DNA of 64,000 nt from Aquisalimonas lutea. Its GTDB lineage: Bacteria > Pseudomonadota > Gammaproteobacteria > Nitrococcales > Aquisalimonadaceae. The notes under the pieces were generated by a model. The model was not told the origin of the DNA. It ran no database searches and saw only the letters and a program-made list of their open reading frames with translations. The position numbers were made by a program, and so were the translations under genes. The stretch covers positions 2,943-66,942 of the forward strand of contig NZ_JAUFPK010000004.1 in NCBI RefSeq assembly GCF_030409225.1, written 5' to 3'. The first letter of the stretch is position 1, and every line of letters starts with the position of its first letter. This document shows positions 1 to 64,000 of this stretch, piece after piece.

Positions 1-87
1 CACCGCTTTCGCTACTTCTTGTTCCACGACCTCCCGCAGCTTGCCCTGCGAGATCGTGCGTTTATTGGGGTGAATACGCTTGTGCAT
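1..87 (-). CDS. N-terminal fragment of a gene running off the left edge
   Basis: An ATG at 85-87 on the minus strand opens a frame that stays open to the window edge (29 codons), beginning MHKRIHPNKRTIS and rich in Lys/Arg. A good ribosome site (GGAGG, about 5 nt upstream) precedes the ATG. It lies 24 bp after the stop of the upstream minus-strand gene, so the two are probably co-transcribed. If that gene is a small terminase, this one would be expected to be the large terminase or another packaging gene, but too little protein is visible to say. No function assigned. Confidence 0.5.
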   Translation of the reverse strand, partial: MHKRIHPNKRTISQGKLREVVEQEVAKAV

Positions 88-111
88 CACGCCCTCCACC
101 GTTAAGCCGAC

Positions 112-516
112 TCACTGCCGGCGCTTGCCCAAATACGACTCCAGATCCATCGGCTCATTCACGCCGCGCTCCTGGCGCTCAAGCCCGAGCGTGCGGCTCA
201 GGCGGTTGAAGGTATTCAGCGCGGGCAGGTAGAAGCCCGATACCTCGCCGTGCTCCAGATACCGCGTCATTTCGTCGTTAATGAGAACCTGCAAGCCGGC
301 CATCTGCTCGGCCATCATCTTCTGCATCTCGCTCAAGTACCGCTCCCCACCGAGATCGGCCATGATCTGCTCCTTCATCTCCATCACGCGCCGCCCGACC
401 CGCGTACGCCGATCAAGCGGGCGCACGGCGACATTCGCCGAGACCGCCGAAAGATTGCCCTTCGGGTGGGTAATCTCGACTCTGTTCCGCTCTGTATCTT
501 CCCGTCGTTGCACCAT
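112..516 (-). CDS. Phage-type small protein, possibly a terminase small subunit
   Basis: This 134-residue basic, helical protein starts at ATG 516. The frame continues upstream to a TTG at 594, but that extension has no ribosome site and looks non-coding. The middle is heptad-like (MEMKEQIMADLG, then MQKMMAEQMAGLQ), and the C-terminal part reads LNTFNRLSRTLGLERQ and ends DLESYLGKRRQ. A C-terminal LxxLLRxLGL-like helix followed by a short basic tail is common in phage small terminase subunits, which is the only basis for that suggestion. It sits just before the truncated gene at the left edge. It could equally be an unrelated DNA-binding accessory protein of the element. Confidence 0.45.
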   Translation of the reverse strand: MVQRREDTERNRVEITHPKGNLSAVSANVAVRPLDRRTRVGRRVMEMKEQIMADLGGERYLSEMQKMMAEQMAGLQVLINDEMTRYLEHGEVSGFYLPALNTFNRLSRTLGLERQERGVNEPMDLESYLGKRRQ

Positions 517-599
517 AATTGGCTCGATAATTCCCGCGCTATTTCCAATCTCACTCAGTCTGCCACCGCAGCCATTTCGCGCAAGAGCAAGCAATTACT

Positions 600-1302
600 T
601 ATGCGTTTGAAGAGAAACCGAAATACGCTCTCTTCGAAGAAGAAGTGAATAGAACTTGAAGAGTGTCAGGTGAAAGGTGGGGGCGCGATTTATTCAAATC
701 GATACATTCTGGTTTGAATAGAATCGGCGTGAATACGTGCGCACGAACATTCACAACAAAACGTTTATAACGTTTTGAATGTTCAACACGACCAGCACGC
801 GGGCATGAAGTCATCGATTTGAATAGAACGTGGCGAACATTCAAACAGGCAAGCATGCCGCCATGCATACCACGACCCTATCCGGGGCATAGTCGACAGC
901 TATCGGTTTCTATTCACTACCTATATGCCTGGGTATTGAATGTTCACCTGGTGCATGGTCACGAAGAATATGAACCACCACCACCGCCGAAGGCTCCATT
1001 CAAAATGCGCGCGAAGACGCCCCCGTGGTGGGGCAGACCATGCACGAATACCTGACTAGGGTCCTGACTTGAGATCCGCGCCAGACAAGAACCTGGGCTT
1101 GATCAGGGGGTTAGTGCTACGGGTGTACTAATTGACGATTAGTCGGGCGCGTGTTCACAGCGCGGGTTTGAAGGGGTGGTTTCGGTGGGGTTGGTGCCTT
1201 CGACCTTCAGTCGGGCGCAGAGGCGGCGCGTTCGATCTGTCCCTGACCATATTCGCGCAGTTATTCACGCAACCGGCAGGCAAGAAGCGTGGTCCTCTAT
1301 GC
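600..1302. other. Long non-coding, repeat-rich stretch of the mobile element
   Basis: No frame here has a ribosome site or protein-like composition on either strand. The stretch is AT-richer than the chromosome and holds four copies of the octamer GAACATTC or its complement (744-751, 777-784, 834-841, 938-945), several TTGAATAGAA words, and the nested inverted repeat annotated separately. It probably contains the promoter of the minus-strand gene starting at 516 plus an operator, partition or replication site. Confidence 0.5.
744..784. repeat. Nested inverted repeat, candidate operator or origin/partition site
   Basis: A 9-bp perfect inverted repeat (CAAAACGTT, spacer TAT, AACGTTTTG; 757-777) is flanked by GAACATTC on the left (744-751) and GAATGTTC on the right (777-784). 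The flanks therefore form a second, outer inverted pair. A short GTGCGCAC palindrome abuts it at 737-744. Further GAACATTC copies lie at 834 and 938. The symmetry suggests a dimeric protein binding cooperatively; the protein is unknown. Confidence 0.6.
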
Positions 1303-2190
1303 TTAGACAGTCTTACTGTTGGTTTGATTTAACAACCCAGCATTCATCGCTGAACCGAGGTAGGCAAGTTTGTCATTCTCCTTGGCGGGCTCGAATGTTT
1401 TGGTGGCTCTAGCCGTAACCGTGATTGTTGAAGCCAAGCCCCCTACTACAGTTGCTATCGGTATGGTGTACGCAGTTGCGAAGAAGTCTATTGCGCTCCC
1501 GTACGCCACCCCTTTCGTTATATTCATACCATTCACATTGAGTTCGACAGCGAGATCGAACTTTCGATTCCCTGGGAAACGCTCATTGCTTACCCTGTCT
1601 AGATCACGAATACGCTGAGAAAGATCCGATACGACTTTCCTGGTTTCCAGGTCCGTGTCCGGTGCTTGTAGGGCTTCTTTGTAAAGCGCATCTAGCTCTT
1701 GATGTAAGGCACCCAGCTCGTCCTTGCGCCTCTCCTTGAACTCCAGCACCTCGTTAATGGGGACGTTGGCGTCTGGGACTGGGAGAACGTTCGCCAAGTC
1801 GACACGTATGGTTTCCTGTTCTTTTATGACCTTATCGAGCAGAGCACATTCGCTAGAGAACTGATGAATCACCCAATCTTTCGTCTTGTCTTTGAGCAGC
1901 TCTTCCGCAACCTCTGTTTGGCACGATAGCACAGCCTCCGTTAACTGGTCTCCTCCGTACGCCCCGATGAAGTTAACGCGCGGGCGCTCAACTGCACCTG
2001 ACTGAATTAATTCGTCTTCTTCCGGTATACCAAAGCCAATAAGATTATTGTTCGGTATAACTACCCGATCCCAGTACATGACGTAGTACCGCAGTTCCTG
2101 CGACGAAATGCCGCGCTCCATTTTCAGACCCTGGGGTATCGGGTGAATAATTGCCGGCGGTGCTATGACCCCTCGTTCCACAGTCCTCAC
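1303..2190 (-). CDS. DUF6236-like protein of unknown function
   Basis: This 295-residue protein starts at GTG 2190. Its N-terminus (RGVIAPPAIIHP, then SSQELRYYVMYWDRVVIPNNNLIGF) matches the pattern I associate with DUF6236 proteins: a start motif of type GIV.PP followed by a conserved YWD.v..P.N.li segment. The central part (about residues 90-215) is charged and predicted coiled coil. A hydrophobic stretch at about 235-260 (AIDFFATAYTIPIATVVGGLAST) could be a membrane or buried helix. No biochemical role is established for the family to my knowledge. It is the downstream gene of a minus-strand run with three small membrane proteins (2272-3312). The family call is from remembered sequence pattern and needs a profile search. 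Confidence 0.55.
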   Translation of the reverse strand: MRTVERGVIAPPAIIHPIPQGLKMERGISSQELRYYVMYWDRVVIPNNNLIGFGIPEEDELIQSGAVERPRVNFIGAYGGDQLTEAVLSCQTEVAEELLKDKTKDWVIHQFSSECALLDKVIKEQETIRVDLANVLPVPDANVPINEVLEFKERRKDELGALHQELDALYKEALQAPDTDLETRKVVSDLSQRIRDLDRVSNERFPGNRKFDLAVELNVNGMNITKGVAYGSAIDFFATAYTIPIATVVGGLASTITVTARATKTFEPAKENDKLAYLGSAMNAGLLNQTNSKTV

Positions 2191-2271
2191 CTTTATGTCT
2201 GCGCGAATATTCGTGTTCTACTTCTGCGAGAACACCTTCTTATCCGCATTATTCATGTGCATGCCAGACAG

Positions 2272-2754
2272 TCAAACCCCGCCGGCAGATAGCTCTACCA
2301 AGTGCATGCCAATGTATTCGCCGACGAGCAGCACGAAGCCAATCGCCATACCGGCGTAGTTGATACGACGTGACCACAGCTCACGTCCTGCGCGTCGGTT
2401 CATACGCCTGAACTGCACTCCCTTCTGGGCAAGCGCTTGCCCTTTGTTTTCGTCTGTCTCGTGCCGGTCCTTCAATATATTCGTGATGCGCTTATGCGAC
2501 CCCATCGCCATAAGTGCCGTGATCTCGTTCCACTGCGCCACGACACCCGCAATAGCCGCCACCGACAGCACCGCGACGGCAACCACGTGCACCACGACTC
2601 CCACGCCTGCGCTTGCTACAGGTCCGCTTTGAATGATGGCGAACAGGGCGACGATGGGCAGCCCCATGAAGTACCAATTCCAGCGCGTGTACGCTTCAAT
2701 TGCGCGCTTCTGCAACTCCTCCGCAACCCGCTTGTCTTCGTCCGTTGTTGTCAT
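2272..2754 (-). CDS. Small three-helix membrane protein, hypothetical
   Basis: This 160-residue protein starts at ATG 2754, which overlaps the stop of the upstream gene as ATGA, so translation is probably coupled. The frame extends further upstream, but that part is the shadow of the neighbouring gene. It has an acidic N-terminus (MTTTDEDKRVAEELQKRA), two hydrophobic segments at about residues 27-43 and 50-73, a soluble basic loop of about 55 residues (MGSHKRITNILKDRHETDEN and following) and a third membrane segment at about 131-150. I recognise no family. The coupling suggests that it and the 90-residue membrane protein form one complex. Confidence 0.6.
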   Translation of the reverse strand: MTTTDEDKRVAEELQKRAIEAYTRWNWYFMGLPIVALFAIIQSGPVASAGVGVVVHVVAVAVLSVAAIAGVVAQWNEITALMAMGSHKRITNILKDRHETDENKGQALAQKGVQFRRMNRRAGRELWSRRINYAGMAIGFVLLVGEYIGMHLVELSAGGV

Positions 2755-3023
2755 GATTCGCCCAGCAACGCCGACAGCCCCACGACAGCCAGCCCGCCGA
2801 CCCAAACCGCAACGAGGCTCCAGTCCCCTTCTGTGAAGCCCACGTAGATCGGCATGACGACGACCGTGAAGGGGGCGACGATCAGCGCCGCGATCCACTG
2901 CCACAGCGGCAGTTCCCACACGTGAAAGTACCAAAACACCGAGTACGCCATGTACGCGCCTGCGGTGAGATAGAGCGCTTGGGCGGTGAACTTCGTTGCC
3001 GTCTTGACAGTGCCCGTATCCAT
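2751..3023 (-). CDS. Small membrane protein, three predicted helices, hypothetical
   Basis: This 90-residue protein has membrane segments at about residues 14-34, 37-60 and 67-87. The start was set at ATG 3023 (MDTGTVKTATKF) because a strong AGGGGGG ribosome site lies just upstream. Upstream in-frame codons, back to 3071, add only basic low-complexity sequence. Its stop overlaps the next start (ATGA). No family recognised. It belongs to the minus-strand membrane-protein run of the mobile element. Confidence 0.6.
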   Translation of the reverse strand: MDTGTVKTATKFTAQALYLTAGAYMAYSVFWYFHVWELPLWQWIAALIVAPFTVVVMPIYVGFTEGDWSLVAVWVGGLAVVGLSALLGES

Positions 3024-3099
3024 CGACCCGCCCCCCTTCATGCGTCGTGCCCGACCGCTTGAAGGTAGCAAGCAGGGGCGGGGTTGAATAGTGCTGAGG

Positions 3100-3312
3100 C
3101 TAGTTCCGCGTGTGCTGCTCTATTCGCTGCCGCACGGCATCTAGACACAGCAGGCACGAGAGTGCGCCGCAGAGCAACCCGTCGGTGCCGAGAAGCATCA
3201 GCATGAATAGAAGACAAATGTCGTCGGGCACGTTTTTAAGAGCAGTACATAACTTATTGGTTAGACGGGTATTTAATCGAATCTTTAGCTTTAGTGTGAA
3301 TAGAATATACAT
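3100..3312 (-). CDS. Cys-containing single-pass membrane microprotein
   Basis: This 70-residue protein starts at ATG 3312. The ribosome site is excellent (AGGAGA, 6-nt spacing) and follows an AT-rich promoter-like stretch. The N-terminus is basic (LKLKIRLNTRLTNK); a hydrophobic segment at about 33-57 contains four Cys (CLLFMLMLLGTDGLLCGA, then LSCLLCLD), and the tail is polar. The basic end probably stays cytoplasmic. It is AT-rich relative to its neighbours, and no family is recognised. It is the first gene of the minus-strand membrane cassette. Confidence 0.5.
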   Translation of the reverse strand: MYILFTLKLKIRLNTRLTNKLCTALKNVPDDICLLFMLMLLGTDGLLCGALSCLLCLDAVRQRIEQHTRN

Positions 3313-3539
3313 TGATTTCTCCTATATTTTCTATTTATTTATTCATTTAGTTTCTTCTTTTTATTCACTTCTATTTAGTCTTCTCGCACCTTTGCCTAAA
3401 CCTTCACGGTTCAACGACAGACGGCGCTCTATTCACTATTTATTCGCGCTTTCAGGTCGGCTCGTCCGTGCCATCTTTAAGGCGCTGGGCTTTGCCCGTG
3501 GGGCGACTTGATTTGAAGGTCTGAGGGAGGGTGTGCGTG
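3313..3539. promoter_or_regulatory. AT-rich divergent promoter region
   Basis: The 227 bp between divergent genes at 3312 (minus) and 3540 (plus) contain a run of almost pure A/T with pyrimidine-rich tracts (about 3313-3400) and TATTCA/TTATTC words. Both flanking genes have clear ribosome sites pointing away from it. It is the most AT-rich stretch of the window and probably holds both promoters; exact -10/-35 boxes are not called. Confidence 0.4.
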
Positions 3540-3971
3540 ATGGATAAATTCGACTTCTTTCTGGGCGCTGGCGCGGTGGTAGGGCTGATGGTGCTGATAC
3601 CCATTGCCAGTGACTTCGACGCCGGGCGCGACTTCGGCGACCCCACGCCGTACAACGTGGTGCAGAACCGCGCCGAGCGCTGCCGCGATGGCGACTTGCA
3701 GTGCCTGGCTGAAGCCTATGTAGAGCGGGCTGAAGAGGCGTGTGACGGGCGCATTGCCGGGGCGGCGCAGTACGAGCACAGGTGGTCGGCGGCGCCGCTC
3801 TTCACGCGCTATGTTTGGCGTGATCAAGACGCGGGGGTGATCGCGTACGGGGGTGACGCCGTCGAGTTCAAAAACGGCTTCGGCTCCTGGCAGCGCTACC
3901 AGTACGTCTGTCTATTCGATACGCGTGCGCAGAGCGTCCGTGACGTGTCGGTGTCGCCGGGGCGTGGGTAG
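3540..3971 (+). CDS. Hypothetical membrane-anchored or exported small protein
   Basis: This 143-residue protein starts at ATG 3540, 9 nt after GGAGG; in-frame GTG codons at 3531 and 3537 are worse placed. Residues 7-24 form a hydrophobic anchor (FFLGAGAVVGLMVLIPIA) followed by a soluble domain. The soluble part has four Cys (CRDGDLQC, EEACDGR, YVCLF) that could form disulfides outside the cytoplasm, and aromatic-rich strands near the end (FKNGFGSWQRYQYVCLF). No family recognised. It stands alone on the plus strand opposite the membrane cassette. Confidence 0.55.
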   Translation: MDKFDFFLGAGAVVGLMVLIPIASDFDAGRDFGDPTPYNVVQNRAERCRDGDLQCLAEAYVERAEEACDGRIAGAAQYEHRWSAAPLFTRYVWRDQDAGVIAYGGDAVEFKNGFGSWQRYQYVCLFDTRAQSVRDVSVSPGRG

Positions 3972-3977
3972 CAAGCC

Positions 3978-4259
3978 CTAGCCATCCACGACGCTCGCCC
4001 GGGCGTCCTCGGTCGCGAAGATTTGCTGGTACAGGGCGTGGGTGGGCGCGCGGTCGGTGGGGTCGCGGTTGCAGCGGTTTGAATTGACGAAGTGCATGAA
4101 GTCCTTGCACGCGAGCTGTTCATCCGCGCACCGCTGCCAGAGCGGGCAATCGCGGCACGGCTCGCGGCTTGCCTGCATGCGGCTGATGAGGCGGTTATGG
4201 CTGACGTCTGCGGGCGCCTTTGCGGGCTCATCAGGCGCCAGTGATCCACCCACCTCCAT
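3978..4259 (-). CDS. Cys-rich small hypothetical protein
   Basis: This 93-residue protein starts at ATG 4259, whose first base is shared with the stop of the 43-residue gene upstream (TGATG), indicating coupled translation. A GTG lies one codon earlier. Residues about 33-53 hold four Cys with spacing C-x2-C-x5-C-x6-C (CRDCPLWQRCADEQLACKD), resembling a small metal-binding knuckle, and a fifth Cys follows in NSNRCNRD. No family recognised. A metal-binding DNA or RNA adaptor role is conceivable, but only the Cys pattern supports it. Confidence 0.55.
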   Translation of the reverse strand: MEVGGSLAPDEPAKAPADVSHNRLISRMQASREPCRDCPLWQRCADEQLACKDFMHFVNSNRCNRDPTDRAPTHALYQQIFATEDARASVVDG

Positions 4260-4390
4260 CACCGGCGGCGATCCGCCTTGCGCGCCTCGCTCTCGTTGGC
4301 GTAGGTCCGTCCATCCTTAGCCAAGCGTACGGCGTCGTAGGGGTGGCGGTTTTGAATATTCCGGCGCTCACATTCACGGCAATTTTTCAT
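4259..4390 (-). CDS. 43-residue CxxC microprotein
   Basis: This frame runs from ATG 4388-4390 to the TGA at 4259-4261. The protein begins MKNCRECERRNIQNRHPYD and ends in a Lys/Arg-rich tail (KADRRR). An AAGG ribosome site lies upstream with suitable spacing, and its stop overlaps the next start (TGATG). The CREC pair resembles half a zinc knuckle. The overlap with another Cys-rich gene suggests two partner proteins made in equal amounts. No family recognised. Confidence 0.5.
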   Translation of the reverse strand: MKNCRECERRNIQNRHPYDAVRLAKDGRTYANESEARKADRRR

Positions 4391-4551
4391 AAAGCAAACC
4401 TTCACGATTCCGGTTTGCCTCGGCATTCTGACACCCTGCCGTATTCGATCAATGAATTCTTGCGTTTAGCGTTTTTGAAAATTGCCGAAAAAGGCAACCG
4501 TGCGATAATTGTTGCGTCGTCGAAAATTGAAGGTGAATAGGCATTTCCGCC

Positions 4552-5109
4552 GTGATCGATTTCTTCACGCGACAGCGAGTGAATACCAGCCGTGAAGGGT
4601 TGAGCAGAGAAGAGCAATTCGCCGCGCAGGGGTGGTACTGGCTCCGTGGCGACGGCGTTGTTGACCCGCCCGAGGGCATCTTCACGCTAGAGCGCGGGGG
4701 CGTGGCGCTCGCCGAGGTGTATCCGCGCAGCGATGATCAGTGGGGTGTGCGGTGCTGGTGCCCGCAGCGCTGCGAGTTCCGCGACGTTGACGCCGCCTTC
4801 ACCCACCCCTACCAAGCCATCGCCGCGCTGCAAGACGCCGAGCGCGACGGGTGGTGGTCGCCCGAGGCGGCGCAGGGTCCGTCACTCGATGACCTGGGCT
4901 GGTACGAGAATGCGCGCGGTAATTTCGTCTGGCGCACGGGCAAGATGACCTACACCGTCTACCACGCCGATGGGCTGTGGCGCATCGCCGAGCACCGTAT
5001 CGGTGGCGGCAAGCCCCACTACCAGCCCACCGCCTACCACGATCCGGTGCGGGCGATGCAAGCCGTGGTGCTCCAGGTCGATGCCGAGCGCGAGGTGGGT
5101 ACGAAGTGA
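4552..5109 (+). CDS. Hypothetical protein with two copies of an unnamed module shared with the gene at 5306
   Basis: This 185-residue protein starts at GTG 4552 (MIDFFTRQRV). It contains the same architecture as the protein at 5306-5656: an N-terminal [VM]I[DE]xFTR motif, then a module with GW, (G)xFTLER, a CxxC-containing strand and an AxxA helix. Here the module occurs twice: about residues 27-102 (GWYWLRG, FTLERGG, CWCPQRC, YQAIAALQDAERDGWW) and about 115-182 (GWYENARGNFVW, MTYTVYHA, RAMQAVVLQ). The second copy has lost the Cys. No known family is recognised. An internal duplication after gene duplication is inferred from these matches. Confidence 0.6.
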   Translation: MIDFFTRQRVNTSREGLSREEQFAAQGWYWLRGDGVVDPPEGIFTLERGGVALAEVYPRSDDQWGVRCWCPQRCEFRDVDAAFTHPYQAIAALQDAERDGWWSPEAAQGPSLDDLGWYENARGNFVWRTGKMTYTVYHADGLWRIAEHRIGGGKPHYQPTAYHDPVRAMQAVVLQVDAEREVGTK

Positions 5110-5305
5110 GCGCCAATTTGCGGCTTTCTCGCGCGTCGAAGTGCCGCAACCTGTAGGCATGGTTATCCGCGCCCTTGATCGGGCGAGAATCGGCTTCGTT
5201 GAACCGCGTAGGCGCGTTGCAAAGCCCCCCGCGACCCTCGCCCCCGTGGGGGCAGCCGGTCCGGGGTGGCGGGTGCGGGGAGTCTCCGGGCGGATGAGGT
5301 TGCGT

Positions 5306-5656
5306 ATGGGCGAGGTGATCGAATTGTTCACACGTAAGGTCCATGGCGGGGCACTGCGCAAGCAGCACAGCAAGGCGCGGCAGCGCAACGAGTGGTTGTG
5401 GAGCGCGGGCTGGGAGCGGGCAGGTGAGGGCAAGTTCACGCTCGAACGGGACGGCTACGTGTTCACCATCCACCCCATGCTTGAGCGGGGACGCATGGCG
5501 CACCGCGTCACTTATCGCTGCCCGGAGTGCGGCGAGCTGCACCGGCCGCGAGGCCGGTGGGACAGTGGTGGGGCGGCCATGCAGGCCGTAACCGACGCCT
5601 TGGCGCGGGGGCGCTGGCGCTGCCTGCGAGGACCGCAGGCGCGCTCACGCCCCTGA
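5306..5656 (+). CDS. Hypothetical protein, single-module paralogue of the gene at 4552
   Basis: This 116-residue protein starts at ATG 5306, preceded by GAGG with 6-nt spacing; the frame is open further upstream without a ribosome site. It begins MGEVIELFTRKV, matching MIDFFTRQRV of the upstream paralogue. It then shows GWERAGEGKFTLERDGYVF, a CPECGE metal-knuckle-like motif and an AMQAVTDALARGRW helix. The CxxC and the FTLER strand are shared with the first module at 4552. Function unknown. It is convergent with the initiator-like gene, whose stop is only 4 bp away. Confidence 0.6.
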   Translation: MGEVIELFTRKVHGGALRKQHSKARQRNEWLWSAGWERAGEGKFTLERDGYVFTIHPMLERGRMAHRVTYRCPECGELHRPRGRWDSGGAAMQAVTDALARGRWRCLRGPQARSRP

Positions 5657-5660
5657 ACCA

Positions 5661-7034
5661 CTAGTCGCGCCCGGGAGTGTTGCCTTCGGCGGCGTGACGG
5701 ACCTGCACGGTACCTTCTCGCTGCTCTCGGCGCTGCCGGACGCGGTCGCCCAAGCGTTGCAGCCACTCGCGACGCTGCTGCGCCTCCGTGGAGTCGTCGG
5801 TCTCCGTGCTCGTCTGCCGCTGCATGCTGGCGCGCGCCTGCGCCTGCTCAGCCTCCGTGACCACGGCACACTCCGGAGCAGGCACGAAGGAGCGGTCCGG
5901 GTCGTCAGGGTCGAAAGCGGTGGTGGCGGGGTATTCACCAACCACGCCCGCGCGCCGCATCGCCGCAAGCGCAGCAAGCCCGGCGGTGCTGTAGCCCTTG
6001 CCCACCGTGCGCCAGTCTGACGCGCCGACGCGCCAGCGGCGCCGCAACACCCAGTCGCCGGCCCGGCGGTCGGGGAGCACGGCGTACCGGCACGTAGTGG
6101 TTTCAAGCACGATGGTGTCGAAGCGCCGCCCAAGCCGCCAGCCCAAGACCCCCAGCGGGCCGGGGGCAGCGGCCCCCGCGTCGGGGTTGCGCGGAGGTAC
6201 CGGTAGGTCGCAAGCACCGGTGGCGGTGGTCCGCGAATGACAAGCAGCAGCCTGCGCGCTGCATGCGAAGTGCATGGGGGGTTGCTTGCCCCCTTCAGGG
6301 TGGTCACTGGTAGCGGGCTCAGCGGAGCCCGCTACGGGACCGCCCGAACCAGCACCAGAGCCGGAGCCGAAGGCGGAGGCGGCGGTGCTGGTTCTAGTGG
6401 TCGTGCTGCTGTTCTCTTCACAAGCATGGCTGCTTGTCTTCTCTTCAATTTCTTGGCCTGGCTCAAGTGCCGACGCCGCCCCCGAAGTCGAGCGGCAGCT
6501 CGCGGAGGGGACGGCGGCGTCGGCGCGAGCGCCGCCGCCGTAAATACCCGTAAGGGTATTTGGGGGCTCATTTTGGCATTCTGTGCGCTGTTTTGAGCCC
6601 CTAGAATTGCCTGAATGAGCCCCTAGGTCAGCCCGGTCTAAGCCCCTATTTGAATGTTCGTGAGCCCCTTTTGAGCCCCTAGGATTCTCTTCAATTGCGT
6701 ACTGCTTGATGTACTCCAGGCGCCGCACCGTGGCTCGGCGTTGCCCACCCTTCACGCGGCCACCTTCAGACACCACGACGACGAAGCCCAGCCGGTGCAA
6801 TTTGCTCAGGGCGCGCTTGGTGGTGGCGCGAGAGACGCCTGCCTTCTCGGCCAGGGTGGCAACGGCGGGGTGCGCTTCCCCGCTGTTATCCAAGACGAAC
6901 GATTTGAATGCCTGGAGCACATTCAATTCCGATTTCGTCAACGTTGAAAAGTCGGGGTGATTCTCGATGCTTTCCATCCGCTGACGCGGCGTCGGCTGCT
7001 TGCCTTCATCATGCGGGTTCGCGATACTGCTCAT
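5661..7034 (-). CDS. Winged-helix replication-initiator-like protein of the mobile element
   Basis: This 457-residue protein starts at ATG 7034. Residues about 25-110 form a helix-turn-helix/winged-helix domain (LTKSELNVLQAFKSFVLD, HPAVATLAEKAGVSRATT, ALSKLHRLGFVVVV), like the N-terminal domain of lambdoid O-type and RepA-type initiators and of some regulators. Residues about 115-290 are low-complexity, Ser/Gly/Ala-rich, and the coding DNA there carries an iteron-like array (6594-6682). The C-terminal third (about 290-457) is a separate globular-looking region (LGWRLGRRFDTIVLETTTCRYAV) ending in an Arg/Gln-rich helix. It lies in the same strand orientation as the integrase module. An alternative is a HTH transcription regulator. 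The initiator reading rests on the embedded repeats plus the N-terminal domain. Confidence 0.55.
   Translation of the reverse strand: MSSIANPHDEGKQPTPRQRMESIENHPDFSTLTKSELNVLQAFKSFVLDNSGEAHPAVATLAEKAGVSRATTKRALSKLHRLGFVVVVSEGGRVKGGQRRATVRRLEYIKQYAIEENPRGSKGAHEHSNRGLDRADLGAHSGNSRGSKQRTECQNEPPNTLTGIYGGGARADAAVPSASCRSTSGAASALEPGQEIEEKTSSHACEENSSTTTRTSTAASAFGSGSGAGSGGPVAGSAEPATSDHPEGGKQPPMHFACSAQAAACHSRTTATGACDLPVPPRNPDAGAAAPGPLGVLGWRLGRRFDTIVLETTTCRYAVLPDRRAGDWVLRRRWRVGASDWRTVGKGYSTAGLAALAAMRRAGVVGEYPATTAFDPDDPDRSFVPAPECAVVTEAEQAQARASMQRQTSTETDDSTEAQQRREWLQRLGDRVRQRREQREGTVQVRHAAEGNTPGRD
6542..6561. repeat. Perfect hairpin beside the iteron array
   Basis: AAATACCC (6542-6549) and GGGTATTT (6554-6561) form an 8-bp perfect stem with loop GTAA, directly followed by an inverted copy of the repeat core (GGGGCTCA, 6563-6570). 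It lies inside the initiator-like gene, 33 bp from the direct repeats, where a structural or nicking element of an origin could sit. Confidence 0.5.
6594..6682. repeat. Iteron-like direct repeats TGAGCCCCTAG inside the initiator-like gene
   Basis: Copies of TGAGCCCCTAG or one- to two-base variants start at 6594, 6616, 6639, 6661 and 6672. Spacing is 22, 23, 22 and 11 bp, so all lie on nearly the same face of the helix. A sixth, inverted copy lies at 6561-6571, and a GAATGTTC octamer shared with the 744-945 region occurs at 6652-6659. The repeats encode no regular amino-acid repeat because spacing is not a multiple of three, so DNA-level selection is likely. Confidence 0.65.
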
Positions 7035-7683
7035 GCCAATTGTACCTCGTCTTAGGCGCTGTGCTTTCGGCCTCGGGCGCTGTTGCAGTTGGTACGGTGC
7101 CGGCCTCCGGGCTGGTGAAGTTCAAGTACACTTTGTTACGTAGAAGGTAGTCATAGAAGCTCCTGACTTGTTGGCCTCAATACCTCCTATTGCGCAAAGC
7201 GCTTGAGCAACCGTTTGTACACCTCAATCTACTGTCTCCTGAACCCTCATTGCCCGGATCGGCTTTGGGGGTTCATCTTTTTTATTCTGCGATGTTCGCC
7301 CTTCGATGTTAAGCAAATTCTTGCGCGCATTCTGTCTTGCATTCGCGGCTCCAATTCGCTTGAATGACAGTACCATTACTCATGGTTACGTGACCTGGCT
7401 GCGCGGCTGCCTCTCCGCTTTAAGCCAGGTCCCCGCGCCCCGCTGGATCCTTCGCTGGCGGGGCGCACTTTTGTTCGTGCGTTCTGCTCGTGCGTCGCGC
7501 GTACTGCGGCTAGTGCGTACTGCTGTAAATGCGTTGTGCTGTCCGCGCGTTCCGCTGTTCATGCGTTCTGCTTGTCGTGCGCTTGAGCGCCGCGTGATCA
7601 GTCCATTGCGCCGGGAACAAGAGGGCGTTCAGTCAGCCCATCACCACGGCAAGATGATCGTCCTTGACTACGCCATCACCACG
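7035..7683. other. Non-coding stretch upstream of the initiator-like gene
   Basis: Frames here lack ribosome sites and typical protein composition; the long plus-strand frame starting at 7306 is largely Arg/Ala/Leu-rich and overlaps a better gene on the other strand. The region should hold the promoter of the initiator-like gene. It also contains a short tandem repeat block at 7498-7593 and a TTGCGCAAAGCGC imperfect palindrome near 7190. Confidence 0.4.
7498..7593. repeat. Degenerate 16-bp tandem repeat
   Basis: Units starting at 7498, 7514, 7530, 7546, 7562 and 7578 follow each other at exactly 16 bp, with approximate consensus TGCGTNCTGCTGTNNN (for example TGCGTACTGCTGTAAA and TGCGTTGTGCTGTCCG). 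A diverged related copy lies at 7478. The block is non-coding and lies about 460 bp upstream of the initiator-like gene. It could be a partition or regulatory array or an expanded microsatellite. Confidence 0.5.
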
Positions 7684-8145
7684 TTAGTGGGTGGTGTTGC
7701 TGCGGTGGCCAGCCGTACGGCCTCCAAGGCCATCATCTTCGACAACCAGGCTGTCCGGTCCGACAACCAGGCTCTCCTGGCACGGGACGAGCTGTGCCTT
7801 ACCCGGTCGGCTGCGTGCTTCGTAGATACTCTCCATGACCTCCGGAGGCGCACCCTCCTCGATGAGCAGAACTTCGAGCAGAGCGTCAACCTCCTGCGAC
7901 GTGGTGGTGTGGTCGTACACAAGCAACGCATTGGCTTCCACGAGGTCGACGAGGTCGACGGGCCGCATTCCGAGTCTGTGCGGGCGCCGTTGCCAGTCGC
8001 CTCCCTGTTCCGTCATCGGCTGCATGACAAACACAGGCTCGTTGTCACGGAACGCGTACTCTATGTGGTACGCCCCTGCTGAGATCCTCAAGGGGTCGTT
8101 GCCGCCTTGTGGAGTTTCCATTTCATAAAGTAGGAAACCGTTCAC
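7684..8145 (-). CDS. Hypothetical protein of the mobile element
   Basis: This 153-residue acidic protein starts at GTG 8145 (VNGFLLYEMETPQGG). The GAGGAG ribosome site with 7-nt spacing decides this start over the longer open frame. The N-terminal half is strand-rich (ISAGAYHIEYAFRDNEPVFVMQPM) and the middle is a very acidic helix (EVDALLEVLLIEEGAPPEVMESIYEA). No family recognised. It stands between the integrase operon and the initiator-like gene, all on the minus strand. Confidence 0.55.
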   Translation of the reverse strand: MNGFLLYEMETPQGGNDPLRISAGAYHIEYAFRDNEPVFVMQPMTEQGGDWQRRPHRLGMRPVDLVDLVEANALLVYDHTTTSQEVDALLEVLLIEEGAPPEVMESIYEARSRPGKAQLVPCQESLVVGPDSLVVEDDGLGGRTAGHRSNTTH

Positions 8146-8299
8146 GGTTATCTCCTCATTACATTTTCCAAAAAGACGGCGGCCTGGGGGGCGGTCGTGG
8201 GACCGGTCAGAGCCGCCAGCGAATGAGCGGCCCACTTTTGGCCACTCACTTATGTGGACTGGGGTCGCCCAGGAGGAGTTCCGGAGCCCGCAAAATTTT

Positions 8300-8572
8300 T
8301 CAGGCCGTCCCGCCTGGCGCCATGCGCGCGGCGTGTCGCTGCTCCAGGGCGCGCATCTGGATCAGGTCGATGGTGTGCTGCGCGGCGGCGGCAGCCTCGG
8401 GCTCTGGCAGGCAGAATTGCGCTCTGAACATGTCGGCCACTGCCGCCCCGTGCGAGTCGTGGGCGACGGTGCTGATGTCGATGCCCGCCGCTTGCATGCG
8501 CGCGGTGACCGCCTCGCTCATCAGCTCGGTCATCTCCCGGATGTCTTCGTCGATCACGGCTTGATTAGTCAT
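8300..8572 (-). CDS. Small hypothetical protein in the integrase operon
   Basis: This 90-residue helical protein starts at ATG 8572, with AGAGGTG 6 nt upstream, and overlaps the 3' end of the preceding gene by 8 bp. It begins MTNQAVIDEDIREMTELM and is mostly amphipathic helix with one Cys. It is the last gene of a four-gene overlapping run (integrase, AlpA-like, 81-residue, this gene). No family recognised; its position suggests a recombination or maintenance accessory. Confidence 0.55.
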   Translation of the reverse strand: MTNQAVIDEDIREMTELMSEAVTARMQAAGIDISTVAHDSHGAAVADMFRAQFCLPEPEAAAAAQHTIDLIQMRALEQRHAARMAPGGTA

Positions 8573-8810
8573 GGTGCACCTCTTTCGTCTCCAGTAGGGC
8601 AGGGCGGTCCACCTCCAGGCAGGCCACCGCCTGCGCCTGTAGCTCCTCGGCCTTGCGCTGCACCTTCTCGCTGCCCGAGCAGGCGATCAGCGCCCCGGCG
8701 TAGCCCGCGCACTCGGCGGCATGTAGGGCGCGCCGGGCGCCCGGCTTCTGCACGCTCAGCCGCGAGGCCATGCGGCCCAGGGCGGCGAGGTGCTGCACGT
8801 AGTTGCTCAT
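8565..8810 (-). CDS. Small hypothetical protein in the integrase operon
   Basis: This 81-residue protein starts at ATG 8810, overlapping the stop of the AlpA-like gene (ATGA), and ends 8 bp inside the next gene. It is Ala-rich and helical with three Cys (HAAECAGYAGALIACSG, AVACLEVD). No family recognised. The two overlaps imply coupled translation with both neighbours. Confidence 0.55.
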   Translation of the reverse strand: MSNYVQHLAALGRMASRLSVQKPGARRALHAAECAGYAGALIACSGSEKVQRKAEELQAQAVACLEVDRPALLETKEVHHD

Positions 8811-9121
8811 CGGCTGTCTCCGTCGGTATTCGGCGTCAGCGCCATCAGGAAGCGGAGATAGTTGGCCGGCTCGTCACCCCTGGACCTACTGGGGTGGGTG
8901 ATCGGATTGGCCAGCGGCCTGCCGCCACCACGACGAGCAGCCTTGCGCCGCTGTCTCTCCATCCACGCCTCAACGTCGTTGCGGCTGTAGCGGATGTGCC
9001 CCCGCCCGACACGCAGCCAGGCGGGGCCTTGGCCCGCCTTGCGCATCCGCCAGAGCTGGGTGCGGGAGTAGCCGAGCATTTGCGCGGTCTCGCGTACGGT
9101 GAGCAGTCGATCCTCACTCAT
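8807..9121 (-). CDS. AlpA/excisionase-family helix-turn-helix protein
   Basis: This 104-residue protein starts at ATG 9121 (MSEDRLLTVRETAQMLGYS), whose ATGA overlaps the integrase stop. Residues about 5-60 show the AlpA/MerR-like winged-helix pattern: LLTVRETAQMLGYSRTQLWRM, then RVGRGHIRYSRNDVEAWMER. These proteins act as excisionases or activators of integrase expression in prophages and satellites. A basic, Gly-rich tail follows. The longer upstream frame is the shadow of the integrase. Here it would act with the integrase just upstream in the operon. Confidence 0.75.
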   Translation of the reverse strand: MSEDRLLTVRETAQMLGYSRTQLWRMRKAGQGPAWLRVGRGHIRYSRNDVEAWMERQRRKAARRGGGRPLANPITHPSRSRGDEPANYLRFLMALTPNTDGDSR

Positions 9122-10506
9122 GCCTGCTGTACCTCCCGGCGCTGCGCAAGCGCCGTTACGTTCTCGGCCTCGGCAGGCTCGGTGATGCCGCACAGGACCT
9201 TCAGCCGGTCGGTGACGGTCTGCTGTGCTTGGCGCAGGTCGGCGAGGTTGGTGTGGATGTAGTGCACCGCTGTGATGTCGCGCCCGTTAGGGGCATGGCC
9301 CGCTAGCTCCACCACGAGCGCGTACGGCAGATTCAAGCTCGCGGCGGTCGTGATGTACGAGCGCCGGAGGTCATGGAGCGTGGTATGGGGGATGCCCACC
9401 TGCTCGGTGATCTGCTGGAGGGGGACGAGGCCGTCGGCGATGTGCCCGCGCTCGCTCTTCTGTACGGCAGGAAACAGCCAGTGCGTCGACAGCCCCAAGC
9501 GCCGAAGCTCGATGAGGCGGTCGAGGAGGAAGTCGGTGAGCGGCACGATGCGCTCTTTCTTGCCTTTAGTGCGCTCGGCGCGGAGGCGGATGCTCCGGGC
9601 GGGCACGCCGCCGTGCTCTTGGTCGGTGAGATTGACGTCAGACCACGCCAGCCCGGCGCTCTCGCTGCGGCGCATGCCGGTGAAGAGAACGAGCGTGAGG
9701 TAGTAGCGGAACGCGATGTTGTCGAGTGCCTGGATGGCACCGTAGAGCGGGGCGAACTCCTCGGCACCGAGCACTCGGGTCCGTGGAGGCGGGCTGTACT
9801 TCTGGCCCTTCGGCAACTGTGCCGGGTTTTTGGTCAACCCGCCAAGCTCGCGCTCGATGGCGAAGCCGAGTAGGGCACGGAGCACGGTGATCGCGTACTC
9901 GGCTGCGGCCAGCCCGGTCTTGTCGGAGCCCTGGGGTTGTCCGGTGACCCCCTTGTTCTCGCGCACCGCCCGGATGATGGCGTCGCGCTGGTCGAGAACG
10001 TCGGCTCGGGAGATCGTGTTGATGTTGCGGGTGCGCCAGTTGTCGAAGTACGTGTCGATAGCCCGGCGGTAGCCATCGCGGGTTGTCTCGGCAAGACCGT
10101 GCTTGGTCTTCAGGTAGCGGTCGAGGAGGTCGGCGAGGGTGATCTGGTTGGCCTGCCGCTCGGCTTCAGCCTCCTTCGGGTCGATGCCCTGCGCCATTTG
10201 ATCGAGCAGAGATCGTGCCCGGTCGCGAGCGTCGGCCAGGGCCAGCACGCCGACGCGGCCAAGGGTGATGGTGCGCTGGAGCTGATTGCCGTTGCGGTTG
10301 ACCCGACCGCGCACGTCACGCTGGACGATGAACGAGGCACTTGCCCCGCGCCCGCTCACCCGTACGCCGAACCCGGGAAGCTTCGTATCCCAGACGTGCC
10401 GGTCTCTGCCGCTGGGGTCGGGCATCTTGAGCCGATCCAGGAACGTCTGCGTGATGGATACCTTACTGCCTGAAGTGGAAAGACCTTTCTGTCTGTTTTT
10501 AGACAT
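9118..10506 (-). CDS. Tyrosine recombinase (phage-type integrase)
   Basis: This 462-residue protein starts at ATG 10506 (MSKNRQKGLST), with AGAGG 8 nt upstream; the longer frame to 10932 enters chromosomal sequence. An N-terminal arm-binding domain of DUF4102 type is visible (VWDTKLPGFGVRVSGRG, ITLGRVGVLALADAR). Then comes a SAM-like core-binding domain (about 140-215) and the catalytic domain. The catalytic set is present: Arg in GMRRSE, His and Arg in HDLRRSY, His in AGHAPN and Tyr in HYIH. It is the rightmost gene of the element, reading inward, so an attachment site should lie between 10506 and 10811. It likely catalyses integration and excision. Confidence 0.9.
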   Translation of the reverse strand: MSKNRQKGLSTSGSKVSITQTFLDRLKMPDPSGRDRHVWDTKLPGFGVRVSGRGASASFIVQRDVRGRVNRNGNQLQRTITLGRVGVLALADARDRARSLLDQMAQGIDPKEAEAERQANQITLADLLDRYLKTKHGLAETTRDGYRRAIDTYFDNWRTRNINTISRADVLDQRDAIIRAVRENKGVTGQPQGSDKTGLAAAEYAITVLRALLGFAIERELGGLTKNPAQLPKGQKYSPPPRTRVLGAEEFAPLYGAIQALDNIAFRYYLTLVLFTGMRRSESAGLAWSDVNLTDQEHGGVPARSIRLRAERTKGKKERIVPLTDFLLDRLIELRRLGLSTHWLFPAVQKSERGHIADGLVPLQQITEQVGIPHTTLHDLRRSYITTAASLNLPYALVVELAGHAPNGRDITAVHYIHTNLADLRQAQQTVTDRLKVLCGITEPAEAENVTALAQRREVQQA

Positions 10507-10562
10507 GATTTGTGCCTCTCGCTGCCGCATAGCCCGTCTCAGGGATGTACCAGGGATTGACA

Positions 10563-10582
10563 CGTTGCAGGGCGTTGCAACG
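10563..10582. promoter_or_regulatory. Inverted repeat upstream of the integrase, candidate operator or att core
   Basis: CGTTGCA (10563-10569) and TGCAACG (10576-10582) form a perfect 7-bp inverted repeat with a 6-bp spacer, 57 bp upstream of the integrase start. It overlaps a TTGACAC (10557-10563) that could be a -35 element. It could be an operator for the integrase promoter or part of the recombination site. Confidence 0.45.
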
Positions 10583-10810
10583 TTAAGGCCATTAAAGCAG
10601 GGAGTGTCACAAACCGCAACGGAATTTATTGGAGAATCAGGTAGTTGGAGTGTTCTTGGCGTGCTCTGCAACGGCTCGCTACAGGGAGCATATAGATGTA
10701 TGATAAAAACATCGAAACGTACAGGGAGTAGGCCGGCTGGCCACGGGGCCGGATCTGGCTTTACTTGCCGAAAGGTTTGTACCATGCAGGCAGCAGGACG
10801 GCGGGAATGA

Positions 10811-11116
10811 ATGGCCATGGTCACGGGGAATGCGGACGGCGCCGGCGCGCGATCGGACGGCCGCCAGTATACGGCGGTGCTGGACCTGCGGGTCCACGAC
10901 CGGCTGGAGCGCCTGCCACTGCTGGAGCTCACGCTCTCGAGCCTGACCGTGGGCGAGGACTTGCTGCTGATGACGGCGGCGGCACCGGAGCGGCTGCAGG
11001 CGCATGTTGCGCGCCACTACGGCGAGCGCGTCCAGTGGCAGCCGCTCCAGTGCGGACCGCCCCTGTGGCGGGCCCGGCTGGTCCGGGTGGCTTCCGGCGA
11101 CGAGGCGGAGCAATGA
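10811..11116 (+). CDS. DUF2249-type small protein
   Basis: This 101-residue protein starts at ATG 10811; an alternative ATG lies two codons later. It has the DUF2249 layout: LDLRVHDRLERLPLLELTLSSLTVGEDLLLMTAAAPERL, then a segment ending RVQWQPLQCGPPLWRARLVRV. DUF2249 proteins are TusA/SirA-like in fold and often accompany nitric-oxide or denitrification genes, but their reaction is not established. It lies 25 bp upstream of the NsrR-type regulator, probably co-transcribed. It is the first chromosomal gene right of the element. Confidence 0.65.
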   Translation: MAMVTGNADGAGARSDGRQYTAVLDLRVHDRLERLPLLELTLSSLTVGEDLLLMTAAAPERLQAHVARHYGERVQWQPLQCGPPLWRARLVRVASGDEAEQ

Positions 11117-11141
11117 GCGGCGGCAGCGGGGGACCCGGTTC

Positions 11142-11576
11142 ATGGAACTGACCTTTCACACGGACTACGGCTTGCGCGTTCTGATGTTCGCCGGGGCCCA
11201 CCGGGATCGACGGGTGACCATGCGCGAGGTGGCGATGGCCTACGCCATCTCCCTGGAGCATCTGCGCAAGGTGGTCCACAGGCTGGCGCAGAGCGGGTTT
11301 CTCGCTACCACCAAGGGTCGGGCAGGCGGGCTGCGGCTGGCGCGACCCGCGGAGGAGATCCGCGTGGGGGATGTGGTGCTGGCCATGGAGGATTCCCTGG
11401 CCATTGTCGACTGCAGCCGGCAACCCTGCCCGCTATGCGGCGGATGCTCGCTCAAGGGGGTTTTCGAGAGCGCCCGGCAGGCCTTCGTCGATCGCCTCAA
11501 CGAGTTCACCCTGGCCGATCTGCTTCACAACGCGGATACGTTCGGCGAGCTGCAGCGGCTGGGCCAGCCGGCCTGA
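11142..11576 (+). CDS. nsrR: Rrf2-family regulator, NsrR-type
   Basis: This 144-residue protein starts at ATG 11142 (MELTFHTDYGLRVLM). It is a full-length Rrf2 protein: winged helix at about 1-75 with MREVAMAYAISLEHLRKVVHRL and the wing TTKGRAGGLRLARP, then the dimer helix. The iron-sulfur segment has Cys in the pattern C-x4-C-x2-C-x2-C (VDCSRQPCPLCGGCSLKG), in the place where NsrR binds its cluster. NsrR senses nitric oxide through that cluster and represses NO-detoxification genes. The DUF2249 gene upstream fits that role. An IscR identity is less likely given the Cys spacing and the C-terminus (LADLLHNADTFGELQRL). Confidence 0.75.
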   Translation: MELTFHTDYGLRVLMFAGAHRDRRVTMREVAMAYAISLEHLRKVVHRLAQSGFLATTKGRAGGLRLARPAEEIRVGDVVLAMEDSLAIVDCSRQPCPLCGGCSLKGVFESARQAFVDRLNEFTLADLLHNADTFGELQRLGQPA

Positions 11577-11599
11577 CCGGATCCGTGGCCCGAACCGGC

Positions 11600-11636
11600 G
11601 CTAGTGTCCTGCGAACTCGGGTTACAGGACACTAGC
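11600..11636. terminator. 12-bp hairpin between convergent genes, part of a recurring GTGTCCTG repeat
   Basis: GCTAGTGTCCTG (11600-11611) and CAGGACACTAGC (11625-11636) form a perfect 12-bp stem with a 13-nt loop between nsrR and the convergent exonuclease gene, whose stop codon lies in the right arm. No T-run follows, so terminator function is uncertain. The right arm (GTTACAGGACACTA, 11621-11634) is the exact complement of TAGTGTCCTGTAAC at 33838-33851, so this may be a dispersed extragenic repeat. Confidence 0.5.
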
Positions 11637-13740
11637 CCTGCATCGACGCGTGGACGATGGCCGAGCGCTGGCGGATCTGGGCCGCCATGTTCGACGCCCG
11701 CATGACCTCCCCGAACGTGTCCAGCCCCCGGGCTTCCAGGCGGTCGATGAGCCGTACCAGGAGCTCGGCGGTCGCCAGGGCGTCGCCGAGAGCGGTGTGA
11801 CGGCCGCTGACATGGATGCCGTAGCGATCGCACAGGGCATCCAGGGAGTGGTCCTCTTCATCGCCGTCGAGCATGGAGGACAGCAGCAGGGTGTCGAGCA
11901 GCGGGTTGTCGAACTCCACGCCGCTTTCCTCCTGGCGCAGGCTGATGAACTTCATGTCGAACGCGGCGTTGTGGGCCACCATGACGGCGTCGCCGACGAA
12001 CTTGCGGAACTGGGGCAGCACCACCTGGATACCCGGCTTGTCGCGGACCTGCTCGTCGGTGATGCCGTGGAACCGGATGGAGTCCGCGGGGATGGGGCGC
12101 CCGGGGTTGACCAGGCGATCGAAGGACTCGCCCGTAAGCACCCGGTGCTTGACCACGCGCACGCCGGCGATGGCGATGATCTCGTCGCCGCCCATGGGGT
12201 CGAGACCGGTCATCTCGCAGTCGAACACCACGAACGACAGATCCCGCAGGGGCTGCGAAGCGAGCTCCTCGTCGCCGGCGTGCTTGCGCATGAGGCCAAA
12301 GTCGTAGAACTCGGGGCGCGCCGGCAGGTGTTCCGGTTCCGGCAGGAACTGGGGCCGGGAGGGAGGCGGCAGGGGCAGGCGCACCACCGCCTGCCCCTGG
12401 CGGCGGCCGCGTTGGCTCCAGGGCTCGCAGTCGTGGCGATCGAGAACGTCGCGGGTGCGCTGGCCGGCAGCCTCGTCGTCGCAGGGCGTGGCCAGCCACG
12501 CCTCCAGGGCGTCTGCCGGCAGGGGGTCGCCGGACCAGCGGATATCGACGTAGACGGCATGATCGGCGAGCAGGGATTCGACGTCGAATTCCGCCTCTCC
12601 TGTCTCCTGGTGGAGCCGGCGGAACAGGCATTCCAGCATCTGCACCAGCGACAGGCTGTCTCCGTGCAGCCACAGCGGCATGCCCACCAGGTTGACGCGC
12701 AGGCCCGGTTCGTCCCGCAGGCGCTCCTGCAGGCAGCTGACCAGGTCGCCGACGTGCAGGTCGGCCATGGGCCAGCGCCCGAGCAGCTGGCCCTGGAGGT
12801 CCTCGCCGAGCTCCTGGATGCGTCGGCTCAGGGTCTGGCTCTCCCGCAGGATCACGGCGTCGAACGCGCGGCGTTCCTCGGGCGCCATGTCGGGATAGTG
12901 GGTAACGGTTTCGGCGGCCGCGCGCAGGTTGCCGACCACGCCCCGCAGCTCCCGGGTCAGCGCCAGCCGGATGGCGTCGCCGCGCGTGAGCAGGGAGACA
13001 TCCCGGGAGATGTCCGTGAGGGTGATCAGGTATCCGGTGACGGCGTCGTTGCCGTCGAGGATCAGGGCCACCCGCGTATGCAGCATCCGGTGAGCGTCGG
13101 CGCTGCGGCACACGAACGGGGCCGTCAGCTCCGGCGCCGTGGTGATGCCCTGGTCGTGCTGGCGCTCCAGGCGCTCCAGGGTATGCTCCACCGGCGCCCG
13201 GGAGACCACGTCGAACAGGGATCGTCCCAGGCCGATGGCCTCGGGCGTGCCGAGAATCGAGACGACGGCGTTGTTGTAGAGGAGAATCTGGTGCTTGCGG
13301 TTGCACACCACGACGCCTTCGCCGAGGCTCTGGAGAATGACCTCGAGCCAGGTCTTCTGCTCCTCCGCCTGCTCGGTGGCCTGCTCCGTCGCTTCCCGGA
13401 TTTCCCGGCGGGAGGTTCTTAGCGCCTCCGCCAGCTCGCCGACGGCGTCCGGCAGGCTGCCCAGGGCGTGACGGCGCGGCAGGGGCAGGCCCTGATCGCA
13501 CGAGCGCGACTCCCGCAGCGCCCGGATGCCGCGCACCAGCTTGCGGGCGGGGCGCATGATGAACACGTCCACCAGCAGGCCGGCGGCCAGAATCATGGCT
13601 GCTGCCACGACGCCCCCCAGGGCGGGGCCGAGGGCGCTCCCCTCGGTCCCACTGGCAAGGTGCACCACGCCGGATACCGCCAGTCCGGTCACGGCGGCCA
13701 GGGCGAGCGTGGTGTAGAGCACCTGCTGGCGGGGTTGCAT
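11632..13740 (-). CDS. Membrane PAS-domain protein fused to a DnaQ-like 3'-5' exonuclease
   Basis: This 702-residue protein has two N-terminal membrane segments (about 8-28 and 40-60). A HAMP-like linker, a coiled coil (REATEQATEQAEEQ) and a PAS domain (about 130-245) follow. Next comes a region shaped like a degenerate histidine kinase (about 255-460), without a phospho-acceptor His box or intact ATP-binding boxes. The C-terminal 200 residues are a DEDDh exonuclease: FVVFDCEMTGLD (Exo I), AHNAAFDMKF (Exo II) and HTALGDALATAELL (Exo III). All catalytic acids appear present. The arrangement recalls exonuclease genes found beside DUF294 and ActP-type symporter genes in Pseudomonas; here those genes follow at 14287-20038. 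The role of a sensor-linked nuclease is unknown. Proofreading subunit (dnaQ) is unlikely because of the membrane-sensor half. Confidence 0.8.
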   Translation of the reverse strand: MQPRQQVLYTTLALAAVTGLAVSGVVHLASGTEGSALGPALGGVVAAAMILAAGLLVDVFIMRPARKLVRGIRALRESRSCDQGLPLPRRHALGSLPDAVGELAEALRTSRREIREATEQATEQAEEQKTWLEVILQSLGEGVVVCNRKHQILLYNNAVVSILGTPEAIGLGRSLFDVVSRAPVEHTLERLERQHDQGITTAPELTAPFVCRSADAHRMLHTRVALILDGNDAVTGYLITLTDISRDVSLLTRGDAIRLALTRELRGVVGNLRAAAETVTHYPDMAPEERRAFDAVILRESQTLSRRIQELGEDLQGQLLGRWPMADLHVGDLVSCLQERLRDEPGLRVNLVGMPLWLHGDSLSLVQMLECLFRRLHQETGEAEFDVESLLADHAVYVDIRWSGDPLPADALEAWLATPCDDEAAGQRTRDVLDRHDCEPWSQRGRRQGQAVVRLPLPPPSRPQFLPEPEHLPARPEFYDFGLMRKHAGDEELASQPLRDLSFVVFDCEMTGLDPMGGDEIIAIAGVRVVKHRVLTGESFDRLVNPGRPIPADSIRFHGITDEQVRDKPGIQVVLPQFRKFVGDAVMVAHNAAFDMKFISLRQEESGVEFDNPLLDTLLLSSMLDGDEEDHSLDALCDRYGIHVSGRHTALGDALATAELLVRLIDRLEARGLDTFGEVMRASNMAAQIRQRSAIVHASMQG

Positions 13741-14041
13741 GGCCGGCGTCAGGCGGGTCGACCGGATTGCGGGGCCCGGGCCGGGCGGAATGGCCCGGCG
13801 CCGTCAGCCGGGAGCGTGCTCCGCGTCCGCTGTCGCTGGTGCATGGTCGCTCTCCTCCAGGGGTGGCCCGGATCGTCCGCGCGGCGTCCATCGCGCGCGG
13901 GTGCCCGGATCTCGTTCGTGCTCCCGAGGATACCATGGCCGGCTACCGCCGATCAGGGACGGCGTCGTCCCGGGCATGGTCAACAGCCGCGTTGCGTACT
14001 ATGCTCGTGGCTGTTTTCGCAGCTTCGGGAGCGTCCCACCA
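13741..14041. promoter_or_regulatory. Divergent intergenic region
   Basis: These 301 bp separate the exonuclease gene (minus) from the small membrane protein gene (plus). No convincing gene is present. Promoters for both are expected here, but I could not pick clear -10/-35 pairs. Confidence 0.3.
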
Positions 14042-14293
14042 ATGACCGGGGAGAAGGAAACCGTGAAGATTACCTCGGATCCGTGGCTGCGCGTGCTGAT
14101 GAAGATCAGCATCCCGATGGCGGTGGTGAGTGTCGCCGCCCTGTGGGTCGGGCAGCTCATGGGGATTTCCTGGCTGTTCTACCTGTTCCTGGTTACCGGC
14201 GCCATCACGCTTGCGGCCGGTCTGGCCTACAACGTGCGGTTCGTGATCCTGAACCTGCGGCGGGCGGGCGAGCGCGAGCAGGAGGGTCAGTAA
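14042..14293 (+). CDS. Small two-helix membrane protein
   Basis: This 83-residue protein starts at ATG 14042. A GTG at 14063 (VKITSDPWLRVL), behind GAGAAGGA, is an equally plausible start. It has two membrane helices, about residues 24-42 and 47-67, and a basic C-terminal end (LRRAGEREQEGQ). Its 3' end overlaps the convergent DUF294 gene by 7 bp. No family recognised. Its position within the ActP/DUF294 group suggests a link to that symporter system, but nothing in its sequence proves it. Confidence 0.55.
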   Translation: MTGEKETVKITSDPWLRVLMKISIPMAVVSVAALWVGQLMGISWLFYLFLVTGAITLAAGLAYNVRFVILNLRRAGEREQEGQ

Positions 14294-15747
14294 GCGATTC
14301 CCACCAGGTCGCGGGCGAGCTTTCGCACCATGCTCCGCGTGATCTTCAGGCTGTCGACGAGCCGGTCGCGTTCGGCTGCCTCCAGCCTGGCCGGTTCCAG
14401 GTATTTCGCCGGCGCCTCGCCGGCCTGCAGCTGCTCCAGCTGGTGGTCCAGCAGCATTCCCGCCAGGTACGCGTGCGCACCGATCAGGTCGTCGGCCTCG
14501 CGCCGGGGCAGTACACCGGCATCCGAAAGGGCGCCCAGGCGCCCGGGCGTCGAGACCGCTTCCACCCCGTGGGCGAGGGCGTAGAGACGGGCGACCTCGA
14601 CAATGGGGGTGATGCCGTAGCGCTTGAGGTCCATGGCACCGGCATGGGGGCTGTCACCCGGCTCGGTGATGAGCCGGTTGAACCAGCCGAGGCCGACATC
14701 CCGGGGCGAGTCGGCCAGCGTCAGGGATCGCAGATAGCCGGGCGCGGCCTCCAGGCGCAGGAACATCTCGCTGCGGAGCTCGTCGGCCATTGCCGCGTCG
14801 CCCGCCGCGTGCCGGCAGTCCAGCAGGATGCTGCAATGCAGAAAGCCGGTGTCGCTGCGCCGGCGGAGCCACAGGCCGATCTGCTCGCGCCATTGCGTGA
14901 CCGTCTTCCGCCAGAGCGGGTTGGTCGCCATGACGTGCCCCGGGCAGAAGACGATACCGGCCTGGTTCAGGGAGCTGCACAGGCGCCGGGCGAGCTCGCT
15001 GAAATAGCCGTCGATGGCGGCGTGCTCCCGGTCCGGGTAGTCCGCGATCACCAGGCCGTTGTCCTGATCCGGGTCGAGGAAGCTGCCCAGGCGTCCCGCG
15101 GAGCCCATGAGGAACAGGCTGTAGGGGCGCGGCGGCGTTCCCCAGCCGTCCCGCTCCATGGCTGCCGTCGCCATCGCCAGCGCCCGGCGATGGACGTCGT
15201 CGTTGAGGCGGGAGAGTACCGCCTGGGTTTCGTGGATACCGGCTCCATCCCGGCGCAGCGCGCCGGCAATGTCCGCCTGCGCCCGGCGCGCGGCCGCCAG
15301 GCCCGGGTTGGTGTCCGCCGTGGCCAGCTCGCCCAGGTACGGGATGACCGACGGCAGGGCGGTGTGCAGGCAGTCTTGCCGGTCCAGCAGGCCCAGGATG
15401 GTGCCGTCGGCGTCGAGTACCGGTGCATACCGGCATGCAGCCCGCTGGAGCGCCCCGAGGGCGCGGCTGACCGGGTGGTCCGGATGCGCGCGATAGCCGG
15501 GGGCGGTGATCAGGGGCTCGACCGGTGAGGCCCTCGTCCGCGGTATGCCGAAATGGCGGAGAATGTCGCGGGAGAGAATCAGGCCCCGGAGCCGCTGCGT
15601 GCTGTCCACCACCAGAGCGCAGGGTGCCTCTTCGAGAGCCATCCGCCGGGCGAGCTCCTCGCACGACGTGTCCGGGGAACACACCACACGTGCCGGTTGC
15701 ATGACATCGGCAACGGTCTTGTCGAACAGCACCCCCGGGCGTGTCAT
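14287..15747 (-). CDS. CBS-domain protein with DUF294 nucleotidyltransferase-like domain
   Basis: This 486-residue protein starts at ATG 15747 (MTRPGVLFDKTVADVM), with GAGGG upstream; the frame beyond is shadow. Two CBS repeats cover about residues 10-135 (VADVMQPARVVCSPD, LRGLILSRDILRHFG, CRYAPVLDADGTILGLLDRQD). A GlnD-like nucleotidyltransferase domain (DUF294) follows with LMGSAGRLGSFLDPDQDNGLV, keeping the GS and DxD metal-site motifs. A DUF294 C-terminal helical domain follows (RYGITPIVEVARLYALAHG). CBS pairs usually bind adenine nucleotides. The likely role is nucleotide-sensing regulation near the acetate-type symporter. A longer paralogue lies at 18092. Confidence 0.75.
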   Translation of the reverse strand: MTRPGVLFDKTVADVMQPARVVCSPDTSCEELARRMALEEAPCALVVDSTQRLRGLILSRDILRHFGIPRTRASPVEPLITAPGYRAHPDHPVSRALGALQRAACRYAPVLDADGTILGLLDRQDCLHTALPSVIPYLGELATADTNPGLAAARRAQADIAGALRRDGAGIHETQAVLSRLNDDVHRRALAMATAAMERDGWGTPPRPYSLFLMGSAGRLGSFLDPDQDNGLVIADYPDREHAAIDGYFSELARRLCSSLNQAGIVFCPGHVMATNPLWRKTVTQWREQIGLWLRRRSDTGFLHCSILLDCRHAAGDAAMADELRSEMFLRLEAAPGYLRSLTLADSPRDVGLGWFNRLITEPGDSPHAGAMDLKRYGITPIVEVARLYALAHGVEAVSTPGRLGALSDAGVLPRREADDLIGAHAYLAGMLLDHQLEQLQAGEAPAKYLEPARLEAAERDRLVDSLKITRSMVRKLARDLVGIAY

Positions 15748-15881
15748 CACTGGACATCCCTCGCCAGGCGGCGCTGGAAGGCCGGAATCGCTGCCGCTGC
15801 CCGGGACGCTGCCCGGGCTACTTCGTCGGTCGAGCGACACGCTTCGATGATCGGTACCAGTCCGGGCATGTTTGCACCCAC

Positions 15882-15906
15882 AAAAAAGGCCCGCCGGTGG
15901 CGGGCC
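15882..15906 (-). terminator. Rho-independent terminator after the symporter operon
   Basis: Read on the minus strand, GGCCCGCC, loop ACC and GGCGGGCC form an 8-bp stem followed by TTTTTT (complement of 15882-15887). It lies 95 bp past the stop of the symporter gene and separates that operon from the DUF294 gene at 14287-15747. Confidence 0.8.
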
Positions 15907-16000
15907 TTCAACTCGACTGCTTCCCCGAGGGCGGGGGCCGCGGGCCACATCATGCCATCGTAGCACTCGCGGCTGCCCCGCTCGCGGGGTGTGCCCGGCC

Positions 16001-17767
16001 TCAGTCGGCCCGCGGCACGCGCACGCTCTCCACCAGCTTCTGGATGTCGGCCGGCGGCGGCGTGGTCATCTTCGCGACGGCGAACGCCACGATGAAGTTC
16101 ACGGCCGCACCGACGGCACCGAAGGAGCCGGTGTTGATGCCGAGCAGCCAGTATTCCGCCGTGTCCGGCAGCATGTTGGTGCCCGGGAAGAAGAACCACC
16201 CCTTGTACGTGAAGATGTACAGCAGGGTGACACCCAGGCCCGCGAGCATGCCGGCGATGGCGCCTTCCCGGTTCATCTTCCGGTAGAAGATGCCCATCAT
16301 CAGGGTCGGGAAGATACTGGCCGCGGCGAAGCCGAAGGCCAGGGCCACCACCTCCGCGGCAAAGCCCGGCGGATTCAGCCCGAGGTAGCCGGCGAACAGG
16401 ATCGCCGCCCCCATGCTGATGCGCGCCGCCATCATCTCGCCCTGCTCGGAGACGTCCGGCTTGATCACGCCCTTGATCAGGTCGTGGGAGATGGCCGACG
16501 AAATGGCGAGCAACAGGCCGGCCGCCGTGGACAGCGCTGCGGCGATGCCGCCGGCCGCCACCAGTGCGATCACCCAGTTGGGCAGCTGGGCGATGCCCGG
16601 CGTGGCGAGCACCATGATGTCGCGGTCCAGCTTGGTGACCTCGTTGCCCTCCCAGCCGTACTCCTGCTCGGCCATCTGGGCGAACTCTTCATTGCCGTCG
16701 TTGTAGTACTGGATGTGGCCGTCATCGTTCTTGTCCGTGAACTCCAGCAGGCCGGTCTCTTCCCAGCGGTCCGTCCAGGCCGGCAGGTTCTCGACCGCCA
16801 CGTTGCCCTCCGGGGCGCCGACTTCACCGGGCTGCATGGTGTTGATGAAGTTCCACATGGACATCGCGCCCACCGCCGGAGCCGTGAGGTAGAGGATGGC
16901 GATGAACACCAGGGCCCAGCCGGCGGACTTGCGTGCGTCCCGGATCCGCGGGACGGTGAAGAACCGCACGATGACGTGGGGCAGGCCCGCCGTGCCGATC
17001 ATCAGCGACAGCGTCAGCATGAACATGTTGGTCATGCTCATGCCGCGGACCTCGGTGTAGGGCTGGAAGCCCAGATCCACCAGGGTCTCGTCCAGGGCCT
17101 GCAGCAGGTACTGGTTCTCGCCCACGAGCGTGGAGCCGAGGCCCAGCTGCGGCAGCGGGTTGCCGGTGAGCTGGAAGGAGATGAACAGCGCCGGCACCGT
17201 GTAGGCGAAGATCATCACGCAGTACTGGGCGATCTGGGTATACGTGATGCCCTTCATGCCCCCGAACACGGCGTAGATGAACACGATCACCATGCCCGAG
17301 ATCAGGCCGATGGTCAGCGGCACGTTCAGGATGTTGGAGAACGCGATGCCGACGCCGCGCATCTGCCCGATGACGTAGGTGATGGAGATCACCAGCAGGG
17401 AGATGACCGCGATGACGCGGGCGGTCTTGGAATAGAAACGGTCCCCGATGAATTCCGGCACCGTGAACTTGCCGAACTTGCGCAGGTACGGTGCCAGAAG
17501 AAGCGCCATGAGCACGTAGCCGCCGGTCCAGCCCATGAGATAGGCCCCGCCGGTGTACCCGAGGAAGGCGATGAGGCCGGCCATGGAGATGAAGCTGGCC
17601 GCCGACATCCAGTCGGCCGCGGTGGCCATGCCGTTGAGGACGGGATTGACCCCCTTGCCGGCGACGTAGAACTCGCTGGTGCTTCCGGTGCGGGCCCAGA
17701 TCGCGATGCCGATGTAAAGGGCAAAGGTCAGGCCCACAACAATGATGCTGAGTACTTGTAAGCTCAT
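16001..17767 (-). CDS. Sodium:solute symporter, ActP-like (VC_2705 subfamily)
   Basis: This 588-residue inner-membrane protein of the SSS family has about 13 helices. It has a typical start (LSIIVVGLTFALYIGIAIWARTGSTSEFYVAGKGVNPV) and the conserved segment GMATAADWMSAASFISMAG. A hydrophilic insert at about 325-385 (ENLPAWTDRWEETGLLEF to GWEGNEVTKLD) marks the subfamily that works with a DUF4212 small subunit. That subunit is encoded 12 bp upstream. Substrates are probably acetate or similar short organic acids; this is inferred from ActP kinship. A terminator follows at 15882-15906. Two DUF294/CBS genes flank the pair. Confidence 0.85.
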   Translation of the reverse strand: MSLQVLSIIVVGLTFALYIGIAIWARTGSTSEFYVAGKGVNPVLNGMATAADWMSAASFISMAGLIAFLGYTGGAYLMGWTGGYVLMALLLAPYLRKFGKFTVPEFIGDRFYSKTARVIAVISLLVISITYVIGQMRGVGIAFSNILNVPLTIGLISGMVIVFIYAVFGGMKGITYTQIAQYCVMIFAYTVPALFISFQLTGNPLPQLGLGSTLVGENQYLLQALDETLVDLGFQPYTEVRGMSMTNMFMLTLSLMIGTAGLPHVIVRFFTVPRIRDARKSAGWALVFIAILYLTAPAVGAMSMWNFINTMQPGEVGAPEGNVAVENLPAWTDRWEETGLLEFTDKNDDGHIQYYNDGNEEFAQMAEQEYGWEGNEVTKLDRDIMVLATPGIAQLPNWVIALVAAGGIAAALSTAAGLLLAISSAISHDLIKGVIKPDVSEQGEMMAARISMGAAILFAGYLGLNPPGFAAEVVALAFGFAAASIFPTLMMGIFYRKMNREGAIAGMLAGLGVTLLYIFTYKGWFFFPGTNMLPDTAEYWLLGINTGSFGAVGAAVNFIVAFAVAKMTTPPPADIQKLVESVRVPRAD

Positions 17768-17779
17768 TTTTTGTGCCCC

Positions 17780-18052
17780 TTACTGTTCGTCGACCTCGAA
17801 TTCCCGGTCAAGCTTGTTCATACGCCAGGCGTAGAAAAAGATGATGATCAGGAACGTGATGATGGAACCCTGCTGGGCGAACCAGAAGCCCAGGGGATAG
17901 CCACCGATCTGGATCGCGTTGAGTGCAGGGGCAAGCAGAATGCCCAGCCCGTACGAAACGATCGCCCATACGGCCAGGCAACCCCCGATGATCTTGAGGT
18001 TTCGTCGCCAGTACTCGTTTCGTCGTTCCTGTAACTGATTCGGATCCGACAT
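17780..18052 (-). CDS. DUF4212 sodium symporter small subunit
   Basis: This 90-residue protein has two membrane helices (about 22-43 and 55-78) and the characteristic N-terminus QERRNEYWRRNLKIIGGCLAVW and end YAWRMNKLDREFEVDE. It belongs to the small subunits (DUF4212) that accompany VC_2705-type solute symporters. The symporter gene starts 12 bp downstream, so the two are co-expressed and presumably form one transporter. Confidence 0.85.
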   Translation of the reverse strand: MSDPNQLQERRNEYWRRNLKIIGGCLAVWAIVSYGLGILLAPALNAIQIGGYPLGFWFAQQGSIITFLIIIFFYAWRMNKLDREFEVDEQ

Positions 18053-18091
18053 GGTTCTCCTCCTGCATCAGTCTCGCTGTTATGGATGGAT

Positions 18092-20038
18092 TCAGAGCTG
18101 ATAATCCGTTTCGATCTTGTTCTGTAGCGTTCTCGCTTCTCGAAAGGCCTCCTTTAGAATGCGCCGGTCCAGGTCGTTGAGCTCGTCGGGGTCCACGCGG
18201 TTGCTCAGGGGCTCACCGGCGGCCCGTTGTTCCTGATTCTTGCGCATGCGCAGCATCTGGATGTAATCGTACGCGTCCGACCATGCGTCGACATCCCCGG
18301 GGTCCACGACCCGTGCGTCGGCCGCCATGCGCAGGCGGTCCATGGTGTTGGTGGCCGGCAACCGATGGGCCAGCGCCAGCAGCCGCGCCGCGTCCACGAA
18401 CGGCGTGACGCCGTTGAGCTTGAGGTTGAGCGTGTTGCGGTACTCGCCGCGGGAGCTGGTGCGGAACGACCGGAACAGCCCCAGGGGCGGCCGCAGCTGC
18501 AGCGCATTGGCGGCCATCTGACGGCGGAACCGGCTGTTGCGGGCGGTGCGGTCGAGCAGCCAGTAGCGCAGCTGCTCGACGTCGTCCGGGGCGCCGTCGA
18601 TGGCGCGGAAATCGAAGAAAATGGACGCCTGGAGGAGATGCTCGGGCGTGCCCTGGTCGATCCAGCGGGTAAAGCGGCCCTGCCACTCCTCGAAGCTCAA
18701 GCAGCAGTCGGGGTTGCTGGCCATGATATTTCCCGGGCACAGGGGATAGCCGCATGCGTCCAGGGCCTCGTTGATCCGCCGCAGCATCGGGGTGAGCGCC
18801 TCGCGTACCGCGGCGGGCGTCGTCTCCGCCGGTGTCCGGAAGATCACGCCGTTGTCCTGGTCGGTCTTGAGGGTCTGTTCCCTGCGCGCCTCGCTGCCGA
18901 AGGCGATCCAGGTAAAGGGGATCTCGGGCAGATCCGCGGTGGCCTGCATGCAGATCTCGATGACCCGGCGGGTGATCTGGTCGTTGATCATGGTGATGAT
19001 TTGCGTGATCTGGCCCACCCGTACGCCCTGGGCGATCATCTGGTCGACGAGCTGGTGGACATCCGGGCGAAGCTGGGACAGGGCCTCGATGGAATCCGCC
19101 CGGGCGATGGTCTTGCTCAGGTTGACCAGCCCCACGCGCTGCATGGAGAAGAGGTCCCGCTCGGAGATCACGCCCACGAGCCGTCCACGGTCGACGACGC
19201 ACACGTGGTGGATCGCGTGCTGCGCCATGACCATGGCGGCCTCGAAGGCGAAGCTGGAGCGGGGCAGGCAGATCGGCGACGGCGTCATCACGGCGTCCAT
19301 GCGGGTGCCGAGATCGAGCCCGGGCAGCGACACGCGGGTGAGCAGGTCGCGCAGGGTGAAGACCCCCAGGGGCTGCTGGCGCTCGTCGGTGACCACGATG
19401 CTGCCCACGTGGTTGTCCTGCATCGCCTGCAGCGCTTCGTGCACGGCGGTGTCGGCCCGGCAGGTGACCGGCGGCCGGCGCAGGCGGTCACCCAGCGTGA
19501 TGTTCAGCGAGGTATCCCCGCCCAGCCCGCGCAGGGCGTCGGCCTGGACCTCGCGCTTCATGCTGTTCAGCAGCGTGGACAGGCGATGGGAGCAGAACTC
19601 GTTGAATACGGTCGACTGCTCGAGGAGCGTGTTGAAGTCCGACCATTCCAGTTCCAGGCAGTCGGTGTCCTCCGCGGCCTCGTGCACCGTGCGCACGGGG
19701 CGCCGTGACAGCAGCGCGCCCACCGGGAAGCACTCGCCCGGCAGCAGCTCCCAGCTGTCCCCGCTGCGGTCATCGCCGGTCGCGGATTGCCCGGCAGCGC
19801 CGCCGCCGCGGACCCGTCCGCGGTGGATGATGAACAGCCGCGACGCCGGGCCGCTGTCGGGCGTGACGATGCGCGTGCCCCGGGAGTAGTGCACCCATTC
19901 CAGGCGCATGGCGACGTCCTGCACGGACTCGCGGCCCATGCGGTCGAATGGCGGGTGACGACGCAGGAAATCGACGACGCTCGCCACGTCGTCGAGCGGC
20001 TCGCTGCGCTCACTGGTGTCGGGGCTTCTCCTCGTCAC
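18092..20038 (-). CDS. Cyclic-nucleotide-binding/CBS/DUF294 regulator
   Basis: This 648-residue protein starts at GTG 20038. Its domains are: cNMP-binding-like beta-barrel (about 20-160; SRLFIIHRGRVRG, LLPGECFPVGALL), two CBS repeats (about 185-310), DUF294 nucleotidyltransferase (about 335-480; FGSEARREQTLKTDQDNG with GS and DxD intact) and a DUF294 C-terminal domain (LNGVTPFVDAARLLALAHR). It is cytoplasmic. Its stop lies 39 bp before the DUF4212/symporter pair on the same strand, so it probably controls that transporter, as similar gene orders suggest in other Proteobacteria. The reaction of DUF294 enzymes is not established. Confidence 0.8.
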   Translation of the reverse strand: MTRRSPDTSERSEPLDDVASVVDFLRRHPPFDRMGRESVQDVAMRLEWVHYSRGTRIVTPDSGPASRLFIIHRGRVRGGGAAGQSATGDDRSGDSWELLPGECFPVGALLSRRPVRTVHEAAEDTDCLELEWSDFNTLLEQSTVFNEFCSHRLSTLLNSMKREVQADALRGLGGDTSLNITLGDRLRRPPVTCRADTAVHEALQAMQDNHVGSIVVTDERQQPLGVFTLRDLLTRVSLPGLDLGTRMDAVMTPSPICLPRSSFAFEAAMVMAQHAIHHVCVVDRGRLVGVISERDLFSMQRVGLVNLSKTIARADSIEALSQLRPDVHQLVDQMIAQGVRVGQITQIITMINDQITRRVIEICMQATADLPEIPFTWIAFGSEARREQTLKTDQDNGVIFRTPAETTPAAVREALTPMLRRINEALDACGYPLCPGNIMASNPDCCLSFEEWQGRFTRWIDQGTPEHLLQASIFFDFRAIDGAPDDVEQLRYWLLDRTARNSRFRRQMAANALQLRPPLGLFRSFRTSSRGEYRNTLNLKLNGVTPFVDAARLLALAHRLPATNTMDRLRMAADARVVDPGDVDAWSDAYDYIQMLRMRKNQEQRAAGEPLSNRVDPDELNDLDRRILKEAFREARTLQNKIETDYQL

Positions 20039-20144
20039 GGCGTTCTCTGGTGCCGCTTGGTTGTGTCGTCAATCATGCACATCCGGTGCCAGATTTTGTT
20101 TATCGTAAAATCATGCAGTTAAAGGATAGCAGGGTTGCCCATAT

Positions 20145-20179
20145 GTTACCCGAGGTAACAGTCTGTGGCGCAAGGTAAC
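20145..20179. promoter_or_regulatory. GTTACC/GGTAAC operator-like repeats
   Basis: GTTACC (20145-20150), spacer CGA, GGTAAC (20154-20159) form a perfect inverted repeat. A third GGTAAC occurs 20 bp further at 20174-20179. They lie between the DUF294 regulator (minus, start 20038) and the ModA-like gene (plus, start 20287) in an AT-richer patch. A shared operator for the divergent genes is plausible. Confidence 0.45.
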
Positions 20180-20286
20180 GAAATGCGTCACACCGTCGGG
20201 CAGGGACGACAGCTGCCGGGCCTTGGCCCCGGAGCCGCCGCAGGGCACTATCGGCGGAAGCGAGGAATCCGCTGGCGGGGATCGCG

Positions 20287-21081
20287 ATGCGCATGGTGTA
20301 TGTTCGATGTCTCCTGCGGCTGGCCGGCGGTGTCGCGCTGGCCGGGGTTCTGCTGTCCGGAGCGTATGGGCAGGAAGGCATACGGGTCGCGGCGGACGCG
20401 AGCCTCAAGGGCGTCATGCCGGAGCTCGTCGCGGCCTTCGAGGGCGAGGGCGGCGAGACGGTACGCGCCTCGTTCGCCTCGTCGGCCTACCTCTCGGCGG
20501 AGATCGCCGCGGGCGCGCCCTATACAGTCTTCCTGGCCGCCGGGGCGTCCGGTGTCGAGCGGCTGGTGGAGGCGGAGGTCGCGGACAATACGGGCGAGGT
20601 CTTCGCGGGAGCCCGCCTCGTCATGTACGTACGTCGAGGTGCACCGATCCGGGCGGGAGCCGGAACGGCCGGGCTGGCGGACGCCCTGCGTGGACAGCGC
20701 CTGGGTCACGTGGCCATGGCCGACCCGGCGGTATCCGAGTACGGACGCCGCTCCCGGGACATCCTGCAGGCCGCCGGGCTCTGGGCCGAGATCCGGGGTC
20801 ACATGCGCATGGCCGATCACGTGGCGCACGCCGCCCGGATGGTCTCCGGCGGGCCTGCACAGGCGGCCCTCTTGCCGGCACCCATGGCCGGGGGAGCCGA
20901 AATGGGACGCCATGGGCGAGCGACGCAGCTGCCCGCGGGCACGCATGAGCCCGTAGCACTGCACGCGGCCCTGCTGGTCGACGGCGATGACCATCCGGCC
21001 GCGGCCTTCCGGGACTTTCTCCGCACGGAGCGGGCCCAGGCCGTACTGGAGCGGCACGGCTTCCTTTTGCCGCCACTGTAA
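20287..21081 (+). CDS. Periplasmic molybdate-type substrate-binding protein (ModA-like)
   Basis: This 264-residue protein has a signal peptide (RCLLRLAGGVALAGVLLSGAYG, cut after about residue 28). The mature part is ModA-like: IRVAADASLKGVMPELVAAFE, VRASFASSAYLSAEIAAGAPYTVFLAA, then LGHVAMADPAVSEYGRRSRDIL. The ASLKGVMPEL and YLSAEIAAG segments match the oxyanion-binding positions of ModA. No modBC genes are beside it; the next operon (21252) encodes a different importer with its own binding protein. It may serve an oxyanion other than molybdate, or be an orphan subunit. Confidence 0.7.
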   Translation: MRMVYVRCLLRLAGGVALAGVLLSGAYGQEGIRVAADASLKGVMPELVAAFEGEGGETVRASFASSAYLSAEIAAGAPYTVFLAAGASGVERLVEAEVADNTGEVFAGARLVMYVRRGAPIRAGAGTAGLADALRGQRLGHVAMADPAVSEYGRRSRDILQAAGLWAEIRGHMRMADHVAHAARMVSGGPAQAALLPAPMAGGAEMGRHGRATQLPAGTHEPVALHAALLVDGDDHPAAAFRDFLRTERAQAVLERHGFLLPPL

Positions 21082-21122
21082 TGCGGTCCGTATCATGCGG
21101 GATGGGGGCCGGCATATTCCCG

Positions 21123-21152
21123 TTGACTCTAAATAAAGGGGAATCCGTTATT
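21123..21152 (+). promoter_or_regulatory. Candidate promoter of the importer operon
   Basis: TTGACT (21123-21128) is followed after 18 bp by GTTATT (21147-21152) in an AT-rich patch, 100 bp upstream of the binding-protein start at 21252. The -35 is good and the -10 is weak. Confidence 0.35.
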
Positions 21153-21251
21153 TTTTCGTTTTAACGCCGATTGCTAGTCTTTCATGTATGCAAGGACCGG
21201 CAGCGCTGCGCGTCGGGCGCGGCAGCACCGGACCCGGTCCCGGAGGGTGCG

Positions 21252-22337
21252 ATGACCGAATTCGAGACCAACTGCTGCGGTACGGGCCGGCCCGCTGCGG
21301 GGCCCGTGGAGGAGCTCCACGTCAGCCGGGGCATCAACCGCCGCAGCGTGCTGAAGGGCATGGCTGCGACGGCGGGCCTGAGCATGGTGTCCGGGTGGTC
21401 GGGCCTGGCCATGGCCAACGACCTGACCAAGGTGCGGCTGGCTTTCTGCAGCCAGCTCCTGTGCGTCGTCCCCTACGAGGCCACCCGTGCGGCGGGCTTT
21501 TTCGCCGAGGAGGGCCTGGACGTGGAGCTGGTCTACACGCGCGGCGGCAGCGCGGCGCTACAGGCGCTCAACGGCGGCGCCGTGGATTACGCGGCCACGT
21601 CGTTCGATGCGGCGCTCAACGCCTACGCCAACGGCGCCGAGATCGTCCGCTTCGCCACCACCGGGCGCCTGCCGCTGTTCGCGCTGGTGACCTCGCCGGA
21701 GACCGGCGAGACGATCACCTCGGTGTCCGAACTCCAGGGGCGGACCATCGGCGTCGCCGCCCTGGGGACGGCCGATCACGCCCTCGCCCTTTTCCTCCTG
21801 CGGGAGGCGGGGGTGGACCCGGATACCGTCCAGTTCGCGACCCTGGGCACGAACCTGTTCCACGCCCTGCGGCTCGGCCAGGTGGACGCCGGCATGGTCC
21901 AGGAACCCAGCCTGTCCATGCTCACGGAGCAGGGCGCGAACCTGCTGTTCAATGCCATGGACCTGGAGGACGCCGAGGCCTATTTCGGTGGCGCCTACGA
22001 GTTCATGGGCGTGTCCGTCCGCCGTGACGAGCGCGAGCAGCGCATGGAAGAGATGCGGGCGCTGGCGCGCGCGCTGCGGAAGGGGCTGGCGTACACCCGC
22101 GAAGCACCCGTCGAGGATCTGGTCGAGGCCCTGCCGGACGAGCTGGTCGCCGGCGGCGATATCGAGCGGCTCAAGGGCGCGCTCAGCCGGTACCGGGAGT
22201 CGCTGTACCCCACCGAGGTGCAGATCGACCTAGACGCGGCCCAGCGGGTCGTGGACGCCCAGGTGCAGGCGGAGATCCTGGAGTCGCCAGTGGATCTCGA
22301 TGCCATCATGGATACATCCATCCTGGGGACGTCATAA
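21252..22337 (+). CDS. Tat-exported ABC substrate-binding protein (NMT1/SsuA-like)
   Basis: This 361-residue protein starts at ATG 21252, with GGAGG 5 nt upstream. The N-terminus has a twin-arginine signal (NRRSVLKGMAATAGLSMVSG, RR at about residues 31-32) after a hydrophilic extension containing a Cys-Cys pair. The mature domain is of the NMT1/THI5-like type: VRLAFCSQLLCVVPYEATRAAGFFAEEGLDVELVYTRGG, DYAATSFDAALNAYANG, GRTIGVAALGTADHALALFLLREAG. Such proteins bind sulfonates, nitrate, pyrimidine precursors and similar ligands. The ATPase gene starts immediately after its stop. Two Cys near the predicted ligand pocket (FCSQLLC) are unusual. Confidence 0.8.
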   Translation: MTEFETNCCGTGRPAAGPVEELHVSRGINRRSVLKGMAATAGLSMVSGWSGLAMANDLTKVRLAFCSQLLCVVPYEATRAAGFFAEEGLDVELVYTRGGSAALQALNGGAVDYAATSFDAALNAYANGAEIVRFATTGRLPLFALVTSPETGETITSVSELQGRTIGVAALGTADHALALFLLREAGVDPDTVQFATLGTNLFHALRLGQVDAGMVQEPSLSMLTEQGANLLFNAMDLEDAEAYFGGAYEFMGVSVRRDEREQRMEEMRALARALRKGLAYTREAPVEDLVEALPDELVAGGDIERLKGALSRYRESLYPTEVQIDLDAAQRVVDAQVQAEILESPVDLDAIMDTSILGTS

Positions 22338-23120
22338 ATGCTGCACATTCGGGAGCTGTCACTGGCCTTCGGCAAGGGCGCCGTTCCCGTGCTGGAAGGC
22401 CTCAGCCTGGATCTGCAGGCCGGGGAGTTCATGAGCCTCATCGGGCCGTCCGGCTGTGGCAAGAGTACGCTGCTGCGGGCCATCACGGGGTTGCAGAAGC
22501 CCAGCGCCGGGGCCGTGTCGCTGGATGTCTCGCCGGACGAGGTGGCGTTCCTGTTCCAGGACGACGCGCTGCTGCCCTGGCGTTCCGTGCGCGACAACGT
22601 GGCCCTGGGGCTGCGCAACCGCGGCACGCGCAAGGCGCAAGCGCGACGCGAGGCGGACGGCTGGCTGGCGGCCGTGGGCCTGGAAGGCTATGGCGACCGC
22701 TGGCCCCGCCAGCTTTCGGGAGGGCAGCGCAAGCGCGTGGCCATCGCACAGTGCCTGGCGCTTCGCCCGCGCGTGCTGCTGATGGACGAGCCCTTTGCTT
22801 CCCTGGACGCCATCGTCCGGCACTACCTCACCGAGGACCTGATGAGCTGGGTGGAGCGCGAGAACCTGACCGTGCTCATGGTGACGCATGACCTGGAAGA
22901 GGCCATTGCGCTGTCCGACCGCGTGCTGCTCATGGGCAACGGGCCGCGGGCGCGGATCAAGGGGCATTTCCAGGTTCCCCTGTCGCGGCCGCGGGATCTC
23001 GTCGGCGTGCGGACCGAGCCCGCGTTCCGGGATCTCGCACGCGACCTGTGGTCGGCGCTTTCGGAGGAAGTCGGCCCCATGAGCTCCACGCGCCCCGATC
23101 TCAAGGTGGTGAACGAATGA
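22338..23120 (+). CDS. ABC importer ATPase (SsuB/TauB-like)
   Basis: This 260-residue ATPase has Walker A GPSGCGKST (about 35-43), Q-loop FLFQDDALLPW, signature LSGGQRKR, Walker B VLLMDEPF and the switch His in VTHD. LLPWRSVRDNV and the EA-x-x-LSDRVLLM helix are typical of nitrate/sulfonate/taurine importers. Its start directly follows the binding-protein stop, and its stop overlaps the permease start (ATGA). Confidence 0.85.
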   Translation: MLHIRELSLAFGKGAVPVLEGLSLDLQAGEFMSLIGPSGCGKSTLLRAITGLQKPSAGAVSLDVSPDEVAFLFQDDALLPWRSVRDNVALGLRNRGTRKAQARREADGWLAAVGLEGYGDRWPRQLSGGQRKRVAIAQCLALRPRVLLMDEPFASLDAIVRHYLTEDLMSWVERENLTVLMVTHDLEEAIALSDRVLLMGNGPRARIKGHFQVPLSRPRDLVGVRTEPAFRDLARDLWSALSEEVGPMSSTRPDLKVVNE

Positions 23121-23878
23121 GCATGAAATGGCTCGGCGTCTATGCCCGGCGGGCGCTCGCACTGGCGGTGGTTCTGGCGATCTGGGAGTCCCTCGCCGCC
23201 AACGGGTATGTCGACCCGTTCTACATGCCGCCGCCCAGCGCCATCGGCGCCATCGTCGTGGACCAGTTCGCCAGCGGTGATATCTGGCCTCACTTGCAGG
23301 CGACCTTCGGCGCCGCGCTTCTCGGACTGGCGCTGGGGATTCTCTTCGGCATCTTCCTGGGGTTCGTCGCGGCGCTGATCCCGTACCTGGCCGAGCTTCT
23401 GGAGCCGGTGATGGCCATGCTCAATGCCATTCCGCGGGTGATCCTGGCGCCGCTTTTCATCATCTGGCTGGGCATCGGCATCGGCTCGAAGGTCGCGCTG
23501 TCGTTCATCCTCGTGGTGGTGCTGACCTTTTTCGCGGTCTACAACGGCATCCGGGACGTCGACCAGCGCCTGGTGGAGCGCGTGCGCACCCTGGGCGGCG
23601 GTCGGCTCGTGCTGGTGCGCGAGGTCTACATCCCCTCGGTGGTCGCCTGGGTCATGGGCAATCTCAAGGTGGCCGTGGGGTTCGCATTCACCGGCGCGGT
23701 GGTCGGCGAGTTCGTCGCGGCCAGCCGGGGTTTGGGCTATCTGCTGTCGTACGCCCAGAGCACCTATAACGCCAGCCTGACCATGGCGCTGATCTTCCTG
23801 GTCATGGTGTTCGTCCTGTTCCTGTTCACCCTCGCGGGCATGCTCGAGCGGTACCTGCTCCGGTGGAAGGGCTCGTAG
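23117..23878 (+). CDS. ABC importer permease (SsuC/TauC-like)
   Basis: This 253-residue inner-membrane protein starts at ATG 23117 (overlapping ATGA with the ATPase). It has six predicted helices and the family features WESLAANGYVDPFYMPPPSAI near the start and an EAA loop (ERVRTLGGGRLVLVREVYIPS). It matches permeases of sulfonate/nitrate/taurine importers. The last base of its TAG stop is the first base of the next gene's GTG start. Confidence 0.85.
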   Translation: MSMKWLGVYARRALALAVVLAIWESLAANGYVDPFYMPPPSAIGAIVVDQFASGDIWPHLQATFGAALLGLALGILFGIFLGFVAALIPYLAELLEPVMAMLNAIPRVILAPLFIIWLGIGIGSKVALSFILVVVLTFFAVYNGIRDVDQRLVERVRTLGGGRLVLVREVYIPSVVAWVMGNLKVAVGFAFTGAVVGEFVAASRGLGYLLSYAQSTYNASLTMALIFLVMVFVLFLFTLAGMLERYLLRWKGS

Positions 23879-24276
23879 TGTCCCGTGCCGCGGCAAGCGT
23901 CAGTACGTGCTTCGATGCCGGGTGGCGGCGCCAGCGCGAGCCGGAGCTGCCGTACGCGGGTGAAGCCGTGGTTGCCGCCGACGGCCTCTGGGCGCGCTTC
24001 AGCCTTTCCCCCGGCGACGGCGTCATCGAGCAGGCCGGTTTCCGCGCCGCCAGCTGCGTGACGCTGGTGGCCTACTGCGAGCTTCTCTGCCGCATGATCA
24101 CGGGAGAGCCGATGGCGGCGGCGGAGACGCTGTCGCCGCAGGTGCTGGTGGACCAGCTGCCCGGCGTGCCGCCCGTGAAGCAGGACCGCGCGGTGCTGGC
24201 GGTCGCGGCGCTGCGCGGGGCCGCGTCCCTGCTCAAGGGTCAACAAGCCTGTCATTCCATGGAGGAGCGGTCATGA
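23878..24276 (+). CDS. NifU/IscU-like protein in the importer operon
   Basis: This 132-residue protein starts at GTG 23878 overlapping the permease stop, with AAGGG 6 nt upstream. An in-frame GTG 15 bp earlier is possible. The core (GVIEQAGFRAASCVTLVAYCELLCRMITGEPMAAAETLS, then ALRGAASLLKG) follows the IscU/NifU-N pattern of FxxxxC...G, with a Cys cluster where scaffold ligands lie. The classical three-Cys set is only partly kept. It may handle sulfur or a metal cluster for the importer's substrate pathway. The next gene starts within its stop (ATGA). Confidence 0.6.
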   Translation: MSRAAASVSTCFDAGWRRQREPELPYAGEAVVAADGLWARFSLSPGDGVIEQAGFRAASCVTLVAYCELLCRMITGEPMAAAETLSPQVLVDQLPGVPPVKQDRAVLAVAALRGAASLLKGQQACHSMEERS

Positions 24277-24611
24277 AAGTCGCCTACATCTTTGCCACCC
24301 AGCGGCATAACGTCTCCTACGTGCTCGCCCGGATGATCCTGCCGCAGCTGGAGGAGAAGCGGCACGGGGCGGACGTCGTCGGCATGTTCTTCTTCGAGGA
24401 CAACAACTACGTCCTTGTCGACGGCAACCCCATCGGTGAACGACTGGTCAAGGTGGCGCGGGAGCAGGGGATCCAGCTGATGGGCTGCGACCAGTGCTGC
24501 TATGAGCGCGAGATCGCCGACCGCCTGTTCAGCGGTGTGCCGATCGGCTGCTTCCCCGACCTCTACGGCGCCCTTGCCGGCAATATGCCCGATCAGGTGA
24601 TTACTCTGTAG
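24273..24611 (+). CDS. DsrE-like sulfur-relay protein
   Basis: This 112-residue protein has a DsrE/TusD-type Rossmann-like fold pattern: KVAYIFATQRHNVSYVLARMILPQLEE, VVGMFFFEDNNYVLVDGNPIGERLVKVAREQGIQLMGCDQCCYEREI. The conserved Cys region is GCDQCC, a likely persulfide-carrying site. It is the last gene of the five-gene overlapping operon and suggests that the imported compound carries sulfur (or selenium). Related DsrE-like proteins accompany some sulfur-linked ABC importers; I cannot confirm the exact subfamily by eye. Confidence 0.7.
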   Translation: MKVAYIFATQRHNVSYVLARMILPQLEEKRHGADVVGMFFFEDNNYVLVDGNPIGERLVKVAREQGIQLMGCDQCCYEREIADRLFSGVPIGCFPDLYGALAGNMPDQVITL

Positions 24612-24730
24612 CCTCCCGGATTGCGGATCGCCGAGGGATTTGCAAGGCTATCCCCGGGTGCGTTGCGCCGGTGTGCGTGACAATCAAGCGAACGGTAGCT
24701 GTCATCGGCACCAGCATAAGGGATTCTTGC

Positions 24731-26458
24731 ATGGCCGCAGGGGGGCACGGGTGGCCCGGTACCGGCCAACGTTCCGTTCGGTACGGGGGGCTGGAATCGT
24801 TGACGCGCAAGCGCGTCACGAGCTTCTTGCTCATTGCCCTCGGGCTGGCCGTGGCCGTCGTCCTGGTCGTGCGTGACGGCGGCACGCCCTCGGCATATGC
24901 CCATTTCGCATACGCTCCCGTGGCTCTGGCGGCCTTTCGCTTTCGCGGGCTGGGCGGGTTCGTCACCGGCCTGCTGGGCGGCGCGGCCGTCGGGCCCGTC
25001 GCCGAGCTGGTGGTTTCCGGAACCATGCTGACTGTGCCCGCCCAGTATGTCTCCTGGAGCGTGCGCGCGAGCTGGATGGCCGTGATCGGTGTCACGCTCG
25101 GCCATCTGTTCGAGCATGCCCGCCGGCAGGCCGGCATCCTGGACTGGTATCGCTTCACCGACCGCGGAACGGAACTGCCCAACCTGGTGGGCGTGCGCCG
25201 GCAGCTGGCCTTGCGGCTGGAGGAAGCGCCGGGCGTGGAGCGGATTGTCGTCGTGGTGAAGATCACCAACTACGATCATCTGCTTGCCACCTTCGGCTAC
25301 GAGGGCTCGGATCAGGTCGTGCGCGGGCTCGGGCAGCAGCTGCGCGTCAAGCTGCCCGCGGAAGCCATCGTCGGGCGCACGGGGAACGACGAGCTCGTGG
25401 TCGTGGAGCCGGTGGGTCCGGAGATCGCGACAACGCAGTTACCGCCGGTGTTGCGCGAGTTGACCGGGTCAAGCTTGTACGGCGGCCACATCCACGCGTA
25501 CGTGGAAACGGCGCTCGGCGTTATGCGCATGCGCGCCGATGCCGTCGATTCGGAAGCACCCTTCGTGCAGGCGGCAGTCGCCGCGGCGCGGGCGCACGAG
25601 GAGGGGGCCGGGGTTGCGTACTACGAAGAAGAACGCGAGCAGGTCCGGCGCGACGGCATCCACCTGCTGAGCGAGCTGCCGGGGGCCCTGGAGCGCGAGG
25701 AGATCGTGCTGGTCTACCAGCCCAAGCTGTGCCTGCAAACGGGCCGGTTCGTCGGCGTCGAGGCCCTGGCACGCTGGCAGCATCCCGTGCGGGGGTGGCT
25801 GGCACCGGGCGCCTTTATCCCGCTGGTCGAGCAAACCGGCATGATCGGGGCGCTGACCGCGCATGTCCTCGAGCGCGCCATCCGGCAGACGCGCCTGTGG
25901 CATGACCAGGGCCTGGCCGTATCCGTGTCGGTGAACATCTCCACGCGGAACCTGACCAGCGGCTCGCTGCTGCAGCACATCACCGATCTGCTGGAAGAAA
26001 CCGGGCTTGCGCCGGAGGCGCTGGAGCTGGAGATCACCGAGACGGCCCTGATGGATGTCTACCGTGCCCACCTGGATCAGCTCGCCCGCCTGCGCGAGCA
26101 AGGGGTACGCGTTGCCATCGACGATTTCGGCACCGGTTACGCTTCGCTGGCCTACGTGCGTGATCTGCCGCTGGATACGCTGAAGCTCGACAAGTCCTTT
26201 ATCCGTTCGGCGCCGGAGCAGCGGCGGGAACGGCAGATCCTGCGGCGCATGATCGACATGGCCAAGGATCTCGACCTGCAGGTGGTCGGGGAGGGGGTCG
26301 AGGACGCCGAGACCCTGGCGCTGCTCATGGAGCTCGGCGTGGACCAGGCCCAGGGCTATCACATGGCCTATCCCCTGGCAGCGGACGACGTTCGCCCCCT
26401 GTTGCTGCAGTCGTGGTCCGGCTCCGGTCCGGCGCAGCGGATCTCGCCCTCTACCTGA
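24731..26458 (+). CDS. Membrane GGDEF-EAL protein, probable c-di-GMP phosphodiesterase
   Basis: This 575-residue protein starts at ATG 24731 (AAGGG upstream); the frame opens at 24671. An N-terminal membrane domain of about four helices (LLIALGLAVAVVLVV to WMAVIGVTLGHLFEHA) is followed by a degenerate GGDEF domain (RTGNDELVV, lacking GG[DE]EF). An EAL domain with its key residues follows: EALARWQ, VNIS, LEITE, IDDFGTGY, LKLDKSF, VGEGVE and QGYH. It should hydrolyse c-di-GMP but not make it. Its 3' end overlaps the convergent binding-protein gene by 8 bp. Confidence 0.85.
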   Translation: MAAGGHGWPGTGQRSVRYGGLESLTRKRVTSFLLIALGLAVAVVLVVRDGGTPSAYAHFAYAPVALAAFRFRGLGGFVTGLLGGAAVGPVAELVVSGTMLTVPAQYVSWSVRASWMAVIGVTLGHLFEHARRQAGILDWYRFTDRGTELPNLVGVRRQLALRLEEAPGVERIVVVVKITNYDHLLATFGYEGSDQVVRGLGQQLRVKLPAEAIVGRTGNDELVVVEPVGPEIATTQLPPVLRELTGSSLYGGHIHAYVETALGVMRMRADAVDSEAPFVQAAVAAARAHEEGAGVAYYEEEREQVRRDGIHLLSELPGALEREEIVLVYQPKLCLQTGRFVGVEALARWQHPVRGWLAPGAFIPLVEQTGMIGALTAHVLERAIRQTRLWHDQGLAVSVSVNISTRNLTSGSLLQHITDLLEETGLAPEALELEITETALMDVYRAHLDQLARLREQGVRVAIDDFGTGYASLAYVRDLPLDTLKLDKSFIRSAPEQRRERQILRRMIDMAKDLDLQVVGEGVEDAETLALLMELGVDQAQGYHMAYPLAADDVRPLLLQSWSGSGPAQRISPST

Positions 26459-27395
26459 TCTCCCCGCCGTGTTCCGGGTGGGCGCCGAAGACGGGTGCGA
26501 ACCACAGCTCGTCCCGCTCCAGCGGCGTTGCGGCGGGCAGGTTCGGGTTGCGCAGTCGGATGATGCGGGCCTGCCCCCGCCGCAGGGTCGTCAGGGCCGG
26601 TGCCGTCGCCGGGTGCCGCTCCATCAGGCGCGTAAAGCTGCCATCCGCCAGGGCGCGCTCGAGCCCGATGCGGATGCGCAGCGCCAGGGTGTGGTCCCCG
26701 GGTGCGACGAAGAAGTAGCTGGGTGCGCGATAGACCAGTAACAGATCCCGGTAGGGTTCCAGGCCGTAGCGCTCGTAGATCCGGGTTTCGGCGGCGAGCT
26801 CCTGGATGCCGCGCGGCAGGTAGTGGAAACGGCCCCGCGCCAGCATCGCGAACAGGCTCTGGTAGTTCGTGGCCGTCGTGACCGGGACCCCGTTATGGCG
26901 CAGTATCATGGTGTCCGGCCAGTCCTGGAGCTGGCCGGCGCGCATGTCCCGAAGGTCCGGCAGGGTGGAGACTCCGTCCAGGAGCCCGGCGCCCCCGGCC
27001 CGGATCACGGGTACCCGAACCCCCAGCAGGCCCCGGGCCAGCGGAATGCGGATGGGGACGAGCTTTTCCTCCCGGGCGCGGTTGGTCATCGTCCACAGCA
27101 CGTCGATGTACCGCCCGTCCCTCAGCTCGCGGATGGCCCGGTTCTGGGACATGCGCAGATCGATCTCGAGGAGGTTGAACGGGCCGAAGTCGTCCTCGGT
27201 GCGTGACAGGGCCAGCTCGAGGAGCTGGATCGCGTAGTCGTCGCGTCGGTCTTCCCCGGAGTCCGGCGGCTGGTGCCGAACCAGTGCCGGCGTGAGGGCA
27301 AGGACGGGGGCGGGTACGGCAATCGCGGCAACCAGGAGCAGGGCGGCGGCACGCCCCGTCAGAATGCGTATCGGTCCCGGGCGTGGCTTAGTCAT
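26451..27395 (-). CDS. Periplasmic substrate-binding-like protein coupled to a c-di-GMP enzyme
   Basis: This 314-residue protein starts at ATG 27395, inside the end of the upstream GGDEF-EAL gene (8-bp overlap). It has a signal peptide (RAAALLLVAAIAVPAPVLA) and a bacterial extracellular solute-binding (type 3-like) body with YAIQLLELAL, GRYIDVLWTMTNRAREEKLVPIRIPLARGLLG and ALRIRIGLERAL. No transporter genes adjoin. It probably binds a ligand and signals to the periplasmic domain of its neighbour rather than feeding a transporter; this is inferred from the overlap. Confidence 0.65.
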   Translation of the reverse strand: MTKPRPGPIRILTGRAAALLLVAAIAVPAPVLALTPALVRHQPPDSGEDRRDDYAIQLLELALSRTEDDFGPFNLLEIDLRMSQNRAIRELRDGRYIDVLWTMTNRAREEKLVPIRIPLARGLLGVRVPVIRAGGAGLLDGVSTLPDLRDMRAGQLQDWPDTMILRHNGVPVTTATNYQSLFAMLARGRFHYLPRGIQELAAETRIYERYGLEPYRDLLLVYRAPSYFFVAPGDHTLALRIRIGLERALADGSFTRLMERHPATAPALTTLRRGQARIIRLRNPNLPAATPLERDELWFAPVFGAHPEHGGEIR

Positions 27396-29775
27396 GGTCC
27401 GCCCGGTCCTCGCGGTGCGGGCCATCGCCCATCGGGCCCGGCCGGGCGCAGTAGAATCCCTGGGCGAACTCGCAATCCACGCCGAGCAGGAAGGCCATCT
27501 CGTCGGCATGTTCAACGCCTTCGGCGACCACCCGTAGTCCGAGATTGTGCGCCAGGGAGATAATGGCGCGCACGAGCTGGGCATCCCCGGCGTCGTGCAG
27601 GATGTCCCGGATGAACGAGCGGTCGATCTTGAGTACGTCCACCTGCAGGCGCTTGAGGTAGCTCAGGGACGAGTAGCCGGTGCCGAAGTCGTCGACGACC
27701 AGCTCCACGCCCACGCTCTCCAGGCGATGCAGGGCCTCGCCGGCATACGCAACGTCCCCCAGGAAGACACGCTCGGTGAGCTCGATCTGCAAAGCCGCCG
27801 CGGGGATTCCGGTGGCATGCAGCGCCGCGGCCACGGCGTCCGGGAAGCGCGTGTCGGCAAGTTGCCGCGGTGACACGTTCACTGCCAGCTGAAGGGTCTC
27901 GTTGCCGGGCCGGCGCCGCAGTTCGGCCAGCGTCTGCAGGCCCTGGTGCAGGACCCACTCGCCGATGGGGACGATCAGGCCGTTGTCCTCGGCCAGGCCG
28001 ATGAACTCGTCGGGGGGAACCAGACCGTGCTGCGGGTGCTGCCAGCGCAGCAGTGCCTCCAGGGCGACCGTCCGTTCGTCCGAGACCCTGACAATGGGCT
28101 GGTAGTGCAGCAGCAGCTCGCCGTTGGCCAGTGCGCGGTGGAGGTCGGCGTCCAGGGTCAGGCGGCGGCGCGTCTCCAGGCTGTCGCCTTCCCGGAAGAC
28201 ACCGACGCGGCGCATGGCCTCGCGCTTCACGGCGGACAGCGTCGCATCCGCGGCACGCAGCAGGTCCGGCACCCGTTGCCCGGCCCCGGGGCACAGCGCC
28301 GCCCCTGCCTTGACCGACAGGACCAGCGGCTGGTCGTCCACGAAACGGATCTCGCGGAGGGCGTCGAGGAGTCCCTCGAGGCGCCCGCGCAGCTCCTCTG
28401 GGTCCCATGCACCCGGAACCACCAGCATGAACTCGTCGTTGCCGAAGCGCCCGACCTGCCAGTCCGTGTCAATGCTCCCGCGCAGGCGCGCCGCCACGGC
28501 CCGCAGGACGCGATCTCCGCCATCGGGCCCGAGGCTCTCGTTGATGGTCTTGAAATGATCGATATCGAGAAGAACCACGGCGCAGGGCGTCGTCCCGCTG
28601 CTGCCGATCATCGTCGCCAGGAACTGCTGCAGGAGCTGCCGGTTGGGCAGGCCCGTGAGCGTATCGAAGTGCATCTGGTGGTCGAGCCGTTCCTCCACCG
28701 TCCGCAGCTGGGTCACGTCCTCGAACACCGCGATGTACTGGATGCCCCCGGTGCCCGGCACGGGGCGCACGGTTGCCCGTCCCCACCGGTAATGGCCGTC
28801 GCCGCGCCGGAAACGCACCTCCCCCTGCCATTCGTGGCCCGCCTGGACGGTCTCCCACGGGTCCGGCTCACCCTCGGCGACGGCGAGTCGGGTGTACAGC
28901 CATCCGTCGTCGCCGAAGCACGGCTGCCCGTGGCACTCGGCAACCGATATTCCGCTGAGCAGCTCGAATCGGGGGTTGGCGTAGTCGAGGCGGCCGTCGC
29001 GGTCGAGGATCAGTACCCCGGCCGGTGACTGCTCCAGCGCGTACGACAGCAGCCGGTGCCGGCGTTCCGCGCTCCGGCGCGCCGCCATGTCCTCGGCCAT
29101 GCGGGCGGTTGCATAGTTCATGGAGCTGGCCATCTCGTCGAGCTCGTCCGGGCGCAGGCAACCGCCGGCCGGGCGGGCCAGGGCCACGGGCTGGTCCAGG
29201 CGGTCCAGGCGCAGGGCCCGGGCGAACGCGGCCAGCGTCTGCAGGTGGCGGATGACCAGCCAGTAGATCAGGGCCAGAAGCAGCAGGGAGACCACGAACG
29301 TCTTCGCCGCCTGGGTCGCGAGGATGGTCACCAGACGGTCCCAGATGCGCGCGTGGATCCCGGCCAGGGAGGCCGTCACGCGGACGCGGCCGAGCTCGTG
29401 CCGGACGCCGTCGTTGGTGCGGTGACGCACCGGAATGATCATCGTGCGTCGATACGGGTAGTCGCTCGGGCTGCCCACCTGCATGCGGAGATCACCGGTG
29501 AGCGTGACGGTCTCCACGTGGGGCAGGCTCTGCAGGCCCCGGAGCTGCAGATGGAGCTGTCTCTCGTCCAGGGCCCAGAGGCTTGCCCCGAGGGTTCCGG
29601 CGAAGCTGGCGCGTGCGTCGGCGAGCCCCTGTTCCAGCGAATCCAGATCGCGCCGGTACTCCGCATACAGCTGTACGACCGTGACCAGGCAGGTGACCAC
29701 GGAGCTGACGAGCACGATGGCAACCACCACTCTCGTGCTGAGCCGGCGGTGCCGTAGCCATCGCGGTAACCGCAT
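27388..29775 (-). CDS. Periplasmic-sensor PAS-GGDEF-EAL protein
   Basis: This 795-residue protein's start was set at ATG 29775 (AAGGA 9 nt upstream); another ATG lies 6 nt earlier. Two membrane helices (about 15-35 and 160-180) enclose a periplasmic sensor domain. Then come a HAMP-like segment, a PAS domain (about 240-370; RHRLLSYALEQSPAGVLILD), a GGDEF domain and an EAL domain. The GGDEF motif is GNDEF, so synthase activity is doubtful. The EAL residues are intact (EALLRWQ, VNVS, IELTE, VDDFGTGY, LKIDRSF, AEGVE, QGF). It likely degrades c-di-GMP in response to the binding protein encoded downstream. Confidence 0.85.
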   Translation of the reverse strand: MRLPRWLRHRRLSTRVVVAIVLVSSVVTCLVTVVQLYAEYRRDLDSLEQGLADARASFAGTLGASLWALDERQLHLQLRGLQSLPHVETVTLTGDLRMQVGSPSDYPYRRTMIIPVRHRTNDGVRHELGRVRVTASLAGIHARIWDRLVTILATQAAKTFVVSLLLLALIYWLVIRHLQTLAAFARALRLDRLDQPVALARPAGGCLRPDELDEMASSMNYATARMAEDMAARRSAERRHRLLSYALEQSPAGVLILDRDGRLDYANPRFELLSGISVAECHGQPCFGDDGWLYTRLAVAEGEPDPWETVQAGHEWQGEVRFRRGDGHYRWGRATVRPVPGTGGIQYIAVFEDVTQLRTVEERLDHQMHFDTLTGLPNRQLLQQFLATMIGSSGTTPCAVVLLDIDHFKTINESLGPDGGDRVLRAVAARLRGSIDTDWQVGRFGNDEFMLVVPGAWDPEELRGRLEGLLDALREIRFVDDQPLVLSVKAGAALCPGAGQRVPDLLRAADATLSAVKREAMRRVGVFREGDSLETRRRLTLDADLHRALANGELLLHYQPIVRVSDERTVALEALLRWQHPQHGLVPPDEFIGLAEDNGLIVPIGEWVLHQGLQTLAELRRRPGNETLQLAVNVSPRQLADTRFPDAVAAALHATGIPAAALQIELTERVFLGDVAYAGEALHRLESVGVELVVDDFGTGYSSLSYLKRLQVDVLKIDRSFIRDILHDAGDAQLVRAIISLAHNLGLRVVAEGVEHADEMAFLLGVDCEFAQGFYCARPGPMGDGPHREDRADHD

Positions 29776-30010
29776 GCGCATCCATCCTTGCGGCTGCGTT
29801 TGTGCGCGTCCATGCACCGTGACGCGTGGCGGGCACATTGGCCGCGAAGTTCCCTTTCGATCGTTCGAGTCAATATGCGGTTAGCATCCCCAATTCGGTA
29901 CACGGATGCAATGGCCCGGCGGGTGGTTCGCCGTGGCATGATGGCAAGGGCCGTGCTGCGGTTCCGGGGATCCGTGGCAGCGAGCGACAATGCCGGAGAG
30001 GAGAAGGCCC

Positions 30011-30862
30011 ATGGATCAGTTTCAAGGCCGCGTGGCCGTGGTTACCGGGGGAGGCAGCGGACTCGGACGCGAGCTCGCGCTGTGCTGCGCGCGCCGCGGC
30101 ATGACGGTAGCTCTCGGTGACGTGGACGAGCCGGGAATGGCCGAGACGGCCCGCCTGATCGGCGAGGAACGACCGGAGGCGGCATGCACGGCGCACCGTG
30201 TCGATGTCTCCGATGCCGAGGCAATGGAGGCGTTCGCCGATGCCGTCTGGCGCCGGCACGGCGGCGTGCACCTGCTGTTCAACAATGCCGGCGTGGCGGT
30301 CAACGGCCCGCTGTGGGAGCACACCACGGCGGACTGGCAATGGCTGCTCGGTGTCAATCTCCACGGCGTGGCCTGGGGCATCCGCGCATTCGTGCCGCGC
30401 ATGATCGCCCAGGGCACGGGCTACGTGGTGAACACCGCGTCTGCGGCCGGCTGGGTGAGCGCACCCGGGAGCGGTATCTACAACGCCAGCAAGAGTGCCG
30501 TGGTCGCCCTGTCCGAGACCCTTGCCCTGGATCTTCGGGATGCCGGCGCGGATATCGGCGTGAGCGTCGTCTCGCCCGCGTTCTTTCCCACGCCCATCGC
30601 GGAGTCGGAGCGCAACCGCCCGCCGGAGCTGGCCGATACGGCGCCCATGTCCGAGGCCCGGCGGCGCCGCAGCGAGGAGCTCAGGTACGCCGTGCAGCAC
30701 GGCCGCATCCCCGCCGGCGATATCGCCCGCATGACCCTGGAGGCGGTCGAGCAGCGGCGCTTCTACGTATTCCCGCACGGCAGGATCAAGGAGCTCGTCC
30801 GTGCCCGGGCGGAGGCCGTTGCCCGGGAGGACGATGTCTTCGACACCCTGGCCGGCCGCTGA
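30011..30862 (+). CDS. Short-chain dehydrogenase/reductase
   Basis: This 283-residue classical-type SDR starts at ATG 30011 (GGAGAAGG upstream). The cofactor motif TGGGSGLGRE lies near residue 12, NNAG near 90, and the catalytic Ser (TASAAG) with Tyr/Lys (YNASK) near 150-160. An Asp after the second strand (LGDVDEPGM) suggests NAD rather than NADP. The C-terminal extension is Arg-rich. The substrate cannot be told. It is convergent with the diguanylate cyclase, with a 4-bp gap. Confidence 0.8.
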   Translation: MDQFQGRVAVVTGGGSGLGRELALCCARRGMTVALGDVDEPGMAETARLIGEERPEAACTAHRVDVSDAEAMEAFADAVWRRHGGVHLLFNNAGVAVNGPLWEHTTADWQWLLGVNLHGVAWGIRAFVPRMIAQGTGYVVNTASAAGWVSAPGSGIYNASKSAVVALSETLALDLRDAGADIGVSVVSPAFFPTPIAESERNRPPELADTAPMSEARRRRSEELRYAVQHGRIPAGDIARMTLEAVEQRRFYVFPHGRIKELVRARAEAVAREDDVFDTLAGR

Positions 30863-30866
30863 GGCA

Positions 30867-31952
30867 TCACGGCGATGGGTCCGTGTCCGCGACGACGCGG
30901 TCGCGGCCGGACCGCTTGGCCCGGAGAAGCGCCCGGTCCGCCCGGACGGTCAGGGCATGCGGGGTGTCCCCGGGCTGCAGGGTGGCGACGCCGATACTGA
31001 TGGACAGGTGACGATCGGCGTCGCTGCTCCAGCAATGGGGTGTCGCCGCGCGAAGCCGCTCCGCGGCGGCCCGCGCAGCGGCGAGATCCTGGCCGTGGAG
31101 CAGGATCAGGAATTCCTCGCCGCCCCAACGAGCCACCGCGTCTTCCTCGCGCATGGAGGTGCGGAGCAGCCGGGATAGCGCCTTGAGCATCTCGTCGCCG
31201 GTATCGTGGCCCAGGGTGTCGTTGATCTCCTTGAACCGGTCGATGTCGGCGAGGAGGACACTGTGGGTGCCGCCGGCCGCCACCGTCTCCCGCAGCCGGT
31301 CATCCATGCTGCGGCGGTTCAGCAGCCCCGTGAGCGGATCGGTGGCGGCCAGGCGTTCCAGGCGATCGCGGGCGCGCCCCAGCATGCTGTCCGCGTTGTC
31401 CACCGCCACCGCGTAGAAGAGGATGAAGACGCTCATGCCCGTGGCGACGGAGATGACATTGGCCGCGTTCAGCCAGGGCACGAACCACTGCGGTACCGCC
31501 ACGGCCGCCGGCTCGCCGGTGTAGGCCGCGGCGAGCGCGGCGTAGAAGAGCGTGCACAGCAGCACCAGCAGGCACCGCTGGCCGAGACTCAGCGCGGTCA
31601 GGAACGCCAGCAGCGGGATCAGGATCAGCGGGTAGAAATGGAATCCGGCCTGCCAGCCCAGGTAGTGCGTGGCCAGCCATGCATGGGCAAGGACCTCCAG
31701 CGCGGCGGGCAGCACGGTCCACCGCGTCTCCAGATGCGGCACGGCGAGGATCAGGCCCGCATACAGCAGGAGGCTGCCGAGGTTGAACCCGATCAGCACG
31801 GGAACCTGCAGCCACCAGAACAGACCCAGGAACACCGCGTGGGCGACGGCCCCGAACAGGAGGATCGGGCGCAGCACCCGCCCGAAACGCCAGCGGCCGG
31901 GGTCGTCGGCCAGGCGCTCGGCGTGGTTTGCTGCCTCGGGTCGGGCTGTCAT
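30867..31952 (-). CDS. Membrane diguanylate cyclase
   Basis: This 361-residue protein starts at ATG 31952 (AGAAGG upstream). Six predicted helices (about 28-185) are followed by a GGDEF domain with intact WGGEEF, a product-inhibition site RxxD (REED) five residues before it, and DIDRFKEINDTLGHDTGD. It should make c-di-GMP and be feedback-inhibited. It is the only protein of the four c-di-GMP genes here with an intact GG[DE]EF motif. Confidence 0.88.
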   Translation of the reverse strand: MTARPEAANHAERLADDPGRWRFGRVLRPILLFGAVAHAVFLGLFWWLQVPVLIGFNLGSLLLYAGLILAVPHLETRWTVLPAALEVLAHAWLATHYLGWQAGFHFYPLILIPLLAFLTALSLGQRCLLVLLCTLFYAALAAAYTGEPAAVAVPQWFVPWLNAANVISVATGMSVFILFYAVAVDNADSMLGRARDRLERLAATDPLTGLLNRRSMDDRLRETVAAGGTHSVLLADIDRFKEINDTLGHDTGDEMLKALSRLLRTSMREEDAVARWGGEEFLILLHGQDLAAARAAAERLRAATPHCWSSDADRHLSISIGVATLQPGDTPHALTVRADRALLRAKRSGRDRVVADTDPSP

Positions 31953-31975
31953 GGTCGCCTTCTCCCCCGGGGGGC

Positions 31976-31990
31976 GTGTCCTTAGGACAC
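31976..31990. repeat. GTGTCC/GGACAC palindrome upstream of the cyclase
   Basis: GTGTCC-TTA-GGACAC is followed by TAAC. It shares the GTGTCC core and the TAAC end with the repeats at 11600-11636 and 33838-33851. It lies 24 bp upstream of the cyclase start, so it may be an operator or a dispersed repeat. Confidence 0.4.
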
Positions 31991-32075
31991 TAACGCACCG
32001 CCGTCGCGCACGCCCAGTGTTCCCGGAACGTGACGGCCGCGGTGCGCGAATGCGCCGCCGGCCCGAACCGGGATG

Positions 32076-32945
32076 TCATGGTTCCAGGAAGGCCGCTACA
32101 TGGCCGGCGACCTCGTCCGGCCGCTCCTCCTGGAGGAAATGCCCCGCGTCCACGGATTCGACACGGATGGACCGGAAGCAGTCCTCCACGTGGGCGAGAA
32201 ACTCCGGTATCACCACCCTGTCGCGGTTGCCGTGGACGTACAGGCACGGCATGGGAAAGACGTGGCCGGCGAGAGACTGCCAGCGTTGCTGGTCGTCGCC
32301 CATGGTGCGGTAGTAGCTGGCCCCGGTTCGCGGCGTGCCGGGAATGCGGTAGCAGCGCACGTATTCCCGGAACGCATCATCCGGGAACGGCCTGCCGCCC
32401 GAGCCGCGCAGGAAGGCGCCGAGCCAGTCGGCCTCGCTGCCGGGTATCATCGCCTCGGCGAGGCCGGGGTGCTGCTGGAAGTGCTGGTACCACTGGTGCC
32501 GGGCGCCGCGCGCGCGGATGGCGGCCACCGCCTCGGCATTTCCCCGGGCATTCGGGATGATGCTGATGTTCATGATGACCAGGCGCCGGATGCGCCCGGG
32601 TGCGGCGATGGCCATCTCCTGGGCGACGATGCCGCCCCAGTCGTGGCCGATGAGCTGAAAGTCCCCGACGCCCAGGGCGTCGACCAGGGCCAGCATGTCG
32701 GCGGCCAGGGCGTCCTTGCGGAAGGCATCCTGCGCCCCGTCGCGGGTGCTGTCGCCGAGCCCGCGCAAGTCCGGTGCGATGAACCGGTAATGCTGCGGTA
32801 ACCGGCCGGTGACAGGCTGCCAGCACCACGAGCTCTCGGGCCAGCCGTGCAGCAGAACCACCGGCTGCCCGTCCGGGGCGCCCGCCTCCCGGTAGGCGAA
32901 CGTTCCGGAGCCGGTGGTAACGAAGCGCGGTTCGGACAGATGCAC
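32076..32945 (-). CDS. Alpha/beta hydrolase, epoxide-hydrolase-like
   Basis: This 289-residue protein starts at GTG 32945 (AAGGG 8 nt upstream); the longer frame is non-coding. It has an alpha/beta-hydrolase core with HGWPES (oxyanion HGxP motif), GHDWGG (nucleophile Asp, as in epoxide hydrolases and haloalkane dehalogenases), an acid in HGNRDRVV and the catalytic His in GHFLQEE. The HGxP motif favours epoxide hydrolase. It is divergent from the SDR at 33094. Confidence 0.8.
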   Translation of the reverse strand: MHLSEPRFVTTGSGTFAYREAGAPDGQPVVLLHGWPESSWCWQPVTGRLPQHYRFIAPDLRGLGDSTRDGAQDAFRKDALAADMLALVDALGVGDFQLIGHDWGGIVAQEMAIAAPGRIRRLVIMNISIIPNARGNAEAVAAIRARGARHQWYQHFQQHPGLAEAMIPGSEADWLGAFLRGSGGRPFPDDAFREYVRCYRIPGTPRTGASYYRTMGDDQQRWQSLAGHVFPMPCLYVHGNRDRVVIPEFLAHVEDCFRSIRVESVDAGHFLQEERPDEVAGHVAAFLEP

Positions 32946-33093
32946 GTTGGAACCCTTCCCGCAAGCATGACCGTGACAGCGGCAGCATACCCGGTTGTCG
33001 TTCGTCGCGGGAACCACGAGGGAAGGTTTCCCGCCGCATGAACGGGGCTGTATGCTCCGGGAACGATATTTCCGGATCCACGGGGCGGAGCGG

Positions 33094-33840
33094 ATGCGAC
33101 GTACAGTACTGATTACCGGCGCCAGTTCCGGACTGGGCTGGGGCATGGCCCTGGAGTTCGCGGCACGGGGCTACGACCTGGCGCTGTGCGCCCGCAGGGC
33201 GGAGCGCCTGGAAGCGCTGCGCCAGGAGCTGGAAGTCGAGAACCCCGGCTCCCGGGTGGAGATCGAGCAGCTGGACGTCCGGGATCCGGATGCCGTGTTC
33301 AACGTGTTCCGCAGCTTTCGCGACGCCTTCGGCGGTCTCGACCGGGTCATCGTCAACGCCGGCATCGGCAAGGGGCAGCCCCTGGGTACGGGCTATGCCC
33401 ATGCCAACCGCGAGACCGCGGAGACGAACTTCGTCGCCGCGCTGACGCAGTGCGAGGCGGCGCTGGAGATCTTCCGCGCGCAGGACGCCGGTCACCTGGT
33501 GGTCATGTCGTCCGTGGGCGGCTTCCGCGGGCTGCCCGGCAGCATGGCCACCTACGCCGCCACCAAGGCCGGCATCGCGTCGCTGGCCGAGGGCGTGCGC
33601 ATCGAGCTGCGCGGCTCGCCCATCCGGGTGAGCACGATTTTCCCCGGCTATATCCGCTCGGCCATCAACGAGGACCTCCGCCGGACGCCGTTCATCGTCG
33701 ACGCGGAGACCGGCTGCCGGCTGCTGGTGCGCGCCATCGAGAGGGAACCGGAGACAGCCTGCGTGCCCGCCTGGCCCTGGGCGCCCATCGGCTGGCTACT
33801 GCGCAACCTGCCGCGCTCCCTGGCGGCGCGGATGGTCTAG
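33094..33840 (+). CDS. Short-chain dehydrogenase/reductase
   Basis: This 248-residue SDR starts at ATG 33094 (MRRTVLITGASSGLGWGM). The TGASSGLG cofactor site, NAG, the Ser in VMSSVGG and YAATK are present. CARRAERL after the second strand suggests NADP preference. Late segments (TIFPGYIRSAINEDL) match the sugar/steroid-type SDRs. Its TAG stop starts the TAGTGTCCTGTAAC repeat. A GST gene follows 41 bp later. Confidence 0.8.
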   Translation: MRRTVLITGASSGLGWGMALEFAARGYDLALCARRAERLEALRQELEVENPGSRVEIEQLDVRDPDAVFNVFRSFRDAFGGLDRVIVNAGIGKGQPLGTGYAHANRETAETNFVAALTQCEAALEIFRAQDAGHLVVMSSVGGFRGLPGSMATYAATKAGIASLAEGVRIELRGSPIRVSTIFPGYIRSAINEDLRRTPFIVDAETGCRLLVRAIEREPETACVPAWPWAPIGWLLRNLPRSLAARMV

Positions 33841-33851
33841 TGTCCTGTAAC
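33838..33851. repeat. TAGTGTCCTGTAAC dispersed repeat
   Basis: This is an exact 14-bp copy (opposite orientation) of 11621-11634, placed at the end of the SDR gene so that its first three bases are the stop codon. Confidence 0.45.
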
Positions 33852-33881
33852 CTTCCCAGAAATCCTGTCAGGAGACGATTC

Positions 33882-34535
33882 ATGCTCAAGCTGTACGGAT
33901 TCGCGGTCAGCAACTACTACAACGTGGCCAAGACGGCCCTGCTGGAGAAGGAGCTGCCGTTCGAGGAGGTCACCGCGTGGACGCCCCTGGGCGACGACCT
34001 CCTGGGCAAGAGCCCCATGGGCAAGGTGCCCTTCCTGGAGACGGACGAGGGCGTGTTCACGGAGGCCCAGGTGATCCTCGAGTACCTGGAGGAGTCCACG
34101 CCCCGGCCCGCGCTGCTTCCCGACACGGCCGTCGCCCGGGCCAAGGCGCGGGAGATCGCCCGGGTGATCGAGCTCTACATGGAGCTGCCGGCGCGGCGGC
34201 TGTACCCGGAGGCGTTCTTCGGCGGCTCGGTGAGCGAGGAAACCCGCCGCGACGCCGGCATCGTCCTGGCGCGGGGCGCCCGGGCGCTGGCGTCGCTGGC
34301 GCGGTTCGACGGTCCGCTGGACGGCCGCGCGTTCGGGCAGGCGGATATCGTCGCCATCAATCACCTGCCGCTGCTCCGCGACGCCGGGCGCAAGGTCCTG
34401 GATGTGGACGTCTACGACAGCCTGCCCGGGGTCAAGGAGTACCTCGCGGAGATGCGCAGCCGCGCGTCCGTCAGCCAGGTGCTTTCCGACCAGAAGGAAG
34501 CCATGGCGGCGTTCCTGCAGAACCGGGGCAAGTGA
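33882..34535 (+). CDS. Glutathione S-transferase family protein
   Basis: This 217-residue protein starts at ATG 33882 (GGAG 7 nt upstream). The N-terminal thioredoxin-like domain begins LKLYGFAVSNYYNVAKTALLEKELPFEEV, includes the cis-Pro region GKVPFLETDEG and the glutathione-binding EAQVILEYLEE. An all-helical C-terminal domain follows. It is cytoplasmic and probably conjugates or isomerises an electrophile; the substrate is unknown. It lies downstream of an SDR and may share its transcript. Confidence 0.8.
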   Translation: MLKLYGFAVSNYYNVAKTALLEKELPFEEVTAWTPLGDDLLGKSPMGKVPFLETDEGVFTEAQVILEYLEESTPRPALLPDTAVARAKAREIARVIELYMELPARRLYPEAFFGGSVSEETRRDAGIVLARGARALASLARFDGPLDGRAFGQADIVAINHLPLLRDAGRKVLDVDVYDSLPGVKEYLAEMRSRASVSQVLSDQKEAMAAFLQNRGK

Positions 34536-34558
34536 TCCCGCCGCGGGAACCGCGGGTA

Positions 34559-35284
34559 TCAGTCGGCTTCCGCGTCCGGGACGGCCGGCCAGCCCAGGGC
34601 CCGGACGACGTCGGTGAACGCGCCGGGCAGCGGCGCGGTGATGGTCACGGTGTCGCCATGGCGCGGGTGCGGAAGCTCCAGCGAGCGGGCCATGAGCATG
34701 AGCCGGCGGATGCCGAAGTGCTCCCGGAACGCGCGGTTCTGGTGGCCGTCGCCGTGGGTGGTGTCGCCGATGATCGGGTGGCGGATGTGGGCGAAATGGC
34801 GCCGCAGCTGGTGCAGCCGGCCGGTCAGCGGTTCGGCGCGCATCAGGGAGTAGCGGGCGGTGGCGTAGGGGCCGGCGGGGAAGGGGGCTTCCGCGGTGCG
34901 CAGCCTCCGGTACCGCGTCACCGCCGGCTGCGCCGGCTTGTGCCGCGCCTTGCGTACGGGGTAGTCGATCGTCCCCCCGGCCTCGGTGTGGCCACGCACC
35001 AGGGCGAGGTAGCGCTTGGCCACGCGACCGTCGTCGAACGCGGCCTGCAGGGCGCGGGTGGTCTCGGCGGTGAACGCGAACAGCAGTACGCCCGACGCCG
35101 GCCGGTCCAGGCGATGGACCGGGTTGACCCGGCGGCCGATCTGGTCGCGCAGGCGCTGCAGCACGGCGTCGTTGTCCGTGGACAGGTGGGTGCGGTGCAC
35201 CAGGAGCCCTGAGGGCTTGTCCACCGCGATCAGGTCGTCGTCGCGGTAAAGGATGTCCAGCGGTTCGCCAGCCGATGTCGTCAT
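34559..35284 (-). CDS. truC: tRNA pseudouridine synthase, TruC-like (RluA family)
   Basis: This 241-residue protein starts at ATG 35284. It has the RluA-family catalytic motif HRLDRPASGV (Asp nucleophile), LDILYRDDDLIAVDKPSGLLVHRT at the N-terminus and GRLHQLRRHFAHIRHPIIGD near the end. It has no S4 domain, and its length is near that of TruC, which modifies U65 in certain tRNAs. Assignment within the family rests on HQLRRHFAHIRHPI and lack of S4. Confidence 0.75.
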   Translation of the reverse strand: MTTSAGEPLDILYRDDDLIAVDKPSGLLVHRTHLSTDNDAVLQRLRDQIGRRVNPVHRLDRPASGVLLFAFTAETTRALQAAFDDGRVAKRYLALVRGHTEAGGTIDYPVRKARHKPAQPAVTRYRRLRTAEAPFPAGPYATARYSLMRAEPLTGRLHQLRRHFAHIRHPIIGDTTHGDGHQNRAFREHFGIRRLMLMARSLELPHPRHGDTVTITAPLPGAFTDVVRALGWPAVPDAEAD

Positions 35285-35475
35285 GGCGACCCAGTCTACC
35301 GCAAGCGCGACCCTGGCGGTTGTCGGGCTCTGCGGCATTCTGCGATACAGCCCACACTTCCGTCCCCCGGTCGTTCGGTAGAATTCAGCGAGCCACCCGT
35401 CCGCCCGGGGACGATTGCCCGGCGAGGCAGGTACGCTGCAGGACGCAAACAACCCGCATGAGACGGCATACCTAC

Positions 35476-37332
35476 ATGGGTCCGGATTCGTTCAGCCCGG
35501 CTACAGGCACGGAAACCGAGGCAAGTCGCGTGCGCGAGCTCCTCTCGCGGGAGATGCTGGATGCGCGGCCGGAGCAGCATTTCGACCAGTACACGCAGCT
35601 GGTGGCCGACGTGCTCGAGGCCCCGGTGGCGTTCATCTCGGTGCTCGACCACGACGAGCTGCGGCTGAAGTCCCGCGTCGGCGTGGAGCAGGAAAGCATT
35701 CCGCGCGAGCAGGCGTTCTGCGACATCACCCTGCGGGTCGGTTACCTGGAGATCCCGGACATGCGCGCCGACGAGCGTTTCCGGGAGCACCCGCTGGTCG
35801 CCGGCGACCGGGCGATCCGCTTCTACGCCGGCACGGTTCTGCGCGGCCCCGAGGGCGACGCCGTCGGCACGCTGTGCGTCATGGACCACCGGCCGCGGAC
35901 GCTGGGCGAATCGGGCAAGCAGCGGCTGCAGGCGTTTGCCGCCCTGGTGGAGCAGGAGCTCCATTTCAGCACGCGGATCACCGAGGCCCGGCGCAAGATC
36001 GAGCGCACGGCCCTGTGGGACCCGGTGACCGGACTGCCGCGCCGCAGTGTCGTCGTCGAGCTGCTGGAGCGCGCGATCGCCCGGGCGCGTCACGGCGATG
36101 AGCTGATCGCCGTCGCCCATATCCGCTTCCCGCGCTACGACGAGGTCATGGGGGTCTACGGCCGGGAGGTCCTGGACTACACCACGGAGCTGATCAGCGA
36201 GCGGGTGCGTTTCGCCCTGGAGCCGGGGGATCATCTCGGCCGGCCCGAGGAGGAGACGCTGGTGGCCGTGGTGACCGGGCTGGCCGGCGAGACGGAAGCG
36301 ATGCGCCGCATGCACGCCCTGTGCGACGTGCTCCGGGAGCCGTACCAGATCAGCGGCGGCTCCCGCGAAGTGGTCGTGGCGTTCGGCGTCAGTGTCTTCC
36401 CGGGCGACGGCCAGGACACCGATACCCTGCTGGATCGGGCGCGCCTGGCCTCGCGCCGGGCGGAGTCCACCGGCGAGCAGGCCCCGGTGTTCTTCAGCGG
36501 CGCCATCAACCGGGAGGTATCGCGCCGGGACCGCATTGCGCGCCGCTTCGGCGGGGCGCTGGAGCGGGAGCAGATCGAGCTGCACTACCAGCCCGTGCTC
36601 TCGACACGGAGCGGGCAGGTGGTGGGCTGCGAGGCGCTGGCCCGCTGGAGCTGCCCGCAGCTCGGCCGGGTCAGTCCCGCGGAGTTCATTCCGGTGGTGG
36701 AGCACGACCCCGGGCTGTCCCGGCGGCTGACGCACTACGTGCTGGCGGCCGCCTGCCGCCAGGCGGCGGCGTGGCGGCAGCGGCTGCACCAGCGCTTCTG
36801 GATCAGCGTCAATGTCTCCGGCCGCGAGCTGCATGACCCGCAGCTGTCGGATACGATCGAAGAGCTTCTGCGCAGGCACGGCCTGCCGCCGGATGCGCTG
36901 GTCATCGAGCTCACCGAGCAAAGCATGATCGGCGACATGACCACGGCGATCCGGATCATGGAGCAGTTGCGCCGGATCGGGGTGCGCTGTGCCGTGGACG
37001 ATTTCGGAACCGGGTACTCGTCCCTGAACTACCTCCGCCAGCTGCCGCTGGACAAGCTCAAGATCGACCGCACCTTCGTGGACGGGCTGCAGCAGAGCCG
37101 CGTCGGTCGCGAGGTGGTCAGCGCCATCATCAACATCGGTCACGCGCTGAACATGACGGTCGTGGCCGAAGGCGTGGAGACCCCGGACCAGGTACAGGTC
37201 CTCTGCGACCTCCTCTGCGACGAGGTCCAGGGCTTCCTGATGCGCCCCGCAGTGCCCGCCGGCGAGCTCGAGGCCATGATCGCGCAAGGTCTGGCCATCC
37301 CCTGGGCCTGGGAGGAGAGGGACGGCAGCTGA
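35476..37332 (+). CDS. GAF-GGDEF(degenerate)-EAL protein, probable c-di-GMP phosphodiesterase
   Basis: This 618-residue soluble protein's start is uncertain: ATG 35476 (GAGACGG upstream) or ATG 35458. A GAF domain (about 20-170; LDHDELRLKSRVGVE, FYAGTVLRGPEGDAVGTLCVMD) is followed by a GGDEF-like domain that has lost the motif (RPEEETLVAV). An intact EAL domain follows (CEALARWS, VNVSGRE, IELTEQS, VDDFGTGY, LKIDRTF, AEGVE, QGF). It is cytoplasmic; the GAF ligand is unknown. Confidence 0.85.
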   Translation: MGPDSFSPATGTETEASRVRELLSREMLDARPEQHFDQYTQLVADVLEAPVAFISVLDHDELRLKSRVGVEQESIPREQAFCDITLRVGYLEIPDMRADERFREHPLVAGDRAIRFYAGTVLRGPEGDAVGTLCVMDHRPRTLGESGKQRLQAFAALVEQELHFSTRITEARRKIERTALWDPVTGLPRRSVVVELLERAIARARHGDELIAVAHIRFPRYDEVMGVYGREVLDYTTELISERVRFALEPGDHLGRPEEETLVAVVTGLAGETEAMRRMHALCDVLREPYQISGGSREVVVAFGVSVFPGDGQDTDTLLDRARLASRRAESTGEQAPVFFSGAINREVSRRDRIARRFGGALEREQIELHYQPVLSTRSGQVVGCEALARWSCPQLGRVSPAEFIPVVEHDPGLSRRLTHYVLAAACRQAAAWRQRLHQRFWISVNVSGRELHDPQLSDTIEELLRRHGLPPDALVIELTEQSMIGDMTTAIRIMEQLRRIGVRCAVDDFGTGYSSLNYLRQLPLDKLKIDRTFVDGLQQSRVGREVVSAIINIGHALNMTVVAEGVETPDQVQVLCDLLCDEVQGFLMRPAVPAGELEAMIAQGLAIPWAWEERDGS

Positions 37333-37336
37333 AGTA

Positions 37337-37360
37337 GGCCGCCGCGCTCCGTCGGCGGCC
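37337..37360 (+). terminator. Weak hairpin terminator after the EAL gene
   Basis: GGCCGCCG (37337-37344) and CGGCGGCC (37353-37360) pair as an 8-bp stem with an 8-nt loop, 4 bp after the stop codon. Only a short CTTTG follows, so termination would be weak. Confidence 0.45.
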
Positions 37361-37583
37361 GCTGCCTTTGTCGTCCGGCCCGTTATTCCCTATTCTTGCG
37401 TCTTCCCGCGGGTGCAAGCGCCTGCTTTGATTCCGCTTCTCGACCGCCGAGGCCTGGCTGCATGCGCAGTTCCCGCGCGACAACGGCCGATGACGTACCG
37501 CACCGGGGCTTGCGGATCATCGGCTGCCCGCTGCCGAACAGGCCGGAGCTCGGCGGGCGCGCGGCGGAGTCGGGGGAGCCGGC

Positions 37584-38762
37584 ATGAGCGACTACGACGT
37601 GATCGTCATCGGCGGGGGCGCGGCCGGGCTGTTCTGCGCCGCCCTGGCCGGCCAGCGCGGGCGGCGCGTCCTGGTGATCGAGCACACCAGCAAGGTGGGC
37701 CGGAAGATCCTCATGTCCGGCGGCGGCCGCTGCAACTTCACCAACATGGAATCGGGGCCGGAGCATTTCCTCTCGGCCAACCCGCACTTCCACAAGTCGG
37801 CCCTGAGCCGGTACACGCCCTGGGATTTCATCGCCCTGGTGGCGTCCTACGGTATCGCCTATCACGAGAAGAAGCTCGGCCAGCTCTTCTGTGACGGCAA
37901 GGCGCGGCAGATCGTCGACCTGCTCCTGGATCAGTGCGCCGCCGGTGGCGTGACGGTGACCACCGGCTGCAGCGTCGCCTCGGTGGCCGGCGACGGCCCC
38001 TTCCGGGTGCAGACCAGTCACGGTGCGTTCGAGTCGGAATCCCTGGTGGTGGCCACCGGCGGACTGTCGATCCCGCGCATGGGCGCGACGGACTTCGGCC
38101 ACCGGCTCGCCCGGGAATACGGGCTGGGGATCCGGCCCACGCGCCCGGCGCTGGTGCCCCTGATCTTCGACGATGCGGACCGGGCGCGTTTCGTCGAGCT
38201 GGCCGGAATTTCGGCGGACGCGGAGGTGCAGGCCGGCGGTGCCGCGTTCCGCGAGAACATTCTGTTCACGCACCGGGGGTTGAGCGGCCCCGCGATCCTC
38301 CAGGCGTCGTCCTACTGGAGCGCCGGGGAACCGGTGCATGTCGATCTGGACCCGGATGGCGCCCTGACCGAGCGGCTCCGGGCCGGCAGAAGGGAGGGTG
38401 CGCGCGCCCGCGCCCGCACCCTGGTCGCCGGACACCTCACCCGGCGCCTGGCCCACCACTGGTTCAGCGACGGCGATCTCCCCGACGGCCCGGTGGGCAA
38501 CCTGTCGGAGCCGGCGCTGGAGACGCTCGCTGCGGCCTGCCGGGACTGGTCCGTGCGGCCGGCGGGCACCGAGGGCTATGCCACGGCCGAGGTGACCCTG
38601 GGTGGCGTGGATACCGACGAGCTGTCCTCGCGCAGCATGGCCTGCCGGCGGATCCCGGGGCTGTTCTTCATCGGTGAGGTGGTGGACGTTACCGGCCACC
38701 TGGGAGGGCACAACTTCCAGTGGGCCTGGGCGTCGGCCCACGCGGCGGCGGAGCACGTCTGA
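37584..38762 (+). CDS. HI0933/YhiN-family FAD-dependent oxidoreductase
   Basis: This 392-residue flavoprotein has the dinucleotide-binding motif VIGGGAAGLFCA at residue 7 and the family hallmark KILMSGGGRCNFTN. The later VVATGGLSIPRMGATDFGHRLA, THRGLSGPAILQ and the end GEVVDVTGHLGGHNFQWAWASAHAAAE are diagnostic of YhiN-type proteins. Its reaction is not established; it is cytoplasmic. It stands alone between the c-di-GMP genes and the paa cluster. Confidence 0.85.
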   Translation: MSDYDVIVIGGGAAGLFCAALAGQRGRRVLVIEHTSKVGRKILMSGGGRCNFTNMESGPEHFLSANPHFHKSALSRYTPWDFIALVASYGIAYHEKKLGQLFCDGKARQIVDLLLDQCAAGGVTVTTGCSVASVAGDGPFRVQTSHGAFESESLVVATGGLSIPRMGATDFGHRLAREYGLGIRPTRPALVPLIFDDADRARFVELAGISADAEVQAGGAAFRENILFTHRGLSGPAILQASSYWSAGEPVHVDLDPDGALTERLRAGRREGARARARTLVAGHLTRRLAHHWFSDGDLPDGPVGNLSEPALETLAAACRDWSVRPAGTEGYATAEVTLGGVDTDELSSRSMACRRIPGLFFIGEVVDVTGHLGGHNFQWAWASAHAAAEHV

Positions 38763-38877
38763 AGGATCAGGTTCGCTGGCCGCGCCGCGCGCCGCGCGCC
38801 GAGCCCGGTGCGGGTTGCTCATCCGCTCCGGCCATGGCGCCACGGGTCATGGCGCCAGCGATCGGACGACAGAGCGG

Positions 38878-39660
38878 TCAGCGGTTGCGGAACGCCGGCG
38901 GGCGTTTCTCGATGAACGCGTTCACCCCCTCGGTCCGGTCCTCGGTGGCAAAGCAGGTCTGGAACATCCGGCGCTCGAACAGCAGGCCGCTGGACAGCGG
39001 CATCTCGAAGGCCTGGTTGATGGATTCCTTGATCAGCTGCGTGCTCGTGCTCGAGTGCGCCGCAATCCGCTGCGCGGTGGCCAGGGCATCGGCGTGCAGC
39101 CTCCCGGCGGACGTGGTGTAGGCCACCAGCCCGGCCTGCAGGGCCTCCTCGGCGTCCATCAGCCGGCCCGTGAGGCACAGCTCCATGGCCCGCGCCTTGC
39201 CTACCGCGCGCGCCATGCGCTGGGTGCCGCCGGCCCCCGGCATGATCGCCAGCTTGACCTCGGGCTGGCCGAAACGCGCCGTGTCGGCGGCGACGATGAA
39301 GTCGCAGCTCATGGCCAGCTCGCAGCCGCCGCCCAGGCAGTACCCGGCCACTGCGGCGACGACCGGCTTGCGGTAGTCCTTGAGGACCGTCCAGCCGGAC
39401 GCGGAGAACGGGAAATCGTCCTGGATCGCCTCGACGCAGTTCAGGTGCGCCATGTCCTTGATGTCGGCGCCGGCGGCGAACGCCTTCTCGCCGCCGGTGA
39501 TGAGCACCGCGTTGATCGTGTCGTCCGCCGCGAATGCGGTCAGGGCGGTGCCGACCTCCTCCATCAAGCCCGCGCACAGGGCGTTCATCGCGTCCGGGCG
39601 GTTGAGGTTGATCTCGCCGACGCTGCCGTGGGTGGAAACGACGATGTACTCGTAGCCCAT
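38878..39660 (-). CDS. paaF: Enoyl-CoA hydratase, PaaF-type (2,3-dehydroadipyl-CoA hydratase)
   Basis: This 260-residue crotonase-family protein starts at ATG 39660 (GGGGG 5 nt upstream). The oxyanion-hole segments are AFAAGADIKDM and GYCLGGGCELAMSCD, and the two catalytic Glu positions appear in GGGCELAM and FGQPEVKLAIMPGAGG, as in true hydratases. It would hydrate 2,3-dehydroadipyl-CoA in the lower phenylacetate pathway. It is last of the minus-strand operon paaN-paaY-paaF. Confidence 0.8.
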   Translation of the reverse strand: MGYEYIVVSTHGSVGEINLNRPDAMNALCAGLMEEVGTALTAFAADDTINAVLITGGEKAFAAGADIKDMAHLNCVEAIQDDFPFSASGWTVLKDYRKPVVAAVAGYCLGGGCELAMSCDFIVAADTARFGQPEVKLAIMPGAGGTQRMARAVGKARAMELCLTGRLMDAEEALQAGLVAYTTSAGRLHADALATAQRIAAHSSTSTQLIKESINQAFEMPLSSGLLFERRMFQTCFATEDRTEGVNAFIEKRPPAFRNR

Positions 39661-39669
39661 GGGCACCCC

Positions 39670-40278
39670 CTAGTCGTTGCTGTCCCGCGCCGCGAACAGG
39701 GGCTCGTAGTCGGACACCTGCAGCCGCGGGCGGTCCGCCTCCGGCTCGTTCAGGGGAGTGACTTCCACCATGGTGTCGCGTGAGCGTCGGGCGAGCTCCT
39801 GGTAGGTCCGGGTGCCCTCGGTCTTCCAGGCGATCTCGTCCTCGCTGAGCTCCCGCACCACCCGGGCCGGACTGCCCACGGCCAGATGCCGCGCGTCGAT
39901 GCGGCTGTTGGCCTTGACGAAGGCGCACGCGGCGACGATCGCGGACTCGCCGACCTCGGCGTTGTCCATGATCACGCTGTTCATGCCGATCATGGCGTTG
40001 TCGCCGATGCGGCAGCCGTGCAGCACGGCGCCGTGGCCGATGTGCCCGTTCGGCTCGACGATGGTGTCGGTACCGGGGAAGCCATGCATGACGCAGGTGT
40101 CCTGCAGATTGCTGCCTTCCTCCAGGACGAGGCGCCCGAAATCGCCGCGCAGGGCGGCGCACGGGCCCACGTAGACGCCCGCCCGGATGATGACGTCGCC
40201 GATCAGCACGGCCGTCGGGTGGACGAAGGCATCCGGGTGGATGACGGGGCGGATGCCGTCAATGGCGTAGCTCGGCAT
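39670..40278 (-). CDS. paaY: PaaY-type hexapeptide-repeat thioesterase
   Basis: This 202-residue left-handed beta-helix protein of gamma-carbonic-anhydrase type starts at ATG 40278 ([29 protein letters not shown]). Metal-binding His appear in the hexapeptide repeats ([19 protein letters not shown]). The C-terminal extension ([16 protein letters not shown]) is PaaY-like. PaaY hydrolyses dead-end ring-epoxide-derived CoA esters and protects the pathway. It lies 22 bp downstream of paaN. Confidence 0.85.
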
Positions 40279-40300
40279 GCTGGCTTCTCCTGTATCGGCG

Positions 40301-41968
40301 TCAGGCCGCGTGGCGCCGTGTCTGCACCACCCGGAAGCGATTGGCCACGAAGGCGGCATCGCACAGGACCGCGTTGGCCGCCGGATTGGCGCCGGTGCCG
40401 TGGTAGTCGCTGAACGCCGCGGTCTGGTTGACATAGACGCCGCCGAGCAGGTTCTCGGACAGGCACACGCCGGCATCCAGCGCCGCTTCCCGCATGTCGT
40501 CCAGCACCTGCTCGCTGGTGCTGTACACCGCCCAGGTCATCGCCCCCTTGCTGCGCGCCAGGTCCCGGGCCCGGTCGATGCTGTCACGGGTGCCGTCAGT
40601 GGCGATCAGGAGCGAAATGGGGCCGAACAACTCGCGCTGGTAGGCGTCCTCGTCCTTGGCGTCCACGGCCAGCATCAGCGGCGTGCGGATGCGGGCGCCC
40701 TCGAACTGGGGGTGCTCGCGGCTCTCGGAGTCGAGCACCACCCGGCCCAGTTTCTTCGCGTCCTCGATGCGCTCCGCGGTCACGGGGGCCTGGATGGCGC
40801 CGAGGACCGCGGTGGCCCGGTCGTTGTCCGCGAGGAACTTGCTCACGCCGCTGGCCAGCGCCTCCGCGACCTCGTCGAAGCTCAGGCGCCCCTGGTCCGT
40901 GTCGATGCCGTCCCGCGGGATGAAGATGTCCTGCGGGGTGGTGCACATCTGGCCCGAGTACAGGCTCAGGGAGAAGGCCAGGTTCTGGCACATGGCCTTG
41001 AGGTTGTCCGTGGAGTCGATGACGATGCTGTTGACGCCCGCCTTTTCCGTGTACACCTGGGCGTGGTGGCAGTTCTGCTCCAGCCACTCGCCGAAGGCGG
41101 AGCTGCCGGTGTAGTCGATCACCTGCACGCGCGGGTCCAGGGCGAGCTCCTTGGTCACCGGCGCCTCCGCCGTGTCCGTGACCAGGGAGACGATCCACGG
41201 ATCGAAGCCCGCCTCCTTGAGGACTTCCTGGCAGACCTCGACGGTGATCGCCAGCGGCAGGATCGTCTGCGGGTGCGGCTTGACCACCACCGGGTTGCCC
41301 GTCGCCAGGCTCGCGAACAGCCCCGGATAGCCGTTCCAGGTGGGGAAGGTGGACACCCCGATCGTCAGGGCCAGCCCGCGCGGCACCACGTGGAAGCTCT
41401 TGTCCATCTCCAGCGGGTCCTTCTTGCCCTGGGGCTTCGTCCAGTGGGCCTGACCGGGGTGGCGGGTCATGGCCTCGTAGGCGTAGGCCACCGCCTCCAG
41501 GCCCCGGTCCTGGGCGTGGGTGCCGCCCGCCTGGAAGGCCATGGGGAAGGCCTGGCCGGTGGTGTGCATCACGGCGTGAGCGAGCTCGAAGCTGCGCTTG
41601 TTCAGTCGCTGCAGGATCTCCAGGCAGATGCCGGCGCGCTCGTGGGCGCCCGCGTCACGCCATGCCCGGAGCGACTTCTCCATGGCCGGAAGAAGCTGCT
41701 GCACGTCGACGTTCGGGTACCGGATGCCGAGATCGAAGCCATAGGGCGAGCGCTCCGCGCCGATCTCGCCGTCGACGCCGGGCATATCCAGGCGGAAGGG
41801 CTGGTTCAGGCGTGCCTTGAACGCCGCTTCCCCCGCGGCGGGGGCGTCCTCACCGTAGACCTTGCCGCTGGGCGCTTCCGGGTAGGGGCTCCAGAACTCT
41901 CGGGTGCGGCTGGCCTCGACGGCCTTGTCCAGGGTCTCGCGGTGCTTGTCGAAATACGGCTGGCTCAT
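40301..41968 (-). CDS. paaN: Phenylacetate degradation protein PaaN (aldehyde dehydrogenase family)
   Basis: This 555-residue protein matches the aldehyde-dehydrogenase-only PaaN type: [57 protein letters not shown], and the Cys region [18 protein letters not shown]. It would oxidise the semialdehyde formed after ring opening. It lacks the C-terminal hydratase domain of fused PaaZ, so a separate hydrolase is needed. It heads a minus-strand operon divergent from paaG. Confidence 0.85.
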
Positions 41969-42052
41969 GGCTCCTCCTGCGGGGCTGTCCCGTGGCCGGC
42001 GGCAAACGCTGCCGGAAAGGGTATAGAAACATCAGGCGCGGTGCGGTGGGTT

Positions 42053-42206
42053 CACTTTGTGACATAAACGGCCGCACCGGGAACGTGCTTGGCGTATTTT
42101 CTAAAAAAATACTTAAAACAGTAAATTACAAAATCATGCCAGCCCGTTCCGCCACCTTGTTGTGGCACGAGCGGCGTTCATGGACTAGTAGTGTGATACA
42201 TAAACG
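42053..42206. promoter_or_regulatory. Divergent paaN/paaG promoter region with TGTGA-type operator candidates
   Basis: TGTGACATAAACG at 42058-42070 and TGTGATACATAAACG at 42192-42206 share a core with each other and with the paaA promoter region (46107 and 46275). An AT-rich patch with the inverted repeat GTATTTT/AAAATAC (42094-42112) lies between them. They are good candidates for the PaaX operator, whose repressor gene is at 45044; the match is by repetition only. Confidence 0.5.
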
Positions 42207-42303
42207 CACCATGTCAACGGCGAACTTGTATCCTTTTCAGGGATTGCGCTATGGTGCCTCGAACAATGCCAAGAAGGGATGCTTGATCCCTGGAGGAGAG
42301 TCC

Positions 42304-43095
42304 GTGTCATTCGAAACCATCGATTTCTCCGTGGAGTCCGGCATCGGGCGTCTTGCGCTCAACCGCCCGGACAGCCTGAACGCGTTCAACGTCGCCATGC
42401 ACCGCGAGATCCGGCAGGCGCTGGACGAGCTCGAGGGTGCCGAGGGGCTGCGGGTATTGCTCCTGACGGGGCGCGGGCGCGGGTTCTGTGCCGGACAGGA
42501 CCTGTCCGACCGCAGCGTGGCGCCGGGTGACGACGTACCGGATCTCGGCGAGTCCCTGGAGTCCTGGTACAACCCGCTGGTGCGACGGCTGCGGGCCCTG
42601 CCCGTGCCGGTGGTCTGTGCCGTCAACGGTGTCGCCGCGGGGGCGGGCGCCAACATCGCGCTGGCGTGCGACATCGTGCTCGCGGCGCGATCGGCCAAGT
42701 TCGTGGAAGTCTTCTGCAACATCGGGCTGGTTCCGGATTGCGGCGGAACGTGGCATCTGCCCCGTCTGCTCGGCCATGCCCGGGCGACGGCGCTGGCGAT
42801 GCTCGGTGACAAGGTCACCGCCGAGCAGGCGGAGAGCTGGGGCATGATCTGGCGGGCAGTCGACGACGACGCGCTGGAATCCGAGGCGGAAAGCCTGCTG
42901 ACACATTTCGCGCAACAGCCCACCCAGGGCCTGGCCAATATCAAGAAGGCGTTGACGGCGTCCTGGAGCAACTCCCTGGACGAGCAGCTGGACCTGGAAC
43001 GGGATCTGCAGCGCGCCTGCGGGCGCACCGCCGACTACCGCGAGGGCGTGGCCGCCTTCATGGAAAAGCGCAAGCCGACGTTCACCGGACGCTAA
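42304..43095 (+). CDS. paaG: Ring-epoxide isomerase PaaG (crotonase family)
   Basis: This 263-residue protein starts at GTG 42304 (GGAGGAG 6-7 nt upstream); upstream codons are non-coding. Crotonase motifs: GRGRGFCAGQDLSDR, VCAVNGVAAGAGANIALACDIVLAA and NIGLVPDCGGTWHLPRLLG. CAGQDL and the Asp in GLVPDCGG are typical of PaaG, which isomerises the ring-1,2-epoxide of phenylacetyl-CoA to an oxepin. It is first of the operon paaG-paaI-paaK-paaX, divergent from paaN. Confidence 0.88.
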   Translation: MSFETIDFSVESGIGRLALNRPDSLNAFNVAMHREIRQALDELEGAEGLRVLLLTGRGRGFCAGQDLSDRSVAPGDDVPDLGESLESWYNPLVRRLRALPVPVVCAVNGVAAGAGANIALACDIVLAARSAKFVEVFCNIGLVPDCGGTWHLPRLLGHARATALAMLGDKVTAEQAESWGMIWRAVDDDALESEAESLLTHFAQQPTQGLANIKKALTASWSNSLDEQLDLERDLQRACGRTADYREGVAAFMEKRKPTFTGR

Positions 43096-43106
43096 CGGAG
43101 TTGCAT

Positions 43107-43580
43107 ATGAGCGAGGAGAAGGCTGCGGCGGAGCAACTGCCGCCGGCAGAGATGGCGCGGCGCTGCGCCGAGGCCATGTGGCGGGACGATCATGCCTCCC
43201 AGGCCCTCGGGATGCGGATCGAGGACATCGGTCCCCGCTACGCGAGCCTGTCCATGACCATCCGGCGGGACATGCTCAACGGCCACGCCAGCTGCCACGG
43301 CGGGCTGATTTTCGCGTTGGCGGACTCCGCGTTCGCCTTCGCGTGCAACTGGTCCAACCGGCTGACCGTCGCCTCCAGCGGCACCATCGAGTTCCTTGCG
43401 CCCGGGCGCGAGGGCGACGTGCTCACGGCGACGGCGCAGGAGCGCAGCCGCGCCGGTCGCACCGGGGTCTACGACGCAACGGTCTGCAACCAGGCGGGTG
43501 ACCTGGTGGCGCTGTTCCGCGGACGCTCCTACACCGTGCCCGGTGAGCTGATCCCCGGGGTGGAGCTCACGGAGAACTGA
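43107..43580 (+). CDS. paaI: Hotdog-fold thioesterase PaaI
   Basis: This 157-residue protein starts at ATG 43107 (GGAG 6 nt upstream). It has the PaaI-type hotdog core MLNGHASCHGGLIFALADSAFAFACNW and SSGTIEFLAPGREGDVLTATAQE, with the catalytic Asp in ADSAFA. It hydrolyses stalled pathway CoA esters. It follows paaG by 11 bp. Confidence 0.88.
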   Translation: MSEEKAAAEQLPPAEMARRCAEAMWRDDHASQALGMRIEDIGPRYASLSMTIRRDMLNGHASCHGGLIFALADSAFAFACNWSNRLTVASSGTIEFLAPGREGDVLTATAQERSRAGRTGVYDATVCNQAGDLVALFRGRSYTVPGELIPGVELTEN

Positions 43581-43625
43581 CTGGAACGGCGACGAAGATG
43601 CGCCTGATGGGAGGAGAAGGAAGTC

Positions 43626-44942
43626 ATGAACACGGTAAAACAGGCCAATGGTCTCCTGGAGTCGGTGGAAACCTGCAGCCGTGACGAGCTGCGGGCGCTC
43701 CAGCTGCGGCGGCTGCGCTGGAGCCTGAACCACGCCTACAAGAACGTGCCGTTCTATCGGCACAGCTTTGACGCCGCCGGCGTCCATCCGTCGGACCTGC
43801 AGTCCCTGGAGGACCTGGCGAGGTTCCCGTTCACCCTGAAGAGCGACCTGCGCGACAACTACCCGTTCGGCATGGTGGCGACGCCCATGGAGGACGTGGT
43901 GCGCATCCACGCCTCCAGCGGTACGACCGGGCGGCCGACGGTGGTGAGCTATACCCAGAACGACGTCGACATGTGGGCCACTCTGGTCGCCCGCTGCCTG
44001 CGTGCCGCCGGCGTGACCTCCAGCGATATCGTGCAGGTGTCGTACGGCTACGGGCTGTTCACCGGTGGTCTCGGCGCCCATTACGGCGCGGAGCGCCTGG
44101 GTTGCGCGGTGATCCCCATGTCGGGCGGGCAGACGGAGAAGCAGGTCCAGCTCATCCACGACTTCAAGCCCACGGCGATCATGGTGACGCCGTCCTACAT
44201 GCTCAACATCGCCGACGAGTTCGAGCGGCAGGGGCTGGATCCGCGCAAGTCGTCCCTGCGGGTCGGGGTGTTCGGCGCCGAGCCGTGGACCAACGCCATG
44301 CGCGAGGAGATCGAGGAGCGCATGGGGATCGACGCCGTCGACATCTACGGCCTCTCCGAGGTCATGGGTCCCGGCGTCGCGCAGGAGTGCGTGGAAACCA
44401 AGGACGGACCCACGATCTGGGAGGACTTCTTCTACCCGGAGATCATCGACCCGGATACCGGCGAAGTGCTCCCGGACGGCGAGGAGGGCGAGCTGGTGTT
44501 CACCAGCCTGGCCAAGGAGGCGTTCCCGGTCATTCGCTACCGCAGTCGCGACCTGAGCCGGCTGCTGCCGGGCACCGCCCGCACGATGCGCCGGATGGAG
44601 CGGATCACGGGGCGCAGTGACGACATGCTCATCATCCGGGGCGTGAACGTGTTCCCGTCGCAGATCGAGGAGCGGATCTGTGCCCACGGCAAGCTGGCGC
44701 CCCACTACCAGCTCGAGGTGAGCCGCGAGGGCAACGTCGACAGCCTCCGGGTGCGCGTCGAGCCCCAGCCGTCCCTGGGGGAGCTGACCGAGGCCGAGCG
44801 CAGCGGGTTCGGCGAGGAGCTGGCATACGCCATCAAGTCGTACGTGGGCGTGACCGCGGCGGTGGATATCGTCAACGTCGGTGAGGTGGAACGCTCCCAG
44901 GGCAAGGCCAAGCGGGTCGTGGACCTGCGGCCGAAGGGCTAG
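43626..44942 (+). CDS. paaK: Phenylacetate-CoA ligase
   Basis: This 438-residue protein of the adenylate-forming family contains the ATP motif SSGTTGRPTVVSYT (about 98), YGYGLFTGGLGAHYG, VDIYGLSEVMGPGV and RGVNVFPSQIEE near the C-terminus. It is full length for PaaK. It activates phenylacetate to phenylacetyl-CoA, the inducer that releases PaaX. The ribosome site is GGAGGAG just upstream. Confidence 0.92.
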   Translation: MNTVKQANGLLESVETCSRDELRALQLRRLRWSLNHAYKNVPFYRHSFDAAGVHPSDLQSLEDLARFPFTLKSDLRDNYPFGMVATPMEDVVRIHASSGTTGRPTVVSYTQNDVDMWATLVARCLRAAGVTSSDIVQVSYGYGLFTGGLGAHYGAERLGCAVIPMSGGQTEKQVQLIHDFKPTAIMVTPSYMLNIADEFERQGLDPRKSSLRVGVFGAEPWTNAMREEIEERMGIDAVDIYGLSEVMGPGVAQECVETKDGPTIWEDFFYPEIIDPDTGEVLPDGEEGELVFTSLAKEAFPVIRYRSRDLSRLLPGTARTMRRMERITGRSDDMLIIRGVNVFPSQIEERICAHGKLAPHYQLEVSREGNVDSLRVRVEPQPSLGELTEAERSGFGEELAYAIKSYVGVTAAVDIVNVGEVERSQGKAKRVVDLRPKG

Positions 44943-45043
44943 CCGCGCCGGCGGCACCCCGGGACATGCCGCTTGAGGCCGCTCGCGGGCGGTGTGGTAT
45001 CGTCCCGTCCGCCAAGCGGATCGATCCGCGAACAGGAAACGGC

Positions 45044-46015
45044 ATGTCCACGAAAAAGACAGTCAATGCACTGGTGGAACGCCTGACGGTGGAGCGTCCG
45101 ATCCGAGCGCGTTCCCTGATCATTACTGTCTACGGTGACGCCATCGCGCCACGGGGCGGCACCGTCTGGCTGGGCAGCCTGATCGAGCTGCTCAAGCCGC
45201 TCGGCCTGGGCGACCGCCTCGTGCGTACCTCGGTCAACCGGCTGTCCAAGGAGGGCTGGCTGACGTCGTCCCAGATCGGGCGGCGCAGCTATTACAGCCT
45301 GACACGGCGCGGCTGGCGCAGTTTCGACAAGGCCTATCAGCGTGTCTATCACGAGCCGCGTCGCGAATGGGACGGCGAGTGGATGCTGATCCTGACCTCC
45401 GGTATCCCGGCATCGGAACGGGAGTCGTTGCGCCGGGAGCTCGGCAACCTGGGGTTCGGCGTGCTCGCCCCGGGGGTTCTGGCCCATCCCCTGCCGCCCC
45501 GCGAGGCCGTGACGGCGACGCTCCAGGACCTGGACCTGGCTGGTGATGCCATCGTCATGCGGGCCCAGCACGAGGGGCTGCCCACCTCGCGGCCCATGAA
45601 CCGCCTGGTCCGGGAGGTCTGGAGCCTGGACGAGCTGAGCGAGCAGTACGCGCGCTTCCTGGATCACTTCCGGCCGGTGTGGCGCGCCATGAGCTCGGCG
45701 AAGCGACTGGATCCGGAGCAGTGCTTCCTGGTCCGCACGCTGCTGATTCACGAGATCCGCCGCCTTCTGCTGCGGGATCCGCAGTTACCGGAGGACGTTC
45801 TGCCGGCGGAGTGGAGCGGCTCGGCGGCGCGTCTGCTGTGCCGCAACCTCTACCGCCTGACCTTCCGGCAGGCCGAGGTCCATCTCAGCCGTACCCTACG
45901 CACCGCGGAAGGTCCGTTGCCGGAGCCCGCCCCGTACTTCTACAAGCGTTTCGGCGGCCTGTTGACTCCCCGGGAGGCGGAGGCCGTGGGTGGCGACTCG
46001 GGAACCGCCGCCTGA
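45044..46015 (+). CDS. paaX: Transcriptional repressor PaaX
   Basis: This 323-residue protein starts at ATG 45044 (AGGAAA upstream). The N-terminal winged helix (RARSLIITVYGDAIAPRGGTVWLGSLIELLKPLGL, RTSVNRLSKEGWLTSSQIGRRSYYSLT) is followed by the PaaX central and C-terminal domains (WDGEWMLI, LIHEIRRLLLRDPQLPEDVLP). PaaX represses paa operons and is released by phenylacetyl-CoA. It is last gene of paaG-I-K-X and 350 bp upstream of paaA. Confidence 0.9.
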   Translation: MSTKKTVNALVERLTVERPIRARSLIITVYGDAIAPRGGTVWLGSLIELLKPLGLGDRLVRTSVNRLSKEGWLTSSQIGRRSYYSLTRRGWRSFDKAYQRVYHEPRREWDGEWMLILTSGIPASERESLRRELGNLGFGVLAPGVLAHPLPPREAVTATLQDLDLAGDAIVMRAQHEGLPTSRPMNRLVREVWSLDELSEQYARFLDHFRPVWRAMSSAKRLDPEQCFLVRTLLIHEIRRLLLRDPQLPEDVLPAEWSGSAARLLCRNLYRLTFRQAEVHLSRTLRTAEGPLPEPAPYFYKRFGGLLTPREAEAVGGDSGTAA

Positions 46016-46365
46016 CGAACCTCTCCCCTTGTCGCCTCCATGATCCGCGCGGATGCCGCGGCCGGCGGTGACGCGCGGCTACCCGGCACGCGTCCCTCGC
46101 CGCTCTGGTGACACATTTCTTTACGTCATTCACGGCCGTTTGTCGTAACGAATCGGGCAAGGGCCATGAGCTTTTCGTGGCCCGATCCGGGAAAGAATCA
46201 ATAAAAAACATTACAAACAATGACATATATATAGATTGCACGTTGTGCACTGCACGCCGGCCGGGGCTTGCAAATGTGACACATACTGCTATTCTGAAAT
46301 CAAACTTTATGTATCAGATACGGTTTGTGGGCGGCAACGCCCGGCGCCAGTGCGAGGAGGTCTGC
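46016..46365 (+). promoter_or_regulatory. paaA promoter region with repeated TGTGACACAT sites
   Basis: GGTGACACAT (46107-46116) and TGTGACACAT (46275-46284) match the TGTGATACAT of the paaN/paaG region. Between them is a sharp AT-rich patch (46196-46235, with TATATATAG as a possible -10) and the inverted repeat TGCAC-GTT-GTGCA (46237-46249). No gene is present. This is the likely promoter and PaaX/activator control region for paaABCDE. Confidence 0.5.
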
Positions 46366-47355
46366 ATGTACAGCCAGTTCGTTGATACCGGAGCACAGGG
46401 CAAGTCCACCGGGCAGGATGCCTCCGAGCAGGAGCGTGCGTTCCAGGCGCGCATCGACGAGGGCATCAGCATCGAGCCCAAGGACTGGATGCCGGAGAAG
46501 TACCGCAAGACCCTGGTGCGGCAGATTTCCCAGCACGCCCACTCGGAGATCGTGGGCATGCTGCCCGAGGGCAACTGGATCACGCGCGCCCCGAGCCTGC
46601 GGCGCAAGCTGATCCTGCTCGCCAAGGTCCAGGATGAGGCCGGCCACGGCCTGTACCTGTACAGCGCCGCAGAAACACTGGGCGCCAGCCGTGACGAGCT
46701 GCTCGACGCGCTGCACGAGGGCAGGGCGAAGTACTCCAGCATCTTCAACTACCCGACGCTGACCTGGGCCGATATCGGCGCCATCGGGTGGCTGGTGGAC
46801 GGCGCTGCGATCATGAACCAGGTGCCGCTGTGCCGCTGCTCGTACGGCCCCTACGCCCGCGCCATGGTGCGCGTGTGCAAGGAGGAGAGCTTCCACCAGC
46901 GCCAGGGCTACGAGCTTCTGCTGGAGATGGTGAACGGCACCGACGATCAGAAGGCGATGGCGCAGGATGCCCTGAACCGCTGGTGGTGGCCGTCGCTGAT
47001 GATGTTCGGCCCGGCCGATGGCGACTCCATTCACACCCAGCAGTCCATGGCCTGGAAGATCAAGCGCCATACCAATGACGAGCTGCGGCAGCGTTTCATC
47101 GACCAGACCGTGCCGCAGGCCCACTACCTCGGGCTCGAGATCCCCGACCCCGACCTGCGCTGGAACGAGGAGACGGGCCACTACGATATCGGCGAGATCA
47201 ACTGGGACGAGTTCTGGAACGTGGTCAACGGCAACGGCCCCTGCAATCGCGAGCGGCTGGCCGCCCGCCGCAAGGCCTACGAGGACGGCGCCTGGGTGCG
47301 GGAGGCCGCGCAGGCCTACGCCGACAAGCAGCAGCAGCGGCGTGCCGCCGCCTGA
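46366..47355 (+). CDS. paaA: Phenylacetyl-CoA epoxidase oxygenase subunit PaaA
   Basis: This 329-residue protein starts at ATG 46366 (GAGGAGG 5 nt upstream); the longer frame is promoter. It is the diiron catalytic subunit: [32 protein letters not shown] (DEAGH motif) and [18 protein letters not shown] carry the metal ligands. With PaaB, C and E it epoxidises the ring of phenylacetyl-CoA. Confidence 0.93.
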
Positions 47356-47376
47356 GCGAGCAACGGGAGAAGTGTC

Positions 47377-47661
47377 ATGAGTAAGGACTGGCCCCTGTGG
47401 GAAGTGTTCATCCGCAGCAAGCACGGGCTCTCCCACAAGCACGTGGGCAGCATCCATGCCACCGACGCCGAGATGGCGATGAACAACGCCCGGGACGTGT
47501 ACACGCGCCGCAACGAAGGCGCGAGCATCTGGGTCGTGCCTTCGGCGCAGATCGTCTCCTCGGCGCCGGGTGACAAGGAGATGCTGTTCGACCCGAGCAA
47601 TGACAAGGTCTACCGCCACCCGACGTTCTACGAGGTGCCGTCGGACGTGGAGAACATGTGA
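47377..47661 (+). CDS. paaB: Phenylacetyl-CoA epoxidase subunit PaaB
   Basis: This 94-residue protein is a small structural subunit of the epoxidase: WPLWEVFIRSKHGLSHKHVGSIHATDAEMAMNNARDVYTRRNEG is diagnostic. It lies 21 bp after paaA. Confidence 0.93.
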   Translation: MSKDWPLWEVFIRSKHGLSHKHVGSIHATDAEMAMNNARDVYTRRNEGASIWVVPSAQIVSSAPGDKEMLFDPSNDKVYRHPTFYEVPSDVENM

Positions 47662-47691
47662 TTGCCCGGGACAGGGCGGGGGAGAGCCGTA

Positions 47692-48453
47692 GTGAACAAG
47701 CTTGAGCAACAGCAGTTCGAATACCTGCTGCGCCTGGGGGACAGCGACCTGATTCTCGGCCAGCGCCTGTCCGCCTGGCTCGGGCACGCGCCCGTGCTGG
47801 AGGAGGAGATGGCCACCGGCAACGTGGCCCTGGACCTGGTCGGTCAGGCCCGGTCCTGGCTCGGCCTCGCCGGCGAGATCGAGGGTGCGGGACGCGACGC
47901 CGATCGTCTGGCGTACTTCCGGGATGCCTTCGACTATCGCAACGTACTGCTGGCGGAGCGACCCAACGGCGACTACGCGTACACGATCATGCGGCAGTTC
48001 CTCTACGACGCCTACCACTATCCGTTGCTGGAGCGGCTGTCGGCGTCCGCGGACGAGCGCATCCGCGAAGTGGCGGCGAAGTCCCTCAAGGAGGTCCAGT
48101 ACCACGTGCGCCGCAGCAGCGAGTGGGTCATCCGCATGGGTGACGGCACCCGGGAGAGCCACGACCGCATCCAGGCCGCGCTGGACGATCTCTGGATGTA
48201 CACCGGCGAGATGCTCACGCCGGACGAGGTGGATCAGGCACTGCTCGAGACCGGCGTCGCCGCCGACCTGGAGCGGGTCGCCGGGGCCTGGCACGAGCGC
48301 GTGCGCGAGGTAACCGCGGAGGCCACCCTGGTCATTCCGGACGAGAGCTGGATGCAGCAGGGCGGCAAGCAGGGCCGGCATACCGAGCACCTCGGTTACA
48401 TCCTGGCGGAGATGCAGTTCCTGCCGAGGGCCTACCCCGATGCGCGCTGGTAG
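47692..48453 (+). CDS. paaC: Phenylacetyl-CoA epoxidase structural subunit PaaC
   Basis: This 253-residue protein starts at GTG 47692, chosen by GGGGAG upstream. It is a ferritin-like subunit that pairs with PaaA: YLLRLGDSDLILGQRLSAWLGHAPVLEEEMATGN, WMQQGGKQGRHTEHLGYILAEMQFLPR. The 3' end overlaps paaD by 14 bp. Confidence 0.92.
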   Translation: MNKLEQQQFEYLLRLGDSDLILGQRLSAWLGHAPVLEEEMATGNVALDLVGQARSWLGLAGEIEGAGRDADRLAYFRDAFDYRNVLLAERPNGDYAYTIMRQFLYDAYHYPLLERLSASADERIREVAAKSLKEVQYHVRRSSEWVIRMGDGTRESHDRIQAALDDLWMYTGEMLTPDEVDQALLETGVAADLERVAGAWHERVREVTAEATLVIPDESWMQQGGKQGRHTEHLGYILAEMQFLPRAYPDARW

Positions 48454-48952
48454 TGACATCGTCGAGCGGCCCTCGCCGGACCGGATCCGCGAGTGGCTGA
48501 CGGAGGTGACCGATCCCGAGATCCCGGTGCTGACCATCGAGGATCTGGGCATCCTGCGCGACATCCGGCAGGAGGACGACGGCGTCCGGGTCACCATTAC
48601 GCCCACCTACAGCGGGTGCCCGGCCATGATGGCGATCCGCATGGAGATCGTGCGCACGCTCAACGCCCGGGGCATCGATCGCGTGCGGGTGGACGAGGTC
48701 CTGTCGCCGGCCTGGACCACGGACTGGTTGAGCGAGCGGGGACGCGAGAAGCTGCGCGCCTACGGCATCGCGCCGCCCGCCGGCAAGGCGCAGGGCAAGA
48801 GTGCGCTGTTCGGCGAGCCCGATGCGGTGGCCTGCCCGCAGTGCGGCTCCGAGCGCACGACCCGGACGAGCGAGTTCGGCTCCACGGCGTGCAAGGCAAT
48901 GTACCGCTGCGAGGACTGCCTGGAGCCGTTCGACTATTTCAAATGCATCTAG
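48440..48952 (+). CDS. paaD: Epoxidase maturation protein PaaD
   Basis: This 170-residue protein has an N-terminal MIP18/DUF59-type domain (EVTDPEIPVLTIEDLGILRDI, YSGCPAMMAI) and a C-terminal zinc ribbon with two CxxC pairs (CPQCGSERTTRTSEFGS, CEDC). It is thought to help cofactor assembly of the epoxidase. ATG 48440 lies inside paaC. Confidence 0.9.
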   Translation: MRAGSDIVERPSPDRIREWLTEVTDPEIPVLTIEDLGILRDIRQEDDGVRVTITPTYSGCPAMMAIRMEIVRTLNARGIDRVRVDEVLSPAWTTDWLSERGREKLRAYGIAPPAGKAQGKSALFGEPDAVACPQCGSERTTRTSEFGSTACKAMYRCEDCLEPFDYFKCI

Positions 48953-48993
48953 GCGTTGTCGCCGCAGGGATGCCCGGAGGAGCCACCCGAGCC

Positions 48994-50070
48994 ATGTCCA
49001 AGTACCACCAACTGACCGTCAGCGAAGTGCGCCGCGAGACCCGGGACGCCGTGTCCCTTGCGCTGGATGTGCCGGAGCCGGAGCGCGAGTCGTTCCGCTT
49101 CCTGCCGGGGCAGCACCTGGCCATGCGGGCGAGCATCGACGGCGAGCCCGTGACGCGCACCTACTCGATCTGTGCCGCGCCGCACGAGGGCGAGATCCGG
49201 GTGGCGGTGAAGAAGGACCCCCACGGCGTGTTCTCCAGCTTCGTCAACGACCGCCTGCAGCCGGGCGACGTGCTGGAGGTGATGCCGCCCGAGGGCAGCT
49301 TCGTGCTGCGGTTCAGCCCCGACAATCGCAAGCACTACCTGGCGTTCGCCGCCGGCAGCGGCATCACGCCCGTTATCTCCATGATCAAGGAAGGGCTGGC
49401 GACGGAGCCGGGCAGCAGCTTCACGCTGGTCTACGGCAACCGCTCGGCGCAGAACATGATCTTTCGCGAGCAGCTCGAGGACATCAAGAACCAGTACATG
49501 GACCGGTTCACCATGGTGCCGGTGATGAGCCGGGAGCAGACGGACATCGAGCTCTTCCACGGCCATATTGACGCCGACAAGTGCCGGGCGATACTGGAGC
49601 ACTGGGTGGGGGCGGAAGACGTGGACGAGTGCGTGATCTGCGGCCCGGAGCCGATGATCAACGCCGTCTCCGGGACGCTGCAGGAAGCGGGCATCCCGAA
49701 AGCGAACATCCACTTCGAGCTGTTCACCGCGCCGGGAGAAGCGCTGAAGCGCCGCCGCGAGCGCGCCAGGGACGCCAACGTGGACCATTCCATGGTACAG
49801 GTGCAGGTGCGGGTCGACGGCCAGCAGGTAGAGTTCGAGCTGGCAAGGAATACCGATTCCATCCTCGAGGCGGGCATGCAGGCGGGCGCGGAGCTGCCCC
49901 ATTCGTGCAAGAGCGGGGTGTGCTCCACCTGCCGTGCGCGGCTGCTGGAGGGGGAAGTCGAGATGGACGTCAATTATGCGCTGGAGGACTACGAGCTCGA
50001 GGCCGGCTACATACTGACCTGCCAGAGCCTGCCCGTTTCCAGCCGCGTGGTGGTCGATTACGACCAGTAG
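48994..50070 (+). CDS. paaE: Phenylacetyl-CoA epoxidase reductase PaaE
   Basis: This 358-residue protein has a ferredoxin-NADP reductase domain (FAD motif TRTYSICA, GSGITPVISMI, CGPEPMINAV) and a C-terminal plant-type 2Fe-2S domain with four Cys (CKSGVCSTC plus LTCQ). It feeds electrons to PaaA. Start ATG 48994. It is last of paaABCDE, 92 bp before the binding-protein gene. Confidence 0.92.
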   Translation: MSKYHQLTVSEVRRETRDAVSLALDVPEPERESFRFLPGQHLAMRASIDGEPVTRTYSICAAPHEGEIRVAVKKDPHGVFSSFVNDRLQPGDVLEVMPPEGSFVLRFSPDNRKHYLAFAAGSGITPVISMIKEGLATEPGSSFTLVYGNRSAQNMIFREQLEDIKNQYMDRFTMVPVMSREQTDIELFHGHIDADKCRAILEHWVGAEDVDECVICGPEPMINAVSGTLQEAGIPKANIHFELFTAPGEALKRRRERARDANVDHSMVQVQVRVDGQQVEFELARNTDSILEAGMQAGAELPHSCKSGVCSTCRARLLEGEVEMDVNYALEDYELEAGYILTCQSLPVSSRVVVDYDQ

Positions 50071-50162
50071 CATCTCGGGCCGCTACGGCGGGCCGGAAAG
50101 CGCACTCCCAGGGCCGTGAGAGCCCGGAGAATAACGATCCACAATGAACGAGGAGAAGCACG

Positions 50163-51320
50163 ATGTTGAAGAAACTGCTACCCGTGGTTGCCCTGTCGGC
50201 CGCCCTCATCGGCATCCCGGGCCAGGGCGTGGCCGACGATGATCCCATCCGGATCGGCTCCTTCCTGTCCGTGAGCGGTCCGGCGTCCTATCTCGGTGAT
50301 CCGCAGCGCAAGACGCTGGAGCTGTTCATCGAGCGGATCAACGAAAACGGAGGTGTCCTGGGCCGTGAGCTGGAATGGCAATACTACGATGATGCCGGGG
50401 CGGCCAACGAGGCGCGAACGTTCGCCCGGCGGCTGATCGCCCAGGATCGTTCCGATATCGTCATCGGCGGCACGACCACCGGGGCGACCATGGCCGCCGC
50501 CGAGCTGTTCCAGCGCCAGCAGGTGCCGTTCATCAGCCTGGCCGGGGCCGTGGTGGTCGTCGAGCCGGTGAAGGAGTGGGTGTTCAAGACACCGGAGACG
50601 GACCGCATGGCGGCACGCCAGGTCTTCGCCGACATGCAGCAGCGCGGCATCTCCAAGATCGGCCTGATCTCCGGCACCGGCGGCTTCGGCGCCTCCGGTC
50701 GCGAGCAGGCCCACAAGGTGGCGGACGAGTTCGGCATCGAGATCGTCATGGACGAGACCTACTCGCCCGACGACTCCGACATGACCGCCCAGCTGACCCG
50801 GATCCGGGGTAACGACGAGGTCGAGGCGATCTTCAACTTCGACTTCGGCCAGGCCCCCGCCATCGTGACCCGCAACTATGCCGACCTCGGCATCGAGCTG
50901 CCGCTGTACCAGTCCCACGGGGTCGCCTCCGAAGGCTACCTGGACCTGGCCGGTTCCGCCGCCGAAGGCGTGCGGTTGCCGGTGTCGCCGATCCTGGTCG
51001 CGGAGCTGCTGCCGGATTCGGACCCGCAGAAGGCGCCCGCCATGGAGTATCTGGAGGCGTACCGGGCGGAGTACGGGGAAAAGCCCTCGGCGTTCGGCGG
51101 CTATTCCTACGATGCGTTGATGCTCGCCGTCGATGCCATCGAGCGGGCGGGCTCGACGGATCCCCAGGCCGTGCGCGATGCGCTCGAGGCGACCAGCGAC
51201 TTCCAGGGCGTGACCGGGACGTTCAACATGGGCCCGGACGACCATATGGGGCTCGACATCGAGAGCAGCTTCCGCATGGTGGAGATCAAGGACGGTACCT
51301 GGTCGCTGCTGGACCAGTGA
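50163..51320 (+). CDS. LivK-type ABC substrate-binding protein
   Basis: This 385-residue periplasmic protein has a signal peptide (LKKLLPVVALSAALIGIPGQGVA). It is a type-1 periplasmic binding protein of the branched-chain amino-acid/aromatic family: IRIGSFLSVSGPASYLGDPQRKTLELFIERINENGG, RRLIAQDRSDIVIGGTTTGATMA. Its place right after paaABCDE suggests the ligand is phenylacetate or a related aromatic acid; this is inference. A strong hairpin follows it. Confidence 0.85.
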   Translation: MLKKLLPVVALSAALIGIPGQGVADDDPIRIGSFLSVSGPASYLGDPQRKTLELFIERINENGGVLGRELEWQYYDDAGAANEARTFARRLIAQDRSDIVIGGTTTGATMAAAELFQRQQVPFISLAGAVVVVEPVKEWVFKTPETDRMAARQVFADMQQRGISKIGLISGTGGFGASGREQAHKVADEFGIEIVMDETYSPDDSDMTAQLTRIRGNDEVEAIFNFDFGQAPAIVTRNYADLGIELPLYQSHGVASEGYLDLAGSAAEGVRLPVSPILVAELLPDSDPQKAPAMEYLEAYRAEYGEKPSAFGGYSYDALMLAVDAIERAGSTDPQAVRDALEATSDFQGVTGTFNMGPDDHMGLDIESSFRMVEIKDGTWSLLDQ

Positions 51321-51327
51321 TGCCGGA

Positions 51328-51355
51328 CGTCCCGCACCCCGACGGGTGCGGGACG
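51328..51355 (+). terminator. 12-bp intercistronic hairpin after the binding-protein gene
   Basis: CGTCCCGCACCC (51328-51339) and GGGTGCGGGACG (51344-51355) form a perfect 12-bp stem with loop CGAC. No T-run follows. Such hairpins after binding-protein genes usually stabilise the upstream mRNA or partly terminate, giving more binding protein than permease. Confidence 0.7.
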
Positions 51356-51386
51356 CCTGAACACGATTGCCAAGGGAACGTCTGCC

Positions 51387-52259
51387 ATGGCTGAGTTTCT
51401 CCAGTTTCTGGTCACGGGCATCACCATCGGCTGCACCTTCGCCCTGGTGGCGCTGGGGTTCTGCCTGGTCTACAACGCCAGTCACGTGATCAATTTCGCC
51501 CAGGGTGATTTCGTCATGGTGGGCGGCATGTCCGCCGTGTTCATCATGTCGTCCGGTGTGCCGATGTGGCTCGCGCTGGTGCTGGCGGTGCTCATCGGCG
51601 GCGCGCTGGGCGCGCTGCTCTACAAGGGCGGCATCCAGCCGGCGAAGAACGCCGACGCGATCCAGCTCATCATCATCACCGTCGGGGCCGCCCTGTTCAT
51701 CCGCGGCGTGGCCCACGTCATCTGGGGCACCGGCTACTTCTCCATGCCGGGGTTCACCGGCGACACACCGATCCGGTTCCTGGGTGTTGTCATGGTGCCG
51801 CAAAGCCTGTGGGTGATCGGCGTGACCGTCGGCATCGTCACCGCGCTGGCCCTGTTCTTCACCCGCACGCGGCTCGGCAAGGCGGTGCTGGCGACCTCCT
51901 ACAACCGCGATGCCGCCAAGCTCATGGGCATCGACACCGGCATGATCCTGGTGCTCAGCTTCGGGCTCGCCGGCCTTTTGGGCGCGGTGGCCGGGGTCAT
52001 CATGACGCCGATCACGTTCACGAACTACGAGATCGGGGTCATGCTCGGGCTCAAGGGGTTCGTCGCGTCGGTGCTCGGGGGGCTCGGCAGCTTTGTCGGG
52101 GCCGTGGCCGGCGGGCTGATCCTCGGCCTGACCGAGGCCATGATGGCGGGCTATATCTCCTCCGACTACAAGGATGCCGTGGCCTTCGTGCTGATTCTCC
52201 TTATCCTGTTCTTCATGCCCAGCGGGCTGTTCGGCCAGCGCGGGGTGGAGCGTGTCTAG
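51387..52259 (+). CDS. livH: ABC importer permease, LivH-type
   Basis: This 290-residue membrane protein with about eight helices is typical of LivH: FLQFLVTGITIGCTFALVALGFCLVYNASHVINFAQGDFVMVGG at the N-terminus and a GLKGFVASVLGGLGSFVGAVAGGLILGLTEAM segment near the end. Its 3' end overlaps the LivM gene by 8 bp. Confidence 0.88.
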   Translation: MAEFLQFLVTGITIGCTFALVALGFCLVYNASHVINFAQGDFVMVGGMSAVFIMSSGVPMWLALVLAVLIGGALGALLYKGGIQPAKNADAIQLIIITVGAALFIRGVAHVIWGTGYFSMPGFTGDTPIRFLGVVMVPQSLWVIGVTVGIVTALALFFTRTRLGKAVLATSYNRDAAKLMGIDTGMILVLSFGLAGLLGAVAGVIMTPITFTNYEIGVMLGLKGFVASVLGGLGSFVGAVAGGLILGLTEAMMAGYISSDYKDAVAFVLILLILFFMPSGLFGQRGVERV

Positions 52260-53255
52260 GGAAATGTCCGGGAACATGACCGCCCCCGTGCGCGGCGGCC
52301 GCAAGACCAACTGGAAGGACGTGGTGTTCTCGCCCCGGTACGGCGGCCTGGCGACACTGCTGCTGGTGCTGCTCGCGACGCCGCTGTTCATCGAGGGGCT
52401 CTACCAGTTCGACATCGCCATCCTGGTGCTGATCAACGCCACCGTCGTGATCGCGCTCAACCTGCTGGTGGGCTATGCGGGGCAGGTCAGTCTCGGGCAC
52501 GCGGCGTTCTTTGGCCTCGGCGGGTACGCCACGGCCGTCCTCACCACCCGCTACGACTGGCCGTCGCTGCTCGCGCTGGCGGCGGGAGTGGTGCTGGTGG
52601 CGGCCATCGCCGCCGTGATGGCGCGGCCCATCCTGCGTCTCAAGGGCTACTACCTGGCCATGGCCACCCTGGGGCTGGGCATGATCATCTACCTGATCAT
52701 CACCCAGGAGACCTGGCTGACCGGAGGGCCCGACGGCATGAGTGTCGGTGCGCTGGAGGTGTTCGGGTACACGGTCTTCGACGAGCTGGTCTGGTACTGG
52801 ATCCTCGCCGGGTTGTTGCTGGTCATGTACTGGCTGGCGGTGAACATCGTCGAGTCCCCCGTGGGGCGGGCGCTGCGCGCACTGCACGGCTCCGAGATCG
52901 CGGCGGACAACTCCGGCGTCAACGTGACGCACTACAAGACCCTGGTCTTCGTCCTGTCGGCCGGGGTGGCGGCACTGATGGGCGGGCTGTACGCCTTCTA
53001 CTCCGGTTTCATCGCGCCGAACACGGCCGGTTTCATGCACTCCATCGAACTGGTCGTGATGGTGGTTCTCGGCGGCATGGCTTCGCTGGTGGGGTCCATC
53101 GTCGGCGCGGCGCTGCTCACCATCCTGCCGCAGTACCTGGTGGTGTTTTCCGAGTACGAATGGCTGGTCTACGGCCTGATCCTCATGCTGATGATGATCT
53201 TCATGCCCCGCGGGTTCGTGCCCACCCTGCACGGCCTGATCCGGAGGGTCCTGGG

Positions 53256-53259
<4 letters not shown>
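52252..53259 (+). CDS. livM: ABC importer permease, LivM-type
   Basis: This 335-residue permease starts at GTG 52252 within the livH end; an alternative ATG lies at 52264. LivM hallmarks: LNLLVGYAGQVSLGHAAFFGLGGYATAVLT and MGGLYAFYSGFIAPNTAGFMHSIELVVMVVLGGMASLVGSIVGA. About ten helices. Its stop overlaps the livG start (ATGA). Confidence 0.88.
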
Positions 53260-54017
<758 letters not shown>

Positions 54018-54040
54018 CGACCAACGAACAGGGACTTGCC

Positions 54041-54835
54041 ATGACGATGATGCGTGCCAACGCCGTCGCGGATTCCCGGGACGCTCCCGGCGGGGGCGGG
54101 GCGGGGGCCGCCGCGGTCGCCGCGCCGTCGGTGCTGGAGCTCGCGGGCGTCAGTACCTTCTACGGCCCGGTGCAGGCATTGAACGACATCAGCCTGCAGG
54201 TGCCACAGGGGCACCTGGTGGCGCTGGTGGGCGCCAATGGTGCGGGCAAGACGACGCTGCTGCGGACGGTCTCGGGGCTGGAGAGCCCGCGGACGGGGTC
54301 CATTCACTACTGCAACGAGGACATTACGCGTCGGCCGCCGGCGCGGCGGGTACGGGCGGGGATCGCCCAGGTTCCCGAGGGGCGCCAGGTGTTCGCGCCC
54401 ATGTCCGTCGAGGACAACCTGATGCTGGGCGCCTACACGCGCTCGCGCAGGGAGCCCCTCGCCGACGAGCTCGGCGGGATCTACGACATGTTCCCTGTTC
54501 TCAAGGAGAAGCGCAAGCTGCCCGCGGGCACGCTGTCGGGCGGGCAGCAGCAGATGCTGGTCATCGGGCGCGCGCTCATGGCGCGGCCGCGTCTCCTGCT
54601 GCTGGACGAGCCGAGCATGGGGCTGGCACCGCTGCTGGTCGAGGAGATCTTCGCCAAGATCCGGATGCTGCAGGAGCAGGGCATGACGATTTTCCTGGTG
54701 GAGCAGAACGCATCCCTCGCGCTCGGAATGGCGGACTACGGCTACGTCCTGGAGACGGGGCGGGTGGTGATGGAAGGCGCGGGCCGCACCCTGCTCGATG
54801 ACGAGAACGTGCAGCGGGCCTATCTCGGGATCTGA
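54041..54835 (+). CDS. livF: ABC importer ATPase, LivF-type
   Basis: This 264-residue ATPase starts at ATG 54041, 23 bp after livG. A Gly/Ala-rich N-terminal extension of about 35 residues precedes VLELAGVSTFYGPVQALNDISLQV. Walker A is GANGAGKTT, then VPEGRQVFAPMSVEDNLMLGAYTR, signature LSGGQQQML and Walker B LLLLDEPSMGLAPLLV. VPEGRxVF is a LivF hallmark. The extension is unusual. Confidence 0.9.
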   Translation: MTMMRANAVADSRDAPGGGGAGAAAVAAPSVLELAGVSTFYGPVQALNDISLQVPQGHLVALVGANGAGKTTLLRTVSGLESPRTGSIHYCNEDITRRPPARRVRAGIAQVPEGRQVFAPMSVEDNLMLGAYTRSRREPLADELGGIYDMFPVLKEKRKLPAGTLSGGQQQMLVIGRALMARPRLLLLDEPSMGLAPLLVEEIFAKIRMLQEQGMTIFLVEQNASLALGMADYGYVLETGRVVMEGAGRTLLDDENVQRAYLGI

Positions 54836-54882
54836 CCGGCGCGCTGGACGACAGGCGCCGAGGCGCAACGGAGGTCGGCATC

Positions 54883-55152
54883 ATGGGGCGAACGCACGGC
54901 GGTGAGCTCAATCGCGGCGACCAGCGCGCAATGCTGATGGAGCGCATGCTCGAGGCAGTGGCATCCGGTGCGGTGACGCCGCACGAGGAGCTGCCCGACC
55001 GCGAGCTGGAGGCCGCCTTTCGCCGCTGTTTTCGCTGCGATGCCGCGGATACGTGCCGGCGCTGGCTGGATGGACACAGACGGGAATTGGGTTACCGGGA
55101 TTTCTGTCCCAATGCCGGGCTGTTCCGGCGAATGGCCCTGGTCAAGGGATAG
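54883..55152 (+). CDS. Small Cys-containing protein, DUF6455-like
   Basis: This 89-residue protein starts at ATG 54883. The core CFRCDAADTCRRWLDGHRRELGYRDFCPNAGLF has Cys spaced C-x2-C-x5-C, followed by FCPNA, as in DUF6455 proteins of Proteobacteria. It may bind a metal or cluster. It follows livF by 47 bp. Function unknown. Confidence 0.6.
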   Translation: MGRTHGGELNRGDQRAMLMERMLEAVASGAVTPHEELPDRELEAAFRRCFRCDAADTCRRWLDGHRRELGYRDFCPNAGLFRRMALVKG

Positions 55153-55255
55153 CGCCCGGCCCGGGTGGCCGTCGCCGGACGGGGGCGTCCCGCCCGGCGC
55201 TTCCGGGCACCACCGGGTTTCGGTGGCGGTGTTCCGGCTGTAGTGTTGAAAGGTC

Positions 55256-55930
55256 ATGGCCGGTCGGAGGCCCCAAGGTGTGAGTGTCGGAACCGTTCTT
55301 GTCATCGATGATCACCCCATCATGCGGGACGCGTTGCGGCATATCGCCCACGAGCTGTTCGGCGAGCTGCACTTCATGGAAGCGGAATCGCTGGCGACGG
55401 CGTTGCCGCAGCTGGCGTCGGCGACCCCGGACCTGATTCTCCTGGACCTCTGCCTACCGGGCAGTGACGACGCCACCGTTCTGGAAGACCTGCGCGCCCG
55501 CTGTCCGGGCCCCCCGGTGGTGGTCATCTCCCATGTCGAAGACCTGGACACCGTCCGCGAGGTGATTCGGCTGGGCGCGGCCGGCTTCGTGCCCAAGTCG
55601 GAATCCCGGGCGGTGATGCTGGCGGCGTTGCAGCTGGTCCTCTCCGGCGGCGTCTATCTGCCGCCCAATCTCGCGTTGCAAACCGGGGAAGTACCGTCCG
55701 GGCATCTTGCCGCGGCACCGAGAGCCTCGGCGGGAGCCGGCAACGTGACGCTCACGGGGCGCCAGCGCACGGTTCTGGATCTCATGGGGCAGGGCCTGTC
55801 CAACAAGCATATTGCCCGTGAGCTCGGGGTCAGCGAGTGGACGGTGAAAGCCCATGTCAGTGCCATCCTGCGCAAGCTCGGCGTGAGCACCCGGGTCGAG
55901 GCCGTTGTTGCGGCGGCGGGACGCCGGTAA
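55256..55930 (+). CDS. NarL/FixJ-family response regulator
   Basis: This 224-residue protein starts at ATG 55256; GTG 55280 is possible. The receiver domain has an acidic pair in VIDDHP, phospho-acceptor Asp in LILLDLCLPG, and Lys in VPKSES. A linker precedes a LuxR-type HTH (LTGRQRTVLDLMGQGLSNKHIARELGVSEWTVKAHVSAIL). It is convergent with the hybrid kinase gene and may be its partner; similar regulators control alcohol and amine oxidation genes in Pseudomonas. Confidence 0.82.
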   Translation: MAGRRPQGVSVGTVLVIDDHPIMRDALRHIAHELFGELHFMEAESLATALPQLASATPDLILLDLCLPGSDDATVLEDLRARCPGPPVVVISHVEDLDTVREVIRLGAAGFVPKSESRAVMLAALQLVLSGGVYLPPNLALQTGEVPSGHLAAAPRASAGAGNVTLTGRQRTVLDLMGQGLSNKHIARELGVSEWTVKAHVSAILRKLGVSTRVEAVVAAAGRR

Positions 55931-55978
55931 CCGGGCCCGGGCGACGCGGCGATCGGTGGTCGGTGTCGCGACGCGGGC

Positions 55979-57358
55979 TCAGGTCCGCGGCAGTGCCGCC
56001 GCGAGGGCATCGCGCAGCTTGTCCGGATCCAGCGGCTTGGCCAGAACCCTGGCGCCGCGTTCGGCCATTCTCTGTCGCATGCCCGGCTCGGGATGACTGG
56101 TCATGATGATGACGGGGACGCTTCGCCCGGATTCCAGGGTATCGAGCACGGCGTCCGCGAGCACGCCGTCATCGAGATGGTAGTCGAGCAGAACGAGCTC
56201 CGGCACGGGTGGCTGTTCCATCGCGCCTAGAAGCTCTTCCCTGTCGAGGCAAGGGGTCACGCTGCTGCCCCAGCTGCGCAGCAGGTTCTCCAGGGCGGTG
56301 AGAACCGCCGGGTCGTTGTCCACCACCGCCAGGTGCCGCCCGCTGAGACGGCCCGGCGTGGATCGGCCCGGCCCGGCGGGGGCCGGCTGTTCCGGCTCGG
56401 CCCGGCCGTAGGGCAGGTGGATGCCGAAGGTGGAGCCGTGACCGGGGCGGGAGTGGAAGATGAGCGGCGTTGCCATCAGCGCCGCAATCCGCTCGACGAT
56501 GGCAAGCCCGAGACCCAGGCCTTTCTCCCGTCCTCCCGGCCGGGCGTCCAGCTGACTGAACTCGCGGAAGATCCGCTCGCGCTGATCCGCCGGAACGCCG
56601 ACCCCGGTATCCAGTACCAGCACATCCACACCCGAGGGCCGGCGCCGGCAGCCGAGGACGATGCGTCCGCTTTCCGTGTACCGCAGGGCGTTGCTGAGGA
56701 GGTTGTGAAGCACGCGGTCGACGAGGACCGGGTCGGCGTGCACGACGGCGCTGCACGGCATGTGCCGGAACGACAGCCCCTCGACCTCGGCGCGCACGTG
56801 ATACTCGGTGGCCAGTCGCTCCAGCATCGGCTGCAGGGGAAACGGCGCGGGCTGGCAGTGGAACGCCCCGGTTTCCAGCCGCGAGATGTCGACCAGGCTC
56901 AGCAGCAGGTCTTCCATGGTCTTCAGCGTGGCGTCGGCACCCGCCGCCAGATCCTGGGCCTCGTCGTCCGTGGAGTTCTCGACCAGGGTGTGCAGCAGCA
57001 GCCGGGCGGCCGTCAGCGGTTGCTGCAGATCATGGCTGACCGCAGTCAGGAAGCGGGTCTTGTTCTCGTTGGCCTGCTCGGCCTCGGCCTTGGCCTGCAG
57101 CATGGCCTGCTCGGCATCCCGCCGGCGGGTGACCTCCTCCGAGAGCTGCTGGTTGGTGGTTTCCAGCTCGGCGGTGCGTGCGCGCACGGTCTCCTCCAGG
57201 CTGGCTGCCTGGCGGAACAGGTCGTAGGCGGAGACGACGCCCTGGCCCTGGATGGCCTCGGCGCGATCCATCAGCGTCTCCACGACGCGCCGCAGGCGAC
57301 GGTTCTCTTCCTGCGGATCGGGCATGTACGGCGGCGGATTCGAGGTGTGCCTGGTCAT
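55979..57358 (-). CDS. Soluble hybrid histidine kinase of the FIST-kinase pair
   Basis: This 459-residue protein starts at ATG 57358, overlapping the FIST gene stop (ATGA). A coiled coil (about 55-115) leads to HisKA with SHDLQQPLTAARLLL (phospho-His). HATPase boxes follow (NLLSNALRYT, VLDTGVGVP, GLGLGLAIV), then a C-terminal receiver (VVDNDPAV, Asp in LVLLDYHLDDG, Lys in LAKPLDP). No membrane segment. Its input is probably the FIST protein, as in NosP-NahK pairs. Confidence 0.87.
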   Translation of the reverse strand: MTRHTSNPPPYMPDPQEENRRLRRVVETLMDRAEAIQGQGVVSAYDLFRQAASLEETVRARTAELETTNQQLSEEVTRRRDAEQAMLQAKAEAEQANENKTRFLTAVSHDLQQPLTAARLLLHTLVENSTDDEAQDLAAGADATLKTMEDLLLSLVDISRLETGAFHCQPAPFPLQPMLERLATEYHVRAEVEGLSFRHMPCSAVVHADPVLVDRVLHNLLSNALRYTESGRIVLGCRRRPSGVDVLVLDTGVGVPADQRERIFREFSQLDARPGGREKGLGLGLAIVERIAALMATPLIFHSRPGHGSTFGIHLPYGRAEPEQPAPAGPGRSTPGRLSGRHLAVVDNDPAVLTALENLLRSWGSSVTPCLDREELLGAMEQPPVPELVLLDYHLDDGVLADAVLDTLESGRSVPVIIMTSHPEPGMRQRMAERGARVLAKPLDPDKLRDALAAALPRT

Positions 57359-58527
57359 GGCGTGGCGCGGTCGGGACGGCCGATGGCGATGCCGGTGAAC
57401 GTCTGGTTCAGGTGCATCATGTGCAATTGCTCTCCCAGCGTGCTCAGGCCGCCGATACGAAAGCGCCGGATCAGGTCCCTGGCCGCCGGCAGCCGGTCGT
57501 CCATCAGCAGCTCCTCGAAGCGCAGGGCGCAGTCGCAGCCGATGACCACGTCGAGCGGGCCCAGCTCGGCCTCTACCCGGGCGAGCTCCTGCTCCAGCAT
57601 GCGCAGCAGGTCGTCGCGCTTGCCCAGCCGCAACACGACACCGGTATCGATCGCCGAGGTGAGCCGCAGAGCGCCTGACGGCGTGCCGCATACCTGCTGG
57701 ATGGAGCGCACGTAGATGCTCTGGCCGATGCGGACCACCAGGGGGTTGTGGGCGAAAACATCGAGATCGAGCTGCTCCTGGCGCAGGCCGAGGGCGCGGG
57801 CATAGGCCGCGGCTGCGGGCTCGCCGTTGAGCTCGGTCACGGTGCGGTGGTCGGGGTCGGCGTCGGTGACCAGTAACCGGTCCTCGCCGGGGAGAAAGTG
57901 ATGGTTGCTGAAGGTCTGGAACGGCAGGTCGCATTCCACCACCGCGACCACCGCCGCATCCCGGTGCCACCGGGTTGCGTTGAGGACATGGCCATCGCGG
58001 AACTCGAAGTCATCGCCCGCCGAACCACCGATCATGGGGATCGCGCCCAGGGCCGCCCCCAGCGCGCTGGCCAGACGCTCCTCGGCGAGGCAGAGGCCGT
58101 CCACGAAGAGAAGGCCGAAGCGGCCCCGGGCATGCGCTCCGATCTCCAGCAACGGCGCGACCTGCTCCTGGATCGCGGAAAGGCTGGACGTCGATGCGCG
58201 GCATATGAGCTGCGTGCGCACGCGGAACCAGCGGGCGTCCAGGGCCAGTGCCATCACGCCGTGGCCGATATAGCCCCGGGGTGTCAGCAGTGCCGAGCCG
58301 GTGCACCCCAGCAACGGAATATCGGGGAAACAGCGCCGCAGGGCACGTCCGAATTCCGGACCCGCATACTCGCTGGAGCAGAACACCACCAGCGCGGCTG
58401 CGGAGGACCCGGCCAGCTGCCGACGCAGCTCGGCAGCGGCCTGCCGGGGCGATCCGGCCTCCGAGACCGCCTGGTGTACGGCCTGCCCGGCGCCGGGCGC
58501 GACCAAGGGCGCTGCGGAGGCTCTCAT
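57355..58527 (-). CDS. FIST-domain sensor protein, NosP-like
   Basis: This 390-residue protein starts at ATG 58527 (AGGAGAA upstream). It has FIST N and FIST C domains: FCSSEYAGPEFGRALRRCFPDIPLLGCTGSALLTPRG, IPMIGGSAGDDFEF, and the C-terminal RIGGLSTLGEQLHMMHLNQTFTGIAIG. FIST proteins of the NosP group bind heme, sense nitric oxide and control the adjacent kinase. Translational overlap with the kinase supports this. Heme binding is inferred from the family. Confidence 0.82.
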   Translation of the reverse strand: MRASAAPLVAPGAGQAVHQAVSEAGSPRQAAAELRRQLAGSSAAALVVFCSSEYAGPEFGRALRRCFPDIPLLGCTGSALLTPRGYIGHGVMALALDARWFRVRTQLICRASTSSLSAIQEQVAPLLEIGAHARGRFGLLFVDGLCLAEERLASALGAALGAIPMIGGSAGDDFEFRDGHVLNATRWHRDAAVVAVVECDLPFQTFSNHHFLPGEDRLLVTDADPDHRTVTELNGEPAAAAYARALGLRQEQLDLDVFAHNPLVVRIGQSIYVRSIQQVCGTPSGALRLTSAIDTGVVLRLGKRDDLLRMLEQELARVEAELGPLDVVIGCDCALRFEELLMDDRLPAARDLIRRFRIGGLSTLGEQLHMMHLNQTFTGIAIGRPDRATP

Positions 58528-58586
58528 GTCGTTCTCCTGGTTGGCCCCGTCCGGCGACTATAAGGCGGCCCGGCCCGGTGGTCCAT

Positions 58587-58618
58587 ACACCACCATCGGG
58601 CTAGCCCGATGGTGGTGT
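58587..58618. promoter_or_regulatory. 32-bp perfect palindrome in the divergent FIST/amine-oxidase promoter region
   Basis: The left arm ACACCACCATCGGGCT (58587-58602) is the exact complement of the right arm (58603-58618), with no spacer. It lies 60 bp upstream of the FIST gene and 140 bp upstream of the amine oxidase gene. GCTAGCCCG from its centre recurs at 58639-58647. A palindrome of this length is very unlikely by chance and suggests an operator for a dimeric regulator. Confidence 0.65.
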
Positions 58619-58758
58619 CGTGCCGCCGGCCTCGCGTCCGGCTAGCCCGTTGCGGCAATAGGCCGCGGCGCAAAAATGGCCTACAACAGACAGAGATGCA
58701 CATGAGGCTGCGGCGACAGCCCCGATGAACAACGATAAAACGGCGAGGAGGAGACAGC

Positions 58759-60780
58759 ATGAATCGCATTTCTACGCAGAGTGCACGCGGCGGCCACGGG
58801 AGCATCCGGGTGGCCGCCACGGCGATCGGCCTGTTGGGCTGCCTGGCACTGGAAGCGCACGCGAATCCGCAGCACCCGCTGGACCCGCTGACCCCGGAGG
58901 AGATGGAGTCCGCGGTGTCGGTGATTCGTGATTCCGGGAGGATCGATCCGGAAGCGGCGCAGTTTCCCTTCATCAATCTGGACAACCCCGACAAGGATTA
59001 CGTGCGCGGCTTCTCCGAGGGGGATGCGCTGCGTCGCTCCGCGTTCGTCGTGGTCATGGAGGAGGGGGCTGTCTACGAGGCCGTGGTCGACCTGCAGGAC
59101 GAGGCCGTTGACGAATGGAGTCACAAGCCCGATGTCGAGCCCAGCATCATGCTCGGCGAGTGGATGATGGCGCAGGAGCTGGTGATCAATCACCCGGATT
59201 TCCAGGCCGCCCTGGAGAAGCGCGGCCTGGAGAGCACCGAGGACATCTTCTGTACGCCGCTTTCCGCGGGCAATTTCGGGGATCCGGAAGAGGAGGGCCT
59301 GCGGCTGCTCAAGGTTCCCTGCTTCGACACCTCGCAGTCCGTGAGCAACCTCTACGGCCACCCCATCGAGGGGCTGTACGCCACGGTGGATCTCAACAAT
59401 GAGGAAGTCATCTCGGTGGAGGATTCCGGCCCCGTCGCCATGTCCACGGACGATCACAACTACGACGAGGAGTCGGTGGCGGAGGAGCATGGCCTGCGGG
59501 ATCCTCTGCGGCCGGTCGTGCAGCACTATCCCGACGGCGCCAACTACGAGATCGAAGGCCATTTCATCGAGTGGCAGAACTGGCGTTTCCACTACCGGCT
59601 GGATCAGCGCGTCGGCACCATCATCTCCCGGGTTTCCTACAAGGACGGTGACGAGCGACGGCCGATTCTCTACGAGGGGCATCTGTCCGAGATCTTCGTG
59701 CCCTACGTGGACCCCGACGACGCCTGGGCCTACCGGACGTACGTGGATGCCGGGGAGTACGGCGCCGGCCTCCTGGCGTCGCCCCTGGACCGCGGCCGCG
59801 ACTGCCCCGCCGGCGCCAGCTACCTGGACGCCACGGTGATGATGGAGGACGGCTCCCCGATCACCCTGGAGAACGTGATGTGCGTGTTCGAGCGCAACAC
59901 CGGCTCGCCGGAGTGGCGGCACGCGGAATGGGTCAACGAGACCCTGGAGAGCCGTCCCGGCGTGGAGCTCGTGGTGCGCATGGCCACGGCCATCGGCAAC
60001 TACGATTACTTCTTCGACTGGGTCTTCACCCAGTCCGGGGAAATCCGCATGGACGTGGGCGCCGCCGGCATCGTGATCACCAAGGGCCTGGACACCGAGC
60101 ACATGGATGATGCCTCCGCCGCCGAGGACACCCGCTACGGCACGCTGGTGGCGCCGAATCTCGGGGCTCCCTACCACGATCATTTCTACAGCTTCCGGCT
60201 GGACACCGAGGTGGACGGCGGCGCCAACACCTTCATCCGCATGCCGTACGAGGTGCGCGAGTTGCCGGATGATCGTGTACGCCGCAGCGTGTGGCATCCG
60301 GTGCAGGAAATTCCGGAAACCGATACGGAGGCCCGTTACCAGCTGAGCTACCGCAACCCCGCCATGTATCTCATGGTGAACGAGAACGAGGAAACGGCCC
60401 TGGGCCACAATCCGGGGTACATGCTGTTGCCCCGCAAGAACGTGAGCAAGCTGCTGCTGGACGATGATCCGCCCCAGATGCGGGCCGGCTTCACCGACCA
60501 CCACATCTGGGTCACGCCCTTCGACGACGACGAGCGGTACGCCGCCGGCAACTATCCCAATCAGCACCCGGGCGGTGACGGCCTACCGGCCTGGACGGAG
60601 GATGAGCGCAGCATCCGCAACCGCGACGTGGTGCTCTGGTACACCATGGGCATGCGCCACGTCACCCGAACGGAAGACTGGCCCATCATGCCCATGCACT
60701 GGCAGAGCTTCAGTCTCCGGCCCATGAACTTCTTCGACCGCAATCCCAGTCTCGACCTGCGCCGCGACTTCCGCGACTAG
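58759..60780 (+). CDS. tynA: Periplasmic copper amine oxidase (primary-amine oxidase)
   Basis: This 673-residue protein has a signal peptide (RVAATAIGLLGCLALEAHA). Copper amine oxidase motifs: catalytic base Asp330 in YRTYVDAGEYG, cofactor Tyr415 in GNYDYFF (converted to topaquinone), copper ligands His473 and His475 in PYHDHFYSF, and His647 in MPMHWQSF. Length fits prokaryotic tyramine/phenylethylamine oxidases. It oxidises arylethylamines to aldehydes, ammonia and H2O2. It is strongly acidic. A porin and an aldehyde dehydrogenase follow. Confidence 0.9.
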   Translation: MNRISTQSARGGHGSIRVAATAIGLLGCLALEAHANPQHPLDPLTPEEMESAVSVIRDSGRIDPEAAQFPFINLDNPDKDYVRGFSEGDALRRSAFVVVMEEGAVYEAVVDLQDEAVDEWSHKPDVEPSIMLGEWMMAQELVINHPDFQAALEKRGLESTEDIFCTPLSAGNFGDPEEEGLRLLKVPCFDTSQSVSNLYGHPIEGLYATVDLNNEEVISVEDSGPVAMSTDDHNYDEESVAEEHGLRDPLRPVVQHYPDGANYEIEGHFIEWQNWRFHYRLDQRVGTIISRVSYKDGDERRPILYEGHLSEIFVPYVDPDDAWAYRTYVDAGEYGAGLLASPLDRGRDCPAGASYLDATVMMEDGSPITLENVMCVFERNTGSPEWRHAEWVNETLESRPGVELVVRMATAIGNYDYFFDWVFTQSGEIRMDVGAAGIVITKGLDTEHMDDASAAEDTRYGTLVAPNLGAPYHDHFYSFRLDTEVDGGANTFIRMPYEVRELPDDRVRRSVWHPVQEIPETDTEARYQLSYRNPAMYLMVNENEETALGHNPGYMLLPRKNVSKLLLDDDPPQMRAGFTDHHIWVTPFDDDERYAAGNYPNQHPGGDGLPAWTEDERSIRNRDVVLWYTMGMRHVTRTEDWPIMPMHWQSFSLRPMNFFDRNPSLDLRRDFRD

Positions 60781-60811
60781 GTCCGGGCCAGCCTCTGCCA
60801 CACCCCCCGAC

Positions 60812-60831
60812 GGGCAGCCCTGGTGCTGCCC
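60812..60831 (+). terminator. Hairpin between the amine oxidase and porin genes
   Basis: GGGCAGC (60812-60818) and GCTGCCC (60825-60831) form a 7-bp stem with a 6-nt loop. No T-run. It may stabilise the upstream mRNA. Confidence 0.4.
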
Positions 60832-60921
60832 CGGGGCGGCTCGTGCCCGGGAAACGGCAACAGCACCCGGTGCGCAGCGGCAGCGTGTTCGTCGACAACA
60901 ACCATGAAGGCGAGGAGAACA

Positions 60922-62292
60922 ATGGATATCCGCAAGCAATGCACGACGGCCCATCGACTGGGCGCCGGCCTGGCGGCCTGCCTGCTGGCGGCGCCGGTGT
61001 GCGCCTACGAGCTCAGCGACGACAACGGCGAACGCCTTTTGCTGGACCTGGAGGCCGGCGCCGGGGTGTTCTCCAGTTCGGAGGACTATTCGGGGGCGGG
61101 GCGCGACGACGTCACCTGGACGGAGAGCTACGCCAAGCTGGGCGTGTCCGGCAGCCGGGATCTGACGGACGGCGGCACCGTCTATGGCGCCGTCAGCGGC
61201 GTCGCCTCGGCGACCGGCGGCGACGGTGACGCCGCCGGATTCACCACCGGCGACGAGAGCCGTGTCGAGCTCGAGGACCTGTATCTCGGCTGGCGCTCCG
61301 GGAATCGCCTGTGGGGCATCGAGGACGCTGTCGATCTGGCCATCGGCAGCCGCTCCTTCACCCTGGGGGACGGCTGGCTGATCGGCGGTGATGCGCTGAG
61401 CTTCGGCGAGGGCCTCGGTGACGATCTGGACCGCGGCGGGGCCTACTGGCTGGCGCCGCGTCGGGCGTTTCGCCGGACGGCGACCGCCGGCGTCGATGTC
61501 CCCGGCCCGCTGCGGGGGGATGCGTTCTACCTGGGATCCGACAACCCGGCCCAGGGCGACACGGAGCTTGCCGGCCTGTCCCTGGAATGGATGCAATCGC
61601 GGCTGGGCACCTTCGGCGCCTATTACCTGGAGGTCCTCGACGTCGATTCGGATCGCCTGGGCGGCGCCTTTGCCTATCGCGACGATCTGGCCAGCTACGG
61701 GGTCCGCGGGCGAGGCTCCCTCGGCGTCGACAACGCCTCGTTCGCCTTCGAGGCGACCCTTCAGCAGGGAAGTCCGGACGTGCCCGGCGACGACCGCGAT
61801 GTCGACGCCCGGGCATGGTACGTCGAGGCCGGCTACCAGTTCGTCGGGCTGCCGCTGGCGCCGCAGCTCACCTACCGTTTCAGCTCGTTCTCCGGCGACG
61901 AGGCGGGCTCCGGCGACATGGAGGCATTCGACCCGCTTTTCTACGGTTTCACCCGCGGCTACGGCACCTGGTACCAGGGCGAGGTGGCCGGCAACTACAC
62001 GGGGCCGTTCAACACCAACGCGGACGTGCACCACGTGGGGCTGCATGTGCATCCCACGGAGACCATTCGCGCGGGGGTGCTGTTCTTCGATTTCACCACC
62101 CGCGAGCCGGCGTCGGGGGTGAGCAGCGATTTCGGCCGCGAGCTCGATCTCTTCGTGGAAGTCCCGGTTACCGAGAACCTGTTCGTGTCTCCCGTGTACT
62201 CCGTGTTCGTGCCGGGCGACGGCGGCGAGCAGACGCTGGCAAGCGACCGGACCAACCACTACGCGCAGGTGATCGGCGTGCTGTCTTTCTAG
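60922..62292 (+). CDS. Outer-membrane porin-like beta-barrel protein
   Basis: This 456-residue protein starts at ATG 60922 (GAGGAGAA upstream). It has a signal peptide (RLGAGLAACLLAAPVCA) and alternating polar/aromatic strands ending in Phe (VIGVLSF), as outer-membrane barrels do. LEDLYLGWRSG, GSRSFTLGDGWLIGGDAL and the rest resemble the alginate-export/AlgE-like or OprD-like porin group. It probably admits the amine or its acid product. Acidic composition is seen again. Confidence 0.72.
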   Translation: MDIRKQCTTAHRLGAGLAACLLAAPVCAYELSDDNGERLLLDLEAGAGVFSSSEDYSGAGRDDVTWTESYAKLGVSGSRDLTDGGTVYGAVSGVASATGGDGDAAGFTTGDESRVELEDLYLGWRSGNRLWGIEDAVDLAIGSRSFTLGDGWLIGGDALSFGEGLGDDLDRGGAYWLAPRRAFRRTATAGVDVPGPLRGDAFYLGSDNPAQGDTELAGLSLEWMQSRLGTFGAYYLEVLDVDSDRLGGAFAYRDDLASYGVRGRGSLGVDNASFAFEATLQQGSPDVPGDDRDVDARAWYVEAGYQFVGLPLAPQLTYRFSSFSGDEAGSGDMEAFDPLFYGFTRGYGTWYQGEVAGNYTGPFNTNADVHHVGLHVHPTETIRAGVLFFDFTTREPASGVSSDFGRELDLFVEVPVTENLFVSPVYSVFVPGDGGEQTLASDRTNHYAQVIGVLSF

Positions 62293-62326
62293 CCATCGCG
62301 GCTACCGACGAGGAGCGGAGTCAACA

Positions 62327-63733
62327 ATGCGAGATGAAGCGCTTACCATCAATGGCGAAGCAATGCGGACGGCGGACCGGTTCGCCGTGATCAATCCGGG
62401 CGACGGCAGCATCGCCGGCTATGCATCCAATGCCGGCCGTGCGGAGCTCGACCGGGCCGTGGCTGCGGCGCGCGATGCCTTCCCGGGCTGGTCGCGGAAA
62501 CCCGATGAAGAACTCCGGGCGGCGTGTACGGCGGTCGCCGGGCAGATCAACGACAACACCGAGGAGCTCGCCCGGCTCGTCACGCTGGAGCAGGGCAAGC
62601 CGCTCAACGGTCCCGGCTCGCGCTGGGAAATCGGGGCGGCAGCCGCCTGGGCCGAGCATACGGCGGGCCTGGCGTTGCCGCCGCGGGTGCTGCAGGACGA
62701 CGACGACGGGCGTGTCGAGCTGTATCGCCGACCGCTCGGCGTGGTCGGTTCCATCACGCCCTGGAATTTCCCGGTGCTGATCGCGGTCTGGCACATGCTG
62801 CCGGCGCTGCGCACCGGCAACACCGTGGTGATCAAGCCGTCCCCGTACACCCCGCTGGCGACCACGCGGCTCGTGGAGCTCATGAACGAGGTCCTGCCGG
62901 CCGGAGTCGTCAACATCGTGACCGGGGACGACGGCATGGACAGCCTGGGTGCGGCGATGTCCGCCCATGCGGGAATCCGCAAGATCGTCTTTACCGGTTC
63001 GTGCGCCACCGGCAAGGCGGTCATGCGCAGCGCCGCCGAGACCATGAAGCGCCTGACCCTGGAGCTGGGCGGCAATGATGCGGGCATCGTCCTGCCCGAT
63101 GCCGATCCCGGGGCAATCGCGGAAGACCTGTTCTGGGGTGCCTTCATCAACAACGGCCAGACCTGCGCCGCGATGAAGCGGCTGTACGTCCACGACAGCA
63201 TCCACGACGATGTCTGCGACGCCCTGGTGGAGGTTGCCCGGAACGTTCCCGTGGGCCCAGGCCTGGACGAGGGCAGCATTCTGGGACCGATCCAGAACCG
63301 CATGCAGTTCGACAAGGTCAAGCGGCTGGTGGAGGATGCCGGGTCCCGCGGCCGCGTGCTTCTCGGTGGTGCGCCCGGTGACGGGCTGTTCTTTCCGCCG
63401 ACCATTGTCTCCGGGCTCGCCAACGGCGATCCGCTGGTCGACGAGGAGCAGTTCGGCCCCGTCCTTCCGGTGATCCGCTACAGCGAGGTCGAGGATGCCG
63501 TTGCCGCGGCGAATGACAGCCCCAACGGACTGGGCGGATCGCTGTGGAGCGCGGACGTCGAGAGCGCGCGCCGGATGGCGCTCCGGCTGGAGTGCGGCTC
63601 GGTGTGGATCAACAAGCACGGCGCCATCCAGCCGAACGCACCGTTCGGCGGCGTCAAGCAGTCGGGCCTGGGTGTCGAGTTCGGCGAGGAAGGGCTGGCC
63701 GAGTATACCGACATCCAGGTGGTCCTGAGCTGA
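62327..63733 (+). CDS. NAD(P)-dependent aldehyde dehydrogenase, probably arylacetaldehyde-oxidising
   Basis: This 468-residue protein has the ALDH motifs TPWNFPVLIAVWHMLPALRTGNTVVIKPS, TGSCATGK, catalytic Glu in LELGGND and Cys in NNGQTCAAMKR, and GPIQNRMQFDKVKRLV. Its place after the amine oxidase and porin suggests oxidation of the arylacetaldehyde to phenylacetate (role of PadA/FeaB). Specificity is not visible in the sequence. Confidence 0.82.
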   Translation: MRDEALTINGEAMRTADRFAVINPGDGSIAGYASNAGRAELDRAVAAARDAFPGWSRKPDEELRAACTAVAGQINDNTEELARLVTLEQGKPLNGPGSRWEIGAAAAWAEHTAGLALPPRVLQDDDDGRVELYRRPLGVVGSITPWNFPVLIAVWHMLPALRTGNTVVIKPSPYTPLATTRLVELMNEVLPAGVVNIVTGDDGMDSLGAAMSAHAGIRKIVFTGSCATGKAVMRSAAETMKRLTLELGGNDAGIVLPDADPGAIAEDLFWGAFINNGQTCAAMKRLYVHDSIHDDVCDALVEVARNVPVGPGLDEGSILGPIQNRMQFDKVKRLVEDAGSRGRVLLGGAPGDGLFFPPTIVSGLANGDPLVDEEQFGPVLPVIRYSEVEDAVAAANDSPNGLGGSLWSADVESARRMALRLECGSVWINKHGAIQPNAPFGGVKQSGLGVEFGEEGLAEYTDIQVVLS

Positions 63734-63738
63734 ATCCG

Positions 63739-63766
63739 CTGCGGCGTGGCCGGGGCCGCGCCGCAG
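63739..63766 (+). terminator. Hairpin after the aldehyde dehydrogenase gene
   Basis: CTGCGGCG (63739-63746) and CGCCGCAG (63759-63766) pair over 8 bp with a 12-nt GC-rich loop, 5 bp past the stop. No T-run. Confidence 0.4.
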
Positions 63767-63958
63767 ACCTCATGACAGGCAAGGACCAGCGGCACGTCCG
63801 GCGAACGATACGGCTCGTGGTTCAGGTGGAGCGCCGGGGAGCCGCCACTTGTCGTTTGCGTGGCCACCTGATAGTTTCATGGGCAACGAATAACGAGCGC
63901 ATGAACAGCGAGCCGGCCCCGGCCCGCCTGCAAGGCCGGTTCGTCGCTGGAGTCCACC

Positions 63959-64000
63959 TTGTTGAAGCTGACATCCCCGTTGGCCGTTCTGGTTCTCGCG
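63959..64000 (+). CDS. Possible start of an exported protein, cut by the window edge
   Basis: A TTG at 63959 (or 63962), with GGAG 6 nt upstream, opens a frame reading LLKLTSPLAVLVLA, which looks like a signal peptide or first membrane helix. Only 14 codons are visible, so the call is tentative. Confidence 0.3.
   Translation, partial: MLKLTSPLAVLVLA

Follow-up and report, generated by a model that had tools for sequence, protein, structure and literature searches.

An iteron array inside the initiator-like gene of a phage-satellite-like element in Aquisalimonas lutea, a probable part of its replication origin

What does an array of short direct repeats do inside an initiator-like gene, and could it belong to the origin from which the surrounding element replicates? 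The question is raised by a gene encoding a protein of 457 aa, here called rep, at 5661-7034 on the minus strand of the window, the whole 64-kb stretch of DNA that was analysed. Three exact copies of TGAGCCCCTAG start at 6594, 6616 and 6672 on the plus strand (6594-6604, 6616-6626 and 6672-6682), and two further copies on the same strand carry two mismatches each, TAAGCCCCTAT at 6639-6649 and TGAGCCCCTTT at 6661-6671, so that the start-to-start spacing of the five copies is 22, 23, 22 and 11 bp. An inverted iteron-like copy with two mismatches lies at 6560-6570 on the minus strand as part of a 16-nt inverted repeat (6563-6578 and 6608-6623, 88% complementary), and a perfect 8-bp hairpin with a 4-nt loop, AAATACCC-GTAA-GGGTATTT, occupies 6542-6561. 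In all of these points, i.e. the number of copies, their starts and spacing, and the inverted copy and hairpin beside them, an earlier sequence-only reading of this stretch was borne out. As a single strand, 6530-6700 folds better than its own shuffles (z -3.79; 0/200), an excess that is due chiefly to the hairpin and the inverted pair of iterons and that may be relevant.

An array this dense, five copies and 51 matching bases in a span of 100 bp, was reached neither by synonymous-codon shuffles of the gene (0/300 and 0/3000) nor by dinucleotide shuffles of 6401-6900 (0/1000). By their count, the repeats are unremarkable: TGAGCCCCTAG with up to two mismatches occurs 22 times in the 64-kb window against 17.1 expected, a number reached by 18 of 100 shuffles, and the 4.2-Mb genome holds three exact copies, as many as it holds of a backward-read control pattern. 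However, all three exact copies of the genome fall inside 89 bp, and it is this clustering that is unusual.

The repeats could in principle be a matter of the protein or of the DNA. Read along the strand of the gene, the copies switch between two codon frames, in which the same DNA gives RGS-type and GAH-type peptides, and peptide repetition is therefore no explanation for them. That the repeats are maintained as DNA and not as peptide, which the sequence-only reading had proposed, is supported by the two frames and by shuffles that never reproduce the array. The coding signal of the gene varies as well. A codon model was trained on 29 long ORFs from the window. In the frame of the gene, it scores about 6681-6920 and 5721-6140 as positive or near zero, whereas 6141-6680 is negative whichever of the six frames is read, with the minimum at 6561-6680, although the contrast is not absolute, given that the first ~60 codons of rep (-0.16, -0.17) and 6441-6560 (-0.16) are slightly negative too. 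GC contents at codon positions 1/2/3 are 0.61/0.45/0.75 for aa 1-114, 0.57/0.53/0.43 for aa 115-165, the region of the array, 0.64/0.73/0.68 for aa 166-285 and 0.76/0.60/0.84 for aa 286-457. From this pattern, the ORF is read as a coding winged-helix part, a low-coding stretch of ~540 bp that contains the array and would be the proposed origin (6141-6680), and a coding-like C-terminal part of no known family (aa 286-457; 5661-6179, minus strand), for which there may be a separate internal start.

A gene known to carry its origin inside itself, O of phage lambda, was run as a control through the same script. Its annotated iterons, which fall in three frames, were recovered at gene nt 349-433 (aa 117-145), and 0/300 shuffles reached them; the array of rep lies at gene nt 353-441 (aa 118-147), a near-identical place, just after the winged-helix match at aa 32-85. 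The lambdoid-style placement suggested by the sequence-only reading, directly behind the winged-helix domain, therefore holds as sequence anatomy. Lambda O shows no drop in GC at third codon positions (0.46, 0.50, 0.58), so the argument from third-position GC is unsupported by the control. As far as the relevant sections of the lambda literature go (PMC3349717, PMC3985674), rep resembles lambda O/ori in having an N-terminal DNA-binding part directly followed by off-frame intragenic repeats, which are spaced 20, 24 and 23 bp apart in lambda against 22, 23, 22 and 11 bp in rep. Unlike those of lambda, the repeats of rep are 11 bp long and not 18, and they have neither a distinct AT-rich stretch nor a recognised P-like helicase loader beside them; rep also differs from O in lacking a match to the Phage_rep_O family and in having a C-terminal part without relatives. 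The GC content is ~0.5 at the array, compared with 0.65-0.8 across much of the gene, with no distinct AT-rich block, and no distinct AT-rich unwinding element was found adjoining the array. A single weak DnaA-box-like site lies in 4501-8500. No Rfam family matched at its gathering score in 1-20000, and the 64-kb window has no tRNA.

Is the encoded protein an initiator? Its winged-helix domain (6780-6941, minus strand) is called from a Pfam HTH_36 match at aa 32-85 (30.2 bits, cut-off 25), and a low-confidence single-sequence model of aa 1-115 (pLDDT 58.1) has the winged-helix order of helices and strands; a second single-sequence model reached a pLDDT of 55.8. The structure search for initiator relatives proposed in the sequence-only reading came back empty-handed, since the fold search with the aa 1-115 model returned nothing below E=0.14. 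In PHROGs, the best matches of the whole protein are replication initiation families, including the 'O-like' family 391 at 1e-7, and with aa 1-115 the top three of 29 families are all replication initiation (1.9e-8, 1.8e-7 and 1.3e-6), while a control winged-helix regulator at 11004-11576 (n=1) matches no replication initiation family. The winged helix also matches a DnaD-like loader family at 8.2e-6 in PHROGs, and HTH_36 is, according to the part of PMC4936722 that deals with it, a domain in the replication protein of Pseudomonas phage AH14a as well. Phage_rep_O, the Pfam family of the phage initiator O, has no match to rep at E<=1, so that rep may act in the manner of O even though it is no demonstrated family member; nor is RepA_N among the matches up to E=1. 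The initiator-like identity claimed for the protein thus stands on its best phage-profile matches and is weakened by the unmatched Phage_rep_O and by the regulator families that match too.

These regulator matches bring up another function for the array, namely a regulatory site at which a winged-helix repressor or activator binds its own gene, as a roadblock or for copy-number control, with the origin elsewhere. The best Pfam match of rep is a generic HTH, followed by the regulator families IclR, GntR and MarR, and of the eight sequence matches in PDB up to E=1, six are regulators; the absence of a distinct unwinding element adjoining the array would suit such a site as well. Against this, the array is 350-440 bp into the gene, the sole promoter-like site in 6500-8300, at 7312-7284, is upstream of rep (0.6 are expected by chance), and the initiator profiles outscore the single regulator profile listed for rep in PHROGs. 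On balance, we consider a regulatory site rather unlikely.

Relatives that could show how the array evolves are scarce. The full protein has none in phages, plasmids, viral contigs or genome contigs, and across 54 genomes of the order and 369 of the class we found none beyond a 168-aa winged-helix protein of the same genome and one marginal match, the only one in another genome (46 residues, E=1e-3). Among the loci with the iteron pattern in viral contigs (5) and genome contigs (24), 0/29 encode a relative of rep (tblastn, E<=1e-3); the best scorer of the 29 (E 0.006), one of four whose ORFs were listed, owes the pattern to a DEPL/NEPL peptide that is repeated in frame, and its gene is unrelated.

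Which DNA would such an origin replicate? The gene sits in an integrated element, estimated at ~15.7 kb over two contigs (C11 and C13) and one small assembly gap. The sequence-only reading had spoken of an otherwise undescribed element and had missed that it is phage-satellite-like, with a sister in the same genome. Its gene order starts with a tyrosine integrase ORF (9118-10932, minus strand), whose true start is probably downstream of the first ORF codon, and continues on the same strand with an AlpA-like/excisionase HTH protein (8807-9193), two small proteins, one of 81 aa that is common to the sister (8565-8810; 86.5% DNA identity over 8484-8812) and one of 90 aa without a family (8300-8572), a 183-aa protein without a family that occupies the place of the SF3 helicase of the sister (7684-8235), and rep. 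Beyond rep follow a 185-aa protein that is 96% identical in the sister (4552-5109, plus strand), a 146-aa protein also common to it (3531-3971, plus strand), a cargo slot with a DUF6236 protein and two proteins that appear by eye to be membrane-bound (1303-3071, minus strand), a 160-aa protein without a family, common to the sister, beside the capsid gene (112-594, minus strand), a major capsid protein of HK97 type, and a tape measure. Families were called on the element's own proteins, except for capsid and tape measure, which were called on the sister's copies (95% and 97% identical). In the rep element, both genes lie outside the window on C11, and the tape measure runs on at the end of C13, past which the ORFs look chromosomal, one of them, judged by eye, a ferredoxin. 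No att repeat was found for this element. A short N run separates the 160-aa gene from the capsid gene in both elements (L006, about 2899-2942; L008, before the capsid gene). A 153-aa protein (L052:11427-11888) adjoins the tape measure and matches the phage lipoprotein family PHROG 890 at 3.1e-34, and the stretch holding its gene has no alignment to the sister.

The element has no recognised helicase or primase and no recognised helicase loader of its own, and a scan of 10 of its proteins up to E=1 gave no match to a P- or DnaC-type loader. A weak Replicase match of the 146-aa protein (Pfam, E 0.17) was taken for chance. The possibility that the C-terminus of rep contains the domain of the 185-188-aa protein was rejected, as 15 of 500 or more shuffles scored equally high. 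The N-terminal half of this shared 185-aa protein has a lookalike in a 116-aa ORF at 5306-5656, which adjoins the end of rep (0/500 shuffles equal).

The sister provides the closest comparison. It is a complete relative at C1:1154735-1170240, bounded by 55-bp direct repeats that enclose 15.5 kb. The structural genes belong to a 4.2-kb block that is common to both elements at 94% DNA identity, and further shared parts are a second block (87%), the rep leader (88.6%) and small genes (86.5%), while the integrase, the cargo and the replication module differ. In its replication module, the sister carries a P4-type helicase (D5_N; phage primase families) and the 168-aa winged-helix protein, which is 28% identical to rep over 92 residues and stops shortly before the point where rep enters its array. 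Two 23-nt direct repeats, 33 bp apart start to start, begin 22 bp past the stop of this gene. A second pair (32 nt, with the same 33 bp from start to start) directly precedes the gene and extends up to its start codon, making the repeat evidence from the sister less specific, and GC-rich repeat pairs follow further on; all of these pairs are reported by position alone. No copy of the rep-element iteron with up to one mismatch occurs in the sister (15.6 kb). At the cargo slot, which has the same place in both elements, the DUF6236 protein and the two apparently membrane-bound proteins (1303-3071) face an AbiGi-like protein (L008:12701-13681) in the sister, and phage defence is a possible role for the cargo genes of both.

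This comparison bears on whether the array might be a packaging site of pac/cos-like type for a terminase. An element with capsid and tape-measure genes must be packaged somehow; however, the sister has the same structural block at 94% identity and yet lacks any iteron copy with up to one mismatch, so that it is the initiator, and not the structural block, that the repeats accompany. Between elements with the same structural genes, the repeats change as the initiator changes, which speaks for sites of initiator binding and against a packaging site, although this co-variation comes from n=2 elements. We regard packaging as an extremely improbable function of the array.

A stronger competitor lies upstream of rep. 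There, a leader region at 7093-7465 is 88.6% identical in the sister (L008:8997-9367), although the initiators themselves are just 28% identical; it holds a small basic ORF (MVLSFKRIG...), which is cut short in the sister, where an A-run is longer by one A. Between the 183-aa gene and rep, at 7477-7576 on the plus strand, is a second array that is absent from the sequence-only reading, with six GTGCGTTCTGC-like copies in mostly 16-bp units (spacing 20, 16, 16, 16 and 16 bp). With 58 matching bases and 0/1000 shuffles reaching it, this array is of comparable strength to the intragenic one and exceeds it by count, and it adjoins the leader, which has 43-55% GC. It might accordingly be the true origin, with the intragenic array as a second, control or incompatibility set. 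However, the upstream array is ~440 bp upstream of the start codon and not 3' of the winged helix, no copy of it with up to one mismatch is found in the sister, and the two arrays differ in sequence, which means that one protein would need two specificities. We therefore consider it unlikely that the upstream array is the origin.

It could also be asked whether the element is a living one or a relic, i.e. a decayed prophage whose array has no present function. Neither portal PF04860 nor large terminase PF03354, the two families looked for, was found in the whole genome, and the few structural genes and the lack of an att repeat found for the rep element point the same way. Major capsid and tape measure are present in both elements (L008:15088-18887; L006:1-2845), with other head and tail genes unrecognised among the proteins scanned. 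In contrast to what a relic would suggest, the two elements keep their shared genes open and at high identity despite different integration and replication modules, and the sister retains the 55-bp direct repeat at both ends. A relic is thus very improbable. Capsid relatives occur in 33 phage records (best 40.8% identical) and in 2/54 genomes of the order including this one, and the tape measure matches 141 phage records, of which none covers 80% of the query (at most 21% among the 12 matches listed). The SF3 helicase of the sister is found in 293 phage and 19 plasmid records and, at E<=1e-20, in 2/369 genomes of the class, its own included; the winged-helix protein of the sister is found in 4/369 including its own, the other three being short matches (4e-4 to 6e-4). 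Viral contigs contain no relatives of the 183-aa, 188-aa, capsid or SF3 proteins, and the 188-aa protein has no match in phages.

Both elements are read as phage-inducible chromosomal island (PICI)-like satellites that carry capsid and tape-measure genes. According to the sections of PMC6092414 that describe them, Gram-negative PICIs share with the rep element an order of int, AlpA-type regulator and then rep and, going by its estimated length, a size of about 15 kb, have their origin directly 3' of rep, and in some cases possess capsid-morphogenesis genes. The repeat pair of the sister just after the winged-helix stop fits this position of the PICI origin (same source and sections). In the rep element, by contrast, the reading frame continues through the repeats into a further domain. 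The PICI origin, as outlined there, is made of two iteron sets around an AT-rich region; in the rep ORF, one set was found. Unlike a PICI, the rep-bearing element has no recognised primase, and both elements have a major capsid and a tape-measure gene. An att of its own, as in PICIs, may be represented in the sister by the 55-bp direct repeats 15.5 kb apart; for the ~15.7-kb rep element, no att repeat was found. A capsid-protein homologue borne by a satellite has a precedent in Ccm of SaPIbov5, as reported in the part of PMC8569155 concerned. Among the titles and abstract openings listed in the literature searches, no paper dealt with a tape measure encoded by a satellite or with a satellite origin that lies within a gene.

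Other helper-dependent elements offer further parallels. From the portions of PMC7145576 dealing with replication, PLE of Vibrio cholerae is a satellite that has iterons and encodes an initiator of its own that binds DNA, and its RepA, like rep, is predicted to be neither primase nor helicase and has a C-terminal part that matches nothing known; this RepA drives replication only in helper-infected cells. PLE is unlike the rep element in its non-coding origin, its initiator of RepA_N type and its serine recombinase (same portions). SGI1, a helper-dependent island, likewise has an iteron origin directly downstream of its initiator gene (rep-oriV), as the corresponding sections of PMC7433901 have it, and differs in its RepA_C initiator, the location of the origin outside the gene and the conjugative plasmid that acts as helper.

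Taken together, we favour the reading that the ~15.7-kb satellite has in this array the part of its replication origin to which the initiator binds, located inside the gene of that same initiator; this is probable, and the evidence for it is the DNA-level repeats, the initiator profiles and the parallel to lambda O/ori, through which the origin proposed in the sequence-only reading is also supported in part. After excision, the winged helix (aa 32-85) would bind the 11-bp sites, which are mostly two helical turns apart, and the DNA would be wrapped. The C-terminal part, which has no known relatives, may then recruit the replisome. Given that no helicase, primase or loader was recognised in the element, such functions would be supplied by the host or a helper phage, and the element is presumably helper-dependent in this respect. 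The PICI-style position 3' of the winged helix would have become part of the reading frame.

Going one step further, we tentatively suggest that the two elements may represent a new satellite family, although this is a good deal less certain than the function of the array. Its members would have their own major capsid and tape measure but lack a recognised portal, a recognised large terminase and any further recognised tail gene, and they would exchange their replication modules as a whole. One sister would replicate by a P4-type helicase and a short winged-helix initiator with repeats on its 3' side; in the other, the frame of the initiator would have grown through the origin into a new domain, lambda-like and yet independent of lambda, without a helicase of its own. 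If true, this shows a route to a lambda-like intragenic origin, in which a PICI-style 3' origin is absorbed by an open frame, and nature offers a ready comparison in the two sisters of this one genome. A further gain would be a type of satellite that supplies its own capsid and tape measure and that could thereby set head size and tail length on the parts of its helper.
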